Of a DNA stretch of 64,000 nt, positions 1 through 64,000 are shown piece by piece. The stretch is taken from positions 1 through 64,000 of the forward strand of contig NZ_BJUW01000013.1 of NCBI RefSeq assembly GCF_007988825.1, read 5' to 3'. A program made the position numbers and the translations under genes. Origin of the DNA: Microbacterium aerolatum. Lineage in GTDB: Bacteria; Actinomycetota; Actinomycetes; Actinomycetales; Microbacteriaceae. The notes under the pieces were generated by a model that was given only the letters and a program-made list of their open reading frames with translations, did not search any database and had not been told where the DNA came from. Every line of letters starts with the position of its first letter. The first letter of the stretch is position 1.

Positions 1-651
1 GACGATCATGTCGCCGAGGCCGCCGGCGTTGATGAACGTCGCGATCGTCGCGACGCCGACGCAGAAGACGAGGGCGGTGCGCAGCCCTGCGAGGATCACG
101 GGCGATGCGAGCGGAAGCTCGATGCGGCGCAGCACCTGCCCCGACGTCATCCCCATGCCGCGGGCGGCCTCCTTGACCCCGGCATCCACCTGCTCGAGGC
201 CGACCAGAGTGTTGCGCAGGACAGGGAGGAACGAGTACGCGACGAGTGCGACCAGCGCCGTGGCGAAACCGGTCTGCCACACGATCGCCAGCAGGATCAC
301 GACGCCGACCGCGGGCGTGGCCTGGCCGATGTTCGCGAGTCCGAGGGCGAAGGCGTGCACGATCTTCGAGCGACTGCGGTAGACGCCGATGCCGGCGGGG
401 ATCGCGAGGACGGCCACGAGTGCTGAAGCCGCGGCGGTGAGCAGCAGGTGCTCTCCGACACGGGACAGGATGTAGTCGGGGTTGAGGGTGCGCTGCTCGA
501 TCGAGTCCAGCGGGATGCTCGCGACCCACACGAGGGTGAGCACGAGCACGACGCCGACGACGATCGGAGCGGCGGAGATGCGTGCGACCGAGCCGAACCG
601 ACCACGGCGGGCGACGACCGGGGTCATCTGGGTCGCGGAGACGACGGTCAT
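1..651 (-). CDS. OpuC/ProW-type osmolyte ABC transporter permease, 3' part off window
   Basis: Membrane permease subunit of a glycine betaine/choline/carnitine-type ABC importer. The 217 codons visible run off the left edge, so the C-terminus is missing. The start ATG at 651 lies one base after the stop of the ATPase gene, as in a coupled operon. After a short polar N-terminus there are several hydrophobic segments, then the BPD-transport inner-membrane pattern with a segment reading EEAARGMGMTSGQVLRRIELP, which matches the EAA loop that contacts the ATPase. It pairs with the second permease at 1701-2366. A substrate-binding protein is expected left of the window. Family call is firm; the osmolyte is inferred. 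Confidence 0.85.
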   Translation of the reverse strand, partial: MTVVSATQMTPVVARRGRFGSVARISAAPIVVGVVLVLTLVWVASIPLDSIEQRTLNPDYILSRVGEHLLLTAAASALVAVLAIPAGIGVYRSRSKIVHAFALGLANIGQATPAVGVVILLAIVWQTGFATALVALVAYSFLPVLRNTLVGLEQVDAGVKEAARGMGMTSGQVLRRIELPLASPVILAGLRTALVFCVGVATIATFINAGGLGDMIV

Positions 652-652
652 G

Positions 653-1708
653 TCAGTGCACTCCTTCGGCGGCGGCACCCGGCGCGTCAGTGAGCACTGC
701 GGAGATCCCCGCGCTGTCGATGGAGCCGCGCACTCGGCCGTCGGCGTCGACCACGTTGACGACCGGTGCTCCGGTGACCATGAGCAGGTCGAGCGCATCG
801 CGCAGCGAGACGTCGAGATCGATCTGCGGTGCCCCATCGGATGCCGGACGCAGCTGGGCCTCCGAGACGGGGATGAGTGCCAGTCTCTTCAGGGCGGCGC
901 CGTGGCCGATGAACGAGGCCACGTACTCGTTCGCCGGGTTGGCGAGGATGTGCGCCGGGGTGTCGAACTGCTCGATGTGCGAGCGGTCGCTGAGCACGGC
1001 GATCCGATCGCCGAGCTTGATCGCCTCATCGAAATCGTGCGTGACGAAGATGATCGTCTTGCCGATGTCGGCCTGCAGGCGCAGGAATTCGGCCTGCAGC
1101 TTCTCGCGCGTGATGGGGTCGGTCGCGCCGAACGGCTCGTCCATGAGCATTACGGACGGGTCGGCGGCGAGAGCGCGGGCGACGCCCGCTCGCTGCTGCT
1201 GGCCGCCCGAGAGCTGCTTCGGGTAGCGCTTCGCGAACTGTCCGGGGTCGAGCTGCACGGTCTGCAGCAGCTCGTCGACGCGCTCGGCCGTCTTCGCCTT
1301 CGACCAGCCGAGCAGGCGGGGCACGACGCCGATGTTCTCGGCGATCGTCAGGTGCGGGAAGAGCCCGATCTGCTGGATGACGTACCCGATGTGGCGGCGG
1401 AGCTGATTGGGGTTCATCGACAGGATGTCGGTGCCGTCGATGCGGATGGAGCCGCCAGTGGGCTCGATGATGCGGTTGATCATCTTCATCGTGGTCGTCT
1501 TGCCGCATCCGCTGGGCCCGACGAACATGATGAGCTCGCCAGGGTCGATCTGCATCGAGAAGTCCTCGACGGCCGGCGCATCCTGGCCGGGGTAGACCTT
1601 GCTGACCCCGCGGAGCTCTATGCCGACTCCGCGCTGCTTCTGCGCGATCGCGGAGAGGAAACCGGTGTCGGTGGACACCTTCTGTGTGTCAGTGGTGAGA
1701 TCAGGCAC
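653..1708 (-). CDS. Betaine/carnitine/choline ABC transporter ATP-binding protein (OpuCA/ProV type)
   Basis: Cytoplasmic ATPase of the osmolyte importer, 351 aa. Walker A is GPSGCGKTT, the signature is LSGGQQQR and Walker B is VMLMDEP followed by the H-loop VTHD. The QQIGLFPH Q-loop is typical of the glycine betaine (QAT) family. The C-terminal ~100 residues after the ATPase hold one CBS-like region (RDALDLLMVTGAPVVNVVDADGR), the module that senses ionic strength or cyclic-di-AMP in OpuA/OpuC relatives; only one CBS copy is evident. It overlaps the upstream permease by 8 nt and is followed after 1 nt by the second permease, so the three are one operon. Confidence 0.93.
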   Translation of the reverse strand: MPDLTTDTQKVSTDTGFLSAIAQKQRGVGIELRGVSKVYPGQDAPAVEDFSMQIDPGELIMFVGPSGCGKTTTMKMINRIIEPTGGSIRIDGTDILSMNPNQLRRHIGYVIQQIGLFPHLTIAENIGVVPRLLGWSKAKTAERVDELLQTVQLDPGQFAKRYPKQLSGGQQQRAGVARALAADPSVMLMDEPFGATDPITREKLQAEFLRLQADIGKTIIFVTHDFDEAIKLGDRIAVLSDRSHIEQFDTPAHILANPANEYVASFIGHGAALKRLALIPVSEAQLRPASDGAPQIDLDVSLRDALDLLMVTGAPVVNVVDADGRVRGSIDSAGISAVLTDAPGAAAEGVH

Positions 1709-2366
1709 GAAGACCCCTCGAGGTTGTGTATCGGGAGATGAGAACGAACGCTCCGTCGACGAGGAGCGCGAGGACGATGACTCCGACGGTGCCGGCGAGG
1801 GCGTAGTTCAACGCGTTCTTCGAGCCGAGCGACGAGAGTCCTTTGAAGATGTACTGGCCGAGGCCGGGGCCGGCGACGTAGGCGGCGATCGCGGCGATGC
1901 CCAGCGACAGCTGCGCGGCCACACGGGTGCCGGTGAGGATCACGGGCCATGCGAGCGGGAGCTGCGTGGTCAGCAGAACCCTGGGCCTGCTCATCCCCAT
2001 GGCCGTCGCCGACTCGAGGATGTGCGCGGGTATCTCGCGCAGACCGACCACCGTGTTGCGGATGATCGGCAGCAGCGAGTAGAAGACGAGGGCGACGATC
2101 GTCGGTCCCCAGCCGAGGCCGAGGATCGGGCTGAGCAGCGCGAGCAGTGCGAGCGAGGGGATCGTGATCGCGACGGATGCCGAGGTGATCGCGATCGCAC
2201 GCGGCGTCGCACGGTCCCACACGAGCAGGCCGAGGACCACCCCGATGACGAGCGCGATGGCGAGCGAGATCACCACGACGAGCAGGTGCTCGGCCGCCAG
2301 CTGAAGGATGTCTTCCCAGCGGCGTTCGAGGAACTTCGTGACGTTGTCGAGATCGAATCCTGACAC
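1701..2366 (-). CDS. OpuC/ProW-type osmolyte ABC transporter permease
   Basis: First gene of the osmolyte importer operon, 221 aa. I chose the GTG start at 2366 because a clear ribosome site (AAAGGAG) sits about 8 nt upstream; an ATG 21 nt earlier would overlap that site. Five or so hydrophobic segments flank the conserved loop ESATAMGMSRPRVLLTTQLP, the EAA motif docking on the ATPase. It is a paralogue of the permease at 1-651, giving the usual two-permease OpuC layout. A sigma70-like promoter is present upstream at 2421-2449. Confidence 0.9.
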   Translation of the reverse strand: MSGFDLDNVTKFLERRWEDILQLAAEHLLVVVISLAIALVIGVVLGLLVWDRATPRAIAITSASVAITIPSLALLALLSPILGLGWGPTIVALVFYSLLPIIRNTVVGLREIPAHILESATAMGMSRPRVLLTTQLPLAWPVILTGTRVAAQLSLGIAAIAAYVAGPGLGQYIFKGLSSLGSKNALNYALAGTVGVIVLALLVDGAFVLISRYTTSRGLRA

Positions 2367-2416
2367 GGACTGTCGCTCCTTTCTCAACGGTGAGGGGATC
2401 GTCCGGGTGACGATGA

Positions 2417-2437
2417 CATCAGATTAGGGAACTGATG
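2417..2437. promoter_or_regulatory. Inverted repeat, candidate operator for the divergent IclR/Opu region
   Basis: CATCAG and CTGATG form a 6-bp inverted repeat with a 9-nt spacer. A direct repeat GATGACAT also occurs at 2412-2419 and 2434-2441. The repeat overlaps the -10 box of the leftward importer promoter, a typical position for repression. Binding by the adjacent IclR protein is inferred. Confidence 0.45.
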
Positions 2438-2449
2438 ACATTCCCACAA
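2421..2449 (-). promoter_or_regulatory. Promoter of the osmolyte importer operon
   Basis: On the minus strand, -35 TTGTGG (2444-2449) and -10 TAATCT (2421-2426) are separated by exactly 17 nt. This places transcription start about 45 nt before the GTG start at 2366. Confidence 0.55.
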
Positions 2450-2455
2450 CAGATG

Positions 2456-2484
2456 TTGACCATATGGCAACCGAGATCTACGCT
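2456..2484 (+). promoter_or_regulatory. Promoter of iclR-type gene, probably giving a leaderless mRNA
   Basis: -35 TTGACC (2456-2461), 17-nt spacer, -10 TACGCT (2479-2484), then 6 nt to the ATG at 2491. The expected transcription start is the A of that ATG. This argues against the upstream in-frame ATG at 2464, which lies inside the promoter spacer. Confidence 0.65.
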
Positions 2485-2490
2485 GTGCAG

Positions 2491-3354
2491 ATGACTCCCC
2501 CACAGAGCACCGCCAGGCGCAACTCTTCAGGACTGGGTCGGGACATCGAGATCATCGAACTGCTGGGCAGCGATGAAGCCGTCGCGGAGGGCGGCCTTGG
2601 CGTCATGCGCATCGCGCAGCTCACCGGTCGCGACAAGGCGGTGATCTCCCGGACGATGTCGACGCTCGCCGACGCCGAGCTCGTGGTCCGCGACGAGACG
2701 ACGATGAACTACCGGCTGGGCAGCCGCCTGTTCGCGATCGCCGCGCGCACCACCGAGGCGTCGCTGGTCTCCCGTGCCCGGCCGCATCTGCGCAACATCG
2801 CGCAGTCCACTCGCGAGACCACGCACCTGTGCGTGCTCCGCGGCGGGAACGTGCTGACCGTTCTCAGCGAGCTGAGCCCGCACGAGTTCCGGACCACCGG
2901 GTGGGAGGGCGTGACGACGGCGGCGTGGCGCACCCCCTCCGGCCGCGTGCTCATCAGCGACTGGGATCGCGCCTCGCTCACCCGCTGGTACCACGAGCAC
3001 GGCCGCGACCAGCCCCTCGTCGGTCCGTTGAACCCGTCGATGGCGGCGGCGGGATTCGCCGTCCTGGAGACGCCGCCGGAGAACAAGGCGATCGTGCGCG
3101 ACCTCGACTCCCTCCTGGTGGAGCTGCAGCGGATACGGGAACGCGGCTACGCGACGCTCGACGAGGAGCTCGAGCTCGGAGTCGTCGGCGCATCCGCCCC
3201 CATCACCGACTTCACCGGGCACATCGTCGCGGCGATCAACGTGAGCGCACCCAAGTCGCGCATCGGTGGGCAGCTCGATCGCCTCGGCGCGTACGTGGCG
3301 CAGGCCGCGCGCGAGCTCTCGAGCTCATTGGGCGCGCCTACGGCGATGGCCTGA
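2491..3354 (+). CDS. IclR family transcriptional regulator
   Basis: Predicted DNA-binding regulator, 287 aa. An N-terminal winged helix (about residues 13-75, including LTGRDKAVISRTMSTLADAE) is followed by an IclR effector domain (about 90-280) with ETTHLCVLRGG, TTAAWRTPSGRVLISD and a late GVVGASAPITD segment typical of the family. I start it at 2491 rather than 2464 because a good promoter points to a leaderless message beginning there. It diverges from the osmolyte importer and probably regulates that operon and itself; the effector is unknown. A strong hairpin follows the gene. Confidence 0.88.
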   Translation: MTPPQSTARRNSSGLGRDIEIIELLGSDEAVAEGGLGVMRIAQLTGRDKAVISRTMSTLADAELVVRDETTMNYRLGSRLFAIAARTTEASLVSRARPHLRNIAQSTRETTHLCVLRGGNVLTVLSELSPHEFRTTGWEGVTTAAWRTPSGRVLISDWDRASLTRWYHEHGRDQPLVGPLNPSMAAAGFAVLETPPENKAIVRDLDSLLVELQRIRERGYATLDEELELGVVGASAPITDFTGHIVAAINVSAPKSRIGGQLDRLGAYVAQAARELSSSLGAPTAMA

Positions 3355-3394
3355 GCGCGCTTCGGACACCCCGCCTGGGGCGGAGAACGCGCTC

Positions 3395-3429
3395 ATGGGC
3401 GGAGGAATCCTTGAGAATCCTCCGCCCAT
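3395..3429. terminator. Bidirectional hairpin terminator between convergent genes
   Basis: Perfect 12-bp stem (ATGGGCGGAGGA at 3395-3406 with TCCTCCGCCCAT at 3418-3429) and an 11-nt loop. It lies between the ends of the rightward IclR gene and the leftward histidine phosphatase gene. The second half, TCCGCCCATCGC, is repeated once just after. No T-tract is present, as is common in high-GC actinobacteria. Confidence 0.7.
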
Positions 3430-3470
3430 CGCAGTGAAGTCCGCCCATCGCGGTGGGGCTCACGAGACCC

Positions 3471-4007
3471 TTAGCTCAGGAACCTCGCGACGAGCCGCTC
3501 TGCCCCGTCCCTCTCCAACAGCACGACCTGGCCGTTCAGGATCCGCGGGCACTTCCCCGCCGTGAGTGCCTCGACGCCGACGCGCAACAGGGTGCCGTGC
3601 GCCACGACGATGCTGTTCCCCTCCAGTCGTTCGATGCGGGTCAGCACCCGCCGCGCCCGCTGTGTCGTCTCGTTCAGCGGCTCGGCATCCGGGTAGTCCG
3701 ACTCCGGCCAGCGCTCGCGCGCCTCGCTCACCGCCATCCCCTCCGCGACGCCGTAGTCGCGCTCGATCAGGTGTGCGTCCGTCGTGACCTCGGCGTGCGC
3801 GAGCTTCATCCTGATCAGAGACGCGGTCTCGGATGCGCGGCGGAGCGGCGAGGTGACGATGCGGTCCCAGCTGGCGCGCGACAGCAGTTCCGCTGCGCTC
3901 TCCGCCTGCGCCCGCCCGTGCGCGTCCAGCGGGATGTCGGCACGGCCCTGCATGCGCCTGGCCAGATTCCAGGCGGTGCGCCCGTGCCGGACGAGAGCGA
4001 CCGTCAT
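3471..4007 (-). CDS. Histidine phosphatase family protein
   Basis: Predicted cytoplasmic phosphatase of the phosphoglycerate-mutase-like superfamily, 178 aa. The phospho-histidine motif LVRHGRTAWN is at residues 5-14 (H8), and the second catalytic histidine is in VVAHGTLLR near residue 140. The start ATG at 4007 overlaps the stop of the ABC ATPase by ATGA, and it fits the family start; the longer frame upstream is an artefact. It is the last gene of the 3471-10308 operon, which has two other phosphatases, so it probably removes phosphate from an imported phosphorylated compound. The exact substrate cannot be read. Confidence 0.88.
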   Translation of the reverse strand: MTVALVRHGRTAWNLARRMQGRADIPLDAHGRAQAESAAELLSRASWDRIVTSPLRRASETASLIRMKLAHAEVTTDAHLIERDYGVAEGMAVSEARERWPESDYPDAEPLNETTQRARRVLTRIERLEGNSIVVAHGTLLRVGVEALTAGKCPRILNGQVVLLERDGAERLVARFLS

Positions 4008-5137
4008 GCGCGCGCGAAGGATGTCGAGCGAGCGGATGCCGCGGCATCCGCTGCATGGCCGACCGACGGCATCCCGTCCCCGTCCATCTGCCCGCCCGGG
4101 TCCTCGTCGGCGTAGACGAGCGCCTCGCGAACGGCGACGCGCATCCGGTCCCCGACCTGCGGTCGCGTGCCGTGCGTGCGTGCGCGCAGGGCGACGCCGG
4201 CCCAATCGATCATGAGGTCGCTTCCCTCAGGGGTGAACAACGACGATCGCACAACGGCGTCGCCGTCCTCGGCGGGCACGACCTCGATCGCCGACGGGAG
4301 CAGTGCGGCATGAGCCCGCCCTGAGATTGGCATGCCGGCGTCGCGCGGAATCCGGAGCGGATGACCGTCGGCGCGGAACCCGTCGGCGTCGACGGCGCCG
4401 GGGACGAGTGTGGCATCCGAGAGGAATCGTGCGACGAATCCGCTCGCGGGGCGCGTCACCAGTTCGTGCGGCGTGCCGACCTGACGGATCATTCCGGCAT
4501 CGAGCACGGCGACCCGATCGGCGAGGCCGAGTGCTTCCGAACGGTCGTGCGTGACGTGCACCACCGTGAGACCCAGCTCGCGGGTCAGGGCATGCAGCTC
4601 CAAGCGGAGGTGATCGCGCAGAGGCTCGTCCAGCGCGGAGAGCGCCTCGTCGAGCAGCAGCACACGAGGACGAGCGACCAGCGCCCTGGCGAGCGCGACG
4701 CGCTGCCGCTGTCCGCCGGAGAGCGTCGCTGGATCGCGACGTGCGTACCCTTCGAGGCCGACGAGCTCGAGCGCAGATGCGACGCGCGCGGACCGCTCCG
4801 CCTTCTGCACTCCGGCGCGGCGCAGCGGATACTCGACGTTGCGACCGACGTTCCAGTGCGGCCAGACCGCGTGCTGCTGGAAGACCATGCCCAGCTCGCG
4901 CTGCTCCGGCGGCACGAGCGTGCTCCCCTCCGCCACGGTGCGGTCGCCGATCGTCACTCGGCCGTTCGTCGGCGAGAGGAACCCGGCGATCGTGCGCAGG
5001 AGTGTGGTCTTGCCCGAGCCGGACGGGCCGACCAGCGCGATGAACTCGCCGTCGTCGACGTGCATGTCGATGGAGTCCAGGCCGACGGCGCCTGACGGAT
5101 AGCGGACCGATACGGAGTCGAGATTCACGGATGCCAT
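4004..5137 (-). CDS. ABC transporter ATP-binding protein (PotA/FbpC/AfuC type)
   Basis: Importer ATPase, 377 aa, in the polyamine/iron/sugar-phosphate branch. Walker A is GPSGSGKTT, signature LSGGQRQRVALARAL, Walker B VLLLDEALSALD, H-loop VTHD. The C-terminal ~130 residues form the OB-type regulatory region (TOBE-like) seen in PotA and FbpC. It follows the fused permease after 34 nt with ribosome site AAGGGAG, and overlaps the histidine phosphatase. Relatives were often annotated as iron transporters, but AfuABC of this branch is known to import hexose phosphates, which fits the phosphatase-rich operon better. Confidence 0.9.
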   Translation of the reverse strand: MASVNLDSVSVRYPSGAVGLDSIDMHVDDGEFIALVGPSGSGKTTLLRTIAGFLSPTNGRVTIGDRTVAEGSTLVPPEQRELGMVFQQHAVWPHWNVGRNVEYPLRRAGVQKAERSARVASALELVGLEGYARRDPATLSGGQRQRVALARALVARPRVLLLDEALSALDEPLRDHLRLELHALTRELGLTVVHVTHDRSEALGLADRVAVLDAGMIRQVGTPHELVTRPASGFVARFLSDATLVPGAVDADGFRADGHPLRIPRDAGMPISGRAHAALLPSAIEVVPAEDGDAVVRSSLFTPEGSDLMIDWAGVALRARTHGTRPQVGDRMRVAVREALVYADEDPGGQMDGDGMPSVGHAADAAASARSTSFARA

Positions 5138-5171
5138 GACTGCTCCCTTTCAGAATGTGCGGAGGGCGGGT

Positions 5172-6824
5172 TCATGAGGGGCGGCGGGTGGCCAGACCGA
5201 TGACGGCGATGCCGAGCACGGCCACGACGAGCGACCACGCTGCTGCGGTGCTGAACGCACCGGCCTGCTGGAAGTTGAAGATCGCGACCCCGAGGGTCTG
5301 CGATCCGGGCGAGAGCAGCAGAACCGACAGCGTCAGCTCGCGCACGGCCGTGGCCGCGACGACCACTGCGCCCGAGATAGCGGCGGGAAGCGCCATGCGC
5401 GACGAGATGTCGACCAGTGCACGAAGACGCCCCGCCCCGGAGATGCGGGCCGCCTCTTCCGCGCTGGTCGGCGTGCTCGACAGCGGTGCGGTGACCGACT
5501 GGACGACCAGCGCGGTGAACGAGGTGATGTAGGCGGCGAGGATCAGCCAGGGCGTGTTGAACAGCCCGATGCGCGGCGCGATGATGAGCCACGCCACGGC
5601 GATCACGATCCCTGGCACGGCCTGCGGCAGCATCGCCACGGCGTTCAGGCCCTTGGCCGCGCGCGCCGACGTGCGGGTGGTGAGCACGCCGATGCCCAGG
5701 CCGATGACACCGCAGACGACGGCGGCGAGCGTCGCGAGCATCACCGAGTTCGCGGCTCCCGCCAGCGCGGTCGACGACGACAGCGCCTTGGCGAAGTTGT
5801 CGAACGTGAGATTCTCGAGCGTCAACGGCACACCGGGGGCGCGCAGCATCGATTGGGTGAGCAGCGCGAGCAGCGGGAGCAGTGTGATGGCCAGCACGAT
5901 GGTCCACATCGCGAGCCCCAGCGGTGTGCGCGCACGCCCGAGCGGAAGCGGTTGCGGGGGTGAGGATGAGGCATCCAGTTCCCACCCGCGGCGTCCGATG
6001 GTCGCATTCAGCAGCAGTGCGCCGACGGCGAGGACGAGCAGCACCACGCCGATCGTCGCGACCACGGCGAGCGGCTCGTCCACCGTCCCCGACTGCAGGT
6101 ACCGGTAGACGAGGGTCGCGAGCGTGACGTAGCGCTCGGGCAGGCCGATGATCGACGGGATGCCGAAATCGGCGAGGTTGCTCACCGCGATGAGCAGGAA
6201 CGACGACAGCAGCGCCGGGCGCAGCAGCGGCACGGTGACCGAGAACAGCGCTCTCGCAGGTCCGGCACCGGAGATTCGCGCGGCCTGCTCGAGGTCGGAG
6301 GGGATGCGGCGCAGCGCGGCCGAGACGATGAGCATGGCGAGCGGGTAGCTGTGCACGGTGAGCAGGATGATGACCCCGTCCGCACCGTAGATCGACCACA
6401 GCGGACCGCCGAATATCCCGCGCCACCAGACGTTGAGCGGGCTCGACGGCCCCGCGATCCCGAGCCACGCGATCGCGCCGACGAAGGGAGGCATGAGCAG
6501 CGGGGTGAGTGCGATCAGGCGCAGCACCCGGCGATGACGGAGATCGGTGCGTTCGAGCACGACCGCGAACGCACCGCCGACCGCCACGGCGGCGAGAGCG
6601 GAGACGGTGGCCGAGACGAGGCTGTTGACCGCGGCCTCGACGACGTCGCCCTGCACGAGTACGCCGAGCTGCGAGCCGCCGGCGGTGAGAGCGATGATGG
6701 CGCCGATCGGCACGAGCACGACCGCCCCGCAGACGATCCACAGGACGACGGTCAGCGCATCGACGCCGTCGAGGCTCCGGGGTCGGCGAACCGCCGGCCC
6801 CGGAGCCTGAACGAGAGTACTCAC
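5172..6824 (-). CDS. ABC transporter permease, two fused permease domains (SfuB/AfuB type)
   Basis: Membrane permease of 550 aa with about twelve hydrophobic segments and two internally homologous halves. Each half carries an EAA loop: EQAARISGAGPARALFSVTVP in the first and EEAARISGAGRLRALVDISS in the second, so one chain replaces two permeases. GTG start at 6824 shares its first base with the TAG stop of the binding-protein gene. The duplicated layout is normal for the FbpB/SfuB/AfuB family. Substrate judged from the operon to be an organic phosphate. Confidence 0.9.
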   Translation of the reverse strand: MSTLVQAPGPAVRRPRSLDGVDALTVVLWIVCGAVVLVPIGAIIALTAGGSQLGVLVQGDVVEAAVNSLVSATVSALAAVAVGGAFAVVLERTDLRHRRVLRLIALTPLLMPPFVGAIAWLGIAGPSSPLNVWWRGIFGGPLWSIYGADGVIILLTVHSYPLAMLIVSAALRRIPSDLEQAARISGAGPARALFSVTVPLLRPALLSSFLLIAVSNLADFGIPSIIGLPERYVTLATLVYRYLQSGTVDEPLAVVATIGVVLLVLAVGALLLNATIGRRGWELDASSSPPQPLPLGRARTPLGLAMWTIVLAITLLPLLALLTQSMLRAPGVPLTLENLTFDNFAKALSSSTALAGAANSVMLATLAAVVCGVIGLGIGVLTTRTSARAAKGLNAVAMLPQAVPGIVIAVAWLIIAPRIGLFNTPWLILAAYITSFTALVVQSVTAPLSSTPTSAEEAARISGAGRLRALVDISSRMALPAAISGAVVVAATAVRELTLSVLLLSPGSQTLGVAIFNFQQAGAFSTAAAWSLVVAVLGIAVIGLATRRPS

Positions 6825-7861
6825 TACTGGAACAGCTCCCGGAAGGTCTCCACCGCGCCGGCCTGCGTCGAGCGGATGGTCTCGAGGTCGGGCGCGAGGA
6901 TGGCGATGTCATCCAGCTCCGGTGCGCCCTCCGGCGTGCCGACGTCGGAGCGCACCGGGAGGTACGACTGCTCGACGGCGAGCTTCTGGCCCGCAGCGCT
7001 GACCAGGAAGTCGACGAACGCCTCGGATGCTTCGACGTTCTCCGAGTCCGCGAAGATGCCGACCGGCTGGGAGACGAACGGCACGCCCTCACTGGGGTAG
7101 GACACCGCGATGGGCGAGCCCTGCTCGGCGAGCTCGCGCACCAGGTAGTCAACGACGATGCCGACGGGCTGGGTGCCGGTGGCCACCGCCTGCGAGACGG
7201 GGCCATTGCTGTCGGCGATCACCGGGCGGTTGGCCGCGAGGGCGGTCAGCCACTCCTCGCCGAGCTGGTCCTCGTCCAGCCACACCGCGGCGTTGTAGGC
7301 GGCCGCTCCCGAGACATCCGGGTTCGGCATCACGAGACGGTCGGCGTACTCGGCATCGGTCAGATCGGCCCACGACTCGGGCGCCTTCTCGACCATGTCG
7401 GTGTTGTACGCGATGACGGTCGGGATGATGCGCGTGCCGACGTAGAAGCCCTCGGGATCGACGACGGCGGGGTCGAGGGCGTCGACGTCCGCGGGCGTGT
7501 ACTCCCGCAGCAGGTCGTCTGCGGCGTAGTTCTCGAACGTGGGCGCGTCCGCCGCGAGGAACACGTCGGCCTGGATCTTGCCGGTCTTCTGCTCGGTCGC
7601 GACGCGGGTGGTGAGATCGCCGGTGCCCGCGCGGAACACCTCGACGGTGACCTCCGGGTGCACCTCGTTGAAGGCGGCGACGAGCTCGTCCGCCTTCTCC
7701 TGCGGCTCGGACGTGTAGAGGGTGATCGTGGTGGGCTCGAGCGCGTCGGCCGTCTCGGCCGGGCTCTCACCCGCTTCCGATGACGCCGGAGCGCAACCGG
7801 TGAGGGTGATGACTGCGATGCCGAAAGCGGCGACAGCTGTGGTGAGGCGTGAGCGGGACAT
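6824..7861 (-). CDS. ABC transporter substrate-binding lipoprotein (FbpA/AfuA family)
   Basis: Extracellular solute-binding lipoprotein, 345 aa. A signal peptide ends in lipobox LTGC with Cys23 as the lipid-anchored residue; a low-complexity Ala/Glu/Ser linker follows. The mature part begins ITLYTSEPQEKADELVAAFNEVHPEVTV, the extracellular-binding family 1/6 pattern shared by FbpA, AfuA and 2-aminoethylphosphonate binders. Ribosome site AGGAAG is just upstream. It lies between the phosphoesterase (7-nt gap) and the permease. The tyrosine set used by true ferric-binding proteins is not obvious, and the three flanking phosphatases point to a phosphorylated ligand. Confidence 0.87.
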   Translation of the reverse strand: MSRSRLTTAVAAFGIAVITLTGCAPASSEAGESPAETADALEPTTITLYTSEPQEKADELVAAFNEVHPEVTVEVFRAGTGDLTTRVATEQKTGKIQADVFLAADAPTFENYAADDLLREYTPADVDALDPAVVDPEGFYVGTRIIPTVIAYNTDMVEKAPESWADLTDAEYADRLVMPNPDVSGAAAYNAAVWLDEDQLGEEWLTALAANRPVIADSNGPVSQAVATGTQPVGIVVDYLVRELAEQGSPIAVSYPSEGVPFVSQPVGIFADSENVEASEAFVDFLVSAAGQKLAVEQSYLPVRSDVGTPEGAPELDDIAILAPDLETIRSTQAGAVETFRELFQ

Positions 7862-7867
7862 GGCTTC

Positions 7868-8674
7868 CTAACTGTTCTGATGTGCGGGTACAGGAACGGA
7901 GGATGAGAAGAGGGGCGAAGGCGATTCCAGGCTCACGCTGGTCGCGGTCATGCCTTCGGAGAGTAGGTGCACGATCGAGAACATCGCGCGGTCGTGCCCG
8001 CTGATGAGGTCGGGGCGCGCATCCATCACCTGGTGGTAGGCCAGCGACGGGCCGACGGTGACGGGGGTGCCGCGCAGGTGCGCCGCGAGCGGATGGTGGA
8101 AGTGCCCGGCAAGGATGGCGCGCGTGTCTGAGCCCTCGATGACGTCGAGGAACTCATCCGCATCGCGCAGTCCCGCCTTGGCGAGGGTCGGCAGGGGCGA
8201 GCCGAGCGGAGGGTGATGCAGGGCGATGACCGTGCCGTCCCGATGCGGCTCGGCCAGCTCACCGGCCAGCCACTCCCGCTGCACTCGTCCGAGCGCGCCA
8301 GACGACGTGTCGAGGAGGATGATGCGCAGACCGGCGACGAGCACCGTGCGGTGATGCGACTTCTCGTGTCCGCGGAGGATGCGCGCAGCATCCGGTTCGT
8401 CATGGTTTCCCAGCACGGTGAGCACCGGCGCCTGGACGGTCTGCTCGAGATCTGCCAGCGCATCGCGCACCGCGCCGTACGCCGCGGAGTTGCCCCGCTG
8501 GATGAGGTCGCCGGTCACGATGACCGCCTCAGGGGTGATCCGCGCACGGCGCGCGTACTCCCCCACCGCCTGCAGCCGTTCGAGACCGTCGACGGCGTCG
8601 TAGAGCAGGCCGTGATCGGTGGCGTGCACGTCGCTCACGTGCAGCACCGTGAGGCGTCCGCTGGCCCGGCTCAC
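7868..8674 (-). CDS. Calcineurin-like metallophosphoesterase
   Basis: Dinuclear metal phosphoesterase, 268 aa, no signal peptide, so cytoplasmic. All family motifs are visible: SDVHATDHG (D15, H17), VTGDLIQRGN (D56), LGNHDEPD (N90, H91), ALHHPP, and AGHFHH near residue 200. This resembles the CpdA/GpdQ branch acting on cyclic or diester phosphates. GTG start overlaps the stop of the upstream tyrosine phosphatase (GTGA). With its neighbours it may open phosphodiesters that the ABC system brings in; that role is inferred. Confidence 0.9.
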   Translation of the reverse strand: MSRASGRLTVLHVSDVHATDHGLLYDAVDGLERLQAVGEYARRARITPEAVIVTGDLIQRGNSAAYGAVRDALADLEQTVQAPVLTVLGNHDEPDAARILRGHEKSHHRTVLVAGLRIILLDTSSGALGRVQREWLAGELAEPHRDGTVIALHHPPLGSPLPTLAKAGLRDADEFLDVIEGSDTRAILAGHFHHPLAAHLRGTPVTVGPSLAYHQVMDARPDLISGHDRAMFSIVHLLSEGMTATSVSLESPSPLFSSSVPVPAHQNS

Positions 8675-9342
8675 GTCGCCGCCTGCCGCTTGCGCCGCAG
8701 TTCACGCAGTTGCGGATCCGACAGTCCGTTGCCGGTGAGGTAGGCGGCGGCACCGCCGAGACCGTCGATCACGGCGAGCGCATGCTCGATCGCCTCACGG
8801 GGACTGGCCAGGTGCAGGCGGAGCGTCTCCTCGCGCTCCGCGGCGGGCAGCGCGCCGGCGACCGCCAAGGCATGCCTCTCCCGAACCGGTCTGACATCCG
8901 GCTCTGACAGCACGTAGTCCTCCACGACCTGCTCGGCGGAGTCGCCCGCGGCGAGCCTGGCGAGCGCCACCACCAGTCCGGTGCGGTCCTTGCCCGCCGT
9001 GCAGTGCACGAGAGCGGCGCCCTCGGCGTCCGCGACCAGCCCGACAGCGACGGCCAATGCCGCGCCGCGCTCTCGCAGCAGCGCCTCGTAGACGTCCTCC
9101 AGACGCCCGGTCTGCGGTGGTTCGGCGCCGTAGATCCCCACGGAGCGCACCGGGATGCCGTGCTCGGCGACGCTGACCTCGCTCGGCTCGCGCAGGTCGA
9201 TGATGACGCTCACGCCGAGTGCGCGCAGCGTCGAGACGCCGTCGGCGCTGAGTGCATCTGGGGCGCCGGTGCGGATGAGCCACGGCGCCGATGCGCTGGT
9301 CGCGCGGGCGTTGAACAGCCCGTCGATTCCGATCGTCCGCAT
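8671..9342 (-). CDS. Tyrosine-protein phosphatase family (IphP/DSP-like)
   Basis: Cysteine phosphatase of 223 aa. The P-loop HCTAGKDRTG gives catalytic C114 and R120, and IIDLREPSE near residue 48-56 matches the conserved IDLR motif of the Y_phosphatase3/IphP family, whose members hydrolyse phospho-peptides or phosphoinositides. I prefer ATG 9342 (AGGGTGG upstream) to the in-frame GTG at 9348. It heads the catabolic part of the operon after the RpiR regulator (about 135-nt gap with a palindrome). A small-molecule phosphate substrate is more likely here than a protein, but this is inference. Confidence 0.87.
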   Translation of the reverse strand: MRTIGIDGLFNARATSASAPWLIRTGAPDALSADGVSTLRALGVSVIIDLREPSEVSVAEHGIPVRSVGIYGAEPPQTGRLEDVYEALLRERGAALAVAVGLVADAEGAALVHCTAGKDRTGLVVALARLAAGDSAEQVVEDYVLSEPDVRPVRERHALAVAGALPAAEREETLRLHLASPREAIEHALAVIDGLGGAAAYLTGNGLSDPQLRELRRKRQAAT

Positions 9343-9369
9343 TTCCACCCTGCCTGTTACATGTGTTTC

Positions 9370-9383
9370 ATTCCGATTGGAAT
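9370..9383. promoter_or_regulatory. Palindrome in front of the phosphatase/ABC operon, candidate RpiR operator
   Basis: ATTCC-GATT-GGAAT is a perfect 5-bp inverted repeat in an AT-rich pocket about 30 nt upstream of the tyrosine phosphatase gene. The adjacent RpiR/SIS regulator is the obvious candidate binder. Confidence 0.45.
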
Positions 9384-9477
9384 TCGATTACACAGGCAGG
9401 TTGACCCGTCTCAGTGACAGGCAGGTGTCCGGCAGGAGACCGGGACGAGAACGATCGGTGCGCGAGTGAGCGGCCGG

Positions 9478-10308
9478 TCAATCCTCGCTGAGGGCGTCGG
9501 CGACGACGTGGCGCATCTCGGCGACATCGGCCTGCCCGGCGTCCCTCGCGAGCGCACCGTGCAGCGCGTGCAGCACCACCGTGTGCCCGAGGCGCGCCAG
9601 GTACGGGTCGAGGTCGTGCGCCGAGCCGACCGGGCCCGTCGCGATCACGATGTCGGCGGCCCGTCCGAGCGGCGAGCGCGTGTAGCTCGTGATCAGCGCG
9701 ACCGTGGCGCCGCGCTCGGATGCCGCTGTGCACGCGCGCAGCGTCTGCACGTTCGCTCCGGAGTAGCTCAGCGCGAGGCACAGATCGTCCGAGGTGAGCG
9801 AGTGCACGGCGAACTGCTGCGCGAGCGGATCGATCGGCGCCTCGACGGGCCGCCCCAGCCCGCTGAGGCGCATCGCGAGATCCTGCAGCGGCGGTCCGGA
9901 GAACCCGTTGCCGACGAGCACGACCCGGCGAGCGGCACGAAGCGCTTCGACCGCCGCCTCGATGCGCTCTGGGTCCACGCTCTCCTGGGCGAGGCGCAGC
10001 GCGTCCACCGCGTCGTCGAAGGTGCTCGCCCCTGCGGCATCCGCCTGATCCCTGGGGACGAGGGGCGCGGAGCGGGCGAGCTCGAGGCGCAGATGCTGGA
10101 AGCCGCGGAACCCGAGGCTCTGGCAGGCACGGATCACGGTGGCGGTCGAGGTGCCCGCCGCCGAAGCCAGTTCGGCGGCGGACCAGTCCACGACATCGTC
10201 GGGGCGCTCCATGATGACGGCGGCGACCCGGCCCTCGCTCGGCCCGAGTGCGGATGCCGCAGCCCGCACCCTGGCGTGGACGCTGACGTCGGGGCGGACG
10301 ATGGTCAT
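9478..10308 (-). CDS. MurR/RpiR family transcriptional regulator with SIS domain
   Basis: Sugar-phosphate-responsive regulator, 276 aa. The N-terminal helix-turn-helix (about 20-80) contains WSAAELASAAGTSTATVIRACQSLGFRGFQHLRLEL, written here only to locate it in shortened form: TSTATVIRACQSLGFRGF. The C-terminal SIS domain (about 125-250) has VVLVGNGFSG and ALSYSGAN, the phosphosugar-binding loop. It precedes the phosphatase/ABC genes on the same strand. SIS domains bind phosphosugars, so the regulator itself supports the idea that the operon handles phosphorylated sugars. Confidence 0.9.
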   Translation of the reverse strand: MTIVRPDVSVHARVRAAASALGPSEGRVAAVIMERPDDVVDWSAAELASAAGTSTATVIRACQSLGFRGFQHLRLELARSAPLVPRDQADAAGASTFDDAVDALRLAQESVDPERIEAAVEALRAARRVVLVGNGFSGPPLQDLAMRLSGLGRPVEAPIDPLAQQFAVHSLTSDDLCLALSYSGANVQTLRACTAASERGATVALITSYTRSPLGRAADIVIATGPVGSAHDLDPYLARLGHTVVLHALHGALARDAGQADVAEMRHVVADALSED

Positions 10309-10329
10309 CGACGGGTCCTCACGTGAGCG

Positions 10330-10350
10330 CGGCGCGTCTCATGCGCGCCG
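10330..10350. terminator. GC-rich hairpin downstream of azoreductase gene
   Basis: CGGCGCG and CGCGCCG form a perfect 7-bp stem with a 7-nt loop. It lies between the end of the azoreductase gene and the RpiR start, where a terminator is expected. No T-tract. Confidence 0.45.
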
Positions 10351-10405
10351 TCCGGGCATAGCGTACCCGGCCCGATCGACGAGTTCCCGACCTCGGTGCG
10401 GCCGG

Positions 10406-11062
10406 TCAGGCGACCTTGGTGCCGCGCGTCGCGGCGAGCTCCTGCCCGTACACGCGTGCCGACTCCTCGGCCTTGCCCTTGAGCTCGTTCGCGACCTCCG
10501 TGAAGGCGTCGAGGGCCGGGTTCACGCCGACGAGGGTGAACGGGCGCTGCACGACGCGCAGGTCGAGACCCCAGACGTCCTCGAGCACGCGACGCAACCA
10601 TCCGGTGGAGTGGTCCCAGCCCTCCTTGGGCGTTCCCGGCGCGTAGTTGCCGCCGAGCACGGTGACGAGCGTCGCGGGCTTGCCGTTCAGCGCGGTTCCC
10701 TCCGGATCGATGCGGGGATCGGTGTAGGCGAGGTCGAACCACGTCTTGAAGTGCTGGGAGACGCCGTAGTTGTACAGCGGCACGGCGAACAGCAGCGCGT
10801 CCGCGCCTATCAGCTCGTCCGCGAAGGTGGCCGCGAGGGCGCGGGCGGCGTTCTGCTGCTCGCTGCGCTGGTCCTCTGCGACGAACTTCGACGTGACGGC
10901 ATCCGCCCACACCGTCGCGGGGACGGGGTCGGCGGCGAGGTCGCGCCTGGTCACGATCGAGTCGGGGTGGGATGCCGTCCACTCGGCCTCCACGAGATCG
11001 GCGAGCGAGCGGCTGGCGGATGTGGCCGGGAGGATACTGGCATCCAGGCGGAACAGGGACAT
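10406..11062 (-). CDS. FMN-dependent NADH-azoreductase (AzoR family)
   Basis: Flavodoxin-like-fold NAD(P)H quinone/azo reductase, 218 aa, close to the usual AzoR length. LDASILPATSASRSL at residues 7-21 is the phosphate-binding loop of FMN, FAVPLYNYGVSQHFKTWFD is the conserved middle motif, and VTVLGGNYAPG follows. It reduces quinones, nitro or azo compounds by two electrons in the cytoplasm. It diverges from an HxlR-type regulator, the standard arrangement for quinone- or hypochlorite-inducible reductases (YodB/AzoR1, QorR). Start ATG 11062 has AGGTCC-like sequence upstream, weak. Confidence 0.9.
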   Translation of the reverse strand: MSLFRLDASILPATSASRSLADLVEAEWTASHPDSIVTRRDLAADPVPATVWADAVTSKFVAEDQRSEQQNAARALAATFADELIGADALLFAVPLYNYGVSQHFKTWFDLAYTDPRIDPEGTALNGKPATLVTVLGGNYAPGTPKEGWDHSTGWLRRVLEDVWGLDLRVVQRPFTLVGVNPALDAFTEVANELKGKAEESARVYGQELAATRGTKVA

Positions 11063-11126
11063 GAAGGACCTTTCGTTTTCGGAGTCACTCTGTTTTTATT
11101 AGCAACTCGCGTTAACGTAGCACAGG

Positions 11127-11132
11127 TATGAT
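11127..11132 (+). promoter_or_regulatory. -10 box for hxlR-type gene, leaderless arrangement
   Basis: TATGAT lies exactly 6 nt before the ATG at 11139, so transcription should start at or next to the start codon. No convincing -35 is seen at 17 nt. Sequence GTTAACG at 11111-11117 within the 76-nt divergent spacer may be part of an HxlR operator. Confidence 0.5.
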
Positions 11133-11138
11133 GGGGGC

Positions 11139-11477
11139 ATGGCCGAGGCCGAAACAGCGATCCACGTGTGTGACGCCGCTGTCACACTGGCCTTCAGCGT
11201 GCTCGGAAAGCGCTGGAACGGCATGATCGTGTCGTCACTCGGCGGAGGCCCTGCCACGTTCGTGGCACTGCGCCGCGCCGTGTCCGGCATCAGCGACGCC
11301 ATGCTCTCCGACCGTCTCGCCGAGCTCGCTCAGGCGGGGCTCGTCGACCGCACAGTCGACGCCGGGCCGCCGGTGACCGTGTCGTACGCGTTGACGGACA
11401 GCGGCGAGAGGCTGCTGCCGATCCTCAGCGAGCTCGGTCAGTGGGCGGCTGCGAACCTCGAGGTCCCCGCGCACTGA
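11139..11477 (+). CDS. HxlR family redox-type transcriptional regulator
   Basis: Winged-helix regulator of 112 aa. Motifs VLGKRWNGMIVSSL, SDAMLSDRLAELAQAGLVDR and YALTDSGERLLP are diagnostic of the HxlR family. Cys11 (HVCDAA) sits where YodB, HypR and QorR carry the conserved cysteine that senses quinones, diamide or hypochlorite. No other cysteine is present, so sensing would need intersubunit disulfide or alkylation. Divergent from azoR, which it probably represses. Probably translated from a leaderless message. Confidence 0.9.
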   Translation: MAEAETAIHVCDAAVTLAFSVLGKRWNGMIVSSLGGGPATFVALRRAVSGISDAMLSDRLAELAQAGLVDRTVDAGPPVTVSYALTDSGERLLPILSELGQWAAANLEVPAH

Positions 11478-11586
11478 TTACCGGCCAACACTGTTGCACC
11501 CGTCGGAGGCTGCGACGGACCTCGGAGGTATCGGCCGAAAAGGTCCGACGGGCGTAACACCCTCCGCCGTGCGTAACACCGCGCCA

Positions 11587-11615
11587 TGGCTAACGGGGCG
11601 TGAACCCGTTGGCCA
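11587..11615. terminator. Bidirectional hairpin between hxlR and SDR genes
   Basis: An 11-bp stem (11587-11597 with 11605-11615, one T-G wobble on one strand) and a 7-nt loop, core AACGGG/CCCGTT. It sits between two convergent gene ends. Just before it CGTAACACC occurs twice. Confidence 0.55.
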
Positions 11616-11623
11616 CGCCGGCT

Positions 11624-13141
11624 TCACCAGGGGTTGGGCTTGTAATCCTTCAGGAACACCCCGTGCACGTCGACGCCCGCCTCGCCCTGCACGATGGGGT
11701 CGTACACGCGCGCGGCGCCGTCGACGAGGTCGAGCGGGGCGTGGAAGCCCTCCTCGGCGAGGCGCACCTTGGTGTGGTGCGGGCGCTCATCCGTGATCCA
11801 GCCGGTGTCGACGGCGGTCATCAGGATGCCGTCGGTCTCGAGCATCTCGCCGGCGCTGGTGCGGGTGAGCATGTTCAGCGCCGCCTTGGCCATGTTCGTA
11901 TGCGGGTGTCCAGGCCCCTTGTAACGACGCGAGAACTGGCCCTCCATCGCCGAGACGTTCACCACGTACTTGCGGTGCGCGGACGATGCGGCCATCGATG
12001 CCCGGAGGCGACTGATCAGCAGGAACGGAGCGGTGGTGTTCGCGAGCTGCACCTCGAGCATCTCGAGCGGGTCGACCTGCTCGACGGACTGCACCCAGCT
12101 GTTGACGCGGTTGATGTCCGGGACGAGGCCGCCGGCGTCGATCGCGCTGCCGTCGGCGTGCTTCTCCAACGACGACGATCCGGGCGCCATCGCGAGCCGC
12201 GCGAGGTCTTCGGCCGTGAGCGCCTGTCCGCCCTGCTCCGCCACGGTGCCGCCGAGGGCCGCGACCGACAGCAGCGGGTTGGCGTCGACGGATGCCTGCA
12301 GCGCCTGCGGATGCGGATCGGCGGTGTGCCCGAACGTCTCCATCTCGGGCAGCGGCCCGTCGGGTAGCGGCTGCATCTCGGCATCCGCCAGCAGCGAGTA
12401 CGCACCAGGCGAGCGCCTGACCGTCTGCGCGGCGTTGTTGATGAGGATGTCGAGCGGCCCCTGGGCCGCGACCGAATCGGCGAGCGCGATCACCTGGGCG
12501 GGGTCACGCAGGTCGATGCCGACGATGCGCAGTCGGTGCAGCCAGTCGGCGGAGTCGGGCAGCGAAGAGAAGCGGCGCACGGCATCCCTCGGGAAGCGCG
12601 TGGTGAGCGTCAGGTGCGCGCCGTCGCGCAGCAGGCGCAGCGCGATGTGCATGCCGATCTTGGCGCGGCCGCCGGTGAGCAGCGCGCGGCGGCCGGTGAG
12701 GTCGGTGCGGGCGTTGCGCTTGCCGTGGCTGAAGCGCGCGCAGTCCGGGCAGAGCTGGTGATAGAACGCGTCGACGAGCGTGTACGGCTGCTTGCAGATG
12801 TAGCAGTTGCGGGGCTTGAGCAGTTCGCCGGCGATCGGAGCATCCGCCGTCGTCTTCAGGTCGTTGCCGCGCGTCTCGTCGTCGATGCGGTCGGCAGCGC
12901 CGGTCGCGGTCCGTGCGACGACGGCCTTGTCGGCCTCGGCGATCGCGTCGCGGATCTCCTTGCGGCGGGCCCGCTTGACGGCCTTGAACATGCGGCCGGT
13001 CGCGCGCCGTACGGCGATGTAATCGGGATGCTGCTCGCTGATCTCGTCGAGCTGGCCGAGGACGCGCAGCGTCGTGGCGAGATCGTCGGGATCGAGGCCG
13101 TCGCCGAGGTCGGCTGTGCGGTCGGCGGGGGCGTCGGTCAT
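11624..13141 (-). CDS. SDR family oxidoreductase with N-terminal zinc-ribbon extension
   Basis: Protein of 505 aa. The first ~150 residues are a helical charged region followed by four cysteines C113, C116, C131 and C134 in a CxxC-x14-CxxC zinc-ribbon spacing. A Rossmann fold begins at LTGGRAKIGMHIALRLL (TGGRAKIG 156-163), with NNAAQTV and VNVSAMEGQ later. The canonical YxxxK catalytic motif is altered: the lysine in HTNMAKAA is preceded at -4 by Thr, not Tyr. This suggests an atypical or non-redox SDR. Start ATG 13141 is preceded at 7 nt by TAAAAT, consistent with a leaderless transcript. The longer open frame running under the peptidase gene is rejected. Confidence 0.82.
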   Translation of the reverse strand: MTDAPADRTADLGDGLDPDDLATTLRVLGQLDEISEQHPDYIAVRRATGRMFKAVKRARRKEIRDAIAEADKAVVARTATGAADRIDDETRGNDLKTTADAPIAGELLKPRNCYICKQPYTLVDAFYHQLCPDCARFSHGKRNARTDLTGRRALLTGGRAKIGMHIALRLLRDGAHLTLTTRFPRDAVRRFSSLPDSADWLHRLRIVGIDLRDPAQVIALADSVAAQGPLDILINNAAQTVRRSPGAYSLLADAEMQPLPDGPLPEMETFGHTADPHPQALQASVDANPLLSVAALGGTVAEQGGQALTAEDLARLAMAPGSSSLEKHADGSAIDAGGLVPDINRVNSWVQSVEQVDPLEMLEVQLANTTAPFLLISRLRASMAASSAHRKYVVNVSAMEGQFSRRYKGPGHPHTNMAKAALNMLTRTSAGEMLETDGILMTAVDTGWITDERPHHTKVRLAEEGFHAPLDLVDGAARVYDPIVQGEAGVDVHGVFLKDYKPNPW

Positions 13142-13246
13142 TGAGCCGATTTTACGCGAGCGAGCTGGGAGATCGCGCCGCCCCGCCCCGGGAGGTGGCC
13201 GAACATGCCGCCTCACCGGCACCCAAGCGGCACGAAGCGACACCTC

Positions 13247-13275
13247 GTGACTCTGTCGGCGGCCCCGCGTATCGT
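13247..13275 (+). promoter_or_regulatory. Possible promoter of the M4 peptidase gene
   Basis: GTGACT (13247-13252), 17-nt spacer, TATCGT (13270-13275), then 7 nt to ATG 13283. The -35 matches 4 of 6 consensus positions by eye. Confidence 0.4.
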
Positions 13276-13282
13276 CGGCGAC

Positions 13283-14377
13283 ATGGACCACAGCGCTCAG
13301 CACACTTCGGCACGGGGCCACGGTTCGGTGCACGGCATCGTTCCGGCATATCTGCTCGCCCGCCTCGCGCAGTCGGGCCGTTTTCCCAAGGCCGCGGATG
13401 CTGCGCGCCAGACCCTGCTCGCCGGGCGGCCGAAGTTCCGCGCCCGCCTGAACTTCTCCATCGACGCGAACGGCGCGCTCGTGGCGGAGCTCGGGGATGC
13501 CCCGAACCGCACGATCAGCGATGCCGGCGGCACCGAGACGCTGCCGGGCGTCGTCGTGCGCGCGGAGGACGATCCGCCCGTCGACGACGTCTCGGTGAAC
13601 GAGGCCTTCGACGGCCTGGGCGCGACGTTCGAGATGCTGCTGTCCGCATTCCAGCGCAACTCGCTCGACGGGGCGGGCGCACCTCTGAACGCCACCGTGC
13701 ACTACGGCACCGACTACGACAACGCCTTCTGGGACGGCGAGCGCATGGTGTTCGGCGATGGCGACGGCGAGGTGTTCCTGGGCTTCACCCGCTCGCTCAC
13801 GGTGATCGGTCACGAGCTCGCGCACGGCGTGATCCAGCACACCGCCAACCTCGAGTACCAGGGGCAGCCGGGTGCACTGAACGAGTCGATCGCCGACGTC
13901 TTCGGCGCGTTGACCGAGCAGTACGCGCTCGGTCAGTCCGCCGCCGAGGCGAGCTGGCTGATCGGCGCCGGCATCTTCACCGCCGAGGTGCAGGGCAAGG
14001 CGCTGCGATCCATGATCGAGCCCGGCACGGCCTATGACGACGATGAGCTCGGCAAGGACCCGCAGCCCGCGCACATGAGCGACTTCGTCCAGACCACCGA
14101 GGACAACGGAGGCGTGCACATCAACTCCGGCATCCCGAACCGCGCGTTCGCCCTCACCGCCCGCACGCTCGGCGGCAACGCCTGGGAGCGCGCGGGCGTC
14201 GTCTGGTACCGAGCGCTCACCGGCGGACTGTCGGCGACGGCGACGTTCCGCGAGTTCGCGGATGCCACGGTGTCGGCGGCCGAGCGCGAGTACGGTGAGG
14301 AAGTGACCGCCGCAATACGCGACGCGTGGACGACCGTGGGAGTGCTGGATGCCGAGGGACCTCGACGCACCGGTTGA
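13283..14377 (+). CDS. M4 family (protealysin-like) metallopeptidase
   Basis: Thermolysin-family zinc protease, 364 aa from ATG 13283. Zinc site HELAHGV (H177, E178, H181) with the third ligand E201 in NESIADVFG, and the late His of VHINSGIPNRAF. There is no signal peptide; the N-terminus HGIVPAYLLARLA matches the short PLN propeptide of protealysin-like enzymes, which are made as cytoplasmic precursors. The classic large FTP/PepSY prodomains are absent. It overlaps by 29 nt an emfourin-like gene, the expected inhibitor partner. An upstream in-frame start at 13205 has no support. Confidence 0.92.
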   Translation: MDHSAQHTSARGHGSVHGIVPAYLLARLAQSGRFPKAADAARQTLLAGRPKFRARLNFSIDANGALVAELGDAPNRTISDAGGTETLPGVVVRAEDDPPVDDVSVNEAFDGLGATFEMLLSAFQRNSLDGAGAPLNATVHYGTDYDNAFWDGERMVFGDGDGEVFLGFTRSLTVIGHELAHGVIQHTANLEYQGQPGALNESIADVFGALTEQYALGQSAAEASWLIGAGIFTAEVQGKALRSMIEPGTAYDDDELGKDPQPAHMSDFVQTTEDNGGVHINSGIPNRAFALTARTLGGNAWERAGVVWYRALTGGLSATATFREFADATVSAAEREYGEEVTAAIRDAWTTVGVLDAEGPRRTG

Positions 14378-14756
14378 CGAGACACCGGAAGACGACGACC
14401 GTGTCGTCGTGGCCGTCGTCCGCTCGGGCGGCATCGCAGGCATCCGCCGTCGTTGGCAGGTCGAACCGCCGCGCCCTGAGACCCGGGTGTGGATCGGGCT
14501 GATCGAGCGCTGTCCCTGGGATGCTCCCCGCGAGACGGATGCCGGGGCGGACCGCTACGTGTGGAGCATCCGCGTGCGCATGCCGCAGGAGCAGCGCGAA
14601 CGCGAGCTCGCAGACTCCGAGCTGCAGGGCGCCTGGCGCGAACTGGTCGACGCGGTGCGCGAGGCCGACAGCGCAAAGCCGGCCCCTGAGCCCGTCGAAG
14701 GGTCCGGCGCCGCCGATGCCCCCGCTACTCCTGACGATCCAACATCACGCGGCTGA
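14349..14756 (+). CDS. Emfourin-like protealysin inhibitor
   Basis: Small protein of 135 aa. The segment VVVAVVRSGGIAGIRRRWQV (about residues 19-38) matches the conserved RSGGxAGI core of emfourin, a proteinaceous inhibitor of protealysin-type M4 peptidases found encoded next to them. The gene overlaps the 3' end of the peptidase gene and is very likely cotranslated. The C-terminal ~25 residues (PAPEPVEGSGAADAP) derive from a REP-like DNA repeat and are probably unstructured. The 3' end overlaps the convergent mscS gene by 32 nt. The family call comes from motif plus context. Confidence 0.75.
   Translation: MPRDLDAPVDETPEDDDRVVVAVVRSGGIAGIRRRWQVEPPRPETRVWIGLIERCPWDAPRETDAGADRYVWSIRVRMPQEQRERELADSELQGAWRELVDAVREADSAKPAPEPVEGSGAADAPATPDDPTSRG
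14684..14702 (+). repeat. REP-like repeat copy within coding sequence
   Basis: CCCTGAGCCCGTCGAAGGG, a near-palindromic unit of the CCTGAGCCTGTCGAAGG type seen dispersed in many high-GC genomes. Here it encodes PEPVEG at the tail of the emfourin-like protein. Further copies occur at 19330-19416. Confidence 0.6.
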
Positions 14757-15777
14757 CCGGCAGCGCCTCCGGGTGCTCCTGCTGCAGCCAGGTGACCATC
14801 TGCTCGCGCACCAGGCACCGCAGGTCCCACTGGTCGTCGGAGTTCTCCGACGACATCAGGAACCGCACCGTCACGTGCCCGCCCTCTGACCCGGTCACCA
14901 GGACGTTCGCGGCACGCCGGTCCCAGGCATCCGATCCCTCGATGATCTGCATGAACTTCTCGCGCACGGCATCCACCGGCACGCGCCAGTCGAGGTCCAT
15001 GTAGACGGTGCCGAGGATCTTGTCGCTCCTCCTGGTCCAGCTCTCCACCGGCTGCGACGTGAAGTACGTGCACGGCAGGATCAGCCGGCGCTCGTCCCAG
15101 ATGTAGACGACGACGTAGGAGAGGTTGATCTCGCCGATCCGCCCCCACTCGCCCTCGATCACGACGACGTCCCCGACGCGGATCGCATCCGTGAACGCGA
15201 TCTGCACCCCGGCGATCAGGTTGCCGAGGGTCGACTGCGCGGCGAGGCCCGCGATGATGCTGACGACACCGGCGGATGCCAGGATGCTGGTGCCCACCGC
15301 CCGCACCTCGGGGAACGAGAACAGCACGACGCCGATCGCCATGACGCCGATCAACACGACGACGAGCCGGTTGAGCACAGTGAGCTGCGTCCGCCGGCGA
15401 CGCGCCTCGGCGCCGACCGTGCCCTTCCGGCTGTCGTACTGCATGAGCCGCTCCATGCCGAACGTCACCAGCACCGACAGCAGCCAGGCGCCGACCAGCA
15501 CGGTCACGATCAGGAGCAGGCGCTCCAGCACCGGCCACCACGACAGTCCCGCCGGCGCGGTCGCGCCGCACACGATCCAGGCGGCGATGACGAACGCCAG
15601 CGTCATCCCCGGTACGCGGACGCGGCGTTCGAGGTCGGCGATCCACGCGGAGCGGCCACGGGTGCGGCTCGCGGCGAATCGCACACCGATCACGACCACC
15701 GCCACGACGACGACCGCGACGAGTGCGGCGATCAGCGTGCCGATCCAGGAGGTCCATTCGAGGGTGAAAGAGGCCAT
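14725..15777 (-). CDS. MscS family mechanosensitive ion channel
   Basis: Inner-membrane channel protein, 350 aa. About four hydrophobic segments (near residues 10-35, 57-75, 83-105, 132-155) precede the pore-lining helix and the MscS beta domain with QSTLGNLIAGVQIAFTDAIRVGD, IEGEWGRIGEI and LPCTYFTSQPVESWTR. The glycine-rich helix ASAGVVSIIAGLAAQSTLG is the pore helix TM3. It protects against hypo-osmotic shock. It stands alone on the minus strand; TAGGGT 6 nt before its ATG suggests a leaderless message. Confidence 0.93.
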   Translation of the reverse strand: MASFTLEWTSWIGTLIAALVAVVVVAVVVIGVRFAASRTRGRSAWIADLERRVRVPGMTLAFVIAAWIVCGATAPAGLSWWPVLERLLLIVTVLVGAWLLSVLVTFGMERLMQYDSRKGTVGAEARRRRTQLTVLNRLVVVLIGVMAIGVVLFSFPEVRAVGTSILASAGVVSIIAGLAAQSTLGNLIAGVQIAFTDAIRVGDVVVIEGEWGRIGEINLSYVVVYIWDERRLILPCTYFTSQPVESWTRRSDKILGTVYMDLDWRVPVDAVREKFMQIIEGSDAWDRRAANVLVTGSEGGHVTVRFLMSSENSDDQWDLRCLVREQMVTWLQQEHPEALPVSRVMLDRQE

Positions 15778-15783
15778 CGTGCC

Positions 15784-15789
15784 ACCCTA
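15784..15789 (-). promoter_or_regulatory. -10 box of mscS-type gene
   Basis: TAGGGT on the minus strand, 6 nt before ATG 15777, with TTGTGC 19 nt further upstream (15809-15814). Fits a leaderless start. Confidence 0.4.
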
Positions 15790-15897
15790 GACAGACAGGC
15801 TGAGTGGGGCACAACCCCCTTGAGTCCGACGGCGCGCAGGAGCACTCTGTATTCACGCGGGATCTGTCGCCAATCGCTGATCGACGAAGGAGTCGAG

Positions 15898-16800
15898 ATG
15901 TCTCAGAAGATCGTGCCCAACATCTGGTTCGACCGGAACGCCGAGGAGGCCGGCGAGTTCTACGCCGGCATCCTGCCCGGGACCACATCGAAGGTCGTCG
16001 CGCGATATCCGGACGAGGTTGCTGACTGGCAGGAGGAGTTCGCCGGCAAGCCCCTCACGGTCGACGTCGACGTGGACGGCTACCAGCTGACGCTGATCAA
16101 CGCCGGGTCGGAGTTCCGCCCGAACCCCTCGGTGTCGTTCATGCTGATCTTCGATCCGGTGCGGTTCGGCGACGACCGGGAGGCTGCGCGGGCGAGCATG
16201 GATGCCGTCTGGGCCGGCCTCGCCGACGGGGGCACGGTTCGTATGGAGCTGGACACATATCCGTTCAGCCCGCGTTACGGCTGGGTGGAGGACCGCTACG
16301 GCGTGAACTGGCAGCTGGTCCTGACGAATCCGGAGGGCGAGACGCGCCCGTTCCTCATCCCCCAGCTCATGTTCACGGAGGACGTCGACGGCAAGGCGCG
16401 CGAGGCGGCGGAGTTCTACACGTCGGTGTTCCCTGATGCCGAGGTCGGCTACGTCGCCGTGCATCCGCCGCAGGCCTCGCACGCCCAGCCCGGGACGGTC
16501 ATGTTCGGCGAGTTCCGACTGGCCGATCAGTGGTTCTCGATGATGGATGGCGGATCCGACCACTCGTTCACGTTCGACTGCGGGGTCTCGCTCGAGGTGC
16601 GCGTCGCCGACCAGCAGGAGCTCGACCACTACTGGGATGCCCTCACCGCCGTGCCTGACGCCGAGGTGTGCGGGTGGCTGGCCGACAAGTACGGCCTGAG
16701 CTGGCAGATCATCCCGGAGAACATGGGCGAACTCATGGCACGGCCAGGGGCGTACGCGAAGATGATGCAGATGAAGAAGCTCATCATCGACGACTTCTGA
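15898..16800 (+). CDS. VOC family protein with two PhnB-like glyoxalase domains
   Basis: Protein of 300 aa made of two tandem PhnB-type VOC domains (about 1-150 and 155-298). Each half begins with a PNIWFDRNAEEAGEFYAGILPG-like or PQLMFTEDVDGKAREAAEFY stretch and ends with a conserved YG-hydrophobic-WQ motif (DRYGVNWQLV; DKYGLSWQII). Such proteins are usually called 3-demethylubiquinone methyltransferase-like but lack known activity. ATG at 15898 has a good ribosome site AAGGAG; the upstream in-frame start at 15820 is not supported. Function not readable. Confidence 0.85.
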   Translation: MSQKIVPNIWFDRNAEEAGEFYAGILPGTTSKVVARYPDEVADWQEEFAGKPLTVDVDVDGYQLTLINAGSEFRPNPSVSFMLIFDPVRFGDDREAARASMDAVWAGLADGGTVRMELDTYPFSPRYGWVEDRYGVNWQLVLTNPEGETRPFLIPQLMFTEDVDGKAREAAEFYTSVFPDAEVGYVAVHPPQASHAQPGTVMFGEFRLADQWFSMMDGGSDHSFTFDCGVSLEVRVADQQELDHYWDALTAVPDAEVCGWLADKYGLSWQIIPENMGELMARPGAYAKMMQMKKLIIDDF

Positions 16801-16812
16801 GAGACGGGATTC

Positions 16813-17586
16813 ATGGGACTTTTCTCGCAGCGCAAGGACGAGGAGAACACCTGGGCGGCGCTGCCCGGTGAGCCGCGCGGACCGCAGGATGCCGCGGAAG
16901 TGCTGGATGCGGCATCCCCGATCGACCCGCTCGAGGTCGGGCTGGGCGCGAAGTACACGTCGATCGTGTTCCCCGTCGCACCGCCGGCGCCCGAGGCGGC
17001 GGACGCGTCGGACGGGGAGCCGGAGGATCCCGACCCGCACGTGCTCGGGCCGGGGCTGTTGCCGACGCCGTTCACTGCCGACGAGATCCGCGACGGGGCG
17101 CGCGGCGGCAAGACGATCAGGATGCTGGTGGAAGAACCCGACGGGACGCAGCACCTGCGGGTGAACCGGTTCCGCGATGTGGACGACGAGGGTGCGACGC
17201 TGGAGCGCTGGATCACGGGGCCGACCGGCATCGTCCAGGGCGAGATCACGAGTTCGCGCGTGACGTGGCGGGACTTGCAGGGGCATGCGGCGTTCCCGGC
17301 GGATCGCACGACGCTGTCGTCCGAGACGCTCGACCTGCCGATCGGGCGGGTGGACTGCCTGCGGTACGAGGTGCGCGAGAGAGCGGATGCCGCCCCCGAG
17401 ACGTTCTGGTTCGCACCCGCGCACCCGGGCATGCCGGTGCGCTACGCCGAACCCCTCCCCGAGATTGCATTCCGCGGCCGAGATGCCGGGAACTCCGCGC
17501 GATCTCAGCCGCGGAATGCAATCTCACCGGGGGATGCCGGCGGTGGTGTGCGGAGGACGACCGTGATCGCGATCGAGCGGCCGTAG
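16813..17586 (+). CDS. Hypothetical protein with in-frame palindromic element near 3' end
   Basis: I do not recognise the 257-aa product. An acidic, Pro/Ala-rich N-terminal third precedes a globular part (about 95-215) with KTIRMLVEEPDGTQHLRVNRF, WITGPTGIVQGEI and VDCLRYEVRE, which looks like an all-beta domain. No signal peptide or membrane span. Residues about 217-238 are encoded by a 65-bp palindrome (17461-17525), so the original C-terminus was probably different. The gene starts 12 nt after the VOC gene and may be cotranscribed with it. Confidence 0.7.
   Translation: MGLFSQRKDEENTWAALPGEPRGPQDAAEVLDAASPIDPLEVGLGAKYTSIVFPVAPPAPEAADASDGEPEDPDPHVLGPGLLPTPFTADEIRDGARGGKTIRMLVEEPDGTQHLRVNRFRDVDDEGATLERWITGPTGIVQGEITSSRVTWRDLQGHAAFPADRTTLSSETLDLPIGRVDCLRYEVRERADAAPETFWFAPAHPGMPVRYAEPLPEIAFRGRDAGNSARSQPRNAISPGDAGGGVRRTTVIAIERP
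17461..17525. repeat. 65-bp near-perfect palindromic element
   Basis: Left arm 17461-17484 and right arm 17502-17525 pair over 24 positions with a single mismatch (C17479/A17507); the outer 18 bp, GAGATTGCATTCCGCGGC, are perfect. The loop is 17 nt. It lies inside the coding frame of the hypothetical gene, 62 nt before its stop. Such size and perfection suggest a mobile palindromic repeat; it could also act as a terminator for the convergent genes. Confidence 0.85.
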
Positions 17587-17598
17587 TCGCCGGCGGGC

Positions 17599-18795
17599 TC
17601 AGCGATCCAGCGGGGCGAGATGCTCGGGGCGCGCGCCGAGGCCGACGAAGCGTCCGGTGAGGTGCGTGAGCCGCGGATGATCACGCAGCAGCCGGAGCGG
17701 CACGGGCAGCGGCGCGTCCGGTTCGCGCGATGCGATCAGCGGTCCCTGCAGCCGGCGCTGCACGAACTGCGTGATCCTGGTCGGCCAGGTGCGGCGGCGC
17801 TGCACACGGCGCAGGTCGGCGGCCTCGGGGATGCCGTCGCGCAGCACCGGACCGAGGATGCGCGCCGCGGCGACGGCATCCTGGATCGCGAGGTTGATGC
17901 CGACTCCCCCGGCCGGCGACATGGCGTGCGCGGAGTCGCCGATGCACAGCATCCCGTCTACGTACCAACGGCGCAGCCGCTCCAGCCTCACGCGCAGCAG
18001 ATGCACGTCGTCGGCCGCGACGGCGGTGACGGCATCCGCCATTCGGGGTGAGATGCGCGCGATCCGGTCATGCATGCTCGCGAGGTCGGCGTCCGTGCCG
18101 TTCCACGTGCCGGCGGGGATCACGTGCGCGATCTGGAAGAAATCGCCGCGGTCGATCGTGATGATCATGCCGGCGCCGGCCTGGATGAACGGGTAGCGCT
18201 CGCCGTCGCGCTTCGCGAGCCGGAACCACAGTACGTCCATCGCCGCGGCGACGCCGGTGGGCTCGAGGCCCGCAACCGCGCGAATGTCCGAGTCCCGGCC
18301 GGAGGCGTCGACCACGAGCCGCGCGCGGACGGTGACGTCGCCGTCCGGCCCTGACCCGGTGACGCCGGTGATGTGTCCGTCCTCGCGGATCAGGCCGTCG
18401 ATGCGGATCTCGCGGAGCAGGGTGAACTGCGGATGCCGCGCGGCGCTGTCGGCGAGCAGATCGAGGAAGTCCCACTGCGGCATGAATGTCATGACCTTGC
18501 GGCGGGTGGGCAGACGGGTGAAATCGGCCAGCGTGAGCTCGGTGCCCTGCCAGCTCAGGGACACTTTCGGCATGTCGTCGTGCGGCCGGGCGAGGAACTC
18601 CTCGAGCAGGCCGAGGTCGGCGAGCAGGTCCTGTGTGGACGGGTGGATGGTGTCGCCGCGGAAGTCGCGCAGGAAGTCGGCGTGCTTCTCGATGACCGTG
18701 ACGCGGATGCCGTGGCGCAGGAGCGCGAGCGCCAGCATGAGCCCGGCGGGTCCGCCGCCGACGATCGCGCAGTCGGTGTCGATGTGGGTGCCCAT
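17599..18795 (-). CDS. FAD-dependent oxidoreductase, PHBH-fold monooxygenase family
   Basis: Flavoprotein of 398 aa. FAD-binding motif VGGGPAGLMLALALLRHG at residues 12-29, the second FAD site CIGDSAHAMSPAGGVGINLAIQDA near 290, and the VVDASGRDS motif near 165 that contacts both FAD and NAD(P)H. This is the group A hydroxylase family; members hydroxylate aromatics or act in polyketide and quinone metabolism. RDFRGDTIHPST near 45-56 is a sub-family signature seen in tetracycline-monooxygenase-like proteins. No linked pathway genes, so the substrate is unknown. Ribosome site GGAGG is rather far (12 nt) from the ATG. Confidence 0.85.
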   Translation of the reverse strand: MGTHIDTDCAIVGGGPAGLMLALALLRHGIRVTVIEKHADFLRDFRGDTIHPSTQDLLADLGLLEEFLARPHDDMPKVSLSWQGTELTLADFTRLPTRRKVMTFMPQWDFLDLLADSAARHPQFTLLREIRIDGLIREDGHITGVTGSGPDGDVTVRARLVVDASGRDSDIRAVAGLEPTGVAAAMDVLWFRLAKRDGERYPFIQAGAGMIITIDRGDFFQIAHVIPAGTWNGTDADLASMHDRIARISPRMADAVTAVAADDVHLLRVRLERLRRWYVDGMLCIGDSAHAMSPAGGVGINLAIQDAVAAARILGPVLRDGIPEAADLRRVQRRRTWPTRITQFVQRRLQGPLIASREPDAPLPVPLRLLRDHPRLTHLTGRFVGLGARPEHLAPLDR

Positions 18796-18839
18796 GGGTC
18801 CAACGTTCCTCCGGTGCGTTGCGGAATACCAGCGCCCGT

Positions 18840-18845
18840 TACGGT
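18840..18845 (+). promoter_or_regulatory. -10 box of RNase HI gene
   Basis: TACGGT, 6 nt before ATG 18852, consistent with a leaderless start; GAAGG directly before the ATG is too close to serve as a normal ribosome site. Confidence 0.4.
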
Positions 18846-18851
18846 TGAAGG

Positions 18852-19598
18852 ATGACGATCACCGCCGCGGCAGACGGCTCCGCCCTCGGCAACCCCGGCC
18901 CGAACGGCTGGGCCTGGTACATCGACGACGACAACTGGGCGGCGGGCGGATCGCCGCACGGCACGAACAACCAGGGCGAGCTGCAGGCCGTGCTGGAGCT
19001 GCTGCGCGCCACCGCGGGCACCGACGAGTCGCTGATCATCATGTGCGACAGCAAGTACGTGATCGATTCGATCACCAAGTGGATGCCGGGCTGGAAGCGC
19101 CGCGGATGGCGCAAGGCCGACGGCGGTCCGGTGCTGAACCGCGACCTCATGGAGTCGCTGGACGAGGCCATGCAGGGGCGGGACGTGAAGTTCGCGTGGG
19201 TCAAGGGCCACGCCGGCCACGATCTGAACGAGGCGGCGGACGAGCGCGCGAACGCGGCGGCGAAGGCCTATCAGGCGAAGCGGGAGCCGCGTCGCGGACC
19301 GGGGTTCACGCTCGTGACGGGTCCGGACGCTTCGACAGGCTCAGCGGCCGGACTCGTCACGGCTCCTGAGCCCTCGCCGGTCCCTGAGCTCACGCCGGTC
19401 CCCGAGCCTGTCGAAGGGCCCGGCGCGTCGCAGCCACTTTGGGCCGAAGCATCCTCCCTTCTCGACGTGTTCGACGAGCCGGCGGCATCCCCTGTCGACC
19501 TGCACGTGACGCTCACCGCCGACGAGCACGCGCGGCTGCGCGACCGGGCCGATGCCCAGGGGATCTCGCTGGAGCAGGCGCTCCGCCGACTCATCTGA
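18852..19598 (+). CDS. Ribonuclease HI family protein with C-terminal extension
   Basis: Endonuclease that cuts RNA in RNA:DNA hybrids, 248 aa. The first ~140 residues are RNase HI with catalytic D8, E43, D66 and D130 and H120 in WVKGHAGH. A Pro/Glu linker (about 158-193) is built from REP-like repeats and reads PEPSPVPELTPVPEPVEGP. The last ~45 residues (VDLHVTLTADEHARLRDRADAQGISLEQALRRLI) look like a ribbon-helix-helix-type or short helical domain, also seen attached to actinobacterial RNases H. Divergent from the FAD oxidoreductase. Confidence 0.9.
   Translation: MTITAAADGSALGNPGPNGWAWYIDDDNWAAGGSPHGTNNQGELQAVLELLRATAGTDESLIIMCDSKYVIDSITKWMPGWKRRGWRKADGGPVLNRDLMESLDEAMQGRDVKFAWVKGHAGHDLNEAADERANAAAKAYQAKREPRRGPGFTLVTGPDASTGSAAGLVTAPEPSPVPELTPVPEPVEGPGASQPLWAEASSLLDVFDEPAASPVDLHVTLTADEHARLRDRADAQGISLEQALRRLI
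19330..19416. repeat. REP-like inverted repeat cluster inside RNase HI gene
   Basis: CTTCGACAGGCTC (19330-19342) and GAGCCTGTCGAAG (19404-19416) are a perfect 13-bp inverted pair. Between them are two imperfect direct repeats of CCTGAGCCCTCGCCGGTC. The unit is the same type as the copy at 14684-14702 and encodes the linker of the RNase HI protein. Confidence 0.75.
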
Positions 19599-19607
19599 GT
19601 CGAAGCG

Positions 19608-20246
19608 TCAGTCGGCCGCCGTCATCCAGGCGACGACCACGTCGCCGATCATCGAGCGCAGGTGCTCGCGGCGGTCCTCGGCGAGCAGGTCGCGGTCGAA
19701 CAGGTACCCGAACGTGTGCTGGTTGGCGACCTGGAAGAAGCAGTAGGAGCTGATCAGCAGGTGCACGTCCAGCGCGTCGACGTCGGCCCGCAGCGAACCC
19801 TCTGAACGCCCGCGCTCCAGCACGGTCTCGAGCACGTCGACGGCGGGCTGGTTCAGGGTGCGCAGTCCATCCAGGCGCTTGATGAACTCGCCGTGGTGGA
19901 TGTTCTCGATCGACACGAGCCGGATGAACGCCGTGTGGTTCCGGTGGTGGTCGTAGGTGAGCTCGGCGATCTGCCGGAGCGCCTCCACCGGCGGCAGATC
20001 GCCGGCGTGAATCGACTGCTCGGTCTCGCGGATGCCGCGGTAGGCGTTCTCGAGTACGGCGAGGTAGAGCTGCTCCTTGCCGCCGAAGTAGTAGTAGATC
20101 ATCCGCTTCGTCGTCTGCGTACGCTCGGCGATCTCGTCGACTCGCGTGCCCGCGTAGCCGGATTCGGCGAAGGCCTGCGTGGCGACCTCGAGCAGCTCTG
20201 CTCTGGTCCGCTCGGCGTCGCGCTTGCGCACCACCGGTTCGCTCAT
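19608..20246 (-). CDS. TetR family transcriptional regulator
   Basis: One-component repressor, 212 aa from ATG 20246. The N-terminal helix-turn-helix (about 10-60) contains TRVDEIAERTQTTKRMIYYYFGGKEQLYLAVLE, quoted here by its core TTKRMIYYYFGGKEQLY. The C-terminal ligand domain resembles that of TetR_C_11 proteins found with aromatic or shikimate catabolic operons. Last gene of the TRAP/aroE operon. The most likely targets are the two 20-bp palindromes at 25082 and 25126, which would give autoregulation. Starts at 20273 and 20255 are also possible. Confidence 0.88.
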   Translation of the reverse strand: MSEPVVRKRDAERTRAELLEVATQAFAESGYAGTRVDEIAERTQTTKRMIYYYFGGKEQLYLAVLENAYRGIRETEQSIHAGDLPPVEALRQIAELTYDHHRNHTAFIRLVSIENIHHGEFIKRLDGLRTLNQPAVDVLETVLERGRSEGSLRADVDALDVHLLISSYCFFQVANQHTFGYLFDRDLLAEDRREHLRSMIGDVVVAWMTAAD

Positions 20247-20262
20247 GCTGCCCATCCCCACA

Positions 20263-21237
20263 TCATGCCGCACCGGCCAGCACGCGCCGCGGATTCACGA
20301 CCATGAGCTGATGCTCGGTGGCCGCGTCGAGCCCGGCGGCGCGCAGCCGCGGAAGGATGCGCTCGAACAGGTGCGTCATCGTCCACTTCGGGGTGTGCGC
20401 GGCCCGCCATGACGGCGGGGTCACGCGGCTGAACACGGCGGCGTCATGCGAGAGCACGATGCGGTCGGCGTAGCCGGCGTCGAGCAGCTGCAGCAGCATC
20501 CTGATCCGATCCTCGTCGGACCCGACATTCTCCATGCCGAACCGGTCGAAGCCGAGGAACGAACCACGGTCGGCGAGTCCGCGCAGATAGGGAAGTTCCG
20601 CCGAGTCGCCGCTGTGCCCGATCACGACCCGGTCCAGCGGCACGCCCAGACGCTCGAGAGCGTCCTGCTGGGCGATCCCGCCGCGGGATGCCGCGTGCGA
20701 GTGCGTCGTGATGGGCACTCCCGTGCGCAGATGCGCCGAGGCGGCAGCCGCGAACACCCGTGACGCATCGGGGGTGAGACCACCAGCATCCGAGGCGACC
20801 TTGATCATGCCCGCCCGCACGCCGGTACCCGCGATCCCCTGCTCGATGTCGCCCACGAAGAGCTCCAAGAGCGGGTCCGGGCCGTCGACCACGAGCCCTG
20901 GTCCGTTGAGCCGGAAGTACGGCGGCAGGACTTCTGCGGCGTAGCATCCGGTCGCGGCGACGATCTGCACCGGCACCCGCGAGGCGACCTCGGCGACGCG
21001 GCGAACGTCGCGGCCGAGGCCGATGACGGTGAGATCGACGACCGTCCGCGCGCCGTGGTCATACAGCGAGGTGAGCGTCTGCACGGCGCGTTCGATCCAC
21101 GCTTGCTCATCCCATTCCGGATGAGGCATATTGACGTCGAGTTCCGGGTCGGTGACGAAGATGTGCTCGTGGATGAGGGTCACCCCGAGCGCATCTTCGT
21201 CGACCGAACCGGTGAACGTCGGAATCGAACGGGCCAT
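20263..21237 (-). CDS. Phosphotriesterase-family metal-dependent hydrolase
   Basis: Amidohydrolase-superfamily TIM barrel, 324 aa. All metal ligands are recognisable: H23 and H25 (LIHEHIF), K146 (MIKVAS, the carboxylated lysine), H179 (TTHSHA), H208 (IGHSGD) and D265 (LSHDA). Members hydrolyse lactones, esters or phosphotriesters; environmental homologues are mostly lactonases. Located directly after the TRAP binding protein in the shikimate/quinate operon, so a lactone or ester of a cyclic hydroxy acid is a plausible substrate, but this is inference. Confidence 0.9.
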   Translation of the reverse strand: MARSIPTFTGSVDEDALGVTLIHEHIFVTDPELDVNMPHPEWDEQAWIERAVQTLTSLYDHGARTVVDLTVIGLGRDVRRVAEVASRVPVQIVAATGCYAAEVLPPYFRLNGPGLVVDGPDPLLELFVGDIEQGIAGTGVRAGMIKVASDAGGLTPDASRVFAAAASAHLRTGVPITTHSHAASRGGIAQQDALERLGVPLDRVVIGHSGDSAELPYLRGLADRGSFLGFDRFGMENVGSDEDRIRMLLQLLDAGYADRIVLSHDAAVFSRVTPPSWRAAHTPKWTMTHLFERILPRLRAAGLDAATEHQLMVVNPRRVLAGAA

Positions 21238-21247
21238 GCAGGAAGGA

Positions 21248-22279
21248 TCACTCCGAGGTGGAGCGGATCGCCTCGTACACCGTCAGCGAGTCACCGGTCA
21301 GCGCGCCGGAGAGGTACTCCTCGGCCTTCTCGCTGAACGCGTCGCGGTCGACGTCCTCGACGACCTCCCACTCACCACCGGTGCGCCACTCCTCGAGGAT
21401 CGTCTCCTCGTCTTCGGCGACGCAGGAGGTGACCTCGGTGACGGCCTTCTCGGTCGCGTCGGTCAGGGCCTGCTGCTGCTCCTCGCTGAGGTCGTTCCAC
21501 ACCGGGCCGACGATCACGAGGTTGGTGTTGAGCTGGTGGGAGCTCATGCTGACGTAGTCCTGCACCTCTTTGAGGTTCGAGGCCACGATGTTGGTGATCG
21601 GGTTCTCCTGGCCGTCGACCGTGCCCTGCTGCAGCGCGAGGTAGAGCTCCTCGTACGCCACCTCGGTGGCCTCGGCGCCGAGCGCCTTGGCGTTCATGAG
21701 GAACTGCGGCGAACCGGGGAAGCGCATCCGCAGGCCTTCGAGGTCTTCCGGTGTGCGGATCGGCGTGTTGGCCGTGAACTGGCGGGCGCCGGCCGACCAG
21801 GCGCCGAGCGTATGGACGCCGGATGCCTCTTCGAAGGCCTCCGTGACGGTGTCGGATGCGTCGCTGGCCATGAACCGCGCCAGGTGGTCGGCGTCGTCGA
21901 AGGCGTATGCCGAATCGAGCACGCTGATCGGCTCGTAGACGGCGCCCAGCGCCGAAGCGCCCTGGATGTCGATGTCGATGTCACCGGAGGCGACCGAGGC
22001 GATGCGGTCGGCGTCGCCGCCGAGCTGGCTGGACGGGAAGATCTCGACCTCGAGCCCCACACCGGCCGCGTTCACCTCGTCGGCGATGACCTGTGCGCCG
22101 CAGCGGTGCTGCGGCTGATCCTCGTTGTAGCTGTGGGCGAGCGCGAGGGTACGGGTCTCCCCGTCGCCTCCGGCTTCTCCGCCGGTGCCGTCTCCGCCGC
22201 TGGAGCAGGCGACCAGCAGCATTGCCGGTGCTGCGACAAGGGCGAGCCACATCGTTCGCCGTGTGCGTCGTGCGTTCAT
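21248..22279 (-). CDS. dctP: TRAP transporter substrate-binding lipoprotein, DctP family
   Basis: Extracytoplasmic binding subunit, 343 aa. Lipobox LVAC with Cys25 as lipid anchor, then a Gly-rich linker. The mature region has LALAHSYNEDQPQHRCG, FPSSQLGGDADRIASVASG and the LRMRFPGSPQFLMNAKALGA motif carrying the Arg that binds ligand carboxylates in DctP proteins; QGTVDGQENPITNI is also diagnostic. Overlaps the aroE-like gene by ATGA. The linked shikimate/quinate dehydrogenase suggests a cyclic hydroxy acid ligand. Confidence 0.92.
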   Translation of the reverse strand: MNARRTRRTMWLALVAAPAMLLVACSSGGDGTGGEAGGDGETRTLALAHSYNEDQPQHRCGAQVIADEVNAAGVGLEVEIFPSSQLGGDADRIASVASGDIDIDIQGASALGAVYEPISVLDSAYAFDDADHLARFMASDASDTVTEAFEEASGVHTLGAWSAGARQFTANTPIRTPEDLEGLRMRFPGSPQFLMNAKALGAEATEVAYEELYLALQQGTVDGQENPITNIVASNLKEVQDYVSMSSHQLNTNLVIVGPVWNDLSEEQQQALTDATEKAVTEVTSCVAEDEETILEEWRTGGEWEVVEDVDRDAFSEKAEEYLSGALTGDSLTVYEAIRSTSE

Positions 22280-23226
22280 CGGTTCTCTCCTCTTTCTGGT
22301 GCTGTTTCGGGTGTTGCAGGTGGGTTTCCGGTCGCCTCGGCGGCGACCAGGTCGTTCAGGTCGGCGAGCATGGCCGTGCGGTCCGCGCGCTCCCCCGTGA
22401 AGATCTCGAAGGCGTCGGCGGCCTGGTGCATCGCCATGCCGAGACCCGACATGGTGCGGATGCCGCGGGCGCGAGCCGCTTGCAGCAGCGCGGTGTCCGC
22501 TGGACGGTAGACGATGTCCGCCACGCGGATGCCATCCGGCAGCAGCGCCACGTCGAACGGCGTTCCGGGATGCGCGGCCATGCCGATCGGGGTGGCGTTG
22601 ACGACGAGGTCTGCGCCGGCGAGCACACCGGGCAGGTCGCCGAGGTCGGCGGCGCGCGCCGAGGCGGCACCCAGCGCGTTCACCTGGGCGGCGAGTGCGC
22701 TCGCGCGCACCGGCACCTGGTCGATGAGCACCAGGTCCGTGACCGGACGCTGCGCCAGCGCGGTCGCGACGGCGGAGCCTGCGCCTCCGGTGCCCAGCAG
22801 CACCACGCGTTCGAGCGGCTCCACGCCGAAGGCATCCCTCAGCGCGGCGTCGAAACCGGTCACATCCGTGTTGTGGCCGATGGTGCCGGCATCCGTGAAC
22901 ACGACGGTGTTCACCGCCCCGACCGCGCGGGCGCTGTCGGAGAGGTCGTCGAGCAGCGGAACGACTGCCTGCTTTACCGGGTGCGTGATGTTCAGCCCGT
23001 TGAAGCCGAGGCGCCGTGCCGCCCGGAGCAGCGCCTCGAGGTACTCGGGAGTGCCTTCAGCGGGCGCCAGGTCGATCGTCCGGTACACGTAGTGCATGCC
23101 GTGGCGGGCGCCCTCGAGCTCGTGCATCGGCGGGCTGAGCGACGGCGTGACGCCCTCGCCGATGAGGCCGATCAGCACGGCGGGGCGGCGAGCGCTGACG
23201 GTGGTGTCCAGGTCGGTGAGGGTCAC
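22276..23226 (-). CDS. Shikimate/quinate dehydrogenase, catabolic type
   Basis: NAD(P)-dependent oxidoreductase of 316 aa interconverting shikimate and 3-dehydroshikimate (or quinate and 3-dehydroquinate). Substrate-side motifs: SLSPPMHE, NITHPVKQ (catalytic Lys) and HNTDVTGF (catalytic Asp). Nucleotide site: LLGTGGAGSAVATAL; C-terminal GLGMAMHQAADAFEIF is the usual closing helix. The PMHELEG form of the first motif resembles QsuD-type catabolic enzymes rather than biosynthetic AroE. GTG start at 23226 overlaps the dctM stop by GTGA; the ATG at 23250 is less likely. Sits inside a TRAP operon opposite a 3-dehydroshikimate dehydratase gene. Confidence 0.9.
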   Translation of the reverse strand: MTLTDLDTTVSARRPAVLIGLIGEGVTPSLSPPMHELEGARHGMHYVYRTIDLAPAEGTPEYLEALLRAARRLGFNGLNITHPVKQAVVPLLDDLSDSARAVGAVNTVVFTDAGTIGHNTDVTGFDAALRDAFGVEPLERVVLLGTGGAGSAVATALAQRPVTDLVLIDQVPVRASALAAQVNALGAASARAADLGDLPGVLAGADLVVNATPIGMAAHPGTPFDVALLPDGIRVADIVYRPADTALLQAARARGIRTMSGLGMAMHQAADAFEIFTGERADRTAMLADLNDLVAAEATGNPPATPETAPERGENR

Positions 23227-24497
23227 AGTCCCAGCACTCCAGGCAGCCACATCACGGCACTCGGGAACGCGATGATGAGCACGCAGATCACCAGCAGCGG
23301 CACGATGAACGGCAGGCTGCCGCGGAACACCTCACCGATGCGGGTCTTCGACACCGCGGCGGTGACGAACAGCACGGTTCCCACCGGCGGGGTGAGCAGG
23401 CCGATCATTAGCGAAAGGATCATCAGCACGCCGAGCACGATCGGGTCGACCCCGATCTGATTCGCGATCGGGAGGATGATCGGCACGGTGAGCACGAGGA
23501 TCGCGGTCGCATCGATGACGGTGCCGAGGATCAGCATGAGCAGGGCGACCAGCAGCATGAACACGATCGGGCTGTCGGTGATCGCGAACACCAGCTCGGT
23601 GAGTATCTGGGGTAGGCGCTCCCTGGCGAGGATGTAGCCGAGCAGCGACGCCGAGGCGACGATGATCATGATCGACGCCGTCGTCGTGGCGGTCTCGGTG
23701 AGCGCCTTTATGAAGCTCTTCAGGCTCAGCGAGCGCTGCAGCACTCCGACGAGGGCGATGTACACGACGCCGACGGCCGCCGCCTCGGTCGGGGTGAAGA
23801 ACCCGCCCAGGATTCCGCCGAGGATGATGAACGGCGCGATCAGGGGCAGGATGACGCCCTTGCTCGATGCGACGAACTCGGCGCGGTCGAAGGTGCCCTT
23901 CTTGACGTTGTGCATGCGGCGCACCAGCATCCACACCACGATGCACAGGCCGATGGCCATGAGCAGGGCCGGGATGACGGATGCCGCGAACAGCGCACCG
24001 GTGGAGACGGCGGCCAGTCCCGCGTAGATGACGGCGGGGATGCTGGGCGGCATGACCGGAGCGATCAGCGCAGAGGTCGCCGAGACACCGGTGGCGAAGC
24101 GACGGCCGTAGCCGGCGCGGATCATCGCGGGGATCTGCACCTTGCCGAGCGCTGCCGCGTCGGCGACGGCAGAGCCGCTCATCCAGGCGAAGCCGACGCT
24201 GGTGCCGACGGCGACGTAGCCGAGGTTGCCGCGGACGTTGGCGAGCAGCGCCTGGGCGAAGCGGAAGAGGCGATCGGCGATGCCGGCGTGGTTGGCCAGC
24301 GCGCCGAGGAAGATGAACAGCGGCACGGCGAGCAGCGGGAAGCTGCTGGCGGCGTTGGTGACGGTGCGCAGCGCCATGCCGAGCGACTGCCCTTCGATGG
24401 CCATGTAGACCAGGGAGGGGCCGAGGAACGCGAACGGCACCGGGACGCGGATCGCCAGCAGGACGGCGATCGCGAGGGCGAGGAGAAGGAGAGTCAC
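23223..24497 (-). CDS. dctM: TRAP transporter large permease, DctM family
   Basis: Sodium-coupled TRAP permease, 424 aa, with about 12 hydrophobic segments. Typical motifs: VPLFIFLGALANHAGIADRLF, GVSATSALIAPVMPPSIPAVIYA, FFTPTEAAAVGVVYI and IGLLTPPVGTVLFVTAAVS. The GTG start at 24497 overlaps the dctQ stop by GTGA; the longer frame upstream is discarded because DctM proteins begin directly with a hydrophobic helix. Confidence 0.93.
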   Translation of the reverse strand: MTLLLLALAIAVLLAIRVPVPFAFLGPSLVYMAIEGQSLGMALRTVTNAASSFPLLAVPLFIFLGALANHAGIADRLFRFAQALLANVRGNLGYVAVGTSVGFAWMSGSAVADAAALGKVQIPAMIRAGYGRRFATGVSATSALIAPVMPPSIPAVIYAGLAAVSTGALFAASVIPALLMAIGLCIVVWMLVRRMHNVKKGTFDRAEFVASSKGVILPLIAPFIILGGILGGFFTPTEAAAVGVVYIALVGVLQRSLSLKSFIKALTETATTTASIMIIVASASLLGYILARERLPQILTELVFAITDSPIVFMLLVALLMLILGTVIDATAILVLTVPIILPIANQIGVDPIVLGVLMILSLMIGLLTPPVGTVLFVTAAVSKTRIGEVFRGSLPFIVPLLVICVLIIAFPSAVMWLPGVLGL

Positions 24498-25042
24498 AGT
24501 CCTGCCACCTCCGCCTGGTCCTCGTCGACGTCGGCGACGATCGGGCCGTGCAGCGCGATGTCGGCGGCCGAGATCAGCGCGCGGATGGCGGTGCTGACCA
24601 CGCCGATCAGCACGGGGAGGTACACCCACGACATGGGCACGCGCAGGACGGGCGACTTGACGATGCTCTGGGTCTCGACGAGGGCCCAGGCCTCCAGCGC
24701 CATGCCGACCGCGGTCGCGGCGACCATGAGGAGTGAGATGACCTGGATGACGCGAACGGTCATGGGGTTGCGGATCGAGTCGACGAGTTCGAGCGCGATG
24801 TGGCCGTGCGTCGTGACGAGCACGCCCATCGCGGCGAACGTCGCCCACAGCAGCGCGAACCGGGCGAGCTCACCGGTCCAGGCGATGCTCTCGAACGGCA
24901 GGTAGCGCTGCAGCGCCTGGTAGAAGACCAGGACGAGGATCATCATGACGGAGACACCGCCGATGACCAGCTCGAAGCCGGTGATGTATCGCGCGATGCG
25001 GCGCAGAACGCCGGTTCGCTGCGGTTGCTGATCTGAGGTCAC
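24494..25042 (-). CDS. dctQ: TRAP transporter small permease, DctQ family
   Basis: Small membrane subunit, 182 aa, four hydrophobic segments (about 24-45, 60-78, 97-118, 138-158). WTGELARFALLWATFAAMG is the conserved DctQ loop. GTG start at 25042 with GAAGG about 7 nt upstream. First gene of the operon, 40 nt downstream of operator O1. Confidence 0.9.
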   Translation of the reverse strand: MTSDQQPQRTGVLRRIARYITGFELVIGGVSVMMILVLVFYQALQRYLPFESIAWTGELARFALLWATFAAMGVLVTTHGHIALELVDSIRNPMTVRVIQVISLLMVAATAVGMALEAWALVETQSIVKSPVLRVPMSWVYLPVLIGVVSTAIRALISAADIALHGPIVADVDEDQAEVAGL

Positions 25043-25081
25043 AAGACGCCTTCGTCATCGGTGGATCGGGTAGTGGAACTG

Positions 25082-25101
25082 AATGTACTGGTTAGTACAT
25101 T
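25082..25101. promoter_or_regulatory. Operator O1, 20-bp palindrome
   Basis: AATGTACT-GGTT-AGTACATT, perfect 8-bp arms. It covers the -10 box and most of the spacer of the leftward TRAP promoter. Probable site for the TetR protein at the end of that operon. Confidence 0.75.
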
Positions 25102-25110
25102 GATCAGCAA
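25082..25110 (-). promoter_or_regulatory. Promoter of the TRAP/shikimate operon
   Basis: On the minus strand -35 TTGCTG (25105-25110) and -10 TACATT (25082-25087) with a 17-nt spacer. It is almost entirely covered by operator O1, a clear repression geometry. Confidence 0.65.
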
Positions 25111-25125
25111 GTGCTCTGTGAAATT

Positions 25126-25145
25126 AATGTACAAACTGGTACGTT
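25126..25145. promoter_or_regulatory. Operator O2, 20-bp palindrome
   Basis: AATGTAC-AAACTG-GTACGTT, seven-bp arms with one mismatch, same outer sequence and total length as O1. It overlaps the probable rightward promoter (TTGATC at 25100-25105, ATTAAT at 25123-25128) and ends 7 nt before the dehydratase ATG. Confidence 0.7.
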
Positions 25146-25152
25146 CACTGCC

Positions 25153-26922
25153 ATGCGCACCTCAGTTGCCTCCGTCTGCATCTCCGGCGGGCTCGTCGAG
25201 AAGCTCCATGCCTGCGCCGAAGCAGGCTTCGACGGCGTCGAGATCATGGATGCCGATCTCATCGCCGCGCCCGAGTCTCCCGAGGAGATCCGCGCGCTGT
25301 GCGATCGCCTCGGACTGAAGATCGAGATGTTCCAGCCGTTCCGGGACGCGGAGGGCGTCTCGGAAGAGCTGTTCGCCGACAACCTGCGCCGAGCGGAGGC
25401 GAAGTTCCAGATCATGGAGCGCCTGGGCACGGATCTGATGCTCGTGTGCAGCAATGTCGCCACCGCGAGCGTGGATGACGACGAGGTGATCGCCCGGCAG
25501 CTCGGCGAGCTGGCGGACAGGGCGGCAGTGCACGGCATCCGGCTCGCCTACGAAGCGCTCGCCTGGGGCCGGTACGTCGACAACTACCGGCGCACCTGGG
25601 AGATCGTGAAGCGCGCCGATCGGCCGAATCTCGGCGTGTGCCTGGACAGCTTCCACATCCTGTCGCTCGCGCATGACCCGGCGGGCATCGAGCAGATCGA
25701 TGCGGAGAAGATCTTCTTCCTGCAGCTGGCGGATGCTCCGGCGCTCGACATGGACGTGCTGTCGTGGAGCCGGCATCACCGACTGTTCCCGGGTGAGGGC
25801 TCGTTCGATCTGGTGGGGTTCATGACGCACGTGGTGCGTGCGGGGTACTCAGGGCCGTGGTCGCTCGAGGTGTTCAACGACACGTACCGGCAGACCGACA
25901 CGGTGCGCACGGCCGCGCACGCGCACCGCTCGCTGGTGTGGCTGGCCGATCGCACGGCCGCCGCGAACGGGTGGTCGGACGGCCTGCTCGGGGAGGCGCC
26001 GCAGTCGACCGGACTGGACTTCGTCGAGGTGGCCGGGGCGGATCTCGCCGAGGTCGACGAGCTGCTCGCCCAGCTCGGGTTCGCGTTCGAGGGGCGTCAC
26101 CGGTCGAAGCCGGTGCGACTGTGGAGCGCAGGGTCGGCGCGGATCATCCTGAACGAACAGGCGCGGCAGAGCGAGCCGGTACTCGCCGGGATCGGGTTGC
26201 GGACGGCGGATGCCGCGGCAGCGGTGTCTCGCGCGCTGGCGCTCGGTTCGCCGTCGGTGTTCCGGCGGACGTATGAGGGCGAGCAGGACCTGCGGGGCGT
26301 TGCAGCTCCCGACGGCACGCAGGTGTTCTGGAGCTCTCTGCCGGCAGAGCGGTCGTGGCTGCAGGAGTTCGAGGGCGGCACGGGCGTCGTGGATGGGCTG
26401 GAGGGCGAGATCGACCACATCAACCTCGCCTACGCCTGGCAGGACTTCGACGAGGCGGTGCTGTTCATGTCGAGCGCGCTGTCGCTGCAGGCGGATGCTC
26501 CGGCTGAGGTGCCTGGGCCGCAGGGGCTCATCCGCAGCCAGGTGATGCGGACGCCCGACGGCATCGTCCGGGTGCCGATCAACCTCGCCCCTCCGACGGC
26601 GAAGCCGCCGGCGCGACACATCGCGGTGCGCTGTGACGATGTGTTCACGGTCGCGCGGCGGGCTCGGGAGCGCGGCATCGACCACCTGCGGATCCCGGCG
26701 AACTACTACGACGACCTCGCGGCGCGGTTCGACCTGCCTGCGGAGATACTGGCCTCGCTGCGCGAGCTCGACCTGCTGTACGACCGGGACGCGAACGGCG
26801 AGTTCATCCACTTCTACACGCGCACGATCGGCGACGTGTTCTTCGAGGTGGTCGAGCGCCGCGGCGGCTACGACGGGTACGGCGGCGCGAACGCGCCGAT
26901 CCGCCTCGCCGCGCAGCGGTAG
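25153..26922 (+). CDS. Bifunctional sugar-isomerase/VOC protein, 3-dehydroshikimate dehydratase (QuiC type)
   Basis: Protein of 589 aa with an N-terminal xylose-isomerase-like TIM barrel (about 1-270) and C-terminal HPPD-like VOC domains (about 290-580). This two-part architecture is that of bacterial 3-dehydroshikimate dehydratases of the QuiC1 type, which aromatise 3-dehydroshikimate to protocatechuate. Barrel metal-site residues are visible in LAYEALAWG, GVCLDSFHIL, FFLQLADAP and WSLEVFND. HINLAYAW and FFEVVERR are VOC metal-site segments. It diverges from the shikimate/quinate TRAP operon across the two operators. I start it at ATG 25153; the ORF from 25111 would cross operator O2. Confidence 0.9.
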   Translation: MRTSVASVCISGGLVEKLHACAEAGFDGVEIMDADLIAAPESPEEIRALCDRLGLKIEMFQPFRDAEGVSEELFADNLRRAEAKFQIMERLGTDLMLVCSNVATASVDDDEVIARQLGELADRAAVHGIRLAYEALAWGRYVDNYRRTWEIVKRADRPNLGVCLDSFHILSLAHDPAGIEQIDAEKIFFLQLADAPALDMDVLSWSRHHRLFPGEGSFDLVGFMTHVVRAGYSGPWSLEVFNDTYRQTDTVRTAAHAHRSLVWLADRTAAANGWSDGLLGEAPQSTGLDFVEVAGADLAEVDELLAQLGFAFEGRHRSKPVRLWSAGSARIILNEQARQSEPVLAGIGLRTADAAAAVSRALALGSPSVFRRTYEGEQDLRGVAAPDGTQVFWSSLPAERSWLQEFEGGTGVVDGLEGEIDHINLAYAWQDFDEAVLFMSSALSLQADAPAEVPGPQGLIRSQVMRTPDGIVRVPINLAPPTAKPPARHIAVRCDDVFTVARRARERGIDHLRIPANYYDDLAARFDLPAEILASLRELDLLYDRDANGEFIHFYTRTIGDVFFEVVERRGGYDGYGGANAPIRLAAQR

Positions 26923-26925
26923 CCG

Positions 26926-28503
26926 TCAGCTCTCGGCTCCGAGCGCCTCCGCCGCCTTGCGGGCGCCTCGCACCGCGAGGGCGACGCTGGTGAGCGTGGG
27001 GTTCATGGTGTTCGCCGTCGGGATCAGGGCGTTGCCACCCACCACGAGATTCTCCGTCCCCCACACCCGCGAGTACGGATCAGCGACGGAGGTGCCGTCG
27101 TCGGTGTCTCCCATTCGCATCGTGCCCATGTAGTGCAGGCTCGAGCCGTTCGGGAGCAGCCGCGGCGTCGCGATGAACGTGCCGAGCGCCGCGCCGGCCC
27201 GTTCCAGCCGCCGGGTCGCCTCGGCGATCTCCGTCTCCTCTCGCTCGGTGAGGGCGTACTCGATGGTCATGTTCGGGAACCCGCGATAGTCGAGCTCGTC
27301 CTCTGAGAACCGGACTCCGTCCTCCGCGCGAGGGTGCTTGCGCACTCCGTAGCCCATGTTCACGTAGCCCCAGCGGTTGCCGGCCTCGGTGCTCTCGGGG
27401 TCGAGCGGGAACGGCGGGTTCTCGGCATACATGACCTGCAGCGAGAACGGGTGGCCCGGCTCAGAGAACGGGATGCGATTTACGGCGGCGACAGGGTCCG
27501 CCGCGTGAACGGCGCGGTGCGCGAGCTCGGCCGAGAGCTGCTCGTCCGTGATCAGCGCACCCATGCGGTCTCCGTCCAGCGAGACGGTGCTGATGACGAC
27601 GTGATGCTCGGTCAGGTAGCGCCCGAGGGCTTCGGGACGGATGCCGGATGACCACAGCAGCTGCGGTGATCGGAAAGCATCCGCCGCGACGACGACGAGA
27701 TCAGCCGCGACGAAAGAGGTCTCCTTGGTGCGCAGATCTTCGACCGTCACCCCCCGCACCCGTCCGTCCTCATGCTCGATGCGGCGCACCAGGGTGAGGT
27801 CGCGCAGCTCGAAACGTGTGCTCTCGTCCGTGCCCTCCTCGATGAGCGGCCCGAGGACCATGTCGGCTCCCGCCCACAGCATCGACCCATCCGGCTGGGG
27901 GTCGCCGGCGACGGGCAGCGTGCCGACGCCGTGGCCTTCCGGCAGCTCCGCTCCGAACTCATCGCTGAGCAGCGATCGGATGGCGCCGCCGATGGGGGAA
28001 TCGGCGAACGCCGCCGCCTGATGGTGCAGCAGGGCCTCCGCCGTAGAGATGAGATCCTCCCACTCGTCGTCGTCGATGAACGGAATCTTCTCGCTGAACG
28101 CCGGTCGCGGAATGGCGCAGGTCCAGTGCGCTCCCTGACCGCCGACGTTCGTGGCCGCGGCCACCGCCGGGAATGTCGGTGCGTGCGCCGAGCCCTCGCC
28201 ACCGAAGTCCAGCAGGTGCGTTCCCTGCCTCGCCGTGAACATGCCCTCCACGACGGCGCTCTCCGGGATGCCGAGCGATTCACGGAAGGAGCCCGCCTGC
28301 GGACCCTGCGACATCTCGCGTGCGCGCGCCTTCTCATCGGGGTCGGCGATGTTCCGCACGCTCGCCCCGGGTCGCTGGGTGAGCTGAGGTCCGGCTTCGA
28401 ACATCACCACATGTGCCGTGGGGAGAGTCTCGAGTATCGTGCGAGCGTAGGCGGAGCCGATCGGTCCGCTGCCGACGATGGCGACGGTGGGGTGTTCGGT
28501 CAT
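26926..28503 (-). CDS. GMC-type FAD oxidoreductase, C-glycoside 3-oxidase/pyranose oxidase-like
   Basis: Flavin oxidase of 525 aa. FAD motif IVGSGPIGSAYA at the N-terminus, NVGGQGAHWTCAIPR near 117-131, and the GMC C-terminal pair H457 (GSSLHYMGTMRMG) and N501 (NTMNPTLTS). NVGG-HW is a hallmark of the pyranose 2-oxidase/C-glycoside 3-oxidase branch (CarA of Microbacterium). Such enzymes oxidise a sugar hydroxyl, for C-glycosides at C3, enabling later C-C cleavage. No signal peptide, so cytoplasmic. It follows the MFS gene by 23 nt and ends 3 nt from the convergent dehydratase gene. A paralogue lies at 46292-47812. Confidence 0.85.
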   Translation of the reverse strand: MTEHPTVAIVGSGPIGSAYARTILETLPTAHVVMFEAGPQLTQRPGASVRNIADPDEKARAREMSQGPQAGSFRESLGIPESAVVEGMFTARQGTHLLDFGGEGSAHAPTFPAVAAATNVGGQGAHWTCAIPRPAFSEKIPFIDDDEWEDLISTAEALLHHQAAAFADSPIGGAIRSLLSDEFGAELPEGHGVGTLPVAGDPQPDGSMLWAGADMVLGPLIEEGTDESTRFELRDLTLVRRIEHEDGRVRGVTVEDLRTKETSFVAADLVVVAADAFRSPQLLWSSGIRPEALGRYLTEHHVVISTVSLDGDRMGALITDEQLSAELAHRAVHAADPVAAVNRIPFSEPGHPFSLQVMYAENPPFPLDPESTEAGNRWGYVNMGYGVRKHPRAEDGVRFSEDELDYRGFPNMTIEYALTEREETEIAEATRRLERAGAALGTFIATPRLLPNGSSLHYMGTMRMGDTDDGTSVADPYSRVWGTENLVVGGNALIPTANTMNPTLTSVALAVRGARKAAEALGAES

Positions 28504-28526
28504 GGTTGTCTCCTCAGGTCCGGAGG

Positions 28527-30014
28527 TCAGGCGGGAACAGGTTCGGCCGCGGAAGCGGGTTCGTGATCGTCGGACAGGCGCCCCTGCGGCATCAGCAGTG
28601 CGGCGACGAACCCGACGACGTAGACGGCAGCGAGCGCGAAGAACACCGGTGCGAAGACGTCACGGTAGATACCGGCCACCAGATCCTGCGCCGCCAGGTT
28701 CAACCCATGCACCATCTGCGGTGTGAGCGAGGCGGCATCGAGGCCGACCGGGAGCAGCGCGGCCACCCCGACGCCGACGACGCCGCCGATGATCGCTGTG
28801 GTCACCGTGGCGCCGATCTGGCGCACGAGGTTCGTCGTCGCGGTGATCGAACCCGTCTCGCCGCGCGGCACCGCGCTCTGGACCACCGTGATGATGAGGC
28901 TCATGAACGCACCCGTTCCGATGCCGACGACGAACATGACGAGCATCGGCACCCACAGGGGAAGACCGACAGGCAGCAGCGCCATCACGAACAGACCTCC
29001 TGCGCCCAGTGCCGTTCCTGCGATCGGGAACGCGCGGTAGTGACCGGTCCGGCTGGCGATGAATCCGGAGGTCAGGTTGCTGACGAGCATGCCGAAGACC
29101 GTCGCGATCGGAACGAGGCCCGATACGGTCGCGCTGGTGCGGTAGGCCATCTGGAAGTAGGTGGGCAGGTACGCCGTGATGGAGAACATCCCGACGCCGA
29201 TGATCGCCGACAGCGCGATCGCCGCGCCGACGGTGCGGTTGCGGAGCAGACGGAACGGCACGATCGGCTCCGGCGCCCTGAGCTCGGCGAGGACGAAGGC
29301 GGCGAAGGCCGCCGCGGCGAGCGCCGTCGCGAGGGAGGCGCTGAGGAGGAGCTCCGGATCCGGGTACCACGAGACGGCGAGAACGAGCGCGACGAGGGCG
29401 ATCGTGAAGGTCACAGCGCCCATGCCGTCGAAGGCGCGGCGCGCACCCGGCTCGATGTGCGGGATCGCGAAGATCGCGAGAGCCAGCGCCGCGAGGCCGA
29501 GTGGCAGGTTCACCCAGAAGACCCACTGCCACCCCCAGAGATCGGTGATGAGCCCGCCGAGGACAGGTCCGACGAGGATCGCGATCGGGAAGGCGGCGCC
29601 GATGATCGCCATGTACTGGGGTCGCTGCCGCGGCGTCGTCACCTGCGCCATGATGGTCTGCGACATGAGCTGGAGGCCGGCTGAACTCATACCCTGCAGC
29701 ACGCGGCCGACGATGAGCCAGGACATGGTGGGAGCGAACCCGCAGGCGAGGGATGCTGCGAGGAACACCACCAGCGACACCAGGAAGATGTTGCGCGGGC
29801 CGACGACGTCGCCGAGCTTGCCGAGCACGGGCAGGAGCACGGTGCTGGCGAGCGTGTAGCCGACCACGACCCAACTCATGTGCTCGAGCGCGCCGAGTTC
29901 ACCGGCGACAGTGGCGAGGGACGTCGAGACGACGGTGTGATCGAGCGCCCCGAGGAACGAGACGGTGAGGAGGGATGCGACGAGCAGTCGAAGCCGCAGT
30001 GGAGTCAGTGGCAT
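28527..30014 (-). CDS. MFS transporter, DHA2 (EmrB/QacA) family
   Basis: Drug:proton antiporter-type permease, about 495 aa with 14 hydrophobic segments. GALDHTVVSTSLATVAGELG (TM1, motif D1 form LDxTVVxxALP), LGKLGDVVGPRNIF (motif A) and GRVLQGMSSAGLQLMSQTI (motif B/C region) are present. Start ATG 30014 is chosen because the promoter -10 box covers the ATG at 30116. Likely exports an aromatic compound or aglycone, or imports a glycoside; direction follows the family (efflux). Confidence 0.88.
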   Translation of the reverse strand: MPLTPLRLRLLVASLLTVSFLGALDHTVVSTSLATVAGELGALEHMSWVVVGYTLASTVLLPVLGKLGDVVGPRNIFLVSLVVFLAASLACGFAPTMSWLIVGRVLQGMSSAGLQLMSQTIMAQVTTPRQRPQYMAIIGAAFPIAILVGPVLGGLITDLWGWQWVFWVNLPLGLAALALAIFAIPHIEPGARRAFDGMGAVTFTIALVALVLAVSWYPDPELLLSASLATALAAAAFAAFVLAELRAPEPIVPFRLLRNRTVGAAIALSAIIGVGMFSITAYLPTYFQMAYRTSATVSGLVPIATVFGMLVSNLTSGFIASRTGHYRAFPIAGTALGAGGLFVMALLPVGLPLWVPMLVMFVVGIGTGAFMSLIITVVQSAVPRGETGSITATTNLVRQIGATVTTAIIGGVVGVGVAALLPVGLDAASLTPQMVHGLNLAAQDLVAGIYRDVFAPVFFALAAVYVVGFVAALLMPQGRLSDDHEPASAAEPVPA

Positions 30015-30114
30015 GGCGAGTAACCCGAGAGATCGGGCAGTCGACGCGACCTTGTGTGCCTCTGCGGCATCTTCGCGCAGAGATCGGGCTCCGCGGAACC
30101 CCGACGCCGCTTTC

Positions 30115-30143
30115 ATCCTATCCGATCTTTAGTTGGTTTTCAA
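30115..30143 (-). promoter_or_regulatory. Promoter of the MFS/GMC oxidase genes
   Basis: -35 TTGAAA (30138-30143), 17-nt spacer, -10 TAGGAT (30115-30120) on the minus strand. The -35 lies in the partial palindrome TTAGTTGGTTTTCAACATAA, a possible repressor site. Confidence 0.65.
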
Positions 30144-30149
30144 CATAAG

Positions 30150-31115
30150 TCAGCTGCGGTGTCGCTGCCGGGAACGCACCCGCGCCGCAGGCACGGTCGG
30201 CGCCGTCACCGGCTCGCCGACGATCCCGCGAAGCTCACCGATGCCCTCGACGAACATCCGCACTTCGTCACCGGTCTTCAGCGGCGGCGGCGTCAGCTCA
30301 CCGCGGCGCCCCCACAGCTCGCCGAGGCATCCGCCGTTGCCCACCGTGCCGCTTCCGAGCACATCTCCCGGGACGACCTTCGAGTTGCGCGAGGCGTATG
30401 CGATGAGTTCGCTGAACGGCCATCCCATGTTCGAGACGAGGTCCTCGCCGATCAACTCGTCGTTGACGTGCACCTCTGCCCGCACGGCGAGGAAGCCGTC
30501 GGCGTCGAGGTACGACGCCATCTCGTCGGCCGTCACGATCCAGGGACCGAGTGTCGTGGCGAAGTCCTTGCCCTTCGCGGGTCCGAGGCGCACCTTCATC
30601 TCGCGGGACTGCAGGTCGCGCGCAGACCAGTCGTTCATGATCGTGTATCCGAAGATGACGGATGCCGCGGCATCCGTGTCGAGGTTCTCGCCGCCGGCAC
30701 CGCCGACGACGACGGCCACCTCGAGTTCGAAGTCCAGCCGCGCGGTCTCGGGAACCCGAACCGTCTCGCCAGGACCGCGCACGGTATGCGGGTTCGTGAA
30801 GTAGAAAGTCGGCGCCTCGTACCATTCCGGCACGACTTCGCTCTTGCCGTCGACGGAGGCGCTCACGCCCTCGACGTGCTCCTCGAAGGCGACGAAGTCA
30901 CGGATCGCCGCCGGAGCGAGGGGCGCGAGAAGCATCACCTCGCCCAAGGCCTGCGCGGCTGCGCGGTCACGTCGCGCGAACAGCGCGTGCGCGGCATCCA
31001 GTCCCTGCGCGAGAACGTCGGCGACGCGCAGCGAATCGGGGAAAGGGATCACGACGTCGCCGTCGACGAATCCCTCCGCCTGGCCGGTGCGGGTGGACCA
31101 GCGCGCGATCCTCAT
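30150..31115 (-). CDS. Fumarylacetoacetate hydrolase family protein
   Basis: Metal-dependent C-C hydrolase or isomerase, 321 aa. FAH domain motifs: LDFELEVAVVVGG (acidic metal ligands), GYTIMNDWSARDLQ, KGKDFATTLGPWIVT, and GDVLGSGTVGNGGCLGELWG. The KDFATTLGPW form is typical of true fumarylacetoacetase-like members acting on acylpyruvates from meta or homogentisate-type ring cleavage. ATGA overlap with the amidohydrolase. Last gene of the aromatic operon; a second FAH paralogue is at 34279. Confidence 0.9.
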   Translation of the reverse strand: MRIARWSTRTGQAEGFVDGDVVIPFPDSLRVADVLAQGLDAAHALFARRDRAAAQALGEVMLLAPLAPAAIRDFVAFEEHVEGVSASVDGKSEVVPEWYEAPTFYFTNPHTVRGPGETVRVPETARLDFELEVAVVVGGAGGENLDTDAAASVIFGYTIMNDWSARDLQSREMKVRLGPAKGKDFATTLGPWIVTADEMASYLDADGFLAVRAEVHVNDELIGEDLVSNMGWPFSELIAYASRNSKVVPGDVLGSGTVGNGGCLGELWGRRGELTPPPLKTGDEVRMFVEGIGELRGIVGEPVTAPTVPAARVRSRQRHRS

Positions 31116-32116
31116 GCCGGCACCTTCGTCGCAAGCAGCGCCTCCGCGTTGCCGGCGAGGATGCCGTCGGTGATCTCCGCGGAGAGGCCGGCGCCGCGGA
31201 CGAAGTCGACGGGATCGTCGAGCCCCATGTCGAACGGGAAGTCACTGCCGAGCACGACCCGTGATGCGCCGGCGACCTCGACCAGCCGCTGCAGTGCAGA
31301 CGGATCGTGCACCACGGTGTCGAACCACAGCTTCGACAGATAGGACGACGGCGTATGCGCGCAGCGGCGCGCCTCCGGGCGCACCTGCCAGGCGCGGTCG
31401 GACCGACCGATTGCGAACGGCAGGTATCCCCCGCCATGCGCGACGACGATCTTGAGACCAGGATGCCGGTCGAGCACGCCGGCGAAGATGAGGTGCGACA
31501 GCGCCACGGCGTTCTCGGTCGGCTGACCGACGGTGTTCGAGAGGTAGAAGCGGTCGAGCCTCTCGTCGAGACTGCAGCCGAACGGGTGCAGGAACACGAT
31601 GCAGCCGAGCTGGGCGGCGCGCGCCCAGAAGGGCTCGAGACGCTCGTCGGACAGTTCGACGTCCCCTGCGAACGACGAGATCTCGACGCCGGCGAGTCCG
31701 CGACCGAGGACCGCGTCGTCGAGACATTCGACGACGCGCTCGGGATGCTGGAGCGGCACGAGGCCGAGACCGACGAGCCTGTCAGGCACCTCTGCGACGT
31801 GCTCTGCGACGAGCCGGTTCGCTTCGTTAGCCGCCCAGACCGCGAGCCCCTCCGGCGCCCATGGGTAGAAGTGATTGGGCGAAGCGCTGACCCACTGCAC
31901 GTCGACGCCCTGCGCGTCCATCGCCGCGATCCGTTCGGACACCTGAGTGAGCTTCGGGATCCGCGCGCCCACCATGGGTCCGGAGATCGCGAGACTCTCG
32001 GCGCCGTTGCGCTTCAGCTCGAGGGCCGCGGCCTCCTCCACGAGTTCAGGCATTCGCGCCTCGACACCGGCCTGGAGCGAGGGCAGCAGTACGTGCGCGT
32101 GGATGTCGATCGTCAT
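31112..32116 (-). CDS. Amidohydrolase, ACMSD-type decarboxylase family
   Basis: TIM-barrel metal enzyme of 334 aa. Ligands H6 and H8 (DIHAHVL), H177 (FLHPFG), H227 (VVAHGGGYLP) and D292 (LGSDFPFDMG). These are the aminocarboxymuconate-semialdehyde decarboxylase (amidohydrolase_2) motifs; relatives decarboxylate ring-fission products or aromatic acids such as gamma-resorcylate and 5-carboxyvanillate. Overlaps both neighbours by ATGA, so tightly coexpressed in the aromatic operon. Confidence 0.9.
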   Translation of the reverse strand: MTIDIHAHVLLPSLQAGVEARMPELVEEAAALELKRNGAESLAISGPMVGARIPKLTQVSERIAAMDAQGVDVQWVSASPNHFYPWAPEGLAVWAANEANRLVAEHVAEVPDRLVGLGLVPLQHPERVVECLDDAVLGRGLAGVEISSFAGDVELSDERLEPFWARAAQLGCIVFLHPFGCSLDERLDRFYLSNTVGQPTENAVALSHLIFAGVLDRHPGLKIVVAHGGGYLPFAIGRSDRAWQVRPEARRCAHTPSSYLSKLWFDTVVHDPSALQRLVEVAGASRVVLGSDFPFDMGLDDPVDFVRGAGLSAEITDGILAGNAEALLATKVPA

Positions 32117-33249
32117 GCCGGCTCCGCCATCTTCTGTGCGACGCCGAAGATCAGCCCGCCGGCGTCGGCATCGCGATCACCGTCGATCTGCCACTGGGCG
32201 AGCTGCGACGAGGCGTCGACGACCGTTTTCGCTCGCGGGATCCGGCGGGCGTGGAATTCATCCCAGAGGCCCTGATCGACAACGTCCCGGTTCACGAGCA
32301 GTTCGGTCAGCACCACGGCGTCCTCGAGACCCTGCGCCGCGCCCTGCGCGATCGTGGGAGGGCACGAGTGCGCGGCGTCGCCGATGATGACGACCCGGCC
32401 GCGGTTCCAAGGTTCCTCGACGAGGTGCCTGGTGAACCAGGTGTAGTTCGCGGGTGCGCCCTGCTCGAGGTCGGCGCGGATCGAGTTCCACGGGCCGCCG
32501 TAGGCGCGGGATTCCTCGAGCATGATGCGCGTGGCATCCTCCGGCGACACGTCGAAGCGGTCCTGCGCCTTCTCGACGAGGAACGCGTACATGGTGTCGT
32601 CACCGGTGGGCGTGTATCCGGCGATGTAGACCGGACCGCCGTAGTACAGCTCGCTGCTCTCGACCTCGGCCGGCCGCGACACGAAGGTGCGCCAGATGCC
32701 CATTCCGTTCGGCTCGGGTTTGGTCTCGATGCCGATGAGATCGCGAACCGCCGAGTTCAGGCCGTCAGCGCCGATCAGCAGATCGTACGCACCGGCGGAA
32801 TCGTCATCGACGAACACCTCGACCTCGCCGTTCTCGCGGGCGTCGATGCCGGAGACCTTCGCACCGAAGCGGATGTTCACTCCTGCGCGCTGCGCGCTGT
32901 CGAACATGATCCGCGCCAGCGCCGGGCGCGGCATACCCATCGCGGCCGGGTAGTCCGGTCCACCCATCTTGACGTCGGGAAGCGCCGCGACGACGGGCGC
33001 CTCGGGACCCGGCGCGCGCAGCTTGAGACCCTCGAAGGGGTACCCGGCGGAACGGACATCGTCCCAGATGCCGAGCTGTCCGAACGCGCGCAGGGCATTG
33101 CCCTGCAACGAGATGCCGGAGCCGTGCGTGTTGAACTCCGGCTTGGCCTCGAAGACGTCGACCGTGACGCCGGCCTTCGCGAGCTGGATGGCGGCGGCGA
33201 GACCGGCGACGCCGCTGCCGGCGATCGCGACCTTCTGCACTGCGGTCAT
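32113..33249 (-). CDS. FAD-dependent aromatic monooxygenase (salicylate hydroxylase-like)
   Basis: Group A flavin hydroxylase, 378 aa. FAD motif IAGSGVAGLAAAIQLAKAG at residues 9-27, DLLIGADGLNSAVRDLI near 155, and VVIIGDAAHSCPPTIAQGAAQGLEDA near 290, all diagnostic. Such enzymes use NAD(P)H and oxygen to hydroxylate or oxidatively decarboxylate a phenolic ring, preparing it for dioxygenase cleavage. Gap of 40 nt to the upstream cyclase gene, ATGA overlap downstream. Confidence 0.9.
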   Translation of the reverse strand: MTAVQKVAIAGSGVAGLAAAIQLAKAGVTVDVFEAKPEFNTHGSGISLQGNALRAFGQLGIWDDVRSAGYPFEGLKLRAPGPEAPVVAALPDVKMGGPDYPAAMGMPRPALARIMFDSAQRAGVNIRFGAKVSGIDARENGEVEVFVDDDSAGAYDLLIGADGLNSAVRDLIGIETKPEPNGMGIWRTFVSRPAEVESSELYYGGPVYIAGYTPTGDDTMYAFLVEKAQDRFDVSPEDATRIMLEESRAYGGPWNSIRADLEQGAPANYTWFTRHLVEEPWNRGRVVIIGDAAHSCPPTIAQGAAQGLEDAVVLTELLVNRDVVDQGLWDEFHARRIPRAKTVVDASSQLAQWQIDGDRDADAGGLIFGVAQKMAEPA

Positions 33250-33289
33250 TTCAGAACCTCCCTGTTCTGGTGGTGTGTGGTTGCGGTTT

Positions 33290-34282
33290 CTAGAGGATGG
33301 CGACGGGATTGATCGGCGATCCGACGGCTCCGGTGATCGGCAGTGGCGCGGCCGAGAGCAGGAAGTCCCAGCTGTCGCGCTGCGCGCATGCCTCGGCGAG
33401 TTCGTCGAGGTTCCACATCTCGCCGATCGTCAGTCCGATGTTGGGGATCACGACCTGATGCAGCGGCTGGAACGCCGGAACGTCGAACTCGTTCGGACGC
33501 ACCTCGAATCCCCAGGTGTCCGTCGCGATCGCGGCGATCTCGGTGGAGTGCAGCCACCCCGCTGTCGTCAGCGAGAGTCCGGGCGCAGGTCCTCCTGCGT
33601 AGTCGTTCCAGCCGTCGCGGCGGGTTCGGGCGTACTGTCCGGTCCGCACGAGGACGATGTCCCCGCGACCGATCGTGACGCCGTGCGCTGCGGCGGTCGC
33701 CTCCAGATCGGCGACCGTGATCGGGTGTCCGTCGTCGAGTTCACAGGTCTCGGGGCGCAGATGCCTGCCGACGTCGAGCAGCACGCCACGCGAGACGATG
33801 ACGGACGCCGCATGTTCGATGCCCGTGACGAGGTCGCCGTCGCTGGTGACCACGTCGCCGGCACGGCGCCCGTTCCAGGCCATGCCCCTGTCGAAGATGT
33901 GGCCCAGACCGTCCCACTGCGTCGAACACTGCAACGGCATCGCGATGACGTCATCCGCTCCGCCGATGCCGTGCGGGAAGCCCTGATTGCCGCGCTCGGC
34001 GTCGGTGCCGGTGTCGGTCATCGTGTGCACCGGGTTGGTGCGACGGCGCCATCCCTTCTGCGGTCCGTTGGTGTCGAAGGCCTGCGCGAGCGAGATGACG
34101 CGGCCGGAGCGCACGAGGGCGGCCGCTTCGAGGCGCTTGGACTCGTCGATGAAGTTGAGGGTGCCGAGCACGTCGTCGTCCCCCCAGCGACCCCAGTTGC
34201 GGAAGGCCTCGGCGCGGGCAGAGACCTCGGAGGCGGGGTCCTGCCGGTCGAGGTCTGCGGGGTTCGCGCTCGGAACGCTCAT
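33290..34282 (-). CDS. Cyclase family protein (kynurenine formamidase-like hydrolase)
   Basis: Metal hydrolase of 330 aa in the cyclase/KynB family (PF04199 type). The conserved metal motif appears as QCSTQWDGLGHIFDRG near residue 120, in place of the usual HxGTHxDxPxH, the form found in the long, actinobacterial branch. GRGDIVLVRTGQ and a late LHQVVIPNIGLTIGEMW also match. Likely hydrolyses a ring-cleavage or lactone intermediate. Overlaps the upstream FAH gene by ATGA. Confidence 0.85.
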   Translation of the reverse strand: MSVPSANPADLDRQDPASEVSARAEAFRNWGRWGDDDVLGTLNFIDESKRLEAAALVRSGRVISLAQAFDTNGPQKGWRRRTNPVHTMTDTGTDAERGNQGFPHGIGGADDVIAMPLQCSTQWDGLGHIFDRGMAWNGRRAGDVVTSDGDLVTGIEHAASVIVSRGVLLDVGRHLRPETCELDDGHPITVADLEATAAAHGVTIGRGDIVLVRTGQYARTRRDGWNDYAGGPAPGLSLTTAGWLHSTEIAAIATDTWGFEVRPNEFDVPAFQPLHQVVIPNIGLTIGEMWNLDELAEACAQRDSWDFLLSAAPLPITGAVGSPINPVAIL

Positions 34283-35244
34283 GAGGCGGCTCCTTCCGCG
34301 ACGCAGCGCACCACCTGAGTGCCGAGATTGGCGATCGTGCCGGTCATGACGTCGCCGTCGCGGAGGAATCGCTTCCAGTGCTGCCCGTTTCCGGCCGGGC
34401 TCCCCGTCAACAGCAGATCGCCGGGGAGGAGACGCTGCGTCTGAGAGGCGGCCGACAGCAGCGCGGGGATGTCGAACAGCAGGTCGCTCGTCGAGGCATC
34501 CTGCATCACCTCACCGTTGAGCGCGAGCGTGACGTGCGCGTCCTCCGCGTCGACGAACTGCGCCGGCACGAGGAACGGCCCCGTCGGCAGGAAGCCGGGG
34601 GCGTTCTTGGCGCGATACCAGTCGGTGCCGATCTCCTTCATATCCTTGCGGAAGACGAGGTCGCGCGTGGTGATGTCGTTGACGATGGTGTACCCGGCGA
34701 TGTGGCCCCAGGCGTCAGCGCGCGACACCCGGAAGGCCTCGCGGCCGACGACGATCGCGAGCTCGAGCTCCCAGTCGTGCACCTCGCTGTACGCGGGCAG
34801 CTCGAGGGCCGCGTCGTCCCCGACGACGCACGAAGGAAGCCCGATGAAGAAGTAGGGCTCGCCGTTCGCCTTGCGATCGTCCATCATCTTCGCGGCGAAG
34901 GCCCGCGCCTCGTCGGGCGTACGCTCGGCGTTCTGGGTGAGACCAGCGGCGACGAGCTCGATGACGTGCTCGCGGTAGTTGGCGCCGGTCTGGAGCACCT
35001 GCCGCGGCTCGACGGGAGCGGTGAGCGTCACGTCGTCGAGAGAGAGCCAGGTCTCGTCCGGAACTGCGAGCGCGGCGATGCTATCCCAATCCGGTTTCGC
35101 GAGGAACGCGTTCAGGTCGGCGGCTCCGAGGTCAGCCGAGGTCAGCGGCCGCACCCTGTTCCGGGCGGCGAGACCGAGCTGCGCGCCGTCGGCGTCTCTG
35201 TAGCGCACCAGAGCGAACGGCGCCTCTGGGGTGGTGGTCGTCAT
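34279..35244 (-). CDS. Fumarylacetoacetate hydrolase family protein
   Basis: Second FAH-family protein, 321 aa. Motifs: VLQTGANYREHV (active-site loop), DWELELAIVVGREAFRV, GYTIVNDITTRDLVFRKD, and LLTGSPAGNGQHWKRFLRDGD. Start ATG 35244 has GAGAGGA about 8 nt upstream; the longer frame is discarded. Expected to hydrolyse an acylpyruvate or isomerise a 2-hydroxy-hepta-diene-type product downstream of the extradiol dioxygenase encoded just upstream (82-nt gap). Confidence 0.9.
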   Translation of the reverse strand: MTTTTPEAPFALVRYRDADGAQLGLAARNRVRPLTSADLGAADLNAFLAKPDWDSIAALAVPDETWLSLDDVTLTAPVEPRQVLQTGANYREHVIELVAAGLTQNAERTPDEARAFAAKMMDDRKANGEPYFFIGLPSCVVGDDAALELPAYSEVHDWELELAIVVGREAFRVSRADAWGHIAGYTIVNDITTRDLVFRKDMKEIGTDWYRAKNAPGFLPTGPFLVPAQFVDAEDAHVTLALNGEVMQDASTSDLLFDIPALLSAASQTQRLLPGDLLLTGSPAGNGQHWKRFLRDGDVMTGTIANLGTQVVRCVAEGAAS

Positions 35245-35326
35245 GGGGTGATCCTCTCGCTCATCTTCGCGCGTGTGGTCTCCCGACGCGGCGGATGAAG
35301 GAGCATCCGCCGCGTCGGGACATCTG

Positions 35327-36346
35327 TCAGCCCTGGCCGTGCTTGGCGTACGGGTTGAGCAGGGCGTCCCTGATCTCGTCGGGAACACCCTCCTCCGTCG
35401 CGCTCGGACCGTCCGCCGGCGGGAACGACTCCGTCATCGACATCGGCATCGCGCCGTTGCGGTAGAAGTTGTTCGACCCCTGCGACGGCTTCCAGGTGTT
35501 CGCCTCCCAATCGGGGACGTAGTTGCGGTAGCCGCCGGTGTTCAACTCGATGCGCAGCGTCGACGGTTCACGGTAGTAGAGGAACGTCTGCTCGCCGATC
35601 CCGTGGATGTTCGGGCCGTACTCGATCGGGATGCCGTTCTCCATGAGGGTGTCAGCTGCGATGAGGAGCTCCTCGCGGGTGTCGACCCAGAAGGCGTAGT
35701 GGTTGACCCGGCCCGCGCGAGTGGAGCCGTCGAGCACGACGCCGAGGTCGTGCGACTTCTCGTTGGTGGTGAGCACGGAGAAGACCGAGACCGGAGCTTC
35801 GTCCAGCACGGTGCGTGCCATGAAGCGGAAACCGAGCACATCGACGTACCACTTGACGAACGCATCGACGTCGCTCGTCGCGACGGTGACGTGATCGAGT
35901 TGCCGCGGAGCACCGGCGATCTTGGAACGCTTCTCGGGACGATCGGGGTAGATCGACGCGGTCTCCCCCGACGACTGGTGCCGCGTGACCTCCCAGTGCA
36001 GCGTCATCGAGTGGCCGAAAGGACCGGTGAACCGGTAGGCGCGGCCTATCTGCGGCACGTCGGAGAGCCATTCGCCCTCGACCCCGGCGGCCTCGACGCG
36101 CTTGGCCGCCTCCTCGAGGGCCTCAGCGCTCGAAGTGCGCCATGCCATCGTCTCGAGCGCGGGTTCGTCGCCCGGGACGACGACCAGCGAATAGGCGTAG
36201 TAGTCGCCCCAGCATCGGAGGTACACAGCGCCGTCGACCCGATCGACGACCGTGAGCCCGACCTGCTCCTCATAGAACTTCACGGACGCCTCAACATCGG
36301 GCGATGTGATCGCGACATACGAGAGGTGGGAGAGTAGCTTGATCAT
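35327..36346 (-). CDS. Type I extradiol ring-cleavage dioxygenase (VOC superfamily)
   Basis: Two-domain catechol 2,3-dioxygenase-type enzyme, 339 aa. Fe(II) ligands of the C-terminal domain are evident: H152 (LDHVTV), H216 (NHYAFW) and E267 (LRIELN). It opens a catechol ring next to the hydroxyls using oxygen. Start ATG 36346 has AAGGAAG at a good distance. First of the six-gene aromatic block, and the strongest evidence that an aromatic aglycone is degraded. Substrate ring not determinable. Confidence 0.92.
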   Translation of the reverse strand: MIKLLSHLSYVAITSPDVEASVKFYEEQVGLTVVDRVDGAVYLRCWGDYYAYSLVVVPGDEPALETMAWRTSSAEALEEAAKRVEAAGVEGEWLSDVPQIGRAYRFTGPFGHSMTLHWEVTRHQSSGETASIYPDRPEKRSKIAGAPRQLDHVTVATSDVDAFVKWYVDVLGFRFMARTVLDEAPVSVFSVLTTNEKSHDLGVVLDGSTRAGRVNHYAFWVDTREELLIAADTLMENGIPIEYGPNIHGIGEQTFLYYREPSTLRIELNTGGYRNYVPDWEANTWKPSQGSNNFYRNGAMPMSMTESFPPADGPSATEEGVPDEIRDALLNPYAKHGQG

Positions 36347-36394
36347 CCTCGATCTTCCTTTCCGATGGGGCTGTGGGATCTGCCCCACTTCCTA

Positions 36395-36406
36395 CTTTTG
36401 TCGGAA
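36395..36406. promoter_or_regulatory. Conserved leader motif CTTTTGTCGGAA
   Basis: The same motif with one change (CTTTTGTCAGAA) occurs at 38285-38296 in front of the Gfo/Idh gene. On the minus strand it sits in TTCCgACAAAAGTaGGAA, an imperfect inverted repeat upstream of the dioxygenase gene. Candidate site for a regulator common to both transcripts. Confidence 0.4.
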
Positions 36407-36458
36407 ATCGACCATCAAGGAACCCGATTCTTCCTATGCGGAGGATCAGCGCTGTTTA

Positions 36459-37235
36459 TCACCGGCGCCCGCCCAAGAGGCCCTCTGCGACGGCGTCGTC
36501 GGCGCGGAGCTCAGCAAGATCGGTGACCGGTTGCCCTCCAGCCGACAGGGCATGGAGAGCCCGGCGCAGCGACAACCGCTCGTGCGTCTCGAATGGACGC
36601 GGAGTGCGCAGCACGCCCTCCGCCGTCGTCACCTCGACGGTCATCTGCGCATCCGCCTCGTCGATGGCCACCTCGATGCGCGTCGCGGCGACGGCCAGCA
36701 CCCTGATCCATGGCCCCTCGTCGGCGCCTTCGATCGTGGTCGCCGTGAGCGCGCCAGGTGCACCGTCGTCCGCGCACTGCAGGAGCGCGAGGACGGCCGA
36801 GCCGGTGCGGCCTGCTTCCCGCACCTCGCAGGGACCGCCCAGCAGCACGCGGATCCAGCCCGCGGCGTCGCGGACGGCCTCGGATCGGCGCCCTGCCATC
36901 GCCGCGACGTCGACGGCCGCGTAGCTCGGCGACGAGGCGTGAGCGGATGCCGTCTCGACGAGATCGGCGCGCAGCATCGGACGATCGACGACGATCGGCC
37001 GTCGACCGGCGGCATCGTGCAGTCGGAGGCACTCGTCCGGATCGACGAATCCTGGATTCGCGACGATCACGGCCGCAGCGCCGCCCTCGAATGCGCTTCG
37101 CGCGCTCTGCGCCCACCGGCGATCGCCAGGCACCACAGTGATGGAGTCCGCGACATTCGGAACGAGCTTCACGCTCGACGGCAATTCCGCGACCGCGACG
37201 CGATACGCGGGAATGCTCGTGCAGACCCCGATCAT
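36459..37235 (-). CDS. Uncharacterised protein coupled to Gfo/Idh dehydrogenase
   Basis: I do not recognise this 258-aa product with certainty. ATG 37235 overlaps the Gfo/Idh stop by ATGA. Central segment GGAAAVIVANPGFVDPDECLRLHDAAGRRPIVVDRPMLRADL has the layout of the Gfo/Idh pattern x-VIIATP-N-x-AL-G-x-VLxEKP, quoted in part as GRRPIVVDRPMLR, but there is no GxGxxG nucleotide motif and the catalytic EKP is replaced by DRP. The C-terminal half is beta-rich like a Gfo/Idh dimerisation domain. It could be a cofactor-less partner subunit of the neighbouring dehydrogenase. Confidence 0.65.
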   Translation of the reverse strand: MIGVCTSIPAYRVAVAELPSSVKLVPNVADSITVVPGDRRWAQSARSAFEGGAAAVIVANPGFVDPDECLRLHDAAGRRPIVVDRPMLRADLVETASAHASSPSYAAVDVAAMAGRRSEAVRDAAGWIRVLLGGPCEVREAGRTGSAVLALLQCADDGAPGALTATTIEGADEGPWIRVLAVAATRIEVAIDEADAQMTVEVTTAEGVLRTPRPFETHERLSLRRALHALSAGGQPVTDLAELRADDAVAEGLLGGRR

Positions 37236-38272
37236 GCCGTCACCCTCGCGTGGACTGCGGCGGCCACGGCATCCGCGAGCTCGATGGCAAAACCTGCATC
37301 CGCGAGGATCTCGTCGTACTCGACGACTTCCTCTCCCTCCAGGATGGATGAGAGAGCCCGCCACTCCGCGACGTAGCCGTCGTCCGCGCTGAGCGGGAAC
37401 GAGGCGCGGCGGCCGTCCGGTGTCCGCACATGCACCGCGGCACTGCCGTCGTGCACGAACGCGGGTGGGAACTCGATGTCGACGAGGTCGCGCGACGTGG
37501 CGATCCCGATGCGCCACAGCGCATCCGCACCGCCCGGTGTCATGACCGCTGTCAGCCTCACGGCGACGTCCCCGGCGATGAATCCCACGACGTAGCCGAT
37601 CGGGGACACCGGGCGCGCGAAGACGACGCGGTCCAGGCGCTGGGCGAGGTCGCGCACGAGCGGCAGGTCGTGGATGGCGAGACCGAGGGTGAGCTGGCGG
37701 AGCACAGCGGCCGCGACGGCGGGGCTGCTCCAGTCGGGCACTCCCCGAGCCTGCCCGGCCGTCGCGGGCATCTCGGTCACCGCATCGTGATATCTGCCGT
37801 TCGGCGGAAGGGCGACAGTGATCGAGATCGCACGCACTGGCGCGCCCGCGGCCGCGATGTGGTGCTGTGCCCGCCCCCATGCGGGGTCGAAGAGGTGATT
37901 CGTACCGACCACGAGCGCGACTCCGGCATCGCGGCATGCGTCGATGATGCGCGCGGCGTCATCGTGCGATAGGGCGAGCGGCTTCTCGCACAGGATCGCG
38001 CGTTTGCCCGCGGCGACGGCGGCGAGGATCTGCGACGCGTGCGCGTCCGGCGGACTGCAGATCGCGACGACCTCCACCCGCGGGTCCGCGAGCAACTCGT
38101 CGGTCCCGGTGGAGGCCGTCGCACCGAAGTGCGCGGCGAGGTCCTCGGCGCGGCCGCTGCCCGCATCCGAGATGTGCACGACGGCGAATCGATCGCTCAG
38201 CCGGGCGAGGGTCGGCAGGTGCAGTGCAGCGGCTCCTGGCCCCGCACCGATGACCCCGACTCCCGCTGGCAT
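37232..38272 (-). CDS. Gfo/Idh/MocA family oxidoreductase
   Basis: NAD(P)-dependent sugar or cyclitol dehydrogenase, 346 aa. N-terminal Rossmann motif VIGAGPGAAALHLP, VVAICSPPDAHASQIL, and the catalytic signature ILCEKPLALS near residue 97. AIHDLPLVRDL provides the family His/Asp. First gene of the transcript leading into the unknown protein and possibly the aromatic operon. In puerarin degradation a Gfo/Idh/MocA enzyme (DgpA) oxidises the C-glycoside sugar at C3, so this is a candidate for that step or for recycling the keto-sugar. Confidence 0.88.
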   Translation of the reverse strand: MPAGVGVIGAGPGAAALHLPTLARLSDRFAVVHISDAGSGRAEDLAAHFGATASTGTDELLADPRVEVVAICSPPDAHASQILAAVAAGKRAILCEKPLALSHDDAARIIDACRDAGVALVVGTNHLFDPAWGRAQHHIAAAGAPVRAISITVALPPNGRYHDAVTEMPATAGQARGVPDWSSPAVAAAVLRQLTLGLAIHDLPLVRDLAQRLDRVVFARPVSPIGYVVGFIAGDVAVRLTAVMTPGGADALWRIGIATSRDLVDIEFPPAFVHDGSAAVHVRTPDGRRASFPLSADDGYVAEWRALSSILEGEEVVEYDEILADAGFAIELADAVAAAVHARVTA

Positions 38273-38284
38273 CTTTGCTCCTCG

Positions 38285-38296
38285 CTTTTGTCAGAA
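38285..38296. promoter_or_regulatory. Conserved leader motif CTTTTGTCAGAA
   Basis: Second copy of the motif at 36395-36406. It lies between the -10 box and the start codon of the Gfo/Idh gene, where a bound repressor would block transcription. Confidence 0.4.
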
Positions 38297-38324
38297 GTAT
38301 ACGTAAGTTACGAGATAGTTGACC
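38296..38324 (-). promoter_or_regulatory. Promoter of the Gfo/Idh gene
   Basis: Strong -10 TATACT (38296-38301) with a weak -35 GGTCAA (38319-38324) at 17 nt. Weak -35 suggests control by an activator or by the divergent ROK regulator. Confidence 0.5.
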
Positions 38325-38376
38325 ATAGATCGGCGATTGCTCATGGGTACTGCTGCCTCTTGTGTAAAAATCAACC

Positions 38377-39633
38377 ATGGCCACCGAATCCACGCTGCGC
38401 TTCGGCGCCCAGACTGACGAGGTGACGAGCCTCCTTCGCATCGTGAACATGGTCAGGACCGGCGGAGCCACCACCCGTCCTGAGATCGGCAGGATCACCG
38501 GCCTCGGGCGCGGAGTCGTCACTCAGCGCGTCGATCAGGCGTACGAGATGGGTTATCTCGCCGACGGTGACTACGGTCCGTCTTCGGGAGGCCGGGCCCC
38601 TCGCCATGTGCGCTTCCGCTCCGAGCGCGGGCGGTTGATCGTCTGCGCACTCGGCGCCCTGCACATCCGCGTGGGGATCGCCGATCTCGAGGGCGAAGTC
38701 GTCGATCAGACCCACACGCCATGGGAGATCTCCCGCGGCCCCGAAGAAACGCTCGAGATGGCGATGAAGCTGATCGACGAGCTGATCACGCGCACCCCCG
38801 GAGCCCCGATCTGGGCCGTGACCGTCGGGGCCCCCGGGCCCGTGGACTTCGAGACCGGACGCCCCGTGGCGCCGCCGATCATGCCCGGATGGAACGGCTA
38901 CGACATCCGCTCGGCCTTCGAACAGCGCTACGACGCCCCCACCTGGGTGGACAACGACGTGAACCTCCTGGCGTTCGGCGAACTGGTGCGCCGCGCCGGC
39001 GAGGACGCCAACCTCATCTACGTGAAGATCGGCTCCGGAATCGGTGCCGGCCTGCTCTCTCAGGGTCACGTGCACCGCGGAGCGAACGGAGCAGCCGGCG
39101 ACATCGGGCACGTGCGCGTGCGCGAATCCGATGCGCTCTGCCGCTGCGGGAAGACCGGATGCCTCGAAGCGGTCGCCAGCGGATGGGCACTGGTGAAGCA
39201 GGCGGAAGCCGCGATCGCAGAGGGGGTCGGCGGGCAACTGGCCGCGCAGCACGCCGCCGGAGAGACGATCAGCCCGGAGGACATCACTCGCGCGGCGGAC
39301 TCCGGCGATGCGCTCTCGACCACCCTTCTGCAGCAGTCCGCACGCGTCGTCGGCGAATCGATCGCCGCACTCGTGAACATGTTCAATCCGAGCGTCATCG
39401 TGATCGGCGGCGTGGTCGCCGGCACGGGCGAGCTCTACCTCGCCGAGGTACGCCAGCGCGTGTACGAACTCTCGCTCCCGCTGGCCACCCGCGATCTCAC
39501 GATCGTCAACTCCGTCAACGACGAGGGCGAGCCGCTGCGCGGCGGGGCCGCGCTCGCACGAGAGCAGCTCTTCGAGGTCACGTTCCCCCGCTGGTTCGCG
39601 GAGGGCAAGCCGACACTTTCGCGTTTCCACTGA
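38377..39633 (+). CDS. ROK family transcriptional regulator
   Basis: Sugar-responsive regulator of 418 aa. An N-terminal winged helix (about 15-80; GATTRPEIGRITGLGRGVVTQRV) precedes a ROK sugar-kinase-like domain with VGAPGPVD, WVDNDVNLLAFGE, GSGIGAGLL and the zinc motif CRCGKTGCLEA. GIDLGGTK-type ATP site is not intact, as usual for NagC/XylR-type regulators. TAAAAA lies 6 nt before ATG 38377. Placed between the Gfo/Idh-led transcript and a small beta/alpha deglycosidase pair, it is the likely local sensor of a sugar or keto-sugar. Confidence 0.9.
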   Translation: MATESTLRFGAQTDEVTSLLRIVNMVRTGGATTRPEIGRITGLGRGVVTQRVDQAYEMGYLADGDYGPSSGGRAPRHVRFRSERGRLIVCALGALHIRVGIADLEGEVVDQTHTPWEISRGPEETLEMAMKLIDELITRTPGAPIWAVTVGAPGPVDFETGRPVAPPIMPGWNGYDIRSAFEQRYDAPTWVDNDVNLLAFGELVRRAGEDANLIYVKIGSGIGAGLLSQGHVHRGANGAAGDIGHVRVRESDALCRCGKTGCLEAVASGWALVKQAEAAIAEGVGGQLAAQHAAGETISPEDITRAADSGDALSTTLLQQSARVVGESIAALVNMFNPSVIVIGGVVAGTGELYLAEVRQRVYELSLPLATRDLTIVNSVNDEGEPLRGGAALAREQLFEVTFPRWFAEGKPTLSRFH

Positions 39634-39648
39634 GCTCGACCCTTATTC

Positions 39649-39665
39649 CATAAACAGACATAAGC
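39649..39665. promoter_or_regulatory. CATAAAC/CATAAGC repeat upstream of the beta/alpha pair
   Basis: CATAAACAGACATAAGC holds two copies of CATAAR with a 10-nt period, in an AT-rich pocket 53 nt before ATG 39718. It overlaps an inverted repeat CAGACA (39655-39660) and TGTCTG (39677-39682). Related CATAAG/CATAAAC words occur upstream of other genes of the island. Confidence 0.4.
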
Positions 39666-39717
39666 ATGTATCTTTCTGTCTGAACAGGCGCGAGCCTGAC
39701 AGACACGAAGGAGTGCC

Positions 39718-40128
39718 ATGCTCGGCGCATTGCGTGACGACGCTCTCGGGTCGACGGACGACGGGTTCGTGCTCCGACTCTCGTTGCCGTGGATCCGTTC
39801 GCTGCCGTTGTGGAGCGTCGAGGGACTGCACGTCACGATCGACGGGCGCACGGAGCGCGGCCTGCGGATCCTGCTCGGCCAGCGCGCGATCGCACCGTCG
39901 GATCTCGCCGACGAGCCGGGATGGTGGTTCGTCCAGGATCGTCTCTTGCTGCGAGGCGAACAGGCCCTCGCCCCCGGCGACCACGAAGTGGGCGTCGTTT
40001 TCGACCTCGTGGTGCCCTACCTCCAGGCGGGTCCGGAGAGCCCGCTCCGACTGCCTTTCCGGTTCGGCAGGACGCTGAGCCTGAACGACTCCTCGGCCGT
40101 CCCCACCGTGGCGCTCGACGTCGCCTGA
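39718..40128 (+). CDS. Small C-glycoside deglycosidase beta-subunit-like protein
   Basis: Protein of 136 aa with ribosome site AAGGAG. It shares the layout of the other beta proteins in this window: LSLPWIRSLPLWS (like IPWYRSLWLS), a GWWFVQDRLLL segment (like ETLWFLQEHPLL) and a VPYLQAGP strand. This is the DUF6379-type beta subunit that partners the TIM-barrel subunit in CarBC and DfgAB. It is the most diverged beta copy here. Followed after 15 nt by the TIM-barrel gene, so the two form a split pair. Confidence 0.7.
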   Translation: MLGALRDDALGSTDDGFVLRLSLPWIRSLPLWSVEGLHVTIDGRTERGLRILLGQRAIAPSDLADEPGWWFVQDRLLLRGEQALAPGDHEVGVVFDLVVPYLQAGPESPLRLPFRFGRTLSLNDSSAVPTVALDVA

Positions 40129-40143
40129 CCGGAAGCACGCATC

Positions 40144-41130
40144 ATGCCGAAGCACGCCCCCACCTGGCCCCTCGCCGCGAGCGCCTTCAACTGGACCCCC
40201 GATCTGATCCGCGCTGAATCCGGCGCCACCGAGATCGCCGTCGGGATCGTCTCCGACGGCATCGCTCCCATCATCGAAGTCGAGCTCGGTCAACTCTGGC
40301 GCTCGTTCCCCGTACCCTCGGACGCCGAGGCCGAGAGCCTCCGGGATGCCCTGGCCGCCGCGGGGGGCCGCGTCTCGATCGTCGGGGCCAGCATCGACGA
40401 CTGGGCGGCGCCGACGCGGCGGCGCGACGACGACGAGCGGATGTCCTTCCTGCTGCCGCAGCTGCGCGCAGCCCACCGGCTCGGCGCCACCGGCGTCCGT
40501 CTGCCGATCGGTCAGTCCGGGGTCGCGCTGCTCGAGCGGCTGCTGCCGGAGCTGCACGACCTCGACCTCGTGCTGTTCGAGGAGGCGCAGGGCCCGCAGA
40601 CCCCGTCGTCGCCCGCCCACCGCGCTCACTACGACACGATCGCGCACTTCGACGACCCGCACCTGCGACTGCTCGTCGACATCAGCATGCTGATGCCCGC
40701 GCTCCCCGTCACCTATCTCGACCGGCTCCGTCGAAGCGACCTTCCCGCCTCGTTCGTCGACCGGCTGGAGAGCGACTGGCAGGATCCGGCGACGTCGGAT
40801 GCCGCCGTCGCGCTGCTGCGCGCAGGAGCGGTGCCGCCCGACGTGCACACCATGTTCATGAACCTGCTCGTGCGCTTCGGTCGCTCCGATGCCGCCGACC
40901 TCCGCGACGTGCTCACGTTCGCGGGTGCCGCGCACCTGAAGTTCTGGGACCTCCACGACGCCGATGACCGCGTCTCACGGCCCGTCCGCCACTTCGCGAG
41001 CGAGCTGCGCACGGCCGGATTCACCGGCTCGCTCACCAGCGAATGGGGCGGCCATGAATGGCTCGATGACGATGCGGCCGACATGACGCGGCGCCACCTC
41101 GACCTGGTCCGGGCCGCGCTCACCGCCTGA
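40144..41130 (+). CDS. TIM-barrel sugar-isomerase-like protein, deglycosidase alpha-subunit-like
   Basis: Protein of 328 aa of the xylose-isomerase-like barrel superfamily. Likely metal residues: E146/E147 (LVLFEEAQG), D179 (LLVDISM), H264 (AHLKFWDLHD) and E300 (LTSEWGGHEW). The closing SEWxGH matches SEWEGH of the other alpha copies. It lacks the long insert with NMHG and MPQI seen in the copies at 43679 and 53054, so it is diverged. Coupled to the small beta-like gene. C-C deglycosidation is the best guess; keto-sugar isomerase or hydratase is the alternative. Confidence 0.72.
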   Translation: MPKHAPTWPLAASAFNWTPDLIRAESGATEIAVGIVSDGIAPIIEVELGQLWRSFPVPSDAEAESLRDALAAAGGRVSIVGASIDDWAAPTRRRDDDERMSFLLPQLRAAHRLGATGVRLPIGQSGVALLERLLPELHDLDLVLFEEAQGPQTPSSPAHRAHYDTIAHFDDPHLRLLVDISMLMPALPVTYLDRLRRSDLPASFVDRLESDWQDPATSDAAVALLRAGAVPPDVHTMFMNLLVRFGRSDAADLRDVLTFAGAAHLKFWDLHDADDRVSRPVRHFASELRTAGFTGSLTSEWGGHEWLDDDAADMTRRHLDLVRAALTA

Positions 41131-41141
41131 CGGTCAGCGCG

Positions 41142-41155
41142 GCCCCCGCAGGGGC
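41142..41155. terminator. Short GC hairpin between convergent genes
   Basis: GCCCC-CGCA-GGGGC hairpin in the 27-nt gap between the convergent barrel gene and thuA-like gene. Stem of 5 bp only. Confidence 0.4.
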
Positions 41156-41157
41156 GT

Positions 41158-42027
41158 TCAGCCCTCGTGGTTGTAGTACGGCCAGGGCAGGAAGCGCCGC
41201 TCGCCGCGCCGGTCAGGACCGTCGAGGGTGATCTCCCCCGTCGCCGCCCATTCGACGCCGCGCGGGAACATCCTGATGAACTCGATGCGCCGGAAGGTGT
41301 CGATGTCGTGACCGATCGTGATGGTGAACGAACGACCGGCGCCGTACTCGTTGATCCAGGCGATCGGCTGATCGCTGTTCATACCGGGGAGGTCGGCGAC
41401 CCCGCCCTCGGGGATCGCAACCGGGTAGTGCGACATCGGCCACATCGGCGCCCTCTCGTACGACTCGAGATCGTCGAACGTGGTGAGCAGCACCTGCGCG
41501 CCGTCGTAGAGCTCGACGCCGGTGAGGATGTCGTCGCCGGTGACCGTCCAGGTCTCGCTGATGCCGTCGGTGATGGCGTGACGGGGCTCTGAGGTGCGCA
41601 GCAGCGCTTCGCCCCAGGGCCGCGGCCGCAACCCTGTCGCCACGCTCAGCTTCGCGCCGCGCATGACGTTGTACTCCTCGGGGTAGCCCCAGTCGTCCTC
41701 CTGCGCTGCGGAGCCGTGGAACCACACCATGCCCTTGCCGTCGGCATGGACGAAGCGCAGCAGCGCGGCATCGGTCTCAGGCCCGAAGCCGACCGCCTTC
41801 TCGTGATAGCCGTCGCGTCCCTCGAAGACGACGATGATGACGTCGTACTTGTCGATGATCTCGGCGCCGAGCCCGCGCGGGTCCTCGACGACGCGGACGC
41901 GGAAGCGGCCGGTGTCCTCCAGAAGCGTGGTGAGCCACTGGTTGTGCTGGCGGAAGCTGCGGAACTCGTTGTCGTGCTCGCGGGTCATGTGCCCGGAGAG
42001 GATGAGGACGTTCAGAACATCAGACAT
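41158..42027 (-). CDS. ThuA domain-containing protein (trehalose utilisation type)
   Basis: Glutamine-amidotransferase-like fold protein of 289 aa. LNVLILSGHMTREHDNEF, YDVIIVVFEGRDGYHEK, GKGMVWFHGSAAQEDDW and the late FTITIGHDIDTFRRIEF match the ThuA family. ThuA works beside ThuB, a Gfo/Idh dehydrogenase making 3-ketotrehalose, and here it likewise follows a Gfo/Idh gene (36-nt gap, ribosome site AAGGAG). That supports 3-keto-sugar chemistry in this operon. The exact reaction of ThuA proteins is uncertain. Confidence 0.85.
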   Translation of the reverse strand: MSDVLNVLILSGHMTREHDNEFRSFRQHNQWLTTLLEDTGRFRVRVVEDPRGLGAEIIDKYDVIIVVFEGRDGYHEKAVGFGPETDAALLRFVHADGKGMVWFHGSAAQEDDWGYPEEYNVMRGAKLSVATGLRPRPWGEALLRTSEPRHAITDGISETWTVTGDDILTGVELYDGAQVLLTTFDDLESYERAPMWPMSHYPVAIPEGGVADLPGMNSDQPIAWINEYGAGRSFTITIGHDIDTFRRIEFIRMFPRGVEWAATGEITLDGPDRRGERRFLPWPYYNHEG

Positions 42028-42063
42028 GGCGATGAGCTCCTTCGCTCCGGTTGGAATACGTTC

Positions 42064-43257
42064 TCAGGCGGATGCCGTCGCCATCGCACCCACACGCACC
42101 CACGCGGAGTCGCGCTCGGCGCTCGCCTCCACAGCGGCGAGGACGCGCTGGACCGCGAGACCCTCGGCGAAGCTCGAGTGGGGCCGGCTGCCGTCGGCGA
42201 CGGAATTCACGAAGTCGACGACCTGATGCGAGAAGCCGTGCTCGTACCCGAGCATGTGACCGGATGGCCACCATGCCGAGACGTACGGATGGGATGGGTC
42301 GGTCACGAGGATCTTCGTGAATCCCTGTCTGTCAACAGGGGCCGTGCGGTCGTAGAACTGCAGGGAGTTGAGATCTTCGAGATCGAAGAGGAGTGATCCT
42401 CTGTCTCCGGACACTTCGATCGTGAGGGCGTTCTTGCGTCCGGTGGCGAACCGTGTCGCCTCGAACGACACGAGGGCACCGCCCGCGAGCCGACCGGTGA
42501 AGATGGCGAGATCGTCGACGGTGACATCTCCGTAGCCGTCTCCGGCGGTTGCGGAGAGCCCGGATCCGCCGTCCTGCAGGGGCCGCCGCGCGACGATCGT
42601 CTCGACGACGCCGGCGACGGCATCCACGGTCTGACCGGTGACGAACTGGGCCATGTCGATGATGTGCGCGCCGATGTCACCGAGCGCGCCGGAACCGGCG
42701 TGCTCTTTCTGCAGGCGCCATGCGAGCGGCGCCTGCGGGTCTACGAGCCAGTCCTGGCGGTAGGCGGCACGCACCTGCTGAACCGCGCCGATCTCCCCGG
42801 CTGCGATGAGGTCCCGCAGATGCGTGACCGCCGGGACCCGGCGATAGGTGAAGCCGACCATCGAGACGATGCCCCTCGCGGCGGCGCGTTCCGCGGCGGC
42901 GAGCATCTCCTCCGCCTCGGCGACGGTGTTCGCGAGCGGCTTCTCGCACAGCACGTGCTTGCCGGCCTCCAGCGCCGCGATCGCGATCTCGGCGTGCGAA
43001 TCTCCGGGCGTCACGATGTCGACGATGTCGATGTCGTCGCGCGCGATGACCGACCGCCAGTCGGTGGCGTGCTCCGCCCACCCCCACTGCGCCGCGGCAT
43101 CCGCCACAGCCGCCGGGCTGCGCCCGACGACGACCGCCATCTCGATGTCGCGCGGGAGCGAGAACATCCGAGGTGCTTGACGCCAGCCGACCGAGTGCGC
43201 CGCGCCCATGAAGCCGTAGCCGATCATGGCGACACGCAGCGGCGCACGCGCGTTCAT
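42064..43257 (-). CDS. Gfo/Idh/MocA family oxidoreductase
   Basis: NAD(P)-dependent dehydrogenase of 397 aa. Rossmann motif VAMIGYGFMGAAHSVGW at residues 9-25, VDIVTPGDSHAEIA, catalytic HVLCEKPLANTV, and GALGDIGAHIIDMAQFVTG with the conserved Asp/His. Longer than the paralogue at 37232, with the C-terminal SxGxG loop of ThuB/IolX relatives. ATG overlaps the upstream beta-subunit stop by ATGA, so it is translated with the deglycosidase. It could oxidise the glycoside at C3 or reduce the released keto-sugar. Confidence 0.9.
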   Translation of the reverse strand: MNARAPLRVAMIGYGFMGAAHSVGWRQAPRMFSLPRDIEMAVVVGRSPAAVADAAAQWGWAEHATDWRSVIARDDIDIVDIVTPGDSHAEIAIAALEAGKHVLCEKPLANTVAEAEEMLAAAERAAARGIVSMVGFTYRRVPAVTHLRDLIAAGEIGAVQQVRAAYRQDWLVDPQAPLAWRLQKEHAGSGALGDIGAHIIDMAQFVTGQTVDAVAGVVETIVARRPLQDGGSGLSATAGDGYGDVTVDDLAIFTGRLAGGALVSFEATRFATGRKNALTIEVSGDRGSLLFDLEDLNSLQFYDRTAPVDRQGFTKILVTDPSHPYVSAWWPSGHMLGYEHGFSHQVVDFVNSVADGSRPHSSFAEGLAVQRVLAAVEASAERDSAWVRVGAMATASA

Positions 43258-43670
43258 GCCAGCACGACCTCTCGCTCGACCGGTACGCGGTTGGTCACGT
43301 ACCGACCGGGGCCGCCGTCCACTCCGGGCATGATCTGCATGTAGAGCAGCCGCATGGTGAGGACGACCTCGGCGGTGAGACGCTCGCCTGAGACCGGAGG
43401 CGTGTCGAGGCGGATGACGACATCCGGCCGGTCGGCCACGAACCACAGCGTCTCGGACTGCTCCGGCAGTTCGTCGATCGTGTACGACCGCCCCTCGAGC
43501 TCGAAGCGCAGGTCCTCGCGCGCGATCTCGACGCCGTTCACGGTCGCCGCGACGTCGTCGACGGCCGAGAGCCAGAGGCTGCGATACCAGGGAAGCTGCA
43601 CCGAGACGGCGATCCCGTCGTCAGTGCGACGGACGTCCTTCTCGGCGAAGAGCGAGTTGTGCGTTGCCAT
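43254..43670 (-). CDS. C-glycoside deglycosidase beta subunit-like protein
   Basis: Protein of 138 aa, ribosome site AGGAG. Motifs VQLPWYRSLWLSAVDD, LPEQSETLWFVADRP and LLYMQIMPGVDGGPGRYV are shared nearly residue for residue with the N-terminal domain of the fusion at 53054 (IPWYRSLWLSSV, LPNQSETLWFLQEHP, LPYMQIAPGKDGAPGMYV). This is the DUF6379/CGDB family; in CarBC and DfgAB the beta subunit completes the active site and stabilises the barrel subunit. It lies 8 nt after the alpha gene and overlaps the Gfo/Idh gene. Confidence 0.85.
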   Translation of the reverse strand: MATHNSLFAEKDVRRTDDGIAVSVQLPWYRSLWLSAVDDVAATVNGVEIAREDLRFELEGRSYTIDELPEQSETLWFVADRPDVVIRLDTPPVSGERLTAEVVLTMRLLYMQIMPGVDGGPGRYVTNRVPVEREVVLA

Positions 43671-43678
43671 GATGTCTC

Positions 43679-44728
43679 CTACACCGCCGTTGCGACGACG
43701 GTCTCCTCGATCGCACGCCGCATGAGCGCGTGCTGCTTCTGGACGAGGTCGATGGGGTCGGATTCGCCGAGATCGGAGAACGCGTGGCCCTCCCATTCGC
43801 TGGAGAGGTACCCCTGGTATCCGCCCTCGACGAACTGCCGGACGATGCGCGGGATGTCCATGGCCGGCTCCTCGCCGTCCGCACCGATGTCGTAGAACTT
43901 CGCGTGCACGTGGAAGATCTGCGGCATGATGTCGAGCCATTCCTCCGGCGGGACGAGCCCGTGCATGTTGAACGCCAGTCGCGTGAACGGTCCGAAACGG
44001 AGGAAGTCGACCCCCTCACCGGTGAGGTAGTCCTCGAACTTCTGGTTGCGCACGTGCATGGGCGTGGGCTCATGCCAGATCTCGTCCATGACGGGGAAGT
44101 GCTTCTCGTCCATGCCCATCTGGCTGAGCGTGCGCAGCAGGGTCGGGGAGAGCGAATGCATCGTCGAGGAGAAGTCGGCCGTGAACCCGAGCCGGTCCGA
44201 CTGCAGCTCGTCGTACATCTCGCGCATCTGCAGCACCTGGGGGGCGTTCGGCCCCGACGGCGCGTGGATCTCATACCCGAGGCGCTGGTCGTACTTCTCT
44301 GCCAGCGGCAGCAGGCTGCGCAGCAGCTCCTTGCCGTGCGAGCGGATGACGACGTTCTTGAAACCGAGCCGGTGCGCGGTCTTCAGCTGGCGCGCGAGGA
44401 AGTCATGCTCCTCGTCGGGGGTCATGTCACGGTCCTTGCGGCGCCCCATATCGAGATTGGTGCCGACGGCGCTCGGCTCGAGCTCGTACTTCTCCAGGCT
44501 GTCGAACCAGAGCTTGATGAACTCGTCGTCCACGTCCGGATACGTGCGCAGCAGTTGGGCGATGTTGAACTCGACGCCCGGCCCGAGCCCGTGCTCGGCC
44601 GCCGCGGCGATGAGGGTCTCGGGAGTGTAGAGACCCGCCGCGAACTCGCTGGTCAGCGAGTAGAGGGTGATGCCGAGCTTGATGCCGGTGCCGGCGATGC
44701 CCGGTCCTTGAGCCTGTCTGCGGGTCAT
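43679..44728 (-). CDS. C-glycoside deglycosidase alpha subunit-like TIM-barrel protein
   Basis: Xylose-isomerase-like barrel of 349 aa. Metal-site residues E153 (YEIHAP), D185 (TADFSST), H275 (FHVHAKFYDI) and E311 (SSEWEGH) are spaced as in CarC/DfgA-type subunits. The segment NMHGLVPPEEWLDIMPQIFHVHAKFYD is nearly identical to the fusion at 53054 (NMHGHVDPREWADIMPQIMHVHAKFYD), quoted by position 254-280. Predicted to abstract the proton at C2 of a 3-keto-C-glycoside and release the aglycone. Start ATG 44728 has AAGGGAG and overlaps the preceding alpha gene by ATGA. Confidence 0.85.
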   Translation of the reverse strand: MTRRQAQGPGIAGTGIKLGITLYSLTSEFAAGLYTPETLIAAAAEHGLGPGVEFNIAQLLRTYPDVDDEFIKLWFDSLEKYELEPSAVGTNLDMGRRKDRDMTPDEEHDFLARQLKTAHRLGFKNVVIRSHGKELLRSLLPLAEKYDQRLGYEIHAPSGPNAPQVLQMREMYDELQSDRLGFTADFSSTMHSLSPTLLRTLSQMGMDEKHFPVMDEIWHEPTPMHVRNQKFEDYLTGEGVDFLRFGPFTRLAFNMHGLVPPEEWLDIMPQIFHVHAKFYDIGADGEEPAMDIPRIVRQFVEGGYQGYLSSEWEGHAFSDLGESDPIDLVQKQHALMRRAIEETVVATAV

Positions 44729-45834
44729 GCGCGTGCTCCCTTCAGAGCTGCGTGCGGAAGGTGAGCGGCGAGCGCGGCGCGCGCCTCGGCAGCATCCGTG
44801 ATCATGCGGCTGCCGGCGTTCTGCGCTGCCGAGCGCTGCACCGCCTGCTCGTCGCGGACGATGTCGAAGGGGCTCTCCCAGTTGTTCCAGTGCCAGCCCT
44901 CGTACTCGCTGGAGACCGCACCGGAGTAGCCGTTCTCGACGAGAAGGCCGATGAGGTCGCGAACCGGGACGGAGGGCTCCTCCTTGTTCTCGTCGATACC
45001 GAAGAACTTGCCATGCACGTGCTTGACCCATGGCATGATCTCGAGCCAGTCGTCGACGCGCGCGGGACCGAACAGGCCGGTGCCGTTGATGCCGAAGTCG
45101 ATCCCGAGATCGGGGCGGCCGTTCTGCGCGGCAAGGCCGATGAAGCGTCCGAAGCGCTGTCCGTGCTCCGCCTGATCGCGCGGGGGCCCCTGTTGGTAGA
45201 AGTCGTCCCACAGCGACACGACCTGCGCGAGCAGGTCTTCGGACGCACCGCGGCGACGGTAGGACTCGATGAGTGACGGCGCGAAGCCGGAGACCGTGGC
45301 GCCCCAGTCCATCGTGAACCCGAGGAACGGCGAGCCGACCTTCTCGTAGCGGTCGCGCAGCGCGAGGATGCGCGGGTGCGAGGCGTACTGATCGGCGTGG
45401 ACCTCGAGGGCGAGGGTCACGCCGTACTCCTCGGCGATGGGTGCGAGCTGTTCCATCGAGTCGGGCGTGATCGAGATCTGCACTCGAGCGATGGGGAATC
45501 CGAGTTTCGCGGCGGCGGCGATCTGCCGGCGCATGTAGGCGATCAGTTCCTCCTGGTCGAGGAGTCGATCACGATGGATGCCTATGTCGGCGTTGACCGC
45601 GAGGGAGGTGGTGACGAGCCCGACCTCATCGACCAGGTCGCGGAAGCGTCCGGCGAACGCGTCGTCGATCTCGGGGAATCCGCGGAAGCTCGAGAAGCCG
45701 ATGATCTCGAGGCCCGGGCCGTACCCCTCGGCCGCGACCTTTCGGATGAGCGCGTCGAGGTCGTACTCGCGCCCGTGGAACGCCCGGGTGAAGCTGTAGA
45801 GCGTCACACCCTGGATCGGAGTGCCGAGGGTCAT
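44725..45834 (-). CDS. Second deglycosidase alpha subunit-like TIM-barrel protein
   Basis: Barrel protein of 369 aa, clearly a paralogue of the next gene but diverged. Residues E144 (ALEVHAD), D176 (FTMDWGAT), H274 (KHVHGKFFGI) and E310 (SSEYEGW) occupy the metal positions. The loop with NMHG of the neighbour is replaced by FGINGTGLFGPARVDDWLEIMP. The last ~40 residues form an extra helical tail. Overlaps the upstream beta gene and the downstream alpha gene, each by ATGA. It may have a different aglycone or sugar specificity. Confidence 0.82.
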   Translation of the reverse strand: MTLGTPIQGVTLYSFTRAFHGREYDLDALIRKVAAEGYGPGLEIIGFSSFRGFPEIDDAFAGRFRDLVDEVGLVTTSLAVNADIGIHRDRLLDQEELIAYMRRQIAAAAKLGFPIARVQISITPDSMEQLAPIAEEYGVTLALEVHADQYASHPRILALRDRYEKVGSPFLGFTMDWGATVSGFAPSLIESYRRRGASEDLLAQVVSLWDDFYQQGPPRDQAEHGQRFGRFIGLAAQNGRPDLGIDFGINGTGLFGPARVDDWLEIMPWVKHVHGKFFGIDENKEEPSVPVRDLIGLLVENGYSGAVSSEYEGWHWNNWESPFDIVRDEQAVQRSAAQNAGSRMITDAAEARAALAAHLPHAALKGARA

Positions 45835-46226
45835 GCCGCTACCGCCTTCATGGTCTTGCGATCGTGCTCTTCGATGTGGAGCACCTCGGAGTCGGAGATG
45901 ACGATGTACGGGATGAACAGCGTGAGGTCGACGTCGACCGTGTGCTCGGCGTCGACGGCGAGGTCGAGATCTCCCGACAGCACGGCGGAGTCGACCGGGA
46001 ACCACCACTCCTCGGTGTTCGTCGAGAGTTCCTCGAAGGTGAACTCCTTGCCGTTCATCTGCCAGCGCAGCGAGTCGGCGGGGGCGGCGACGCCGTCCAC
46101 GGTGAGGCCGGCTCCGGCGATGCACGAGCCGGGAAGTGCGCGGTACCAGGGAATGCGGACCTCGACGGCGGCACGGCCGCCTTCGATCTTCAGCGTTCCC
46201 TGTTCGATGATGCGATCCGGGATCAC
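45831..46226 (-). CDS. Deglycosidase beta subunit-like protein, second type
   Basis: Protein of 131 aa beginning with GTG 46226 behind a strong ribosome site AGGAGG. AVEVRIPWYRALPGSCI, FTFEELSTNTEEWWFPVDS and a final all-beta stretch place it in the same DUF6379-type family as the other small proteins, with IPWYR conserved but the LPYMQIxPG loop missing. First gene of the beta-alpha-alpha-beta-Gfo/Idh-ThuA operon, so it most likely pairs with the alpha protein translated right after it. Confidence 0.8.
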   Translation of the reverse strand: MIPDRIIEQGTLKIEGGRAAVEVRIPWYRALPGSCIAGAGLTVDGVAAPADSLRWQMNGKEFTFEELSTNTEEWWFPVDSAVLSGDLDLAVDAEHTVDVDLTLFIPYIVISDSEVLHIEEHDRKTMKAVAA

Positions 46227-46259
46227 GAGTACCTCCTCGTTCTTTTTTCGTATTTCGAC

Positions 46260-46288
46260 AGTCTAATGTTTCTTTTCGACATAAACAA
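46260..46288 (-). promoter_or_regulatory. Promoter of the beta-alpha-alpha-beta operon
   Basis: -35 TTGTTT (46283-46288), 17-nt spacer, -10 TAGACT (46260-46265) on the minus strand. TGTCGAAA occurs twice around the -10 (46273-46280 and 46252-46259), and CATAAAC at 46280 overlaps the -35. Confidence 0.65.
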
Positions 46289-46291
46289 TGC

Positions 46292-47812
46292 TCAGGTGTC
46301 TAACGCCGCGGCGATGGACCGCGCACCGCGAACCGCGAGCGCGACGCCGGTGAGGGTCGGGTTGCATGCGGTGGCGGTCGGGATGACGCCGTTGCCCGCG
46401 ACGAACAGGCCGGGTGTCGACCACACCTCGCTGTCGGGATCGCACACGCTCGTACCGTCGTCGGCCTGGCCCATCCGGGTGGTGCCCTGGTAGTGCAGTG
46501 AGCTGCCGATCGGCATGCGGAACGGGCGGTCATCGAGCGGTTCGCCCACCGCCTTTCCGAGCTCGACGATCTCGCGTTCCGCGCGCTCGAGGATCGCGTG
46601 GTCGGTGTCGGTGAGGCGGTAGCGAATGCGGGGTGCCGGCATCCCGTAGCCGTCGGTCTTCGTGTCCGAGAACTCGACACGGTCGTCTGCGCGCAGGTCC
46701 TTCGCGCAGAAGAACCCGATTCCGACGATGGATCCGGGGACGACCGGGTCGTCTTCGGCGAGAGGCACGGGCGAGGCATCCAGTTGCATGACCTGACCGT
46801 GGAAGGGCGTGTCGTCGGTGAACGGCACCCACGTCACGCCGCTGTACTCGTTGAGACCTGCCCCTTCACGAGCGGTGGTCGACACCTCCGCGGCATCCCG
46901 GATGCGGGTCGCGAACACGATCTGCGCCTGGTCGTTGAGGTACCGCCCGAGCGCGGCGGGGCGGATGCCGGATGCCCACAGGAGCTGCGGAGTGCGCAGC
47001 GCGTCGGCAGCGACGATCACGAAGCGCGCACGGACGTCGCGGCTCTCCTGCGTGCGCAGGTCGGTGACCCGCACGCCGGAGGCGCGACCGTCCTCGACGA
47101 GCACCTGGGTCACGAGCGACTCGTCGTACAGGGTGAATCTCGGGTTGTCGCGCGTGACATCACCGAGCACGACGTCGGAGCCCGACCACATGAGCCGTCC
47201 GTCGTCGCGGCGGTGCACCGCCAGCGGCATCCGCTGCACGCGCGACGCCGGAACGCGACCCTCGTCGACGGCTGCGGCGAGCCGTTCTCGGATGATGTCG
47301 CCGAAAGGGGTCGCGTCGAAGGCGTCGGTCGTGACGCCGAGCAGCCGCTCGGCCTCATCGAGCAGTTCATCGAGGTCGTCCAGGAACAGGATTCGCTCGC
47401 TGCCGCCGGGGCGCGGACACGCCGCCGTCCAGTGCGCCGCCATCCCGCCGACGTTGCTCGACATCGCGGCCACCGGCATGCCGTCTTCACCCGGCTCCTG
47501 GAAGCCGTCCTCCAGCAGATAGGTGCCGGGACGGGCACGGCGCTGGCCGGACTTCACCGCACCGGGCGAGTCGACGGTCGCGGCACGAGCACCCGGTCCC
47601 TCGGAGGCGCGCTGAGCCGCGGCGCGCTCCTCGGGATCGTCGATGTTCTTGACGTGCGCGCCGGCTGGATCCGAGACCGTCGGACCGACCTCGAACATCG
47701 CGATCGTCGTATCCGGTGCACGCTCTGTGAGAATCCGGGCATAGGCGGAGCCCGTCGGTCCGCTGCCGACGATGACCACGTCGACCTGCTGCGGATAGTC
47801 GCGGGCGCTCAC
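46292..47812 (-). CDS. GMC-type FAD oxidoreductase, C-glycoside 3-oxidase-like
   Basis: Flavin oxidase of 506 aa, paralogue of the protein at 26926. FAD motif IVGSGPTGSAYARIL, NVGGMAAHWTAACPRP near 119-134, and the GMC pair H440 (GSSLHYQGTTRMG) and N484 (TACNPTLTG). Same branch as CarA, which oxidises the glucosyl C3 hydroxyl of C-glycosides with oxygen as acceptor. Here it is the last gene of the sugar ABC operon and directly follows a barrel isomerase (ATGA overlap), and it lies back to back with the deglycosidase operon, making it the prime candidate for the activating oxidation. Confidence 0.87.
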   Translation of the reverse strand: MSARDYPQQVDVVIVGSGPTGSAYARILTERAPDTTIAMFEVGPTVSDPAGAHVKNIDDPEERAAAQRASEGPGARAATVDSPGAVKSGQRRARPGTYLLEDGFQEPGEDGMPVAAMSSNVGGMAAHWTAACPRPGGSERILFLDDLDELLDEAERLLGVTTDAFDATPFGDIIRERLAAAVDEGRVPASRVQRMPLAVHRRDDGRLMWSGSDVVLGDVTRDNPRFTLYDESLVTQVLVEDGRASGVRVTDLRTQESRDVRARFVIVAADALRTPQLLWASGIRPAALGRYLNDQAQIVFATRIRDAAEVSTTAREGAGLNEYSGVTWVPFTDDTPFHGQVMQLDASPVPLAEDDPVVPGSIVGIGFFCAKDLRADDRVEFSDTKTDGYGMPAPRIRYRLTDTDHAILERAEREIVELGKAVGEPLDDRPFRMPIGSSLHYQGTTRMGQADDGTSVCDPDSEVWSTPGLFVAGNGVIPTATACNPTLTGVALAVRGARSIAAALDT

Positions 47813-48603
47813 GCCTCTGCCGCCAGCCGGACGATCCGCTCGACCGAGGCCTCCGAGGCGGTCTGCGGGTAGTACTCGAGTCCGATCGGCCCGTCGTAGC
47901 CCGAGCGGCGCAGGATGCCGAGGCGGTCGGCCCAGTCGAGCTCGCCGGTTCCGGGCTCACCGCGGCCGGGAGCATCGGCGAGTTGGACATACTTGATGAG
48001 GTCGCCGCCGTTCGCGAGTTCTGCGGCCATGTCCTCCCCCTCCACGGCGGAGTGATAGATGTCGTAGAGCACGCCGAAGTGCGCGGAGTCGACGCCGCGG
48101 GCGACGTACACGGCCTCGGCGGTGCGGTCCAGGAGCGAGCCGGGGTGGTCGACGCGGACGTTGACCGGCTCGAGCACCAGCGTGATGCCGGAGCCGTCGA
48201 TCTGGGCGATCGCCTGCTGGTAGATCTCCACGAGCTTGTCGAGCTGCACCTGCCGCTTCCACCCGCCGAAGCCCGTGCCGCTGCCGACGACGATCCGCGG
48301 GCACCCGAGGTCGTGTGCGATCGCGACCCCCTCATCGAGCTTGCGGTAGAACTCGGAGTGGTCCCACGGCGGGATCATGAACTGCGTACGCGGCTCGGAC
48401 AGCTGGGCTGTGAGCTGCGTGCCGGTCTCCTCGAGCGCGGCCTTCAGCGCCGGGATGTCCTTCGGCGTCGCCGGAGCGTCGACTCCGGTGGGTCCCCACA
48501 TCTCGACCGCGGTGAATCCGGCGGCAGCCGCCGCACGGACCCGGTCGTGGTAGTCGCCGGCTTCGGCGAAGAGCAACTCGATGTTGGGGGACAGCTGGTA
48601 CAT
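47809..48603 (-). CDS. Sugar phosphate isomerase/epimerase, hydroxypyruvate isomerase-like
   Basis: TIM barrel of 264 aa in the Hyi/AP-endonuclease-2 family. VEMWGPTG, ITLVLEPVNVRVDHPG (E), FGVLYDIYHSAVEGED (D, H), YVQLADAPGRGEPGTGELDW (H-like site as Q/D) and IGLEYYP (E) are the standard motifs. Such enzymes isomerise 3-keto-sugars or hydroxypyruvate and recur in 3-keto-glycoside clusters. Located between the sugar importer and the 3-oxidase-like gene. Confidence 0.85.
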   Translation of the reverse strand: MYQLSPNIELLFAEAGDYHDRVRAAAAAGFTAVEMWGPTGVDAPATPKDIPALKAALEETGTQLTAQLSEPRTQFMIPPWDHSEFYRKLDEGVAIAHDLGCPRIVVGSGTGFGGWKRQVQLDKLVEIYQQAIAQIDGSGITLVLEPVNVRVDHPGSLLDRTAEAVYVARGVDSAHFGVLYDIYHSAVEGEDMAAELANGGDLIKYVQLADAPGRGEPGTGELDWADRLGILRRSGYDGPIGLEYYPQTASEASVERIVRLAAEA

Positions 48604-48666
48604 GGTTCTCTTTCTGGGTCGTTGAAGCGAAGAAGGCTCGCGGGATTCCGTGGCGTCCGCAGGGCG

Positions 48667-49503
48667 TCAGCCCTTGAGGCCGCCGGCGAACCCCTGGATG
48701 AAGCGCTTCTGGGCGAACAGGTAGAAGGCGAGGATCGGGATCATCGAAACGATGACGATCGCGAAGATCTTGTTCCAGGACGAGACGAGCGAACCGATGT
48801 AGTAGTACATCGCGACCGGGAGGGTCTGGTTCTCCGAGCCGCCGAGGAAGATGAGCGAGGTGAAGAAGTCGTTCCACACGATGAGCCCTGCGAGGATCGC
48901 GACCGTGCCGGTCGCCGGAGACATCAACGGGAGCACGATGCGGAAGAAGATCTGCGTGCGCGAGGCCCCGTCGATCGTGGCCGCCTCTTCGTACTCGGTG
49001 CCGAGGCCCCGGAAGAAGCCGGCGTAGAGGAAGATCGACAGCGGCAGCAGCATCCCGGTGTAGAGGATGATCATGCCCCAGATCGAGCCGGTCAGGCCGA
49101 TGGTGCGCGCACCGATGTACAGCGGCACGGTTCCGAGCTGCGTGGGAAGCACGATGGCGATGAGGAACAGGTAGTATACCGTCCGGCTCCAGCGTCGGGT
49201 GCTGCGGGAGATGACGTACCCCGTCAGGGCGCCGAGCAGCACGAGTCCGAGGATGCTTCCCGCGGTGATGAGGATGCTGTTGACCAGACCCATCACGACG
49301 TTCGAATTGCCCTGGGCCGTGAGCACCTCGACGAAGTTCGAGAAGTCGACGCTCGTAGGCGGGGCCAAGTTGGACGAGGTGATGACCTCCTGATCCGACT
49401 TCAGCGCCGTGGTGACCAGGAAGTAGAACGGGGCGAGGAAGATCAGGGCGAACACCCAGATGAGGACCTCGCGGAGCGCGGTGAGCTTCGTGTAGCGGAA
49501 CAT
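48667..49503 (-). CDS. Carbohydrate ABC transporter permease (MalG/CUT1 type)
   Basis: Membrane subunit of 278 aa with six hydrophobic segments. EEAATIDGASRTQIFFRIVLP is the MalG EAA loop, GLIVWNDFFTSLIF and the C-terminal KRFIQGFAGGLKG are typical of the family. Begins one base after the stop of the MalF-type gene. Part of the importer that likely brings glycosides or oligosaccharides into the cell for the oxidase and deglycosidases. The ATPase is not encoded here, as is common when MsiK-type shared ATPases are used in actinobacteria. Confidence 0.93.
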   Translation of the reverse strand: MFRYTKLTALREVLIWVFALIFLAPFYFLVTTALKSDQEVITSSNLAPPTSVDFSNFVEVLTAQGNSNVVMGLVNSILITAGSILGLVLLGALTGYVISRSTRRWSRTVYYLFLIAIVLPTQLGTVPLYIGARTIGLTGSIWGMIILYTGMLLPLSIFLYAGFFRGLGTEYEEAATIDGASRTQIFFRIVLPLMSPATGTVAILAGLIVWNDFFTSLIFLGGSENQTLPVAMYYYIGSLVSSWNKIFAIVIVSMIPILAFYLFAQKRFIQGFAGGLKG

Positions 49504-49504
49504 G

Positions 49505-50473
49505 TCAGGACTCCTCGGGGCGGCCGTTGGTCACGCGCTGCTGGATGATCGCGAAGACCAGGATGACGACGGTGAGCAGGAGCGCGAGCGCGGCACCGTA
49601 GCCGAAGTTCCCGAGCGCGAAGGACTCCTTGTACACCTGGGTGGCGAGCGTCTCCGTGGCCCCCGCGGGACCGCCACCGGTCATCGCCATGATCTGGTCG
49701 AAGACGCGCAGTCCGTTGACGAGCCCGAGCGTCGTCGCGATCGCGACGGCGGGGCGGATGGACGGGAACGTGACGTGCCAGAACCGCTGGCGGAGGTTCG
49801 CACCGTCGATTGCGGCGGCCTCTTCGATCTCCACTGGAACGGCGGCGAGCCCCGCCATGTAGATGACCATGGCGAAGCCGGTGTTCTGCCAGACGACGAC
49901 GATCAGGATGGTCCAGATCGCGAAGGTCGGATCTGCGACCCAGGCCTTGGCGAACTCTTCGAGGCCGATGGAGCGCAGGAACGCGTTGATCGGCCCGTTG
50001 AAGTCGAAGATGAACTTCCACACGTACGAGACGGCGAGCGGGCTGAGCACGACCGGCATGAAGAACAGCACCCGCAGCGCGTAACGGGTCTTCAGCCCGC
50101 GATTGAGGGCGAGGGCGAGGCCGAGACCGACGACGTTGCTGAGGATGACGGAGACGAACGCCAGGAAGAGCGTGTTGCTGAGTGCGCCGACCTGCGTAGG
50201 ATCGCCGAAGATCTTGGCGAAGTTGGCGAACCCGATCCAGTTGAACGATCCGATTCCGGACCAGTCGGTGAATGCGAAGAAGCCTCCGACGGTGGTCGCG
50301 ACATAGTGGATCGCGATGACGAGGAGGATGCCCGGAAGCGCCCACCACCAGTGCCCGAACTTCAGCAGCCCCGGGCGGCGCGGCGCCGGATTACGGTGAC
50401 GGCCCCGGCGATTGCGCTTCGGGACGATCACCAGCTCTGTCTCTGTTTCGGCGTCGATCATCTTGGTGGGCAT
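49505..50473 (-). CDS. Carbohydrate ABC transporter permease (MalF/CUT1 type)
   Basis: Membrane subunit of 322 aa. A basic N-terminus (KRNRRGRHRNPAPRRP) precedes six hydrophobic segments; EEAAAIDGANLRQRFWHVTFP is the EAA loop. Start ATG 50473 chosen because the upstream part of the open frame has no hydrophobic or family-like sequence. 80 nt downstream of the binding-protein gene. Confidence 0.92.
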   Translation of the reverse strand: MPTKMIDAETETELVIVPKRNRRGRHRNPAPRRPGLLKFGHWWWALPGILLVIAIHYVATTVGGFFAFTDWSGIGSFNWIGFANFAKIFGDPTQVGALSNTLFLAFVSVILSNVVGLGLALALNRGLKTRYALRVLFFMPVVLSPLAVSYVWKFIFDFNGPINAFLRSIGLEEFAKAWVADPTFAIWTILIVVVWQNTGFAMVIYMAGLAAVPVEIEEAAAIDGANLRQRFWHVTFPSIRPAVAIATTLGLVNGLRVFDQIMAMTGGGPAGATETLATQVYKESFALGNFGYGAALALLLTVVILVFAIIQQRVTNGRPEES

Positions 50474-50553
50474 GAGATCCTCGTGTGCTCGTGCATCGGA
50501 AGTGGTGGGGCGATGACTGCCCGGGAAGCGGGGCTCCCCGGGCAGTCGTGCGA

Positions 50554-51852
50554 TCAGTCGCCGTATGCGGCGTCCATGTCCTGGAGGACCTGATCGACCG
50601 TCTTCTGTCCTGTCAGCAGACCCTGGACGCCCACCTGGAGCGCCTCGTACACCGAAGGGTTCGGCCAGATGTTGTTCGGCAGCGGCGTGAACGAGCCCTC
50701 TGCGAGAAGGTCGACGACCGGGGAGTAGATCGTGTCCTCGAGGTCGAGCTCCTGGTACGACGAGACCGGCAGGAGACCGGACTTCTCGTAGTACAGCGTC
50801 TGCGCTTCGGACGACGCGAGCCACTCGACGAACGCGGCCGCGGCGTCCTTGGCCTCCGATGCGGCGTTGATCGAGATCGTGTAGTTGGAACTGGCGATGA
50901 TGTAGGGATCCCCGCCGTCGGCTGCCGGGAAGGGCTGCACCTTGAAGTCGGCCTCCGGCGGCGCGGCGGCCGCGATCTCGACGGCCGAACCCGATGGGAT
51001 GAAGCTGCCCACCGAGACACCCTGGGCGAGACCGTTCGTGATGGCGTCGAAGCCTGCGCCCTCTGCACCGGGCTGGAAGCAGCCACCCTCGTGCAGGTCC
51101 ATGACCGTCTGCAGGGTGTCGGCCCAGCCTTCGCTCTCGGCGAAGGTCGTCTCGCCGTCGGCGCGCTGCTGGTTCCAGTCAGGCGTTTCGGCGTACACGC
51201 GGGTCGCGGCGATGCCCTGCGCCGTGAGGCCGGCGTTCGGGCCGGCGGCGCCGGCGAGCGCAAGGAGCGACTTGCCGTCTGCGGCGAGCGCGGTGCACGC
51301 GTCGTACATGTCCGCCTCGGTGGTCGGCCACTCGTCGAGGCCGTTCATCGCCGCGGTGCCCATGCTCGTGACGACAGCTGCGATCGTGAAGTCCATCGGC
51401 TGGCCGTAGGTCTTGCCGTCGATCTCGAAGATCGTCTCGCTGCCCTCCGGTACGAGGCCCTCGGCGGTGGCGCCCAGTGGCTCGAGGAACCCGGCCTCTG
51501 CGAGCGGGATGACACCGCGCGCATCACCGGAACCGGGCGTCGTCTGGATGACGTCCGAGGCGTTGCCGGCCTGCAGCTGCGTGCGGATCGTCTCGCCGTA
51601 CTTGTCGTTCGGCGTCGGGTTGGTGGTGATCTCGACGTCGGGGTTCGCCTCCATGTAGGCCTTGGCGAGCGACTCGTACGGGCTCTCGAGGTTGTTGGAC
51701 GTGGCGAACGTGAACGAGAACGACTGCGACTCGCCTCCGTCGCCGGCGTCGTCGGTTCCACCGGCGGAGCAGCCGGCAAGGATGAGGGCTCCCACGGTCG
51801 CGACGGCGAGAGTGCCGGTGCGGAGGACGTGAGTGCGGCGGTGCTGTGTCAT
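50554..51852 (-). CDS. Carbohydrate ABC transporter substrate-binding lipoprotein
   Basis: Family 1 extracellular binding protein, 432 aa. Signal peptide with lipobox LAGC, Cys28 lipid anchor. Mature region has ESLAKAYMEANPDVEITTNP, GSGDARGVIPLAEAGFLEPL, and the C-terminal AAAAFVEWLASSEAQTLYYEKSGLLPV motif of CUT1 binders. Start ATG 51852 is preceded by AAAGGCTGG. First gene of the importer/isomerase/3-oxidase operon, divergent from a LysR regulator. Ligand probably a glycoside. Confidence 0.92.
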   Translation of the reverse strand: MTQHRRTHVLRTGTLAVATVGALILAGCSAGGTDDAGDGGESQSFSFTFATSNNLESPYESLAKAYMEANPDVEITTNPTPNDKYGETIRTQLQAGNASDVIQTTPGSGDARGVIPLAEAGFLEPLGATAEGLVPEGSETIFEIDGKTYGQPMDFTIAAVVTSMGTAAMNGLDEWPTTEADMYDACTALAADGKSLLALAGAAGPNAGLTAQGIAATRVYAETPDWNQQRADGETTFAESEGWADTLQTVMDLHEGGCFQPGAEGAGFDAITNGLAQGVSVGSFIPSGSAVEIAAAAPPEADFKVQPFPAADGGDPYIIASSNYTISINAASEAKDAAAAFVEWLASSEAQTLYYEKSGLLPVSSYQELDLEDTIYSPVVDLLAEGSFTPLPNNIWPNPSVYEALQVGVQGLLTGQKTVDQVLQDMDAAYGD

Positions 51853-51940
51853 GTCCAGCCTTTCTGACTTCGTTGTCGGCGACTCGTTCATCGGGCCGCC
51901 CGCTGTTCTGCCAGTATCGTCCCGATGTGCCAGAAACACA

Positions 51941-51971
51941 CATAAGCTGTTTCGATATGCGGCATAAGCTG
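51941..51971. promoter_or_regulatory. Direct repeat CATAAGCTG x2, candidate LysR-type binding site
   Basis: CATAAGCTG occurs at 51941-51949 and 51963-51971 with a 22-nt period, two helical turns. It lies in the 236-nt divergent region between the binding-protein gene and lysR-type gene, about 90-120 nt upstream of each start. Confidence 0.5.
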
Positions 51972-52088
51972 GCGCGAACCGGATGGCGAATGCCCCGCAT
52001 CCGGCTGAGCGATGGCCCCTGGCGTGCACATAGATTGCATCGATAGACTGACGGCACCCGATCCCCTCTCCCGAAGGGTCACATCGTT

Positions 52089-53024
52089 GTGACAGATCAC
52101 GCGCTTCTCTCTCGTCTCGACCTCAACCTCCTGGTCTCACTCGACGCACTGCTCACCGAACGCAGCGTGACGAGGGCCGCGGATCGCCTCCATCTCAGCC
52201 AGCCGGCGCTGAGCGCGTCGCTCGCCCGACTGAGGACGCACTTCAACGACCAGATCCTGGCGCGGCGCGGCAACACCTATGAGCTCACGCCTTTCGCACT
52301 GCGACTTTCGGAGCACACCTCGACGGCACTTGAGGCCGCGCGCCGCGTGTTCGAGAGCCAGGCGACGTGGGCACCGTCGGACTCGACCCGGGAGTTCTCG
52401 ATCTACGGCTCCGACTACGGGTTCGCCACGGTCGGCGCCGCAGTCTCGAAGCTCGCGGCAGACCGTGGTCTCGGCATCCGGTTCCGGTTCATGCTTCACA
52501 ATCCGACCGTCGTCGAGGATGCCGCCACACGCCTGCGCTCCGCGGACGCGCTGATCATCCCGCACGGGTTCCTCACCGATCTCGCGTACGCCGACCTGTG
52601 GCGCGACGACTGGGTGGCGATCGTCTCCGACGACCATCCGTCGGTCGGCGAGACGCTGACCATGGAAGAGCTCGGTACGCTCCCCTTCGTGATGACATAC
52701 CAGTCGCGGTCGGCATTCACGTCGGCGAGCAGGCAGATCCAGCAGCTCGGCATCGAGCCGCGCGTCGAGGCTGTCGTGGAGAGCTTCCTGTCGATGCCGC
52801 TGTTCGTGTCCGGAACCGACCGGGTCGGTTTCGTGCAGCGCGCGCTGGCGCCCGTCGTCACGCGCCTCGGCGGCGTGCGGGTCGTCGGGCTGCCGTTCGA
52901 TGCGACGCCGATCGTCAACGCGGTCTGGTGGCACCCCGTTCATGGCCGGGATCCGGAGCACGCCTGGATGATCGATCTCCTCCGCGAGGCGGGCGAAATC
53001 GTCCAGGCAGGCGAGCACGCCTGA
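52089..53024 (+). CDS. LysR family transcriptional regulator (NodD-like subgroup)
   Basis: Regulator of 311 aa, GTG start. LDLNLLVSLDALLTERSVTRAADRLHLSQPALSASLARLR is the HTH region (about residues 10-50, core AADRLHLSQPALSASLARL). LVSLDALL and the SMPLFVSGTDRVGFVQRAL effector-domain motif are typical of the NodD/aromatic-responding subgroup, whose ligands include flavonoids and other phenolics. It diverges from the sugar importer operon and converges on the fused deglycosidases, so it may sense the aromatic part of the glycoside. Confidence 0.9.
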   Translation: MTDHALLSRLDLNLLVSLDALLTERSVTRAADRLHLSQPALSASLARLRTHFNDQILARRGNTYELTPFALRLSEHTSTALEAARRVFESQATWAPSDSTREFSIYGSDYGFATVGAAVSKLAADRGLGIRFRFMLHNPTVVEDAATRLRSADALIIPHGFLTDLAYADLWRDDWVAIVSDDHPSVGETLTMEELGTLPFVMTYQSRSAFTSASRQIQQLGIEPRVEAVVESFLSMPLFVSGTDRVGFVQRALAPVVTRLGGVRVVGLPFDATPIVNAVWWHPVHGRDPEHAWMIDLLREAGEIVQAGEHA

Positions 53025-53053
53025 GCCACGCCCGACTGCGTTCACATGTGGGC

Positions 53054-54529
53054 TCACACCGCCTGGAGCGACCTCATCGTCGTGCGGATCAGGTCGTGCT
53101 GCCTGCGCACGAGCACGAGCGGGTCGACCTCGCCGAGCTCGGCGAACGCATGCCCCTCCCATTCGCTCGACCAGTACCCGCGGTAGCCGCCCTCGACGAA
53201 CACTCGCACGAGCTCGGGGTAGTCGATCGCAGGCTCCTGACCGTGCTCGTCGATGTCGTAGAACTTCGCGTGCACGTGCATGATCTGCGGCATGATGTCG
53301 GCCCACTCGCGCGGGTCGACGTGGCCGTGCATGTTGAATGCGAGGTGCGCGAAGGACCCGAGTCGACCCGGGTCGAAATCGCGCCCCGTGAGGTAGCCGA
53401 TGAACTCCTGCTGACGCTCCTGCATCGTGGCATCCGTCGCCCAGATCTGCTGCAGACGGGCGAGCGCCTCGTCGTCGAGACCGGCGCGCTGCACGGCACG
53501 CAGAAGCGTCGGCGACATCGCGTGCATGGTCGACGAGAAGTCGGCGACGAATCCGAGCAGTGGCGAGTCGAGGGCGGCATAAGTGTCGCGCACCTTCATG
53601 ATCGGCTCGGCGTTCGGGCCCATCGGAGCGTGGATCTCATAGGCGAGCTTCAGCTCGAGTTCCTCGGCGATCGGAAGCAGTCGCCGCAGCAGTTCCGGCT
53701 TCGCGCTCTGGATGCGCACGAGCGGGAAGCCCAGCTTCTTCGCACCGCGGAACATGAGCTCGCTGAAGGCGAACTCCTCGTCGGGGGTCATGTCGCGGTC
53801 GCGTCGGCGTCCCATGTCGAGGTTCGCGCCGAACGAGCTGGCGTCGAAGCCGTGGCGATCGAATGCCGTCCGCCACGTGCGCTCGAATTCGTCGGAGACG
53901 ACGGGGTACGTCGGCACCATCTGCGACGCGACGATCTCGATGCCGGGACCGATGCCGAGTTCGGACACGCGGTCGAGCAGCCCGTCGAAGTCGTACCAGC
54001 CGGCGCGGAACTCCGCGGATGCCGAGTAGAGCGTGAGACCCAGCCGGAACGGGTCGGCATCGGTCGCCGGCGGAGCCGGCGGAACGTCGGAGACCAGCGC
54101 CGGAGCGGGCGCGTCGGCATCCGTCACCGTCAGCGAGAGAGAGTCCCGGACGAAGTTGGGTACATACATACCCGGCGCGCCGTCCTTCCCGGGAGCGATC
54201 TGCATGTACGGCAAGCGCAACTGCCCGACGAGCGTGATCTCGTACTTCTCACCGAGTTCGACCGGGCGCTCTCCCTTGGCCACCAGCAGCGGATGCTCCT
54301 GCAGGAACCAGAGCGTCTCACTCTGGTTCGGCAGCTCCTCGAGGCGGTATTCGCGGTCGCCGAGGACGAAGCGGAGGTCGTCCTGTGGCACGGGCTTGCC
54401 GTCGACGGTCAGCTCGAGGCTGGTCACCGATGACAGCCACAGGCTGCGGTACCAGGGGATGGTGAGGCGCAGCGCGAGGCCGTCCGGGTGCGGACGGAGG
54501 CTGTCGGCGTGGATGAGTCCGTTGGGCAT
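53054..54529 (-). CDS. Single-chain beta-alpha fusion of C-glycoside deglycosidase-like subunits
   Basis: Protein of 491 aa. Residues 1-135 are a beta-subunit domain (IPWYRSLWLS 24-33, LPNQSETLWF 66-75, LPYMQIAPG 106-114); 136-160 is an Ala/Pro/Asp linker; 161-491 is the TIM-barrel alpha domain with E298 (YEIHAP), D330 (VADFSST), H420 (MHVHAKFYDI) and E456 (SSEWEGH). Its two parts match the separate proteins at 43254 and 43679 closely. In the known CarBC and DfgAB enzymes the subunits are separate chains, so this is a natural fusion. ATG 54529 has GGAAAG upstream. Gap of 13 nt from the next fusion gene. Confidence 0.87.
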   Translation of the reverse strand: MPNGLIHADSLRPHPDGLALRLTIPWYRSLWLSSVTSLELTVDGKPVPQDDLRFVLGDREYRLEELPNQSETLWFLQEHPLLVAKGERPVELGEKYEITLVGQLRLPYMQIAPGKDGAPGMYVPNFVRDSLSLTVTDADAPAPALVSDVPPAPPATDADPFRLGLTLYSASAEFRAGWYDFDGLLDRVSELGIGPGIEIVASQMVPTYPVVSDEFERTWRTAFDRHGFDASSFGANLDMGRRRDRDMTPDEEFAFSELMFRGAKKLGFPLVRIQSAKPELLRRLLPIAEELELKLAYEIHAPMGPNAEPIMKVRDTYAALDSPLLGFVADFSSTMHAMSPTLLRAVQRAGLDDEALARLQQIWATDATMQERQQEFIGYLTGRDFDPGRLGSFAHLAFNMHGHVDPREWADIMPQIMHVHAKFYDIDEHGQEPAIDYPELVRVFVEGGYRGYWSSEWEGHAFAELGEVDPLVLVRRQHDLIRTTMRSLQAV

Positions 54530-54542
54530 GATGTCTTTCCGT

Positions 54543-55844
54543 TCAGAGCTTGTCTGCGACCTGGCGCATGAGCGAGTGCTGGCGGCGAACCTGCTCGATG
54601 GACCGCCACGGGATGCGCTCGCCCTCGTACTCGCTGGAGAGGTAGCCGGTGTACCCGGCATCCTTGAGGGCGCGAAGGACCGGCTCCCACGGGATCTGCT
54701 GATCTTCGAGCGCGTCGTCGATGTCGTGGAACTTCGCCTGGATGAAGACGACGTGGTCGATGATGTCGAAGACATCGGCTGGGTCGACACCGATGCCGTC
54801 GAGGAATGCCGGACGGCGGCCGGGCAACTCGCCCGGGGCCAGGGGGATCGGCCGATCCTGGAAGATCCCGGTGTCGAGCAGCAGCCCGAAGTGCTTCGTG
54901 CCGGTGCGCTTGATCAGTTCGATGTAGTCGTCGACGACCTCGTGCTTGATCGGTGTCGGCGAGTGGATCTCGGGGCAGATGATGACATCGAGCTCCTCCG
55001 CCAGCGGAAGGCTCGCCTCGACCACGTCGGTCCAGATCGGGTGCGGGATGAGGTCGCCGGAGACGACGCCGATCTTCGGGCGCACGAAGCGGAACCCGAG
55101 TCGCTTCGCGAGCCGGAGGTCTCGTTGCAGGGCGGCGGCGCCCTCTTCGACGGTCATGTCACGGCCGTGCTCGCCGCTGGAGTGCAGGCGGGTGTCGATC
55201 CAGGAGCCATAGTTGGTCGGTTCGAGACCGTAGACCTCGAGCAGCCGGAACCACTCGTCGACCCACTCCTGCGGCGGGTCCGGGTAGTTCGGCACGTGGC
55301 CCTCACCGAGGATCTCGACACCGGTCGCCCCGAGGTCGGCGATCGAATGCAGGGCCGTCTCGAGGTCGGTGTTGGTGCCGTAGTCACCCATGAAGCTGTA
55401 CAGCGAGACGCCGTAGGTGAACGGGGCGCCCTTCGCTTCGGGCGAGAGCGTCACGTGCTTGGTGACCTGATAGCGGCTGGGCTGGTGCTCCTGCGGAATG
55501 TACGACATGCGCAGGCGCAGGTCGATCGAAAGCTCGTGGATGCCGTCGGGCAGACCCCCTGGCAGGGGAACGGTGACGACCGCGGCATCCTCCAGCTGCC
55601 AGCGAACGCCGTCGCTCTGCCACAGTTCTTCGAGCGTGTACGTCTTGCCCTGCAGCGTCCACAGCGGGATCTCGGGCGCGACATCGACGTGGCCGGGGAT
55701 GCTGACGCCGATGCCGTCGATCAACGAAGCGGCCATGCCGCGGTACGACGGCATCCGCACTCGGAACTGGAATCCGGTGATCTCGCCGCCCTCACGGACG
55801 TTGCGGAATCCGACGGACTGGATGAGGTCTCTCTCGAGAAGCAT
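54543..55844 (-). CDS. Second beta-alpha fusion, deglycosidase-like, diverged metal site
   Basis: Protein of 433 aa. Residues 1-135 form a beta-type domain (RVRMPSYRGMAASLID, LWTLQGKTYTLEELWQSDGVRWQL, RMSYIPQEHQPSRY) and residues 140-433 the barrel. Metal-site positions are E292 (PEIHSP), D324 (LLLDTGI), Q369 (FIQAKFHDI) and E405 (SSEYEGE): glutamine replaces the histidine found in the other alpha copies. The linker is much shorter than in the fusion at 53054. First gene of the pair. Probably a different substrate or a distinct elimination/isomerisation step. Confidence 0.83.
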   Translation of the reverse strand: MLLERDLIQSVGFRNVREGGEITGFQFRVRMPSYRGMAASLIDGIGVSIPGHVDVAPEIPLWTLQGKTYTLEELWQSDGVRWQLEDAAVVTVPLPGGLPDGIHELSIDLRLRMSYIPQEHQPSRYQVTKHVTLSPEAKGAPFTYGVSLYSFMGDYGTNTDLETALHSIADLGATGVEILGEGHVPNYPDPPQEWVDEWFRLLEVYGLEPTNYGSWIDTRLHSSGEHGRDMTVEEGAAALQRDLRLAKRLGFRFVRPKIGVVSGDLIPHPIWTDVVEASLPLAEELDVIICPEIHSPTPIKHEVVDDYIELIKRTGTKHFGLLLDTGIFQDRPIPLAPGELPGRRPAFLDGIGVDPADVFDIIDHVVFIQAKFHDIDDALEDQQIPWEPVLRALKDAGYTGYLSSEYEGERIPWRSIEQVRRQHSLMRQVADKL

Positions 55845-55911
55845 CGGCGCTCGCTCTCTGTGTGTGGCGTCTTCGCTTCTTCGAGGCTAACCCCTTACGC
55901 GCGTTTTCTAC

Positions 55912-55922
55912 ATAAGACTTAT
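55912..55922. promoter_or_regulatory. Palindrome ATAAGACTTAT upstream of the fused genes
   Basis: ATAAG-A-CTTAT in a short AT-rich region 68 nt before ATG 55844, with CATAAC again at 55932. On the minus strand GTTATG (55932-55937) and TATGTA (55909-55914) are 17 nt apart and could be the promoter. Confidence 0.4.
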
Positions 55923-58712
55923 CTATTCGCGCATAACGGGATCTTCTGCGTGTGAGATCTTCTCGAGCGACGCTGCGATCTGAGCGACGACGGGGCCAGG
56001 GACGCTGAAGAGCGCCGCCGCCAGTGGCGTCTGCAACGTCCAGTCGGTCCTTCTTCGAACGTTGTCCGCCAAGGCAGGGTCATGCTCGTCCAGGACGCTC
56101 ATGACCGCAGCGTAAGCTGCGGGATCGTCGACGACCGCGGAGACCGGCGACCACAACGTCGATGCGGCAACCGGCACCGGGCGCTCGTCATCCGTCACCC
56201 AGGAGTAGCTGCCGGTACCCACCTCCTGGCGCTCGACGCCCGGGATCTCCACGACCGCTCGGGCATGGGCCGGCACGGTCAGCGACCACTCGATCTGGGC
56301 CCCACGACGCCGCCACCCGCCTCGGATTCTCCCCGAGACGGTATCGACCTCGGCTTCGATGTCGTCAAGGCCGGCAAGAGCCACCGGTGCGAATCGGATG
56401 CCGGCATATCCAGGCTCCTCCGGCGTGATTCCAGCCAAGCGCCGATACATCCAATCGACGACCGCGCCCAGAGCGTAGTGATTGAACGACGTCATCTCTC
56501 CGGGGTTGATCGAGCCGTCAGGAAGCATGGAATCCCATCTTTCCCAGATGGTGGTCGCCCCCATCGTCACCGGGTACAGCCACGACGGCGCTCGGGTCTG
56601 CAGCAACAGCGCCGAGGCCTCCCGGTCGTACCCGTGGTCGGTGAGGGCATCCAGTACGAGCGGCGTCCCGATGAAGCCGGTGGAGATGTGGAAGGCGTCG
56701 CGCTTGACGACGTGCGCGAGCCGGGAAGCCAGTGCGCGACGGACATCGTCGTCGGTGATCAGATCGAACTGCAGAGCCAGCGCATAAGCGGTCGGGGCAT
56801 CCGAAAGCATCCTTCCGTCGGCGGTGAGGTAGGCGGAGCGGAACGCCTCTCGCACCTGTGCTGCCTGTGCGCTCGCGCGCTGAGCACCGCCGGAATGTCC
56901 ACCGCGTTCTGCAGCGACGGCGAGCAGATCGAGCGATCGGCACAGGTAGGAGGTTGCGACGATGCCCGGCGCGACCTTCGAAGCGCCCGCCATGTCCGGC
57001 GGAGCCGACGGATCCAACCAATCGCCGAACTGCAGCGTCGTCTCCCACAATCCCACCCCGCCGGCGGCTTCGATCTCTTTATCGACCCACGCCCGCATGG
57101 ATGCGATGGAGTCGACGAGGACACCCTCATCGGCGTATCGCTCTTCGAGAACACTGGGCACGATCGTGGCTGCGTCACCCCACCCTGCCGCGGGCCACGC
57201 GAAGCCGAACACGTTCGGCACAATCGTGGGAACCACACCACCGCTGCTGTCCTGATCCAGACGAAGGTCGGTGAGCCAGTTCGCCAGGAATGCATTGCAG
57301 TCGAAGAGCGTGGATGCTGTCGGCGCGAAGATCTGGGCGTCTCCGGTCCAGCCGAGGCGCTCGTCACGCTGAGGGCAATCGGTGGGAAGCGCGAGAAAGT
57401 TGCCACGCATACTCCAGACGACATTCTCGTGCAGACGCTGCAGCAGCGGATGCGATGTCGTCAGCCACCCCGTGCGGCGCATGTCACTGTGCAACACCAC
57501 GGCGCGGATCGCCGCGGGATCGAGGATGCCCGGCCAACCGGACACCTCTGCATATCGAAACCCGTGGAAGGTGCCAGAGGGTTCGAAGACGTCACGTTCA
57601 CTTCCCGACAGGATGAAAGTGTCCGTCGCCGCGGCGCGGCGCAGCGGTCGCGTCGCGATCTCGCCGTCCTCGAGCACTTCGGCGTGGCGAATCACGACCT
57701 CAGTACCCGCCGGCCCGGACACTGAGAACCGCAGCCGGCCGACGATGTTCTGACCGAAATCCAGCACCGTCCGACCGGACGGCGTCGTGATCACCTCGAG
57801 CACCTCACGTTCGGCGATGCGCCGGACCGGCTCGCTGAATCGAGCGACAGGCACCGGCTGCTGGGCGCCGACGACGGCAGCGGGCCATCGAGGCGCTGTC
57901 GTCAGCCACCAGTCCTCGGCGCGCCGCAGGTCGATCTTCTCGCCGTCGTAGATTCCAGAAGTGATGAATGCGCCGGCGCCGGATGCTTCCCACTCGCCAT
58001 CCGAGCTGATGACCTCTTCCGTGCCGTCGGCGTAGCGGAGGTGCAGTTGGGCTGCCACCGACGGCTGATCGCCGTAGACGCGCTCGGCCTCGTCTGCGAA
58101 CCCGTAGCTTTCCGTATACCAGCCGCCGAACACCTCGAATCCGAGCGTGTGATCACCGGCTGATAGGAGAGCAGTGACATCGACCGTCTCATGCAACACG
58201 CGGTGCGGATAAGAGGTCCACCCCGGAGACAGCACGGCGTCGTCGACGACGCGCCCGTCGACGCGAAACGTCGCGACTCCCAGAGCCGACCAATACATCG
58301 TTGCGCAGACGAGTTCACCGGAGATGTGAATGCGGTGTCGAGCGATGAACGGCTGCGCCGCGGCATCCGGTTCCGCAAGCGCCACGAATGCCGCTCGCCA
58401 CTCGTCGACGTCGAGGGCGCCGAACCGGATCACGCACGGCCCGCTCTCCAACCAGTTACCTTCGCCATCGCGCACCCGCACACGAACGGTGACCTCCTGC
58501 CTCGGCAACAGGTCATCGAATGGCCAGGCGACGAGCACGTGGTCAGCGCCATCGAGCACGGCGCTGCGGCTGTCATCGAGGAGCACTTCCGCGGCGGTCT
58601 GCACCCACCCGGGCTCGGAGGTCTCGACGACCCAGCTCAGTCGGGGCCGGGCCGTGGCCACCCAGGGCGAATCTTCGCGGTACTCCGCACGGAGCTTCAC
58701 GGTCGTCGTCAT
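55923..58712 (-). CDS. Alpha-L-rhamnosidase, glycoside hydrolase family 78
   Basis: Large glycosidase of 929 aa that removes terminal alpha-L-rhamnose, for instance from flavonoid rhamnosides. N-terminal fibronectin/concanavalin-like domains carry GWTSYPHRVLHETVDVT and DFGQNIVGRLRFSV; the (alpha/alpha)6 barrel has the GH78 signature TDCPQRDERLGWTGDAQIF with the catalytic acid region, followed by MGATTIWERWDSMLPDGS and SFNHYALGAVVDWMYRRLAG. No signal peptide, so rhamnosides are handled inside the cell. ATG 58712 overlaps the GH3 stop by ATGA. Confidence 0.93.
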   Translation of the reverse strand: MTTTVKLRAEYREDSPWVATARPRLSWVVETSEPGWVQTAAEVLLDDSRSAVLDGADHVLVAWPFDDLLPRQEVTVRVRVRDGEGNWLESGPCVIRFGALDVDEWRAAFVALAEPDAAAQPFIARHRIHISGELVCATMYWSALGVATFRVDGRVVDDAVLSPGWTSYPHRVLHETVDVTALLSAGDHTLGFEVFGGWYTESYGFADEAERVYGDQPSVAAQLHLRYADGTEEVISSDGEWEASGAGAFITSGIYDGEKIDLRRAEDWWLTTAPRWPAAVVGAQQPVPVARFSEPVRRIAEREVLEVITTPSGRTVLDFGQNIVGRLRFSVSGPAGTEVVIRHAEVLEDGEIATRPLRRAAATDTFILSGSERDVFEPSGTFHGFRYAEVSGWPGILDPAAIRAVVLHSDMRRTGWLTTSHPLLQRLHENVVWSMRGNFLALPTDCPQRDERLGWTGDAQIFAPTASTLFDCNAFLANWLTDLRLDQDSSGGVVPTIVPNVFGFAWPAAGWGDAATIVPSVLEERYADEGVLVDSIASMRAWVDKEIEAAGGVGLWETTLQFGDWLDPSAPPDMAGASKVAPGIVATSYLCRSLDLLAVAAERGGHSGGAQRASAQAAQVREAFRSAYLTADGRMLSDAPTAYALALQFDLITDDDVRRALASRLAHVVKRDAFHISTGFIGTPLVLDALTDHGYDREASALLLQTRAPSWLYPVTMGATTIWERWDSMLPDGSINPGEMTSFNHYALGAVVDWMYRRLAGITPEEPGYAGIRFAPVALAGLDDIEAEVDTVSGRIRGGWRRRGAQIEWSLTVPAHARAVVEIPGVERQEVGTGSYSWVTDDERPVPVAASTLWSPVSAVVDDPAAYAAVMSVLDEHDPALADNVRRRTDWTLQTPLAAALFSVPGPVVAQIAASLEKISHAEDPVMRE

Positions 58713-60496
58713 GATCGGGTCGTCGCGCTTTCGTCTGCTGCCGCGCTCACAGCCACATGCCACCCCGCGGGGAACAGGGGGGCAAGCGTGTCGTTGAGCG
58801 CGTCAGGAGCGCTCCGCGCGACCGCGGCCATCGAACGAGGCAGTTCGAACGGCAGTTGCCCCTCGGCAGTCGTAGCCCCGCACAGCACCTGAAGTACAGC
58901 CGCATCTGACGCTCCGAAGTCGGCGACGATGGCGGCGACCTCGTCCACGAACGGCGTCAAGATCGCCGGCCGGTTCATCTCAACGACGAGAATCACAGGA
59001 ACCCGTCGCGCCAACCCCACGATGCGCTCGATGAGCGCGTCAGGGAACTCTAGGCTTCCCTGCTGCATCCCTGCTTCGAGGAAGTAGTGGTCTCGGTGCT
59101 CCCACGGCGCGCGGACTCTCACGATCGCCACATCCGCGAGATCGGCGTCTACAGCGGCCCATCCATCCGGGAGCACCTCGGCGGATGTGTTCACGAGGTG
59201 CACCTTCTGTCGTCCTGCCAGCGGCAGAACGGGCGCAGCCTCCGAGCCGTTGTAAAGCACCGTGAGCGCTCGCGACTGTGCACTGGCGGCCAACTCAGCA
59301 TCGCCTGATCGAGGCAGGGCGGCGTGCGCGACAGCATCGCTCGGCGCGTCGTCAAGCAGGCCGAGTCCCACCATCAGCTGCACGATGCGCGCCGCCGACA
59401 CAGCGACGCGCTCAGCGTCCAGCAGGCCCGCGCTCATCGTGCTGCGGATGAGAGCAGAGTCCCTCTCGCCCCCGAGCTGATCGACTCCCGCTTCGAAGAT
59501 CCGCGCGACGCGCGCGGACTCGGACAGATGCTCGACCCCCCATGCGCGTGCGGGGAACGGTTTGCCCGCGATCTCGATGTCGGTGACGAGGCCGAAATCG
59601 CTGAGCACCACACCGTCGTAACCGAGGCGCTCCCGAAGCAGACCCGTGATGATCTGCCGATTGAACGCGAACCCGACCGGTTCGACGGGCTCGCCGTCAA
59701 GCTCCAGCCCCACCGGCATGCCGTAGTAAGGCATGATCGCCGCGGTTCCCGCCGCGATCGCCGTGCGAAACGGCTCGAGGTGGTCCTGGAACCGGCCACC
59801 CGGGTAGACCTGCTCTCGACCGTAGGGAAAATGGGGGTCTTCGCCGTCGAGCTGAGGTCCGCCGCCGGGAAAGTGCTTCACGGTTGCAGCGACGCTCTGC
59901 GGTCCGAGCTCGGGCCCCTGGAGTCCGTCGAGAAAGGCCTCCAGCATGTGGCTCGTCGTCTTGGGATCGGCGTGGAAACTCTGCGCTTGCCGGGCCCAAC
60001 GCGGCTCGGTGGCGAGATCAACCTGCGGGTGCAGGGCCATCCGTATCCCCATCGCCAGATAGTCCTGCCTGACGATGTCTGCATACCGGCGGACGAGCTC
60101 GACGTCGCCGATCGCACCCAGCCCAAGATTCTCCGGCCACTGAGACACCCCGGACGCCCGATGGGAAGCCCCGTCGTTCTGCATGAACGAGTGGCGTGGA
60201 TCTGTGGAGAACACCGCAGGGAGCTTCGAACCCGTGGAGCGAGCGATCTCCTGCAATCCGGCGAGAATCTCGGCGGTGGCTTTCGGGTCGGGAATCGAAC
60301 CGAGGCAGAAGAAGCGGATGCCGTGGTCTTCGATCAGCTCTCGCATGCTGGGTCCTCCGAACCCCGAGGACCCATCGGGATCGTGGTTGAGCGCCACGAT
60401 CGGATGCAACAGCAGCCCGATCTGCTGATCCAGGGAGAGCGCGTCGACGATCTCCCGTGCCCGGTTCACGCTGTGGGTCGTGTCGATCGTGGTCAT
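58709..60496 (-). CDS. Glycoside hydrolase family 3 protein
   Basis: Glycosidase of 595 aa, beta-glucosidase/exo-glucosidase-like. VKHFPGGGPQLDGEDPHFPYG around 207-226 is the substrate loop, and the nucleophile is D300 in YDGVVLSDFG. The C-terminal alpha/beta sandwich is present (VIRVRAPWEHRD, VPVILVVEMNRP), the fibronectin III domain is absent. Cytoplasmic by lack of signal peptide. Overlaps the ABC ATPase upstream and GH78 downstream. Expected to remove beta-linked glucose from imported glycosides. Confidence 0.9.
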   Translation of the reverse strand: MTTIDTTHSVNRAREIVDALSLDQQIGLLLHPIVALNHDPDGSSGFGGPSMRELIEDHGIRFFCLGSIPDPKATAEILAGLQEIARSTGSKLPAVFSTDPRHSFMQNDGASHRASGVSQWPENLGLGAIGDVELVRRYADIVRQDYLAMGIRMALHPQVDLATEPRWARQAQSFHADPKTTSHMLEAFLDGLQGPELGPQSVAATVKHFPGGGPQLDGEDPHFPYGREQVYPGGRFQDHLEPFRTAIAAGTAAIMPYYGMPVGLELDGEPVEPVGFAFNRQIITGLLRERLGYDGVVLSDFGLVTDIEIAGKPFPARAWGVEHLSESARVARIFEAGVDQLGGERDSALIRSTMSAGLLDAERVAVSAARIVQLMVGLGLLDDAPSDAVAHAALPRSGDAELAASAQSRALTVLYNGSEAAPVLPLAGRQKVHLVNTSAEVLPDGWAAVDADLADVAIVRVRAPWEHRDHYFLEAGMQQGSLEFPDALIERIVGLARRVPVILVVEMNRPAILTPFVDEVAAIVADFGASDAAVLQVLCGATTAEGQLPFELPRSMAAVARSAPDALNDTLAPLFPAGWHVAVSAAADESATTRS

Positions 60497-61359
60497 GCCT
60501 TCTCTTCCTGGGTATCTTGCGGTGCGCGCTGGGTGTCTTGCGGTACGCGCGAATCGAGATACGCGGCACGCCGTGCTTTCTGTAGCGCCGGGTCCGCCAC
60601 GGGAGCCGCCAGCAGCAGCTTTCTCGTGTAGGCGCTCTTCGGCGCAGACGTCACCTCTGCGGCGGTTCCGCTTTCGACGATGCGCCCCTGCCTCATCACT
60701 GCGATGCGATGGCTCATGACTCGCACGACCGAGAGGTCGTGGGAGATGAAGAGGTACGCGACACCTGTGCGCCGCTGCACTTCAAGAAAGAGGTCAAGCA
60801 CCCGTGATTGCGTGGTGAGGTCGAGCGCGGAAACCGGCTCATCGCAGATGATCAGGCGAGGCTCCAGCACGAGAGCCCGTGCGATCGCGATCCGCTGCCG
60901 CTGTCCGCCAGAGAAGTCACGTGGGAGGCGGTCGACGGCATCGGGGGGCAGGTTCACGAGCGAGAGCGCTTCCGTGATCCGTCGATCCGCTTCGCGCCGT
61001 CCGACTTTACGCACCCGCAACGGTTCGGCCAGGGTCTCCCCAATAGTCAACGAGGGGCTCAACGACGAGTAGGGATCCTGGAAGACGACCTGGATGTCGC
61101 TCGCCAGCCGGCGTCGTTCTCGGGTGTGTGCGTGAGCGATCTCTTCTCCGGCGAAAGTGATGCTGCCGGAGCTGACGGGCGCGAGGCCGAGCACCGCACG
61201 ACCCAGAGTGGACTTTCCTGAACCGGACTCACCGACCAGCCCCAGCGATTCACCCTCGCGGATGTCGAGAGAGACGTCACGAAGAGCAGTGAATGGCGGC
61301 TTGCGCCAACTGCGCCGCGCATAGGTCACGGAGAGATCGGTGATTGTGAGCAGTCTCAT
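60493..61359 (-). CDS. Oligopeptide-type ABC transporter ATP-binding protein (DppF/OppF)
   Basis: ATPase of 288 aa. Walker A GESGSGKST, signature FSGGQRQRIAIARAL, Walker B LIICDEPVSALD, and the C-terminal oligopeptide/dipeptide region. Start ATG 61359 overlaps the previous gene by ATGA. In plant-polysaccharide-degrading bacteria Opp-type systems often import oligosaccharides; the coupling to GH3 and GH78 supports that here. The end carries a small tandem repeat encoding VPQDTQRAPQDTQ. Confidence 0.92.
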   Translation of the reverse strand: MRLLTITDLSVTYARRSWRKPPFTALRDVSLDIREGESLGLVGESGSGKSTLGRAVLGLAPVSSGSITFAGEEIAHAHTRERRRLASDIQVVFQDPYSSLSPSLTIGETLAEPLRVRKVGRREADRRITEALSLVNLPPDAVDRLPRDFSGGQRQRIAIARALVLEPRLIICDEPVSALDLTTQSRVLDLFLEVQRRTGVAYLFISHDLSVVRVMSHRIAVMRQGRIVESGTAAEVTSAPKSAYTRKLLLAAPVADPALQKARRAAYLDSRVPQDTQRAPQDTQEEKA

Positions 61360-63146
61360 CGGCCGGCCTCCGCTCGAGGTGCCCACGGCTCGCGGGTGGG
61401 TGCCCCGTCCAAGAGGGCAGCGAACAGGCTCCGCGTATACGAGTGCTGTGGATCCGCAAAGACATCGGTGACCGTTCCTGTCTCCACGACGGCGCCAGCA
61501 CGCATGACCGAGACACGATCGGCCAGATCGGCAACGACTCCGAAGTTGTGCGTCACCAGCAGTACCGCGAGTCCGAGTTCCTGCTGCAGCTCGCGAAGCA
61601 ACTGCAGAACCTCAGCCTGGACGGTCACGTCAAGTGCCGTCGTCGGCTCATCCGCGATGACGAGCGCAGGCTTGCAGGAAATCGCTCCCGCAATGAGAAT
61701 CCGCTGCGCCATGCCGCCGGAGATCTCGTGCGGATACGAGGCCATCACTCGCTCTGGGTCGTCGATGCCAACGCGGATGAGCAGTTCCTGCGACCGATCA
61801 CGCGCCTCGGCCTTCGCCATGCCCATCACTGCGCGCATCGGCTCGATCAGCTGATGCCCGATCGTATAAGAGGGGTCCAGATTGCTGAGCGGCTCCTGCG
61901 GTACGTAGCCGATGTGCCTTCCGAGGAGCCGATCGACCTGTGAGCTGCCCGTGCTCGCACGCTGCTGACCGTCGAACGTCACGGTTCCACCGACGATCCG
62001 ACCACCCGCAGGCAGCAGACCGAGGGTAGCCCATGCTGTCTGCGTCTTGCCGGATCCGGATTCACCGATGAGTGCGTGCACCTCCCCCGCTGCAACCGAA
62101 AGTGAAACGCCGTCCACGACCGTGGACCACGCTGCTCCCTTGGGATAGGCCACTGCCAGGTCGGTGATCTGCAGAAGCGGTGCGGGCGTCGTGTTGCCGT
62201 TGGCATGCACCATCGGTGCATCAGCGCGCGGATGCGGCGCCGACCACTCCGAACGAGAGCGGTTGCGGTCGCCGCCACTGAACTCCATCTCGTCACGCAG
62301 TGCAGTGCCGAGAAGAGTGAGCGCGATACATGTGAGGCCGATGGCGAGAGCCGGCCAGATCATCAGTGCCGGCGCGCGGAAGATGTTGTAGAAGCCCTCG
62401 CTGAGCATTCCTCCCCATGACGGCAATGAAGTGTCTCCCAGCCCGAGGAAGTCGATGATTGCCTGGACACCGACTCCGACGCTGAAGATCCCGGCGACAA
62501 GCAGAATCGCCGGGGCGCGCACTGCGGTCAGCACGTGCCGCCCGATCACCCGCACATTACCGAGGCCGGCGACCTTGGCTGCGTCGATGTAGAGCTCCTC
62601 TCTCACCGCGCGGACGGCGCCGGAGACGACACGATAGAACGACGGAGAGATCAGAACCCCGAATATCGCCATCACGAGCCAGATGGATGGGCCGACCACA
62701 GCTCGGACTGCCAGCAGAACCACCAACGCCGGCAACGCCATGACGAGACCGGCCAGCCAAGCAGCTGCGTTGTCGAACCACCCGCCGTAGTAGCCGGCAA
62801 TGAGGCCGGTAGGGATGCCTATTACTGCCGCGACGATGACCGTGACGAGCGCCCCAGCCAAGCTGATCGACGATGCGACGACCAGACGGGACAGCACGTC
62901 CCGCCCGGCGCTGTCACCCCCGAGCAGGTGTTCGGCGCTCGGCGTGGAGAGAACGTTGCCGATGTCGGCAGCGTTCGGGTCGAATGGGACGATGAATGGC
63001 CCGACGACGGCGACCAGCGCGAGTGCCGCGAGGTAGGTGAGACAGATGACCCCGAGAGTGTTCCCGATCAGTCGACGAAAGAGATTCTTGCGCCTGGTCG
63101 GTGGTCCCTGCGGAACCGGCGTGGTATAGACATCTGTTGTCGTCAT
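61356..63146 (-). CDS. Fused DppC permease and DppD ATPase
   Basis: Single chain of 596 aa. Residues about 1-300 are a DppC-type permease (GNVLSTPSAEHLLGGDSAGRDVLSRL near 70-95, EELYIDAAKVAGLGNVRVIGRHVL EAA loop, several hydrophobic helices). Residues about 330-596 are a DppD ATPase with Walker A GESGSGKT, signature ISGGMAQR and Walker B LVIADEPTTALD. Such permease/ATPase fusions recur in actinobacterial peptide-type importers. The start at 63146 overlaps the DppB stop by ATGA. Confidence 0.92.
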   Translation of the reverse strand: MTTTDVYTTPVPQGPPTRRKNLFRRLIGNTLGVICLTYLAALALVAVVGPFIVPFDPNAADIGNVLSTPSAEHLLGGDSAGRDVLSRLVVASSISLAGALVTVIVAAVIGIPTGLIAGYYGGWFDNAAAWLAGLVMALPALVVLLAVRAVVGPSIWLVMAIFGVLISPSFYRVVSGAVRAVREELYIDAAKVAGLGNVRVIGRHVLTAVRAPAILLVAGIFSVGVGVQAIIDFLGLGDTSLPSWGGMLSEGFYNIFRAPALMIWPALAIGLTCIALTLLGTALRDEMEFSGGDRNRSRSEWSAPHPRADAPMVHANGNTTPAPLLQITDLAVAYPKGAAWSTVVDGVSLSVAAGEVHALIGESGSGKTQTAWATLGLLPAGGRIVGGTVTFDGQQRASTGSSQVDRLLGRHIGYVPQEPLSNLDPSYTIGHQLIEPMRAVMGMAKAEARDRSQELLIRVGIDDPERVMASYPHEISGGMAQRILIAGAISCKPALVIADEPTTALDVTVQAEVLQLLRELQQELGLAVLLVTHNFGVVADLADRVSVMRAGAVVETGTVTDVFADPQHSYTRSLFAALLDGAPTREPWAPRAEAGR

Positions 63147-64000
63147 GACAGCCGCACTTTGGGGTTGAGCCATCCCTGCAACAGGTCGATGGCGAGATTG
63201 ACGAGGACGACGAGGACAGCGGTGACGATGATGACGCCCATTACGACCGGGATGTCCCCCTGCGAGGTCGCCGCGATCGCGGCCTGCCCGAGTCCGGGGA
63301 GAGAGAAGACCTGCTCGACCACTACCGCACCGCCGAATACGACGATGAACTGAAGTCCGAGTACACCGAGCGCGGGGCCCGCGGCGTTGCGCAGCACGTG
63401 GCCGTAGACGACGCGACGCTTACCGAGGCCCCGCGAGCGAAGCGTGCGCACGTAGTCCATGCGCAGAACGTCGATCATCCCTCCCCGAACCTGCTGAACG
63501 ACCGCGGCGGTCGCACCTATCGCCAACGCGATGATCGGCAAAGTGATCGTCGAGAGCCATCCGCTCACCGAAGAAGTGACGGGAACGTAGCCCGTCGCGG
63601 GGAACCATCGCAGCACGAGACCGAAGACCGTTGCGAGAGCGAGAGCGAATAGGAAGCCGGGGACCGCTGCGCCTACGACTGAAGCAACCTGGACCGTGTG
63701 ATCCACCCATCCGCGTCGCCCCGCGGCAAGCGCTCCGAGGACGATCGAGAGGATCGCCGACAACAGGATCGCACCGACGGTGATGGAGAGGGTGACCGGC
63801 ACGCGCGCTGCGAGAGTCTGTGCGACCGTTTCACCGGTGAACCAAGAACGACCGAGATCGCCGGTGACAGCGCTGCTGACCCAGTCGGTGAACTGCGCGA
63901 GCAGGGGACGGTCCAGCCCCAGCTCCGAGGCCTTGCGCGCCACGATCTCAGCAGATGCCGTCTGTCCGACGATGTTGCGCGCGGTGCTCTCGGCGCTGAG
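63143..64000 (-). CDS. Oligopeptide-type ABC transporter permease (DppB), 5' part off window
   Basis: Membrane permease; 285 residues are visible and the N-terminus lies beyond the right edge. GDLGRSWFTGETVAQTLAARVPVTLSI is the conserved DppB motif, and MIDVLRMDYVRTLRSRGLGKRRVVYGHVLRNA is the EAA loop, with VVVEQVFSLPGLGQ later. The operon (binding protein and promoter) must start outside the window. Confidence 0.92.
   Translation of the reverse strand, partial: LSAESTARNIVGQTASAEIVARKASELGLDRPLLAQFTDWVSSAVTGDLGRSWFTGETVAQTLAARVPVTLSITVGAILLSAILSIVLGALAAGRRGWVDHTVQVASVVGAAVPGFLFALALATVFGLVLRWFPATGYVPVTSSVSGWLSTITLPIIALAIGATAAVVQQVRGGMIDVLRMDYVRTLRSRGLGKRRVVYGHVLRNAAGPALGVLGLQFIVVFGGAVVVEQVFSLPGLGQAAIAATSQGDIPVVMGVIIVTAVLVVLVNLAIDLLQGWLNPKVRLS

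Follow-up and report, generated by a model that had tools for sequence, protein, structure and literature searches.

Tandem genes in Microbacterium aerolatum encode candidate single-chain C-glycoside deglycosidases, probably formed by independent beta–alpha fusions

The window analysed here—64,000 nucleotides of contig NZ_BJUW01000013.1 from Microbacterium aerolatum—contains two adjacent genes, fusA and fusB, each of which encodes sequences resembling the beta and alpha subunits of C-glycoside deglycosidases (CGDs). Few enzymes other than CGDs are known to cleave the carbon–carbon glycosidic bond; CGDs were first described as two-subunit complexes. The features of the region are listed below in the order of their coordinates.

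39718–40128 (+): beta3, a divergent beta subunit, in the same frame as alpha3 and 15 nt upstream of the alpha3 ATG
40144–41130 (+): alpha3, a divergent alpha subunit, fused to beta3 in some relatives
43254–43670 (−): beta1, split beta subunit, AgCGD2 beta-like
43679–44728 (−): alpha1, split alpha subunit, AgCGD2 alpha-like
44725–45834 (−): alpha2, split alpha subunit whose gene overlaps the beta2 end
45831–46226 (−): beta2, split beta subunit
46292–47812 (−): GMC oxidoreductase near 7qf8 and 7dve
47809–48603 (−): sugar isomerase/epimerase-like TIM barrel without a beta domain
48667–52029 (−): ABC importer, two permeases and a solute-binding protein
52089–53024 (+): LysR-type regulator
53054–54529 (−): fusA, comprising a CGD beta domain (residues ~1–135), a Pro/Ala-rich linker (~135–161) and a lid-type TIM-barrel alpha domain (~161–491)
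53057–54049 (−): fusA alpha domain, starting at residue 161
54125–54529 (−): fusA beta domain; by match ranges, its Tyr27 is the counterpart of the oxyanion Tyr39 of PuCGD beta
54543–55844 (−): fusB, comprising a CGD beta domain (~1–133) and a lidless TIM-barrel alpha domain (~142–433); orthologue of PDB 8QRZ
55923–58763 (−): alpha-L-rhamnosidase with Bac_rhamnosid domains
58709–60496 (−): GH3 glycosidase

Each of the two genes is a single open frame: fusA runs from an ATG at 54529 to a stop at 53056–53054 (491 aa), and fusB, 13 nt away, from an ATG at 55844 to a stop at 54545–54543 (433 aa). Pfam places CGDB (PF19906) at residues 16–108 of fusA (E 1.1e-12; 48.2 bits against a cut-off of 27.6) and 3–115 of fusB (E 3.6e-33; 114.2 bits, above the cut-off). 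Downstream in frame lies a TIM barrel, at residues 167–423 of fusB (E 3.9e-17; 63.2 bits, above the cut-off) and 216–469 of fusA (E 6.4e-7; 29.7 bits, slightly below the cut-off of 31.1). The fusA barrel is secured despite this score by its phmmer match to the AgCGD2 alpha chain 7dnm_A (E 1.4e-126), for which structure comparison gives a Z of 43.2. In fusB the last beta-domain strand is separated from the first barrel strand by about nine residues. The N-termini, MPNGL... in fusA and MLLER... in fusB, are shared by most of the listed, named relatives. An earlier, sequence-only reading of the window had described a beta-like domain N-terminal to a barrel in both proteins and the coexistence of split and fused versions; both observations stand—the split pairs being alpha1/beta1 and beta2/alpha2—and the sequence evidence supports fusA and fusB as natural beta–alpha fusions of the CGD kind. 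That reading had also called fusA near-identical in motifs to the nearby split proteins, which is apt for the active-site motifs but not for the proteins as a whole; fusA is a separate paralogue, 51% identical (172/336) to alpha1 and 43% (58/135) to beta1.

The residues expected of a CGD active site are largely present in both fusions. In fusA the AgCGD2 metal ligand positions (E147/D179/H269/K271/E305) are occupied by E298, D330, H420, K422 and E456, and H300 corresponds to the catalytic His149 of AgCGD2; all six are also present in 90/90 distinct fused A alphas. Six positions (E147, H149, D179, K271, E305 and E307) are kept in all of these 90 and in all 78 distinct fused B alphas, and the equivalent of beta Tyr39 (Tyr27 in fusA, Tyr34 in fusB) is kept in 88/88 distinct fused A betas and 76/76 fused B betas. 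Four of the five metal ligands are found in fusB, where His269 is replaced by Gln; the same replacement occurs in the 8QRZ chain, in 78/78 distinct fused B alphas, and in 20/21 split B alphas. The lack of this one ligand counts against a CGD reading of fusB. The pair beta3/alpha3, absent from the sequence-only reading, is a third and divergent split pair in the window: it lacks both the catalytic His149, which is Gln in 17/17 distinct alphas of its type, and beta Tyr39, which is Ile in 16/16 distinct betas; in alpha3 Glu307 is also replaced by Gly, while the metal ligands are retained.

Comparison with solved enzymes shows that the finding is less new than had been claimed. Known enzymes were said to consist of separate chains; this is contradicted by the C-glucosyl deglycosidase of M. 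testaceum (8QRZ/8UN2, released 2025-04-23), a single chain of 435 residues with beta preceding alpha, to which fusB aligns over its full length with 86% identity at 1.4 Å. The 8QRZ chain is identical in sequence to the fusB orthologue of strain NS220 (locus L157). In contrast, fusA is another paralogue, with 30% identity to 8QRZ over 289 aligned residues, and differs from it by a lid and a long linker. The nearest solved relative of fusA is AgCGD2 (AgCarB2-C2, 7DNM/7DNN, from Arthrobacter globiformis), with 56–58% identity in alpha and 39% in beta; the two share the lid, all metal ligands, the His, and the beta Tyr, but AgCGD2 is made of two chains, whereas fusA is one, with beta first and a 19-residue linker. 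The AgCGD2-like split pair of the window is ordered alpha then beta, opposite to fusA. For fusB the nearest split solved relative is EuCGD (DfgAB, 7BVS/7DRE, from Eubacterium cellulosolvens), which is lidless, 38–40% identical in alpha, and retains His269 where the B type has Gln; its chains are separate, in an alpha4beta4 complex (PMC8563793). A Deinococcus aerius CGD (8QVC/8UMC) likewise has beta and alpha on separate chains, its alpha being 28% identical to that of fusA. None of the solved structures compared corresponds to fusA, a lid-bearing fusion, and a search of open-licence PMC literature found no paper on 8QRZ or describing a fused CGD.

Both fusions are widely conserved, and the joins are old. 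Among named loci from ten named genera, 75 of 80 carry a frame of the fusA type that is at least 450 aa long and holds both domains, and 61 of the 80 have fusA and fusB in tandem—counts from a biased sample, as the loci were fetched with fusA as query. The spacing between domain matches is 19 aa in 86/92 cases of A and 2–3 aa in 77/78 of B, the Pro/Ala-rich fusA-type linker being nearly invariant in length, and pN/pS ratios (0.16–0.25 for A, 0.13–0.32 for B; four pairs each) indicate purifying selection. Fusions outside Actinomycetota were looked for on plasmids. Twenty-two records matched fusA and 22 matched fusB; those examined were StoSoilB13 and four plasmid loci outside Actinomycetota (three Novosphingobium, one Niallia), all four of which have split pairs, and a Deinococcus plasmid match is two genes by annotation. 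Open-frame length can mislead in such surveys: a 745-aa frame in one genome (G099) covers a B-type beta, but the alpha there is read in a different frame from the beta (L017, L182).

One rival reading is an assembly or gene-calling artefact, in which an indel or a lost stop merges two ordinary genes. Errors of this sort do exist—frame-broken copies occur in isolation (L220/L131, L231), and the in-frame B join of L132, whose genome is 68% complete, resembles one. This join (G090, L132) had first been taken as an independent second B fusion and was set aside given that completeness and a broken fusA there; if real, it would represent one further fusion event. For fusA and fusB themselves the artefact is refuted, and its probability is negligible, because the fusions are conserved across independent genomes; the conserved linker length and two separately deposited one-chain structures of a fusB orthologue, one by cryo-EM, speak against it as well. 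The identical beta–alpha order of the fusions seen, and the adjacency of A and B in most surveyed loci, could also be explained by a single ancestral fusion that was duplicated, with split pairs arising by later fission. We consider this very improbable: forcing fused A and fused B alphas into one clade is rejected (p-AU 4.8e-54), as is the same for betas (9e-44 in the first tree; 2.6e-4 without cut or frame-broken rows), different split relatives adjoin each fused clade, and the linker lengths of A and B are unrelated. These are midpoint-rooted quick trees, with 134 columns kept in the short beta alignment and 7 of 75 rows dropped from the alpha tree (two long branches, one contig-end row, one divergent split B, and the frame-broken or doubtful copies L131, L231 and L132). 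The first beta tree (89 rows, without L132) gave p 0.005 for a single clade of fused A betas because L233–L235, which are cut inside fusA, and the frame-shifted L131 had been labelled split; in a rerun of 85 rows, omitting loci L233–L252, L131, L132, L220 and L231, the clade is not rejected (p 0.67), and the held tree lies 8.4 log units above the free one. With a joint clade rejected, the trees point to independent fusions—two selected joins, each of which would have placed a beta gene onto the 5' end of an alpha gene.

The surrounding genes suggest a function for the pair. The GMC oxidoreductase at 46292–47812 probably catalyzes the first pathway step, as 7qf8 and 7dve, to which it is close, are C-glycoside 3-oxidases. 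O-linked sugars may be trimmed beforehand by the glycosidases, after which the oxidase would oxidize C3 of the C-linked glucose; the barrel metal and histidine would then abstract protons from the aglycone and from the 3-keto sugar at C2, with the aglycone phenolate stabilized by the beta-domain tyrosine, and beta-elimination would cleave the C–C bond. The metal is Mn2+ in solved relatives, and the mechanism follows Mori 2021 (PMC8563793) and Bitter 2023 (PMC10628242). Taken as a whole, the evidence is best explained if fusA and fusB are two single-polypeptide CGDs in a flavonoid-glycoside catabolic island, which we regard as very probable.

Two further alternatives concern what these enzymes act on and how they are assembled. 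They could serve 3-keto O-glycosides as AtOGE-like beta-eliminases, with the beta domain merely tuning specificity; PMC10628242 reports that PuCGE is also active on 3-keto-phlorizin, an O-glycoside, and here the rhamnosidase and GH3 genes adjoin. The same paper, however, describes AtOGE as lacking a second subunit, and the PuCGE beta Tyr as specifically required for C-glycosides; this Tyr is kept in both fusA and fusB, and the oxidase stands nearest to the C-glycoside 3-oxidases 7qf8 and 7dve, making an O-glycoside role in place of C-glycoside cleavage improbable, although such substrates could be an alternative for the same enzymes. AtOGE, a 3-keto-O-glycoside eliminase, has the same central barrel fold and conserved metal site and His, but no lid (PMC10628242). 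As to assembly, the position of the beta domain seems to differ between the fusions, with one perhaps acting in cis and the other in trans. The fusA model (pLDDT 92.9, pTM 0.91; linker blocks 87–95) has a beta domain that matches 7dnm_B at 1.8 Å (39% identity), but against 8QRZ it deviates by 17.5 Å, the barrels superposing and the beta domains not; if the model is right, therefore, at most one fusion has the canonical within-chain docking. Docking of the CarBC type, as the sequence-only reading expected, is thus probably not found in both. That beta docks canonically on its own barrel in both fusions, the difference being an error of the fusA model, is rather unlikely: the model was predicted from an alignment of 64 rows, and published superpositions on PuCGD give 2.2 Å for the solved EuCGD heterodimer and 3.5 Å for that of AgCGD2, but the same method reproduced 8QRZ for fusB at 1.4 Å over 433 residues, and the mismatch exceeds the differences reported between known CGDs. 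Tentatively, we suggest that the ordered, fixed-length linker of fusA could keep the active site within one chain—beta in this lid-type, AgCGD2-like fusion most likely sitting on its own barrel—and that beta in the near-linkerless, lidless, EuCGD-like fusB may serve a partner chain, with active sites formed between chains of a swapped homo-oligomer.

The fusions lend support to a functional coupling of the two families, but do not prove it as had been asserted; solved complexes had shown the coupling already. Similarly, the claim that fusion fixes a 1:1 stoichiometry was overstated, this ratio being already the rule in characterized split enzymes, both alpha–beta and alpha4beta4, according to PMC8563793. 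With the fusB type already solved, what is new is the independent origin of A and B, the third pair that is fused in some relatives, and the differing linkers and beta geometry. Strains already used in CGD work harbor the fused enzymes as well—A. globiformis NBRC 12137, M. trichothecenolyticum DSM 8608, and P. siccitolerans 4J27—and the accessible parts of papers on these three species make no mention of them. A conserved fused tandem beside split paralogues constitutes a natural experiment in turning a substrate-binding subunit into a domain. As a CGD, fusA would combine a lid with encoding by one gene and should suit expression and engineering; the fusA/fusB pair permits a direct comparison of cis and trans assembly. 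If the proposed assembly holds, the same kind of fusion would have led to two quaternary logics encoded side by side, with CGD subunits joined at least twice.

Two neighbouring genes at this locus, fusB and fusA, each join both parts of a C-glycoside deglycosidase (CGD) in one open frame: a CGDB beta domain (PF19906) is followed by a TIM barrel, the alpha part. They lie 13 nt apart on the minus strand, fusB first, in a 3.2-Mb genome (100% completeness) whose contig C13 includes the window. Genome-wide, four proteins match PF19906 at E <= 0.001, and all of them are encoded here: fusA, fusB and two split betas. A weak fifth beta stands before a divergent alpha.

54543-55844, minus strand: fusB, 433 aa
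53054-54529, minus strand: fusA, 491 aa
39718-40128, plus strand: beta3, the weak fifth beta (E 3.1e-4, below the Pfam cut-off)
40144-41130, plus strand: alpha3, the divergent alpha, with beta3 in frame 15 nt upstream

With beta3/alpha3 counted in, the locus therefore holds five beta-alpha units, two fused and three split. The sequence-only reading, which had described fusA and fusB as natural beta-alpha fusions coexisting with split versions, was correct: both domains share each frame, and the feature is real and conserved across relatives.

The fusion feature is partly known already, through PDB entry 8QRZ. Residues 1-433 of fusB match 8qrz (E 5.7e-261), which was released on 2025-04-23 with a cryo-EM partner entry, 8UN2, and whose printed chain shows 100% identity with L157, which is fusB's orthologue in M. 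testaceum NS220; one natural CGD fusion has therefore already been solved. No paper on 8QRZ was found in the open-licence literature. What is new is fusA, together with the contrast between the two fusions. Among the 15 PDB sequences matching fusA, the sole fusion, judged by chain length, is 8qrz (97.8 bits); the best match is AgCGD2 (426 bits alpha, 96 bits beta), which is split where fusA is fused. Within the window, fusA shares 51% identity with split alpha1 and 43% with split beta1, so the earlier description of fusA as near-identical in motifs to this pair holds for the active site only. The two fusions share 32% identity in alpha and 23% in beta.

Fusions recur in other genomes. In the genus sample, PF19906 occurs in 44 of 198 genomes (M. 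aerolatum counted), and 41 of 45 B-type matches of at least 89 bits lie within open frames of at least 427 aa, by hand count of the rows listed; G099, counted among the 41, is split, so frame length is not proof of fusion. Across 30 genus loci (L009-L038, including the window's own, L015), type-B beta and alpha share a frame in 26 and not in 4. PF19906 is present in 20 of 299 family genomes (12 of 85 genera) and 5 of 394 class genomes; a fusB protein search at E 1e-8 matched 3 of 396 phylum genomes. A named-genome scan with fusA as query gave 91 relatives, 80 of them kept; being enriched for fused close relatives, its counts are not prevalence. Fused A, in frames of 450 aa or longer, occurs in 75 of these loci (Microbacteriaceae 57, Micrococcaceae 14, Demequinaceae 1, unassigned 3), fused B in 63 and both in 61; fused A accompanies split B in 6, and in 8 B was not found within reach. 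Of the remaining five, L220 and L231 have broken frames, L222 is truncated by the end of its contig, L228 (Geodermatophilus) has a split pair and L232 is a split alpha1 match. Arthrobacter sp. StoSoilB13 carries both fusions on a 1-Mb plasmid. Three strains that feature in papers on CGDs or glycoside oxidases—A. globiformis NBRC 12137 (L211), P. siccitolerans 4J27 (L201) and M. trichothecenolyticum DSM 8608 (L212)—have the two fused CGDs besides split betas. Microbacterium-like tandem CGD genes also appear on contigs filed under Planococcus (L220) and Fulvimarina (L222), which are probably misassigned.

Fused A and fused B do not form a single joint clade. Forcing one on the alpha tree (75 rows) cost 276 log units (p-AU 4.8e-54, seven rows dropped), and the beta tree likewise rejected it (p 9e-44; 2.6e-4 once labels were cleaned). 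In the alpha tree fused A adjoins the split AgCGD2-like and Geodermatophilus alphas, and two "split" rows within it are copies whose frame is broken. Split B encloses a supported group made up of the main fused B rows; a phylum-level split relative and EuCGD fall outside this group, and its sole "split" row is truncated where the contig begins. Two fused/split changes are counted when type 3 (the beta3/alpha3 type) is left out and four when it is included, again with seven rows dropped. This nesting, in trees that are not truly rooted, suggests that change ran from split to fused. In many split B pairs the alpha start touches or overlaps the beta stop, and a small frame change could therefore join such pairs. 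On a Niallia plasmid (L261:2504-4111), beta and alpha are encoded by two genes with 15 nt between them, and one fusB alignment spans both; the pair resembles beta3/alpha3, with its 15-nt gap, and is possibly a precursor state of fusion.

The linkers of the two types differ. The gap between domain matches is 19 residues in 86 of 92 distinct fusA-type cases (53% Pro+Ala) and 2-3 residues in 77 of 78 of fusB type. AlphaFold2 gave a fusA model with pLDDT 92.9 (linker 87-95) and pTM 0.91, and a fusB model with 88.2 and 0.86. Over 433 residues the fusB model fits 8QRZ to 1.4 A; the fusA model, compared over both domains, reaches only 17.5 A (TM 0.51/0.58), and a second aligner placed 289 of its residues, all within 148-490 and none from the beta domain. 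The EuCGD and AgCGD2 heterodimers lie within 2.2 and 3.5 A of PuCGD, according to Mori 2021 (PMC8563793). If the fusA model is right, within-chain beta placement would differ between the fusions and at most one would be canonical in cis; the short linker suggests that fusB may be the one acting in trans.

AgCGD2 binds its metal through E147, D179, H269, K271 and E305, with H149 as base (Mori 2021, PMC8563793), and fusA retains all six equivalents. In fusB, Gln takes the place of H269, as it does in all 78 distinct fused B, in 20 of the 21 split B and in the printed 8QRZ chain. The beta Tyr, which PuCGE requires for C-glycosides far more than for O-glycosides (Bitter 2023, PMC10628242), is residue 27 in fusA and 34 in fusB, a correspondence to Tyr39 deduced from match ranges. 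Read as D179-H269 spacing, a lid is present in fusA (91 residues) and absent from fusB (46). AgCGD2 is reported to accept only a C8-glycoside, and EuCGD suits homoorientin, a C6-glycoside (Mori 2021, PMC8563793); by analogy, we would guess that fusA and fusB may split C8- and C6-glycosides between them. Type 3 keeps the metal ligands, but His149 is Gln and Glu307 is Gly in 17 of 17 distinct alphas, and the beta Tyr is Ile in 16 of 16 distinct betas; beta3/alpha3 may catalyse a different reaction. Its beta and alpha are fused in some relatives (L099, L107, L119, L126, L255).

Around the CGDs lie a GMC oxidase, ABC importers, a rhamnosidase, a GH3 enzyme and a LysR regulator. The oxidase is very close to 7qf8 and 7dve, which we take to be C-glycoside 3-oxidases. 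Genes at 26-37 kb of the window resemble those of aromatic-ring breakdown; a 492-aa frame there (36459-37937, minus strand) had no match in a Pfam search.

25111-26922, plus strand: sugar-isomerase-like barrel joined to a hydroxyphenylpyruvate-dioxygenase-like part, resembling QsuB-type dehydroshikimate dehydratases
26926-37937, minus strand: second GMC oxidoreductase, MFS transporter, two FAA hydrolases, amidohydrolase, FAD-binding monooxygenase-like protein, cyclase, glyoxalase/extradiol-dioxygenase-like protein

These neighbours fit a route in which C-glycosides would be imported, trimmed, oxidized at C3 and cleaved at the C-C bond, after which the aglycone would be used.
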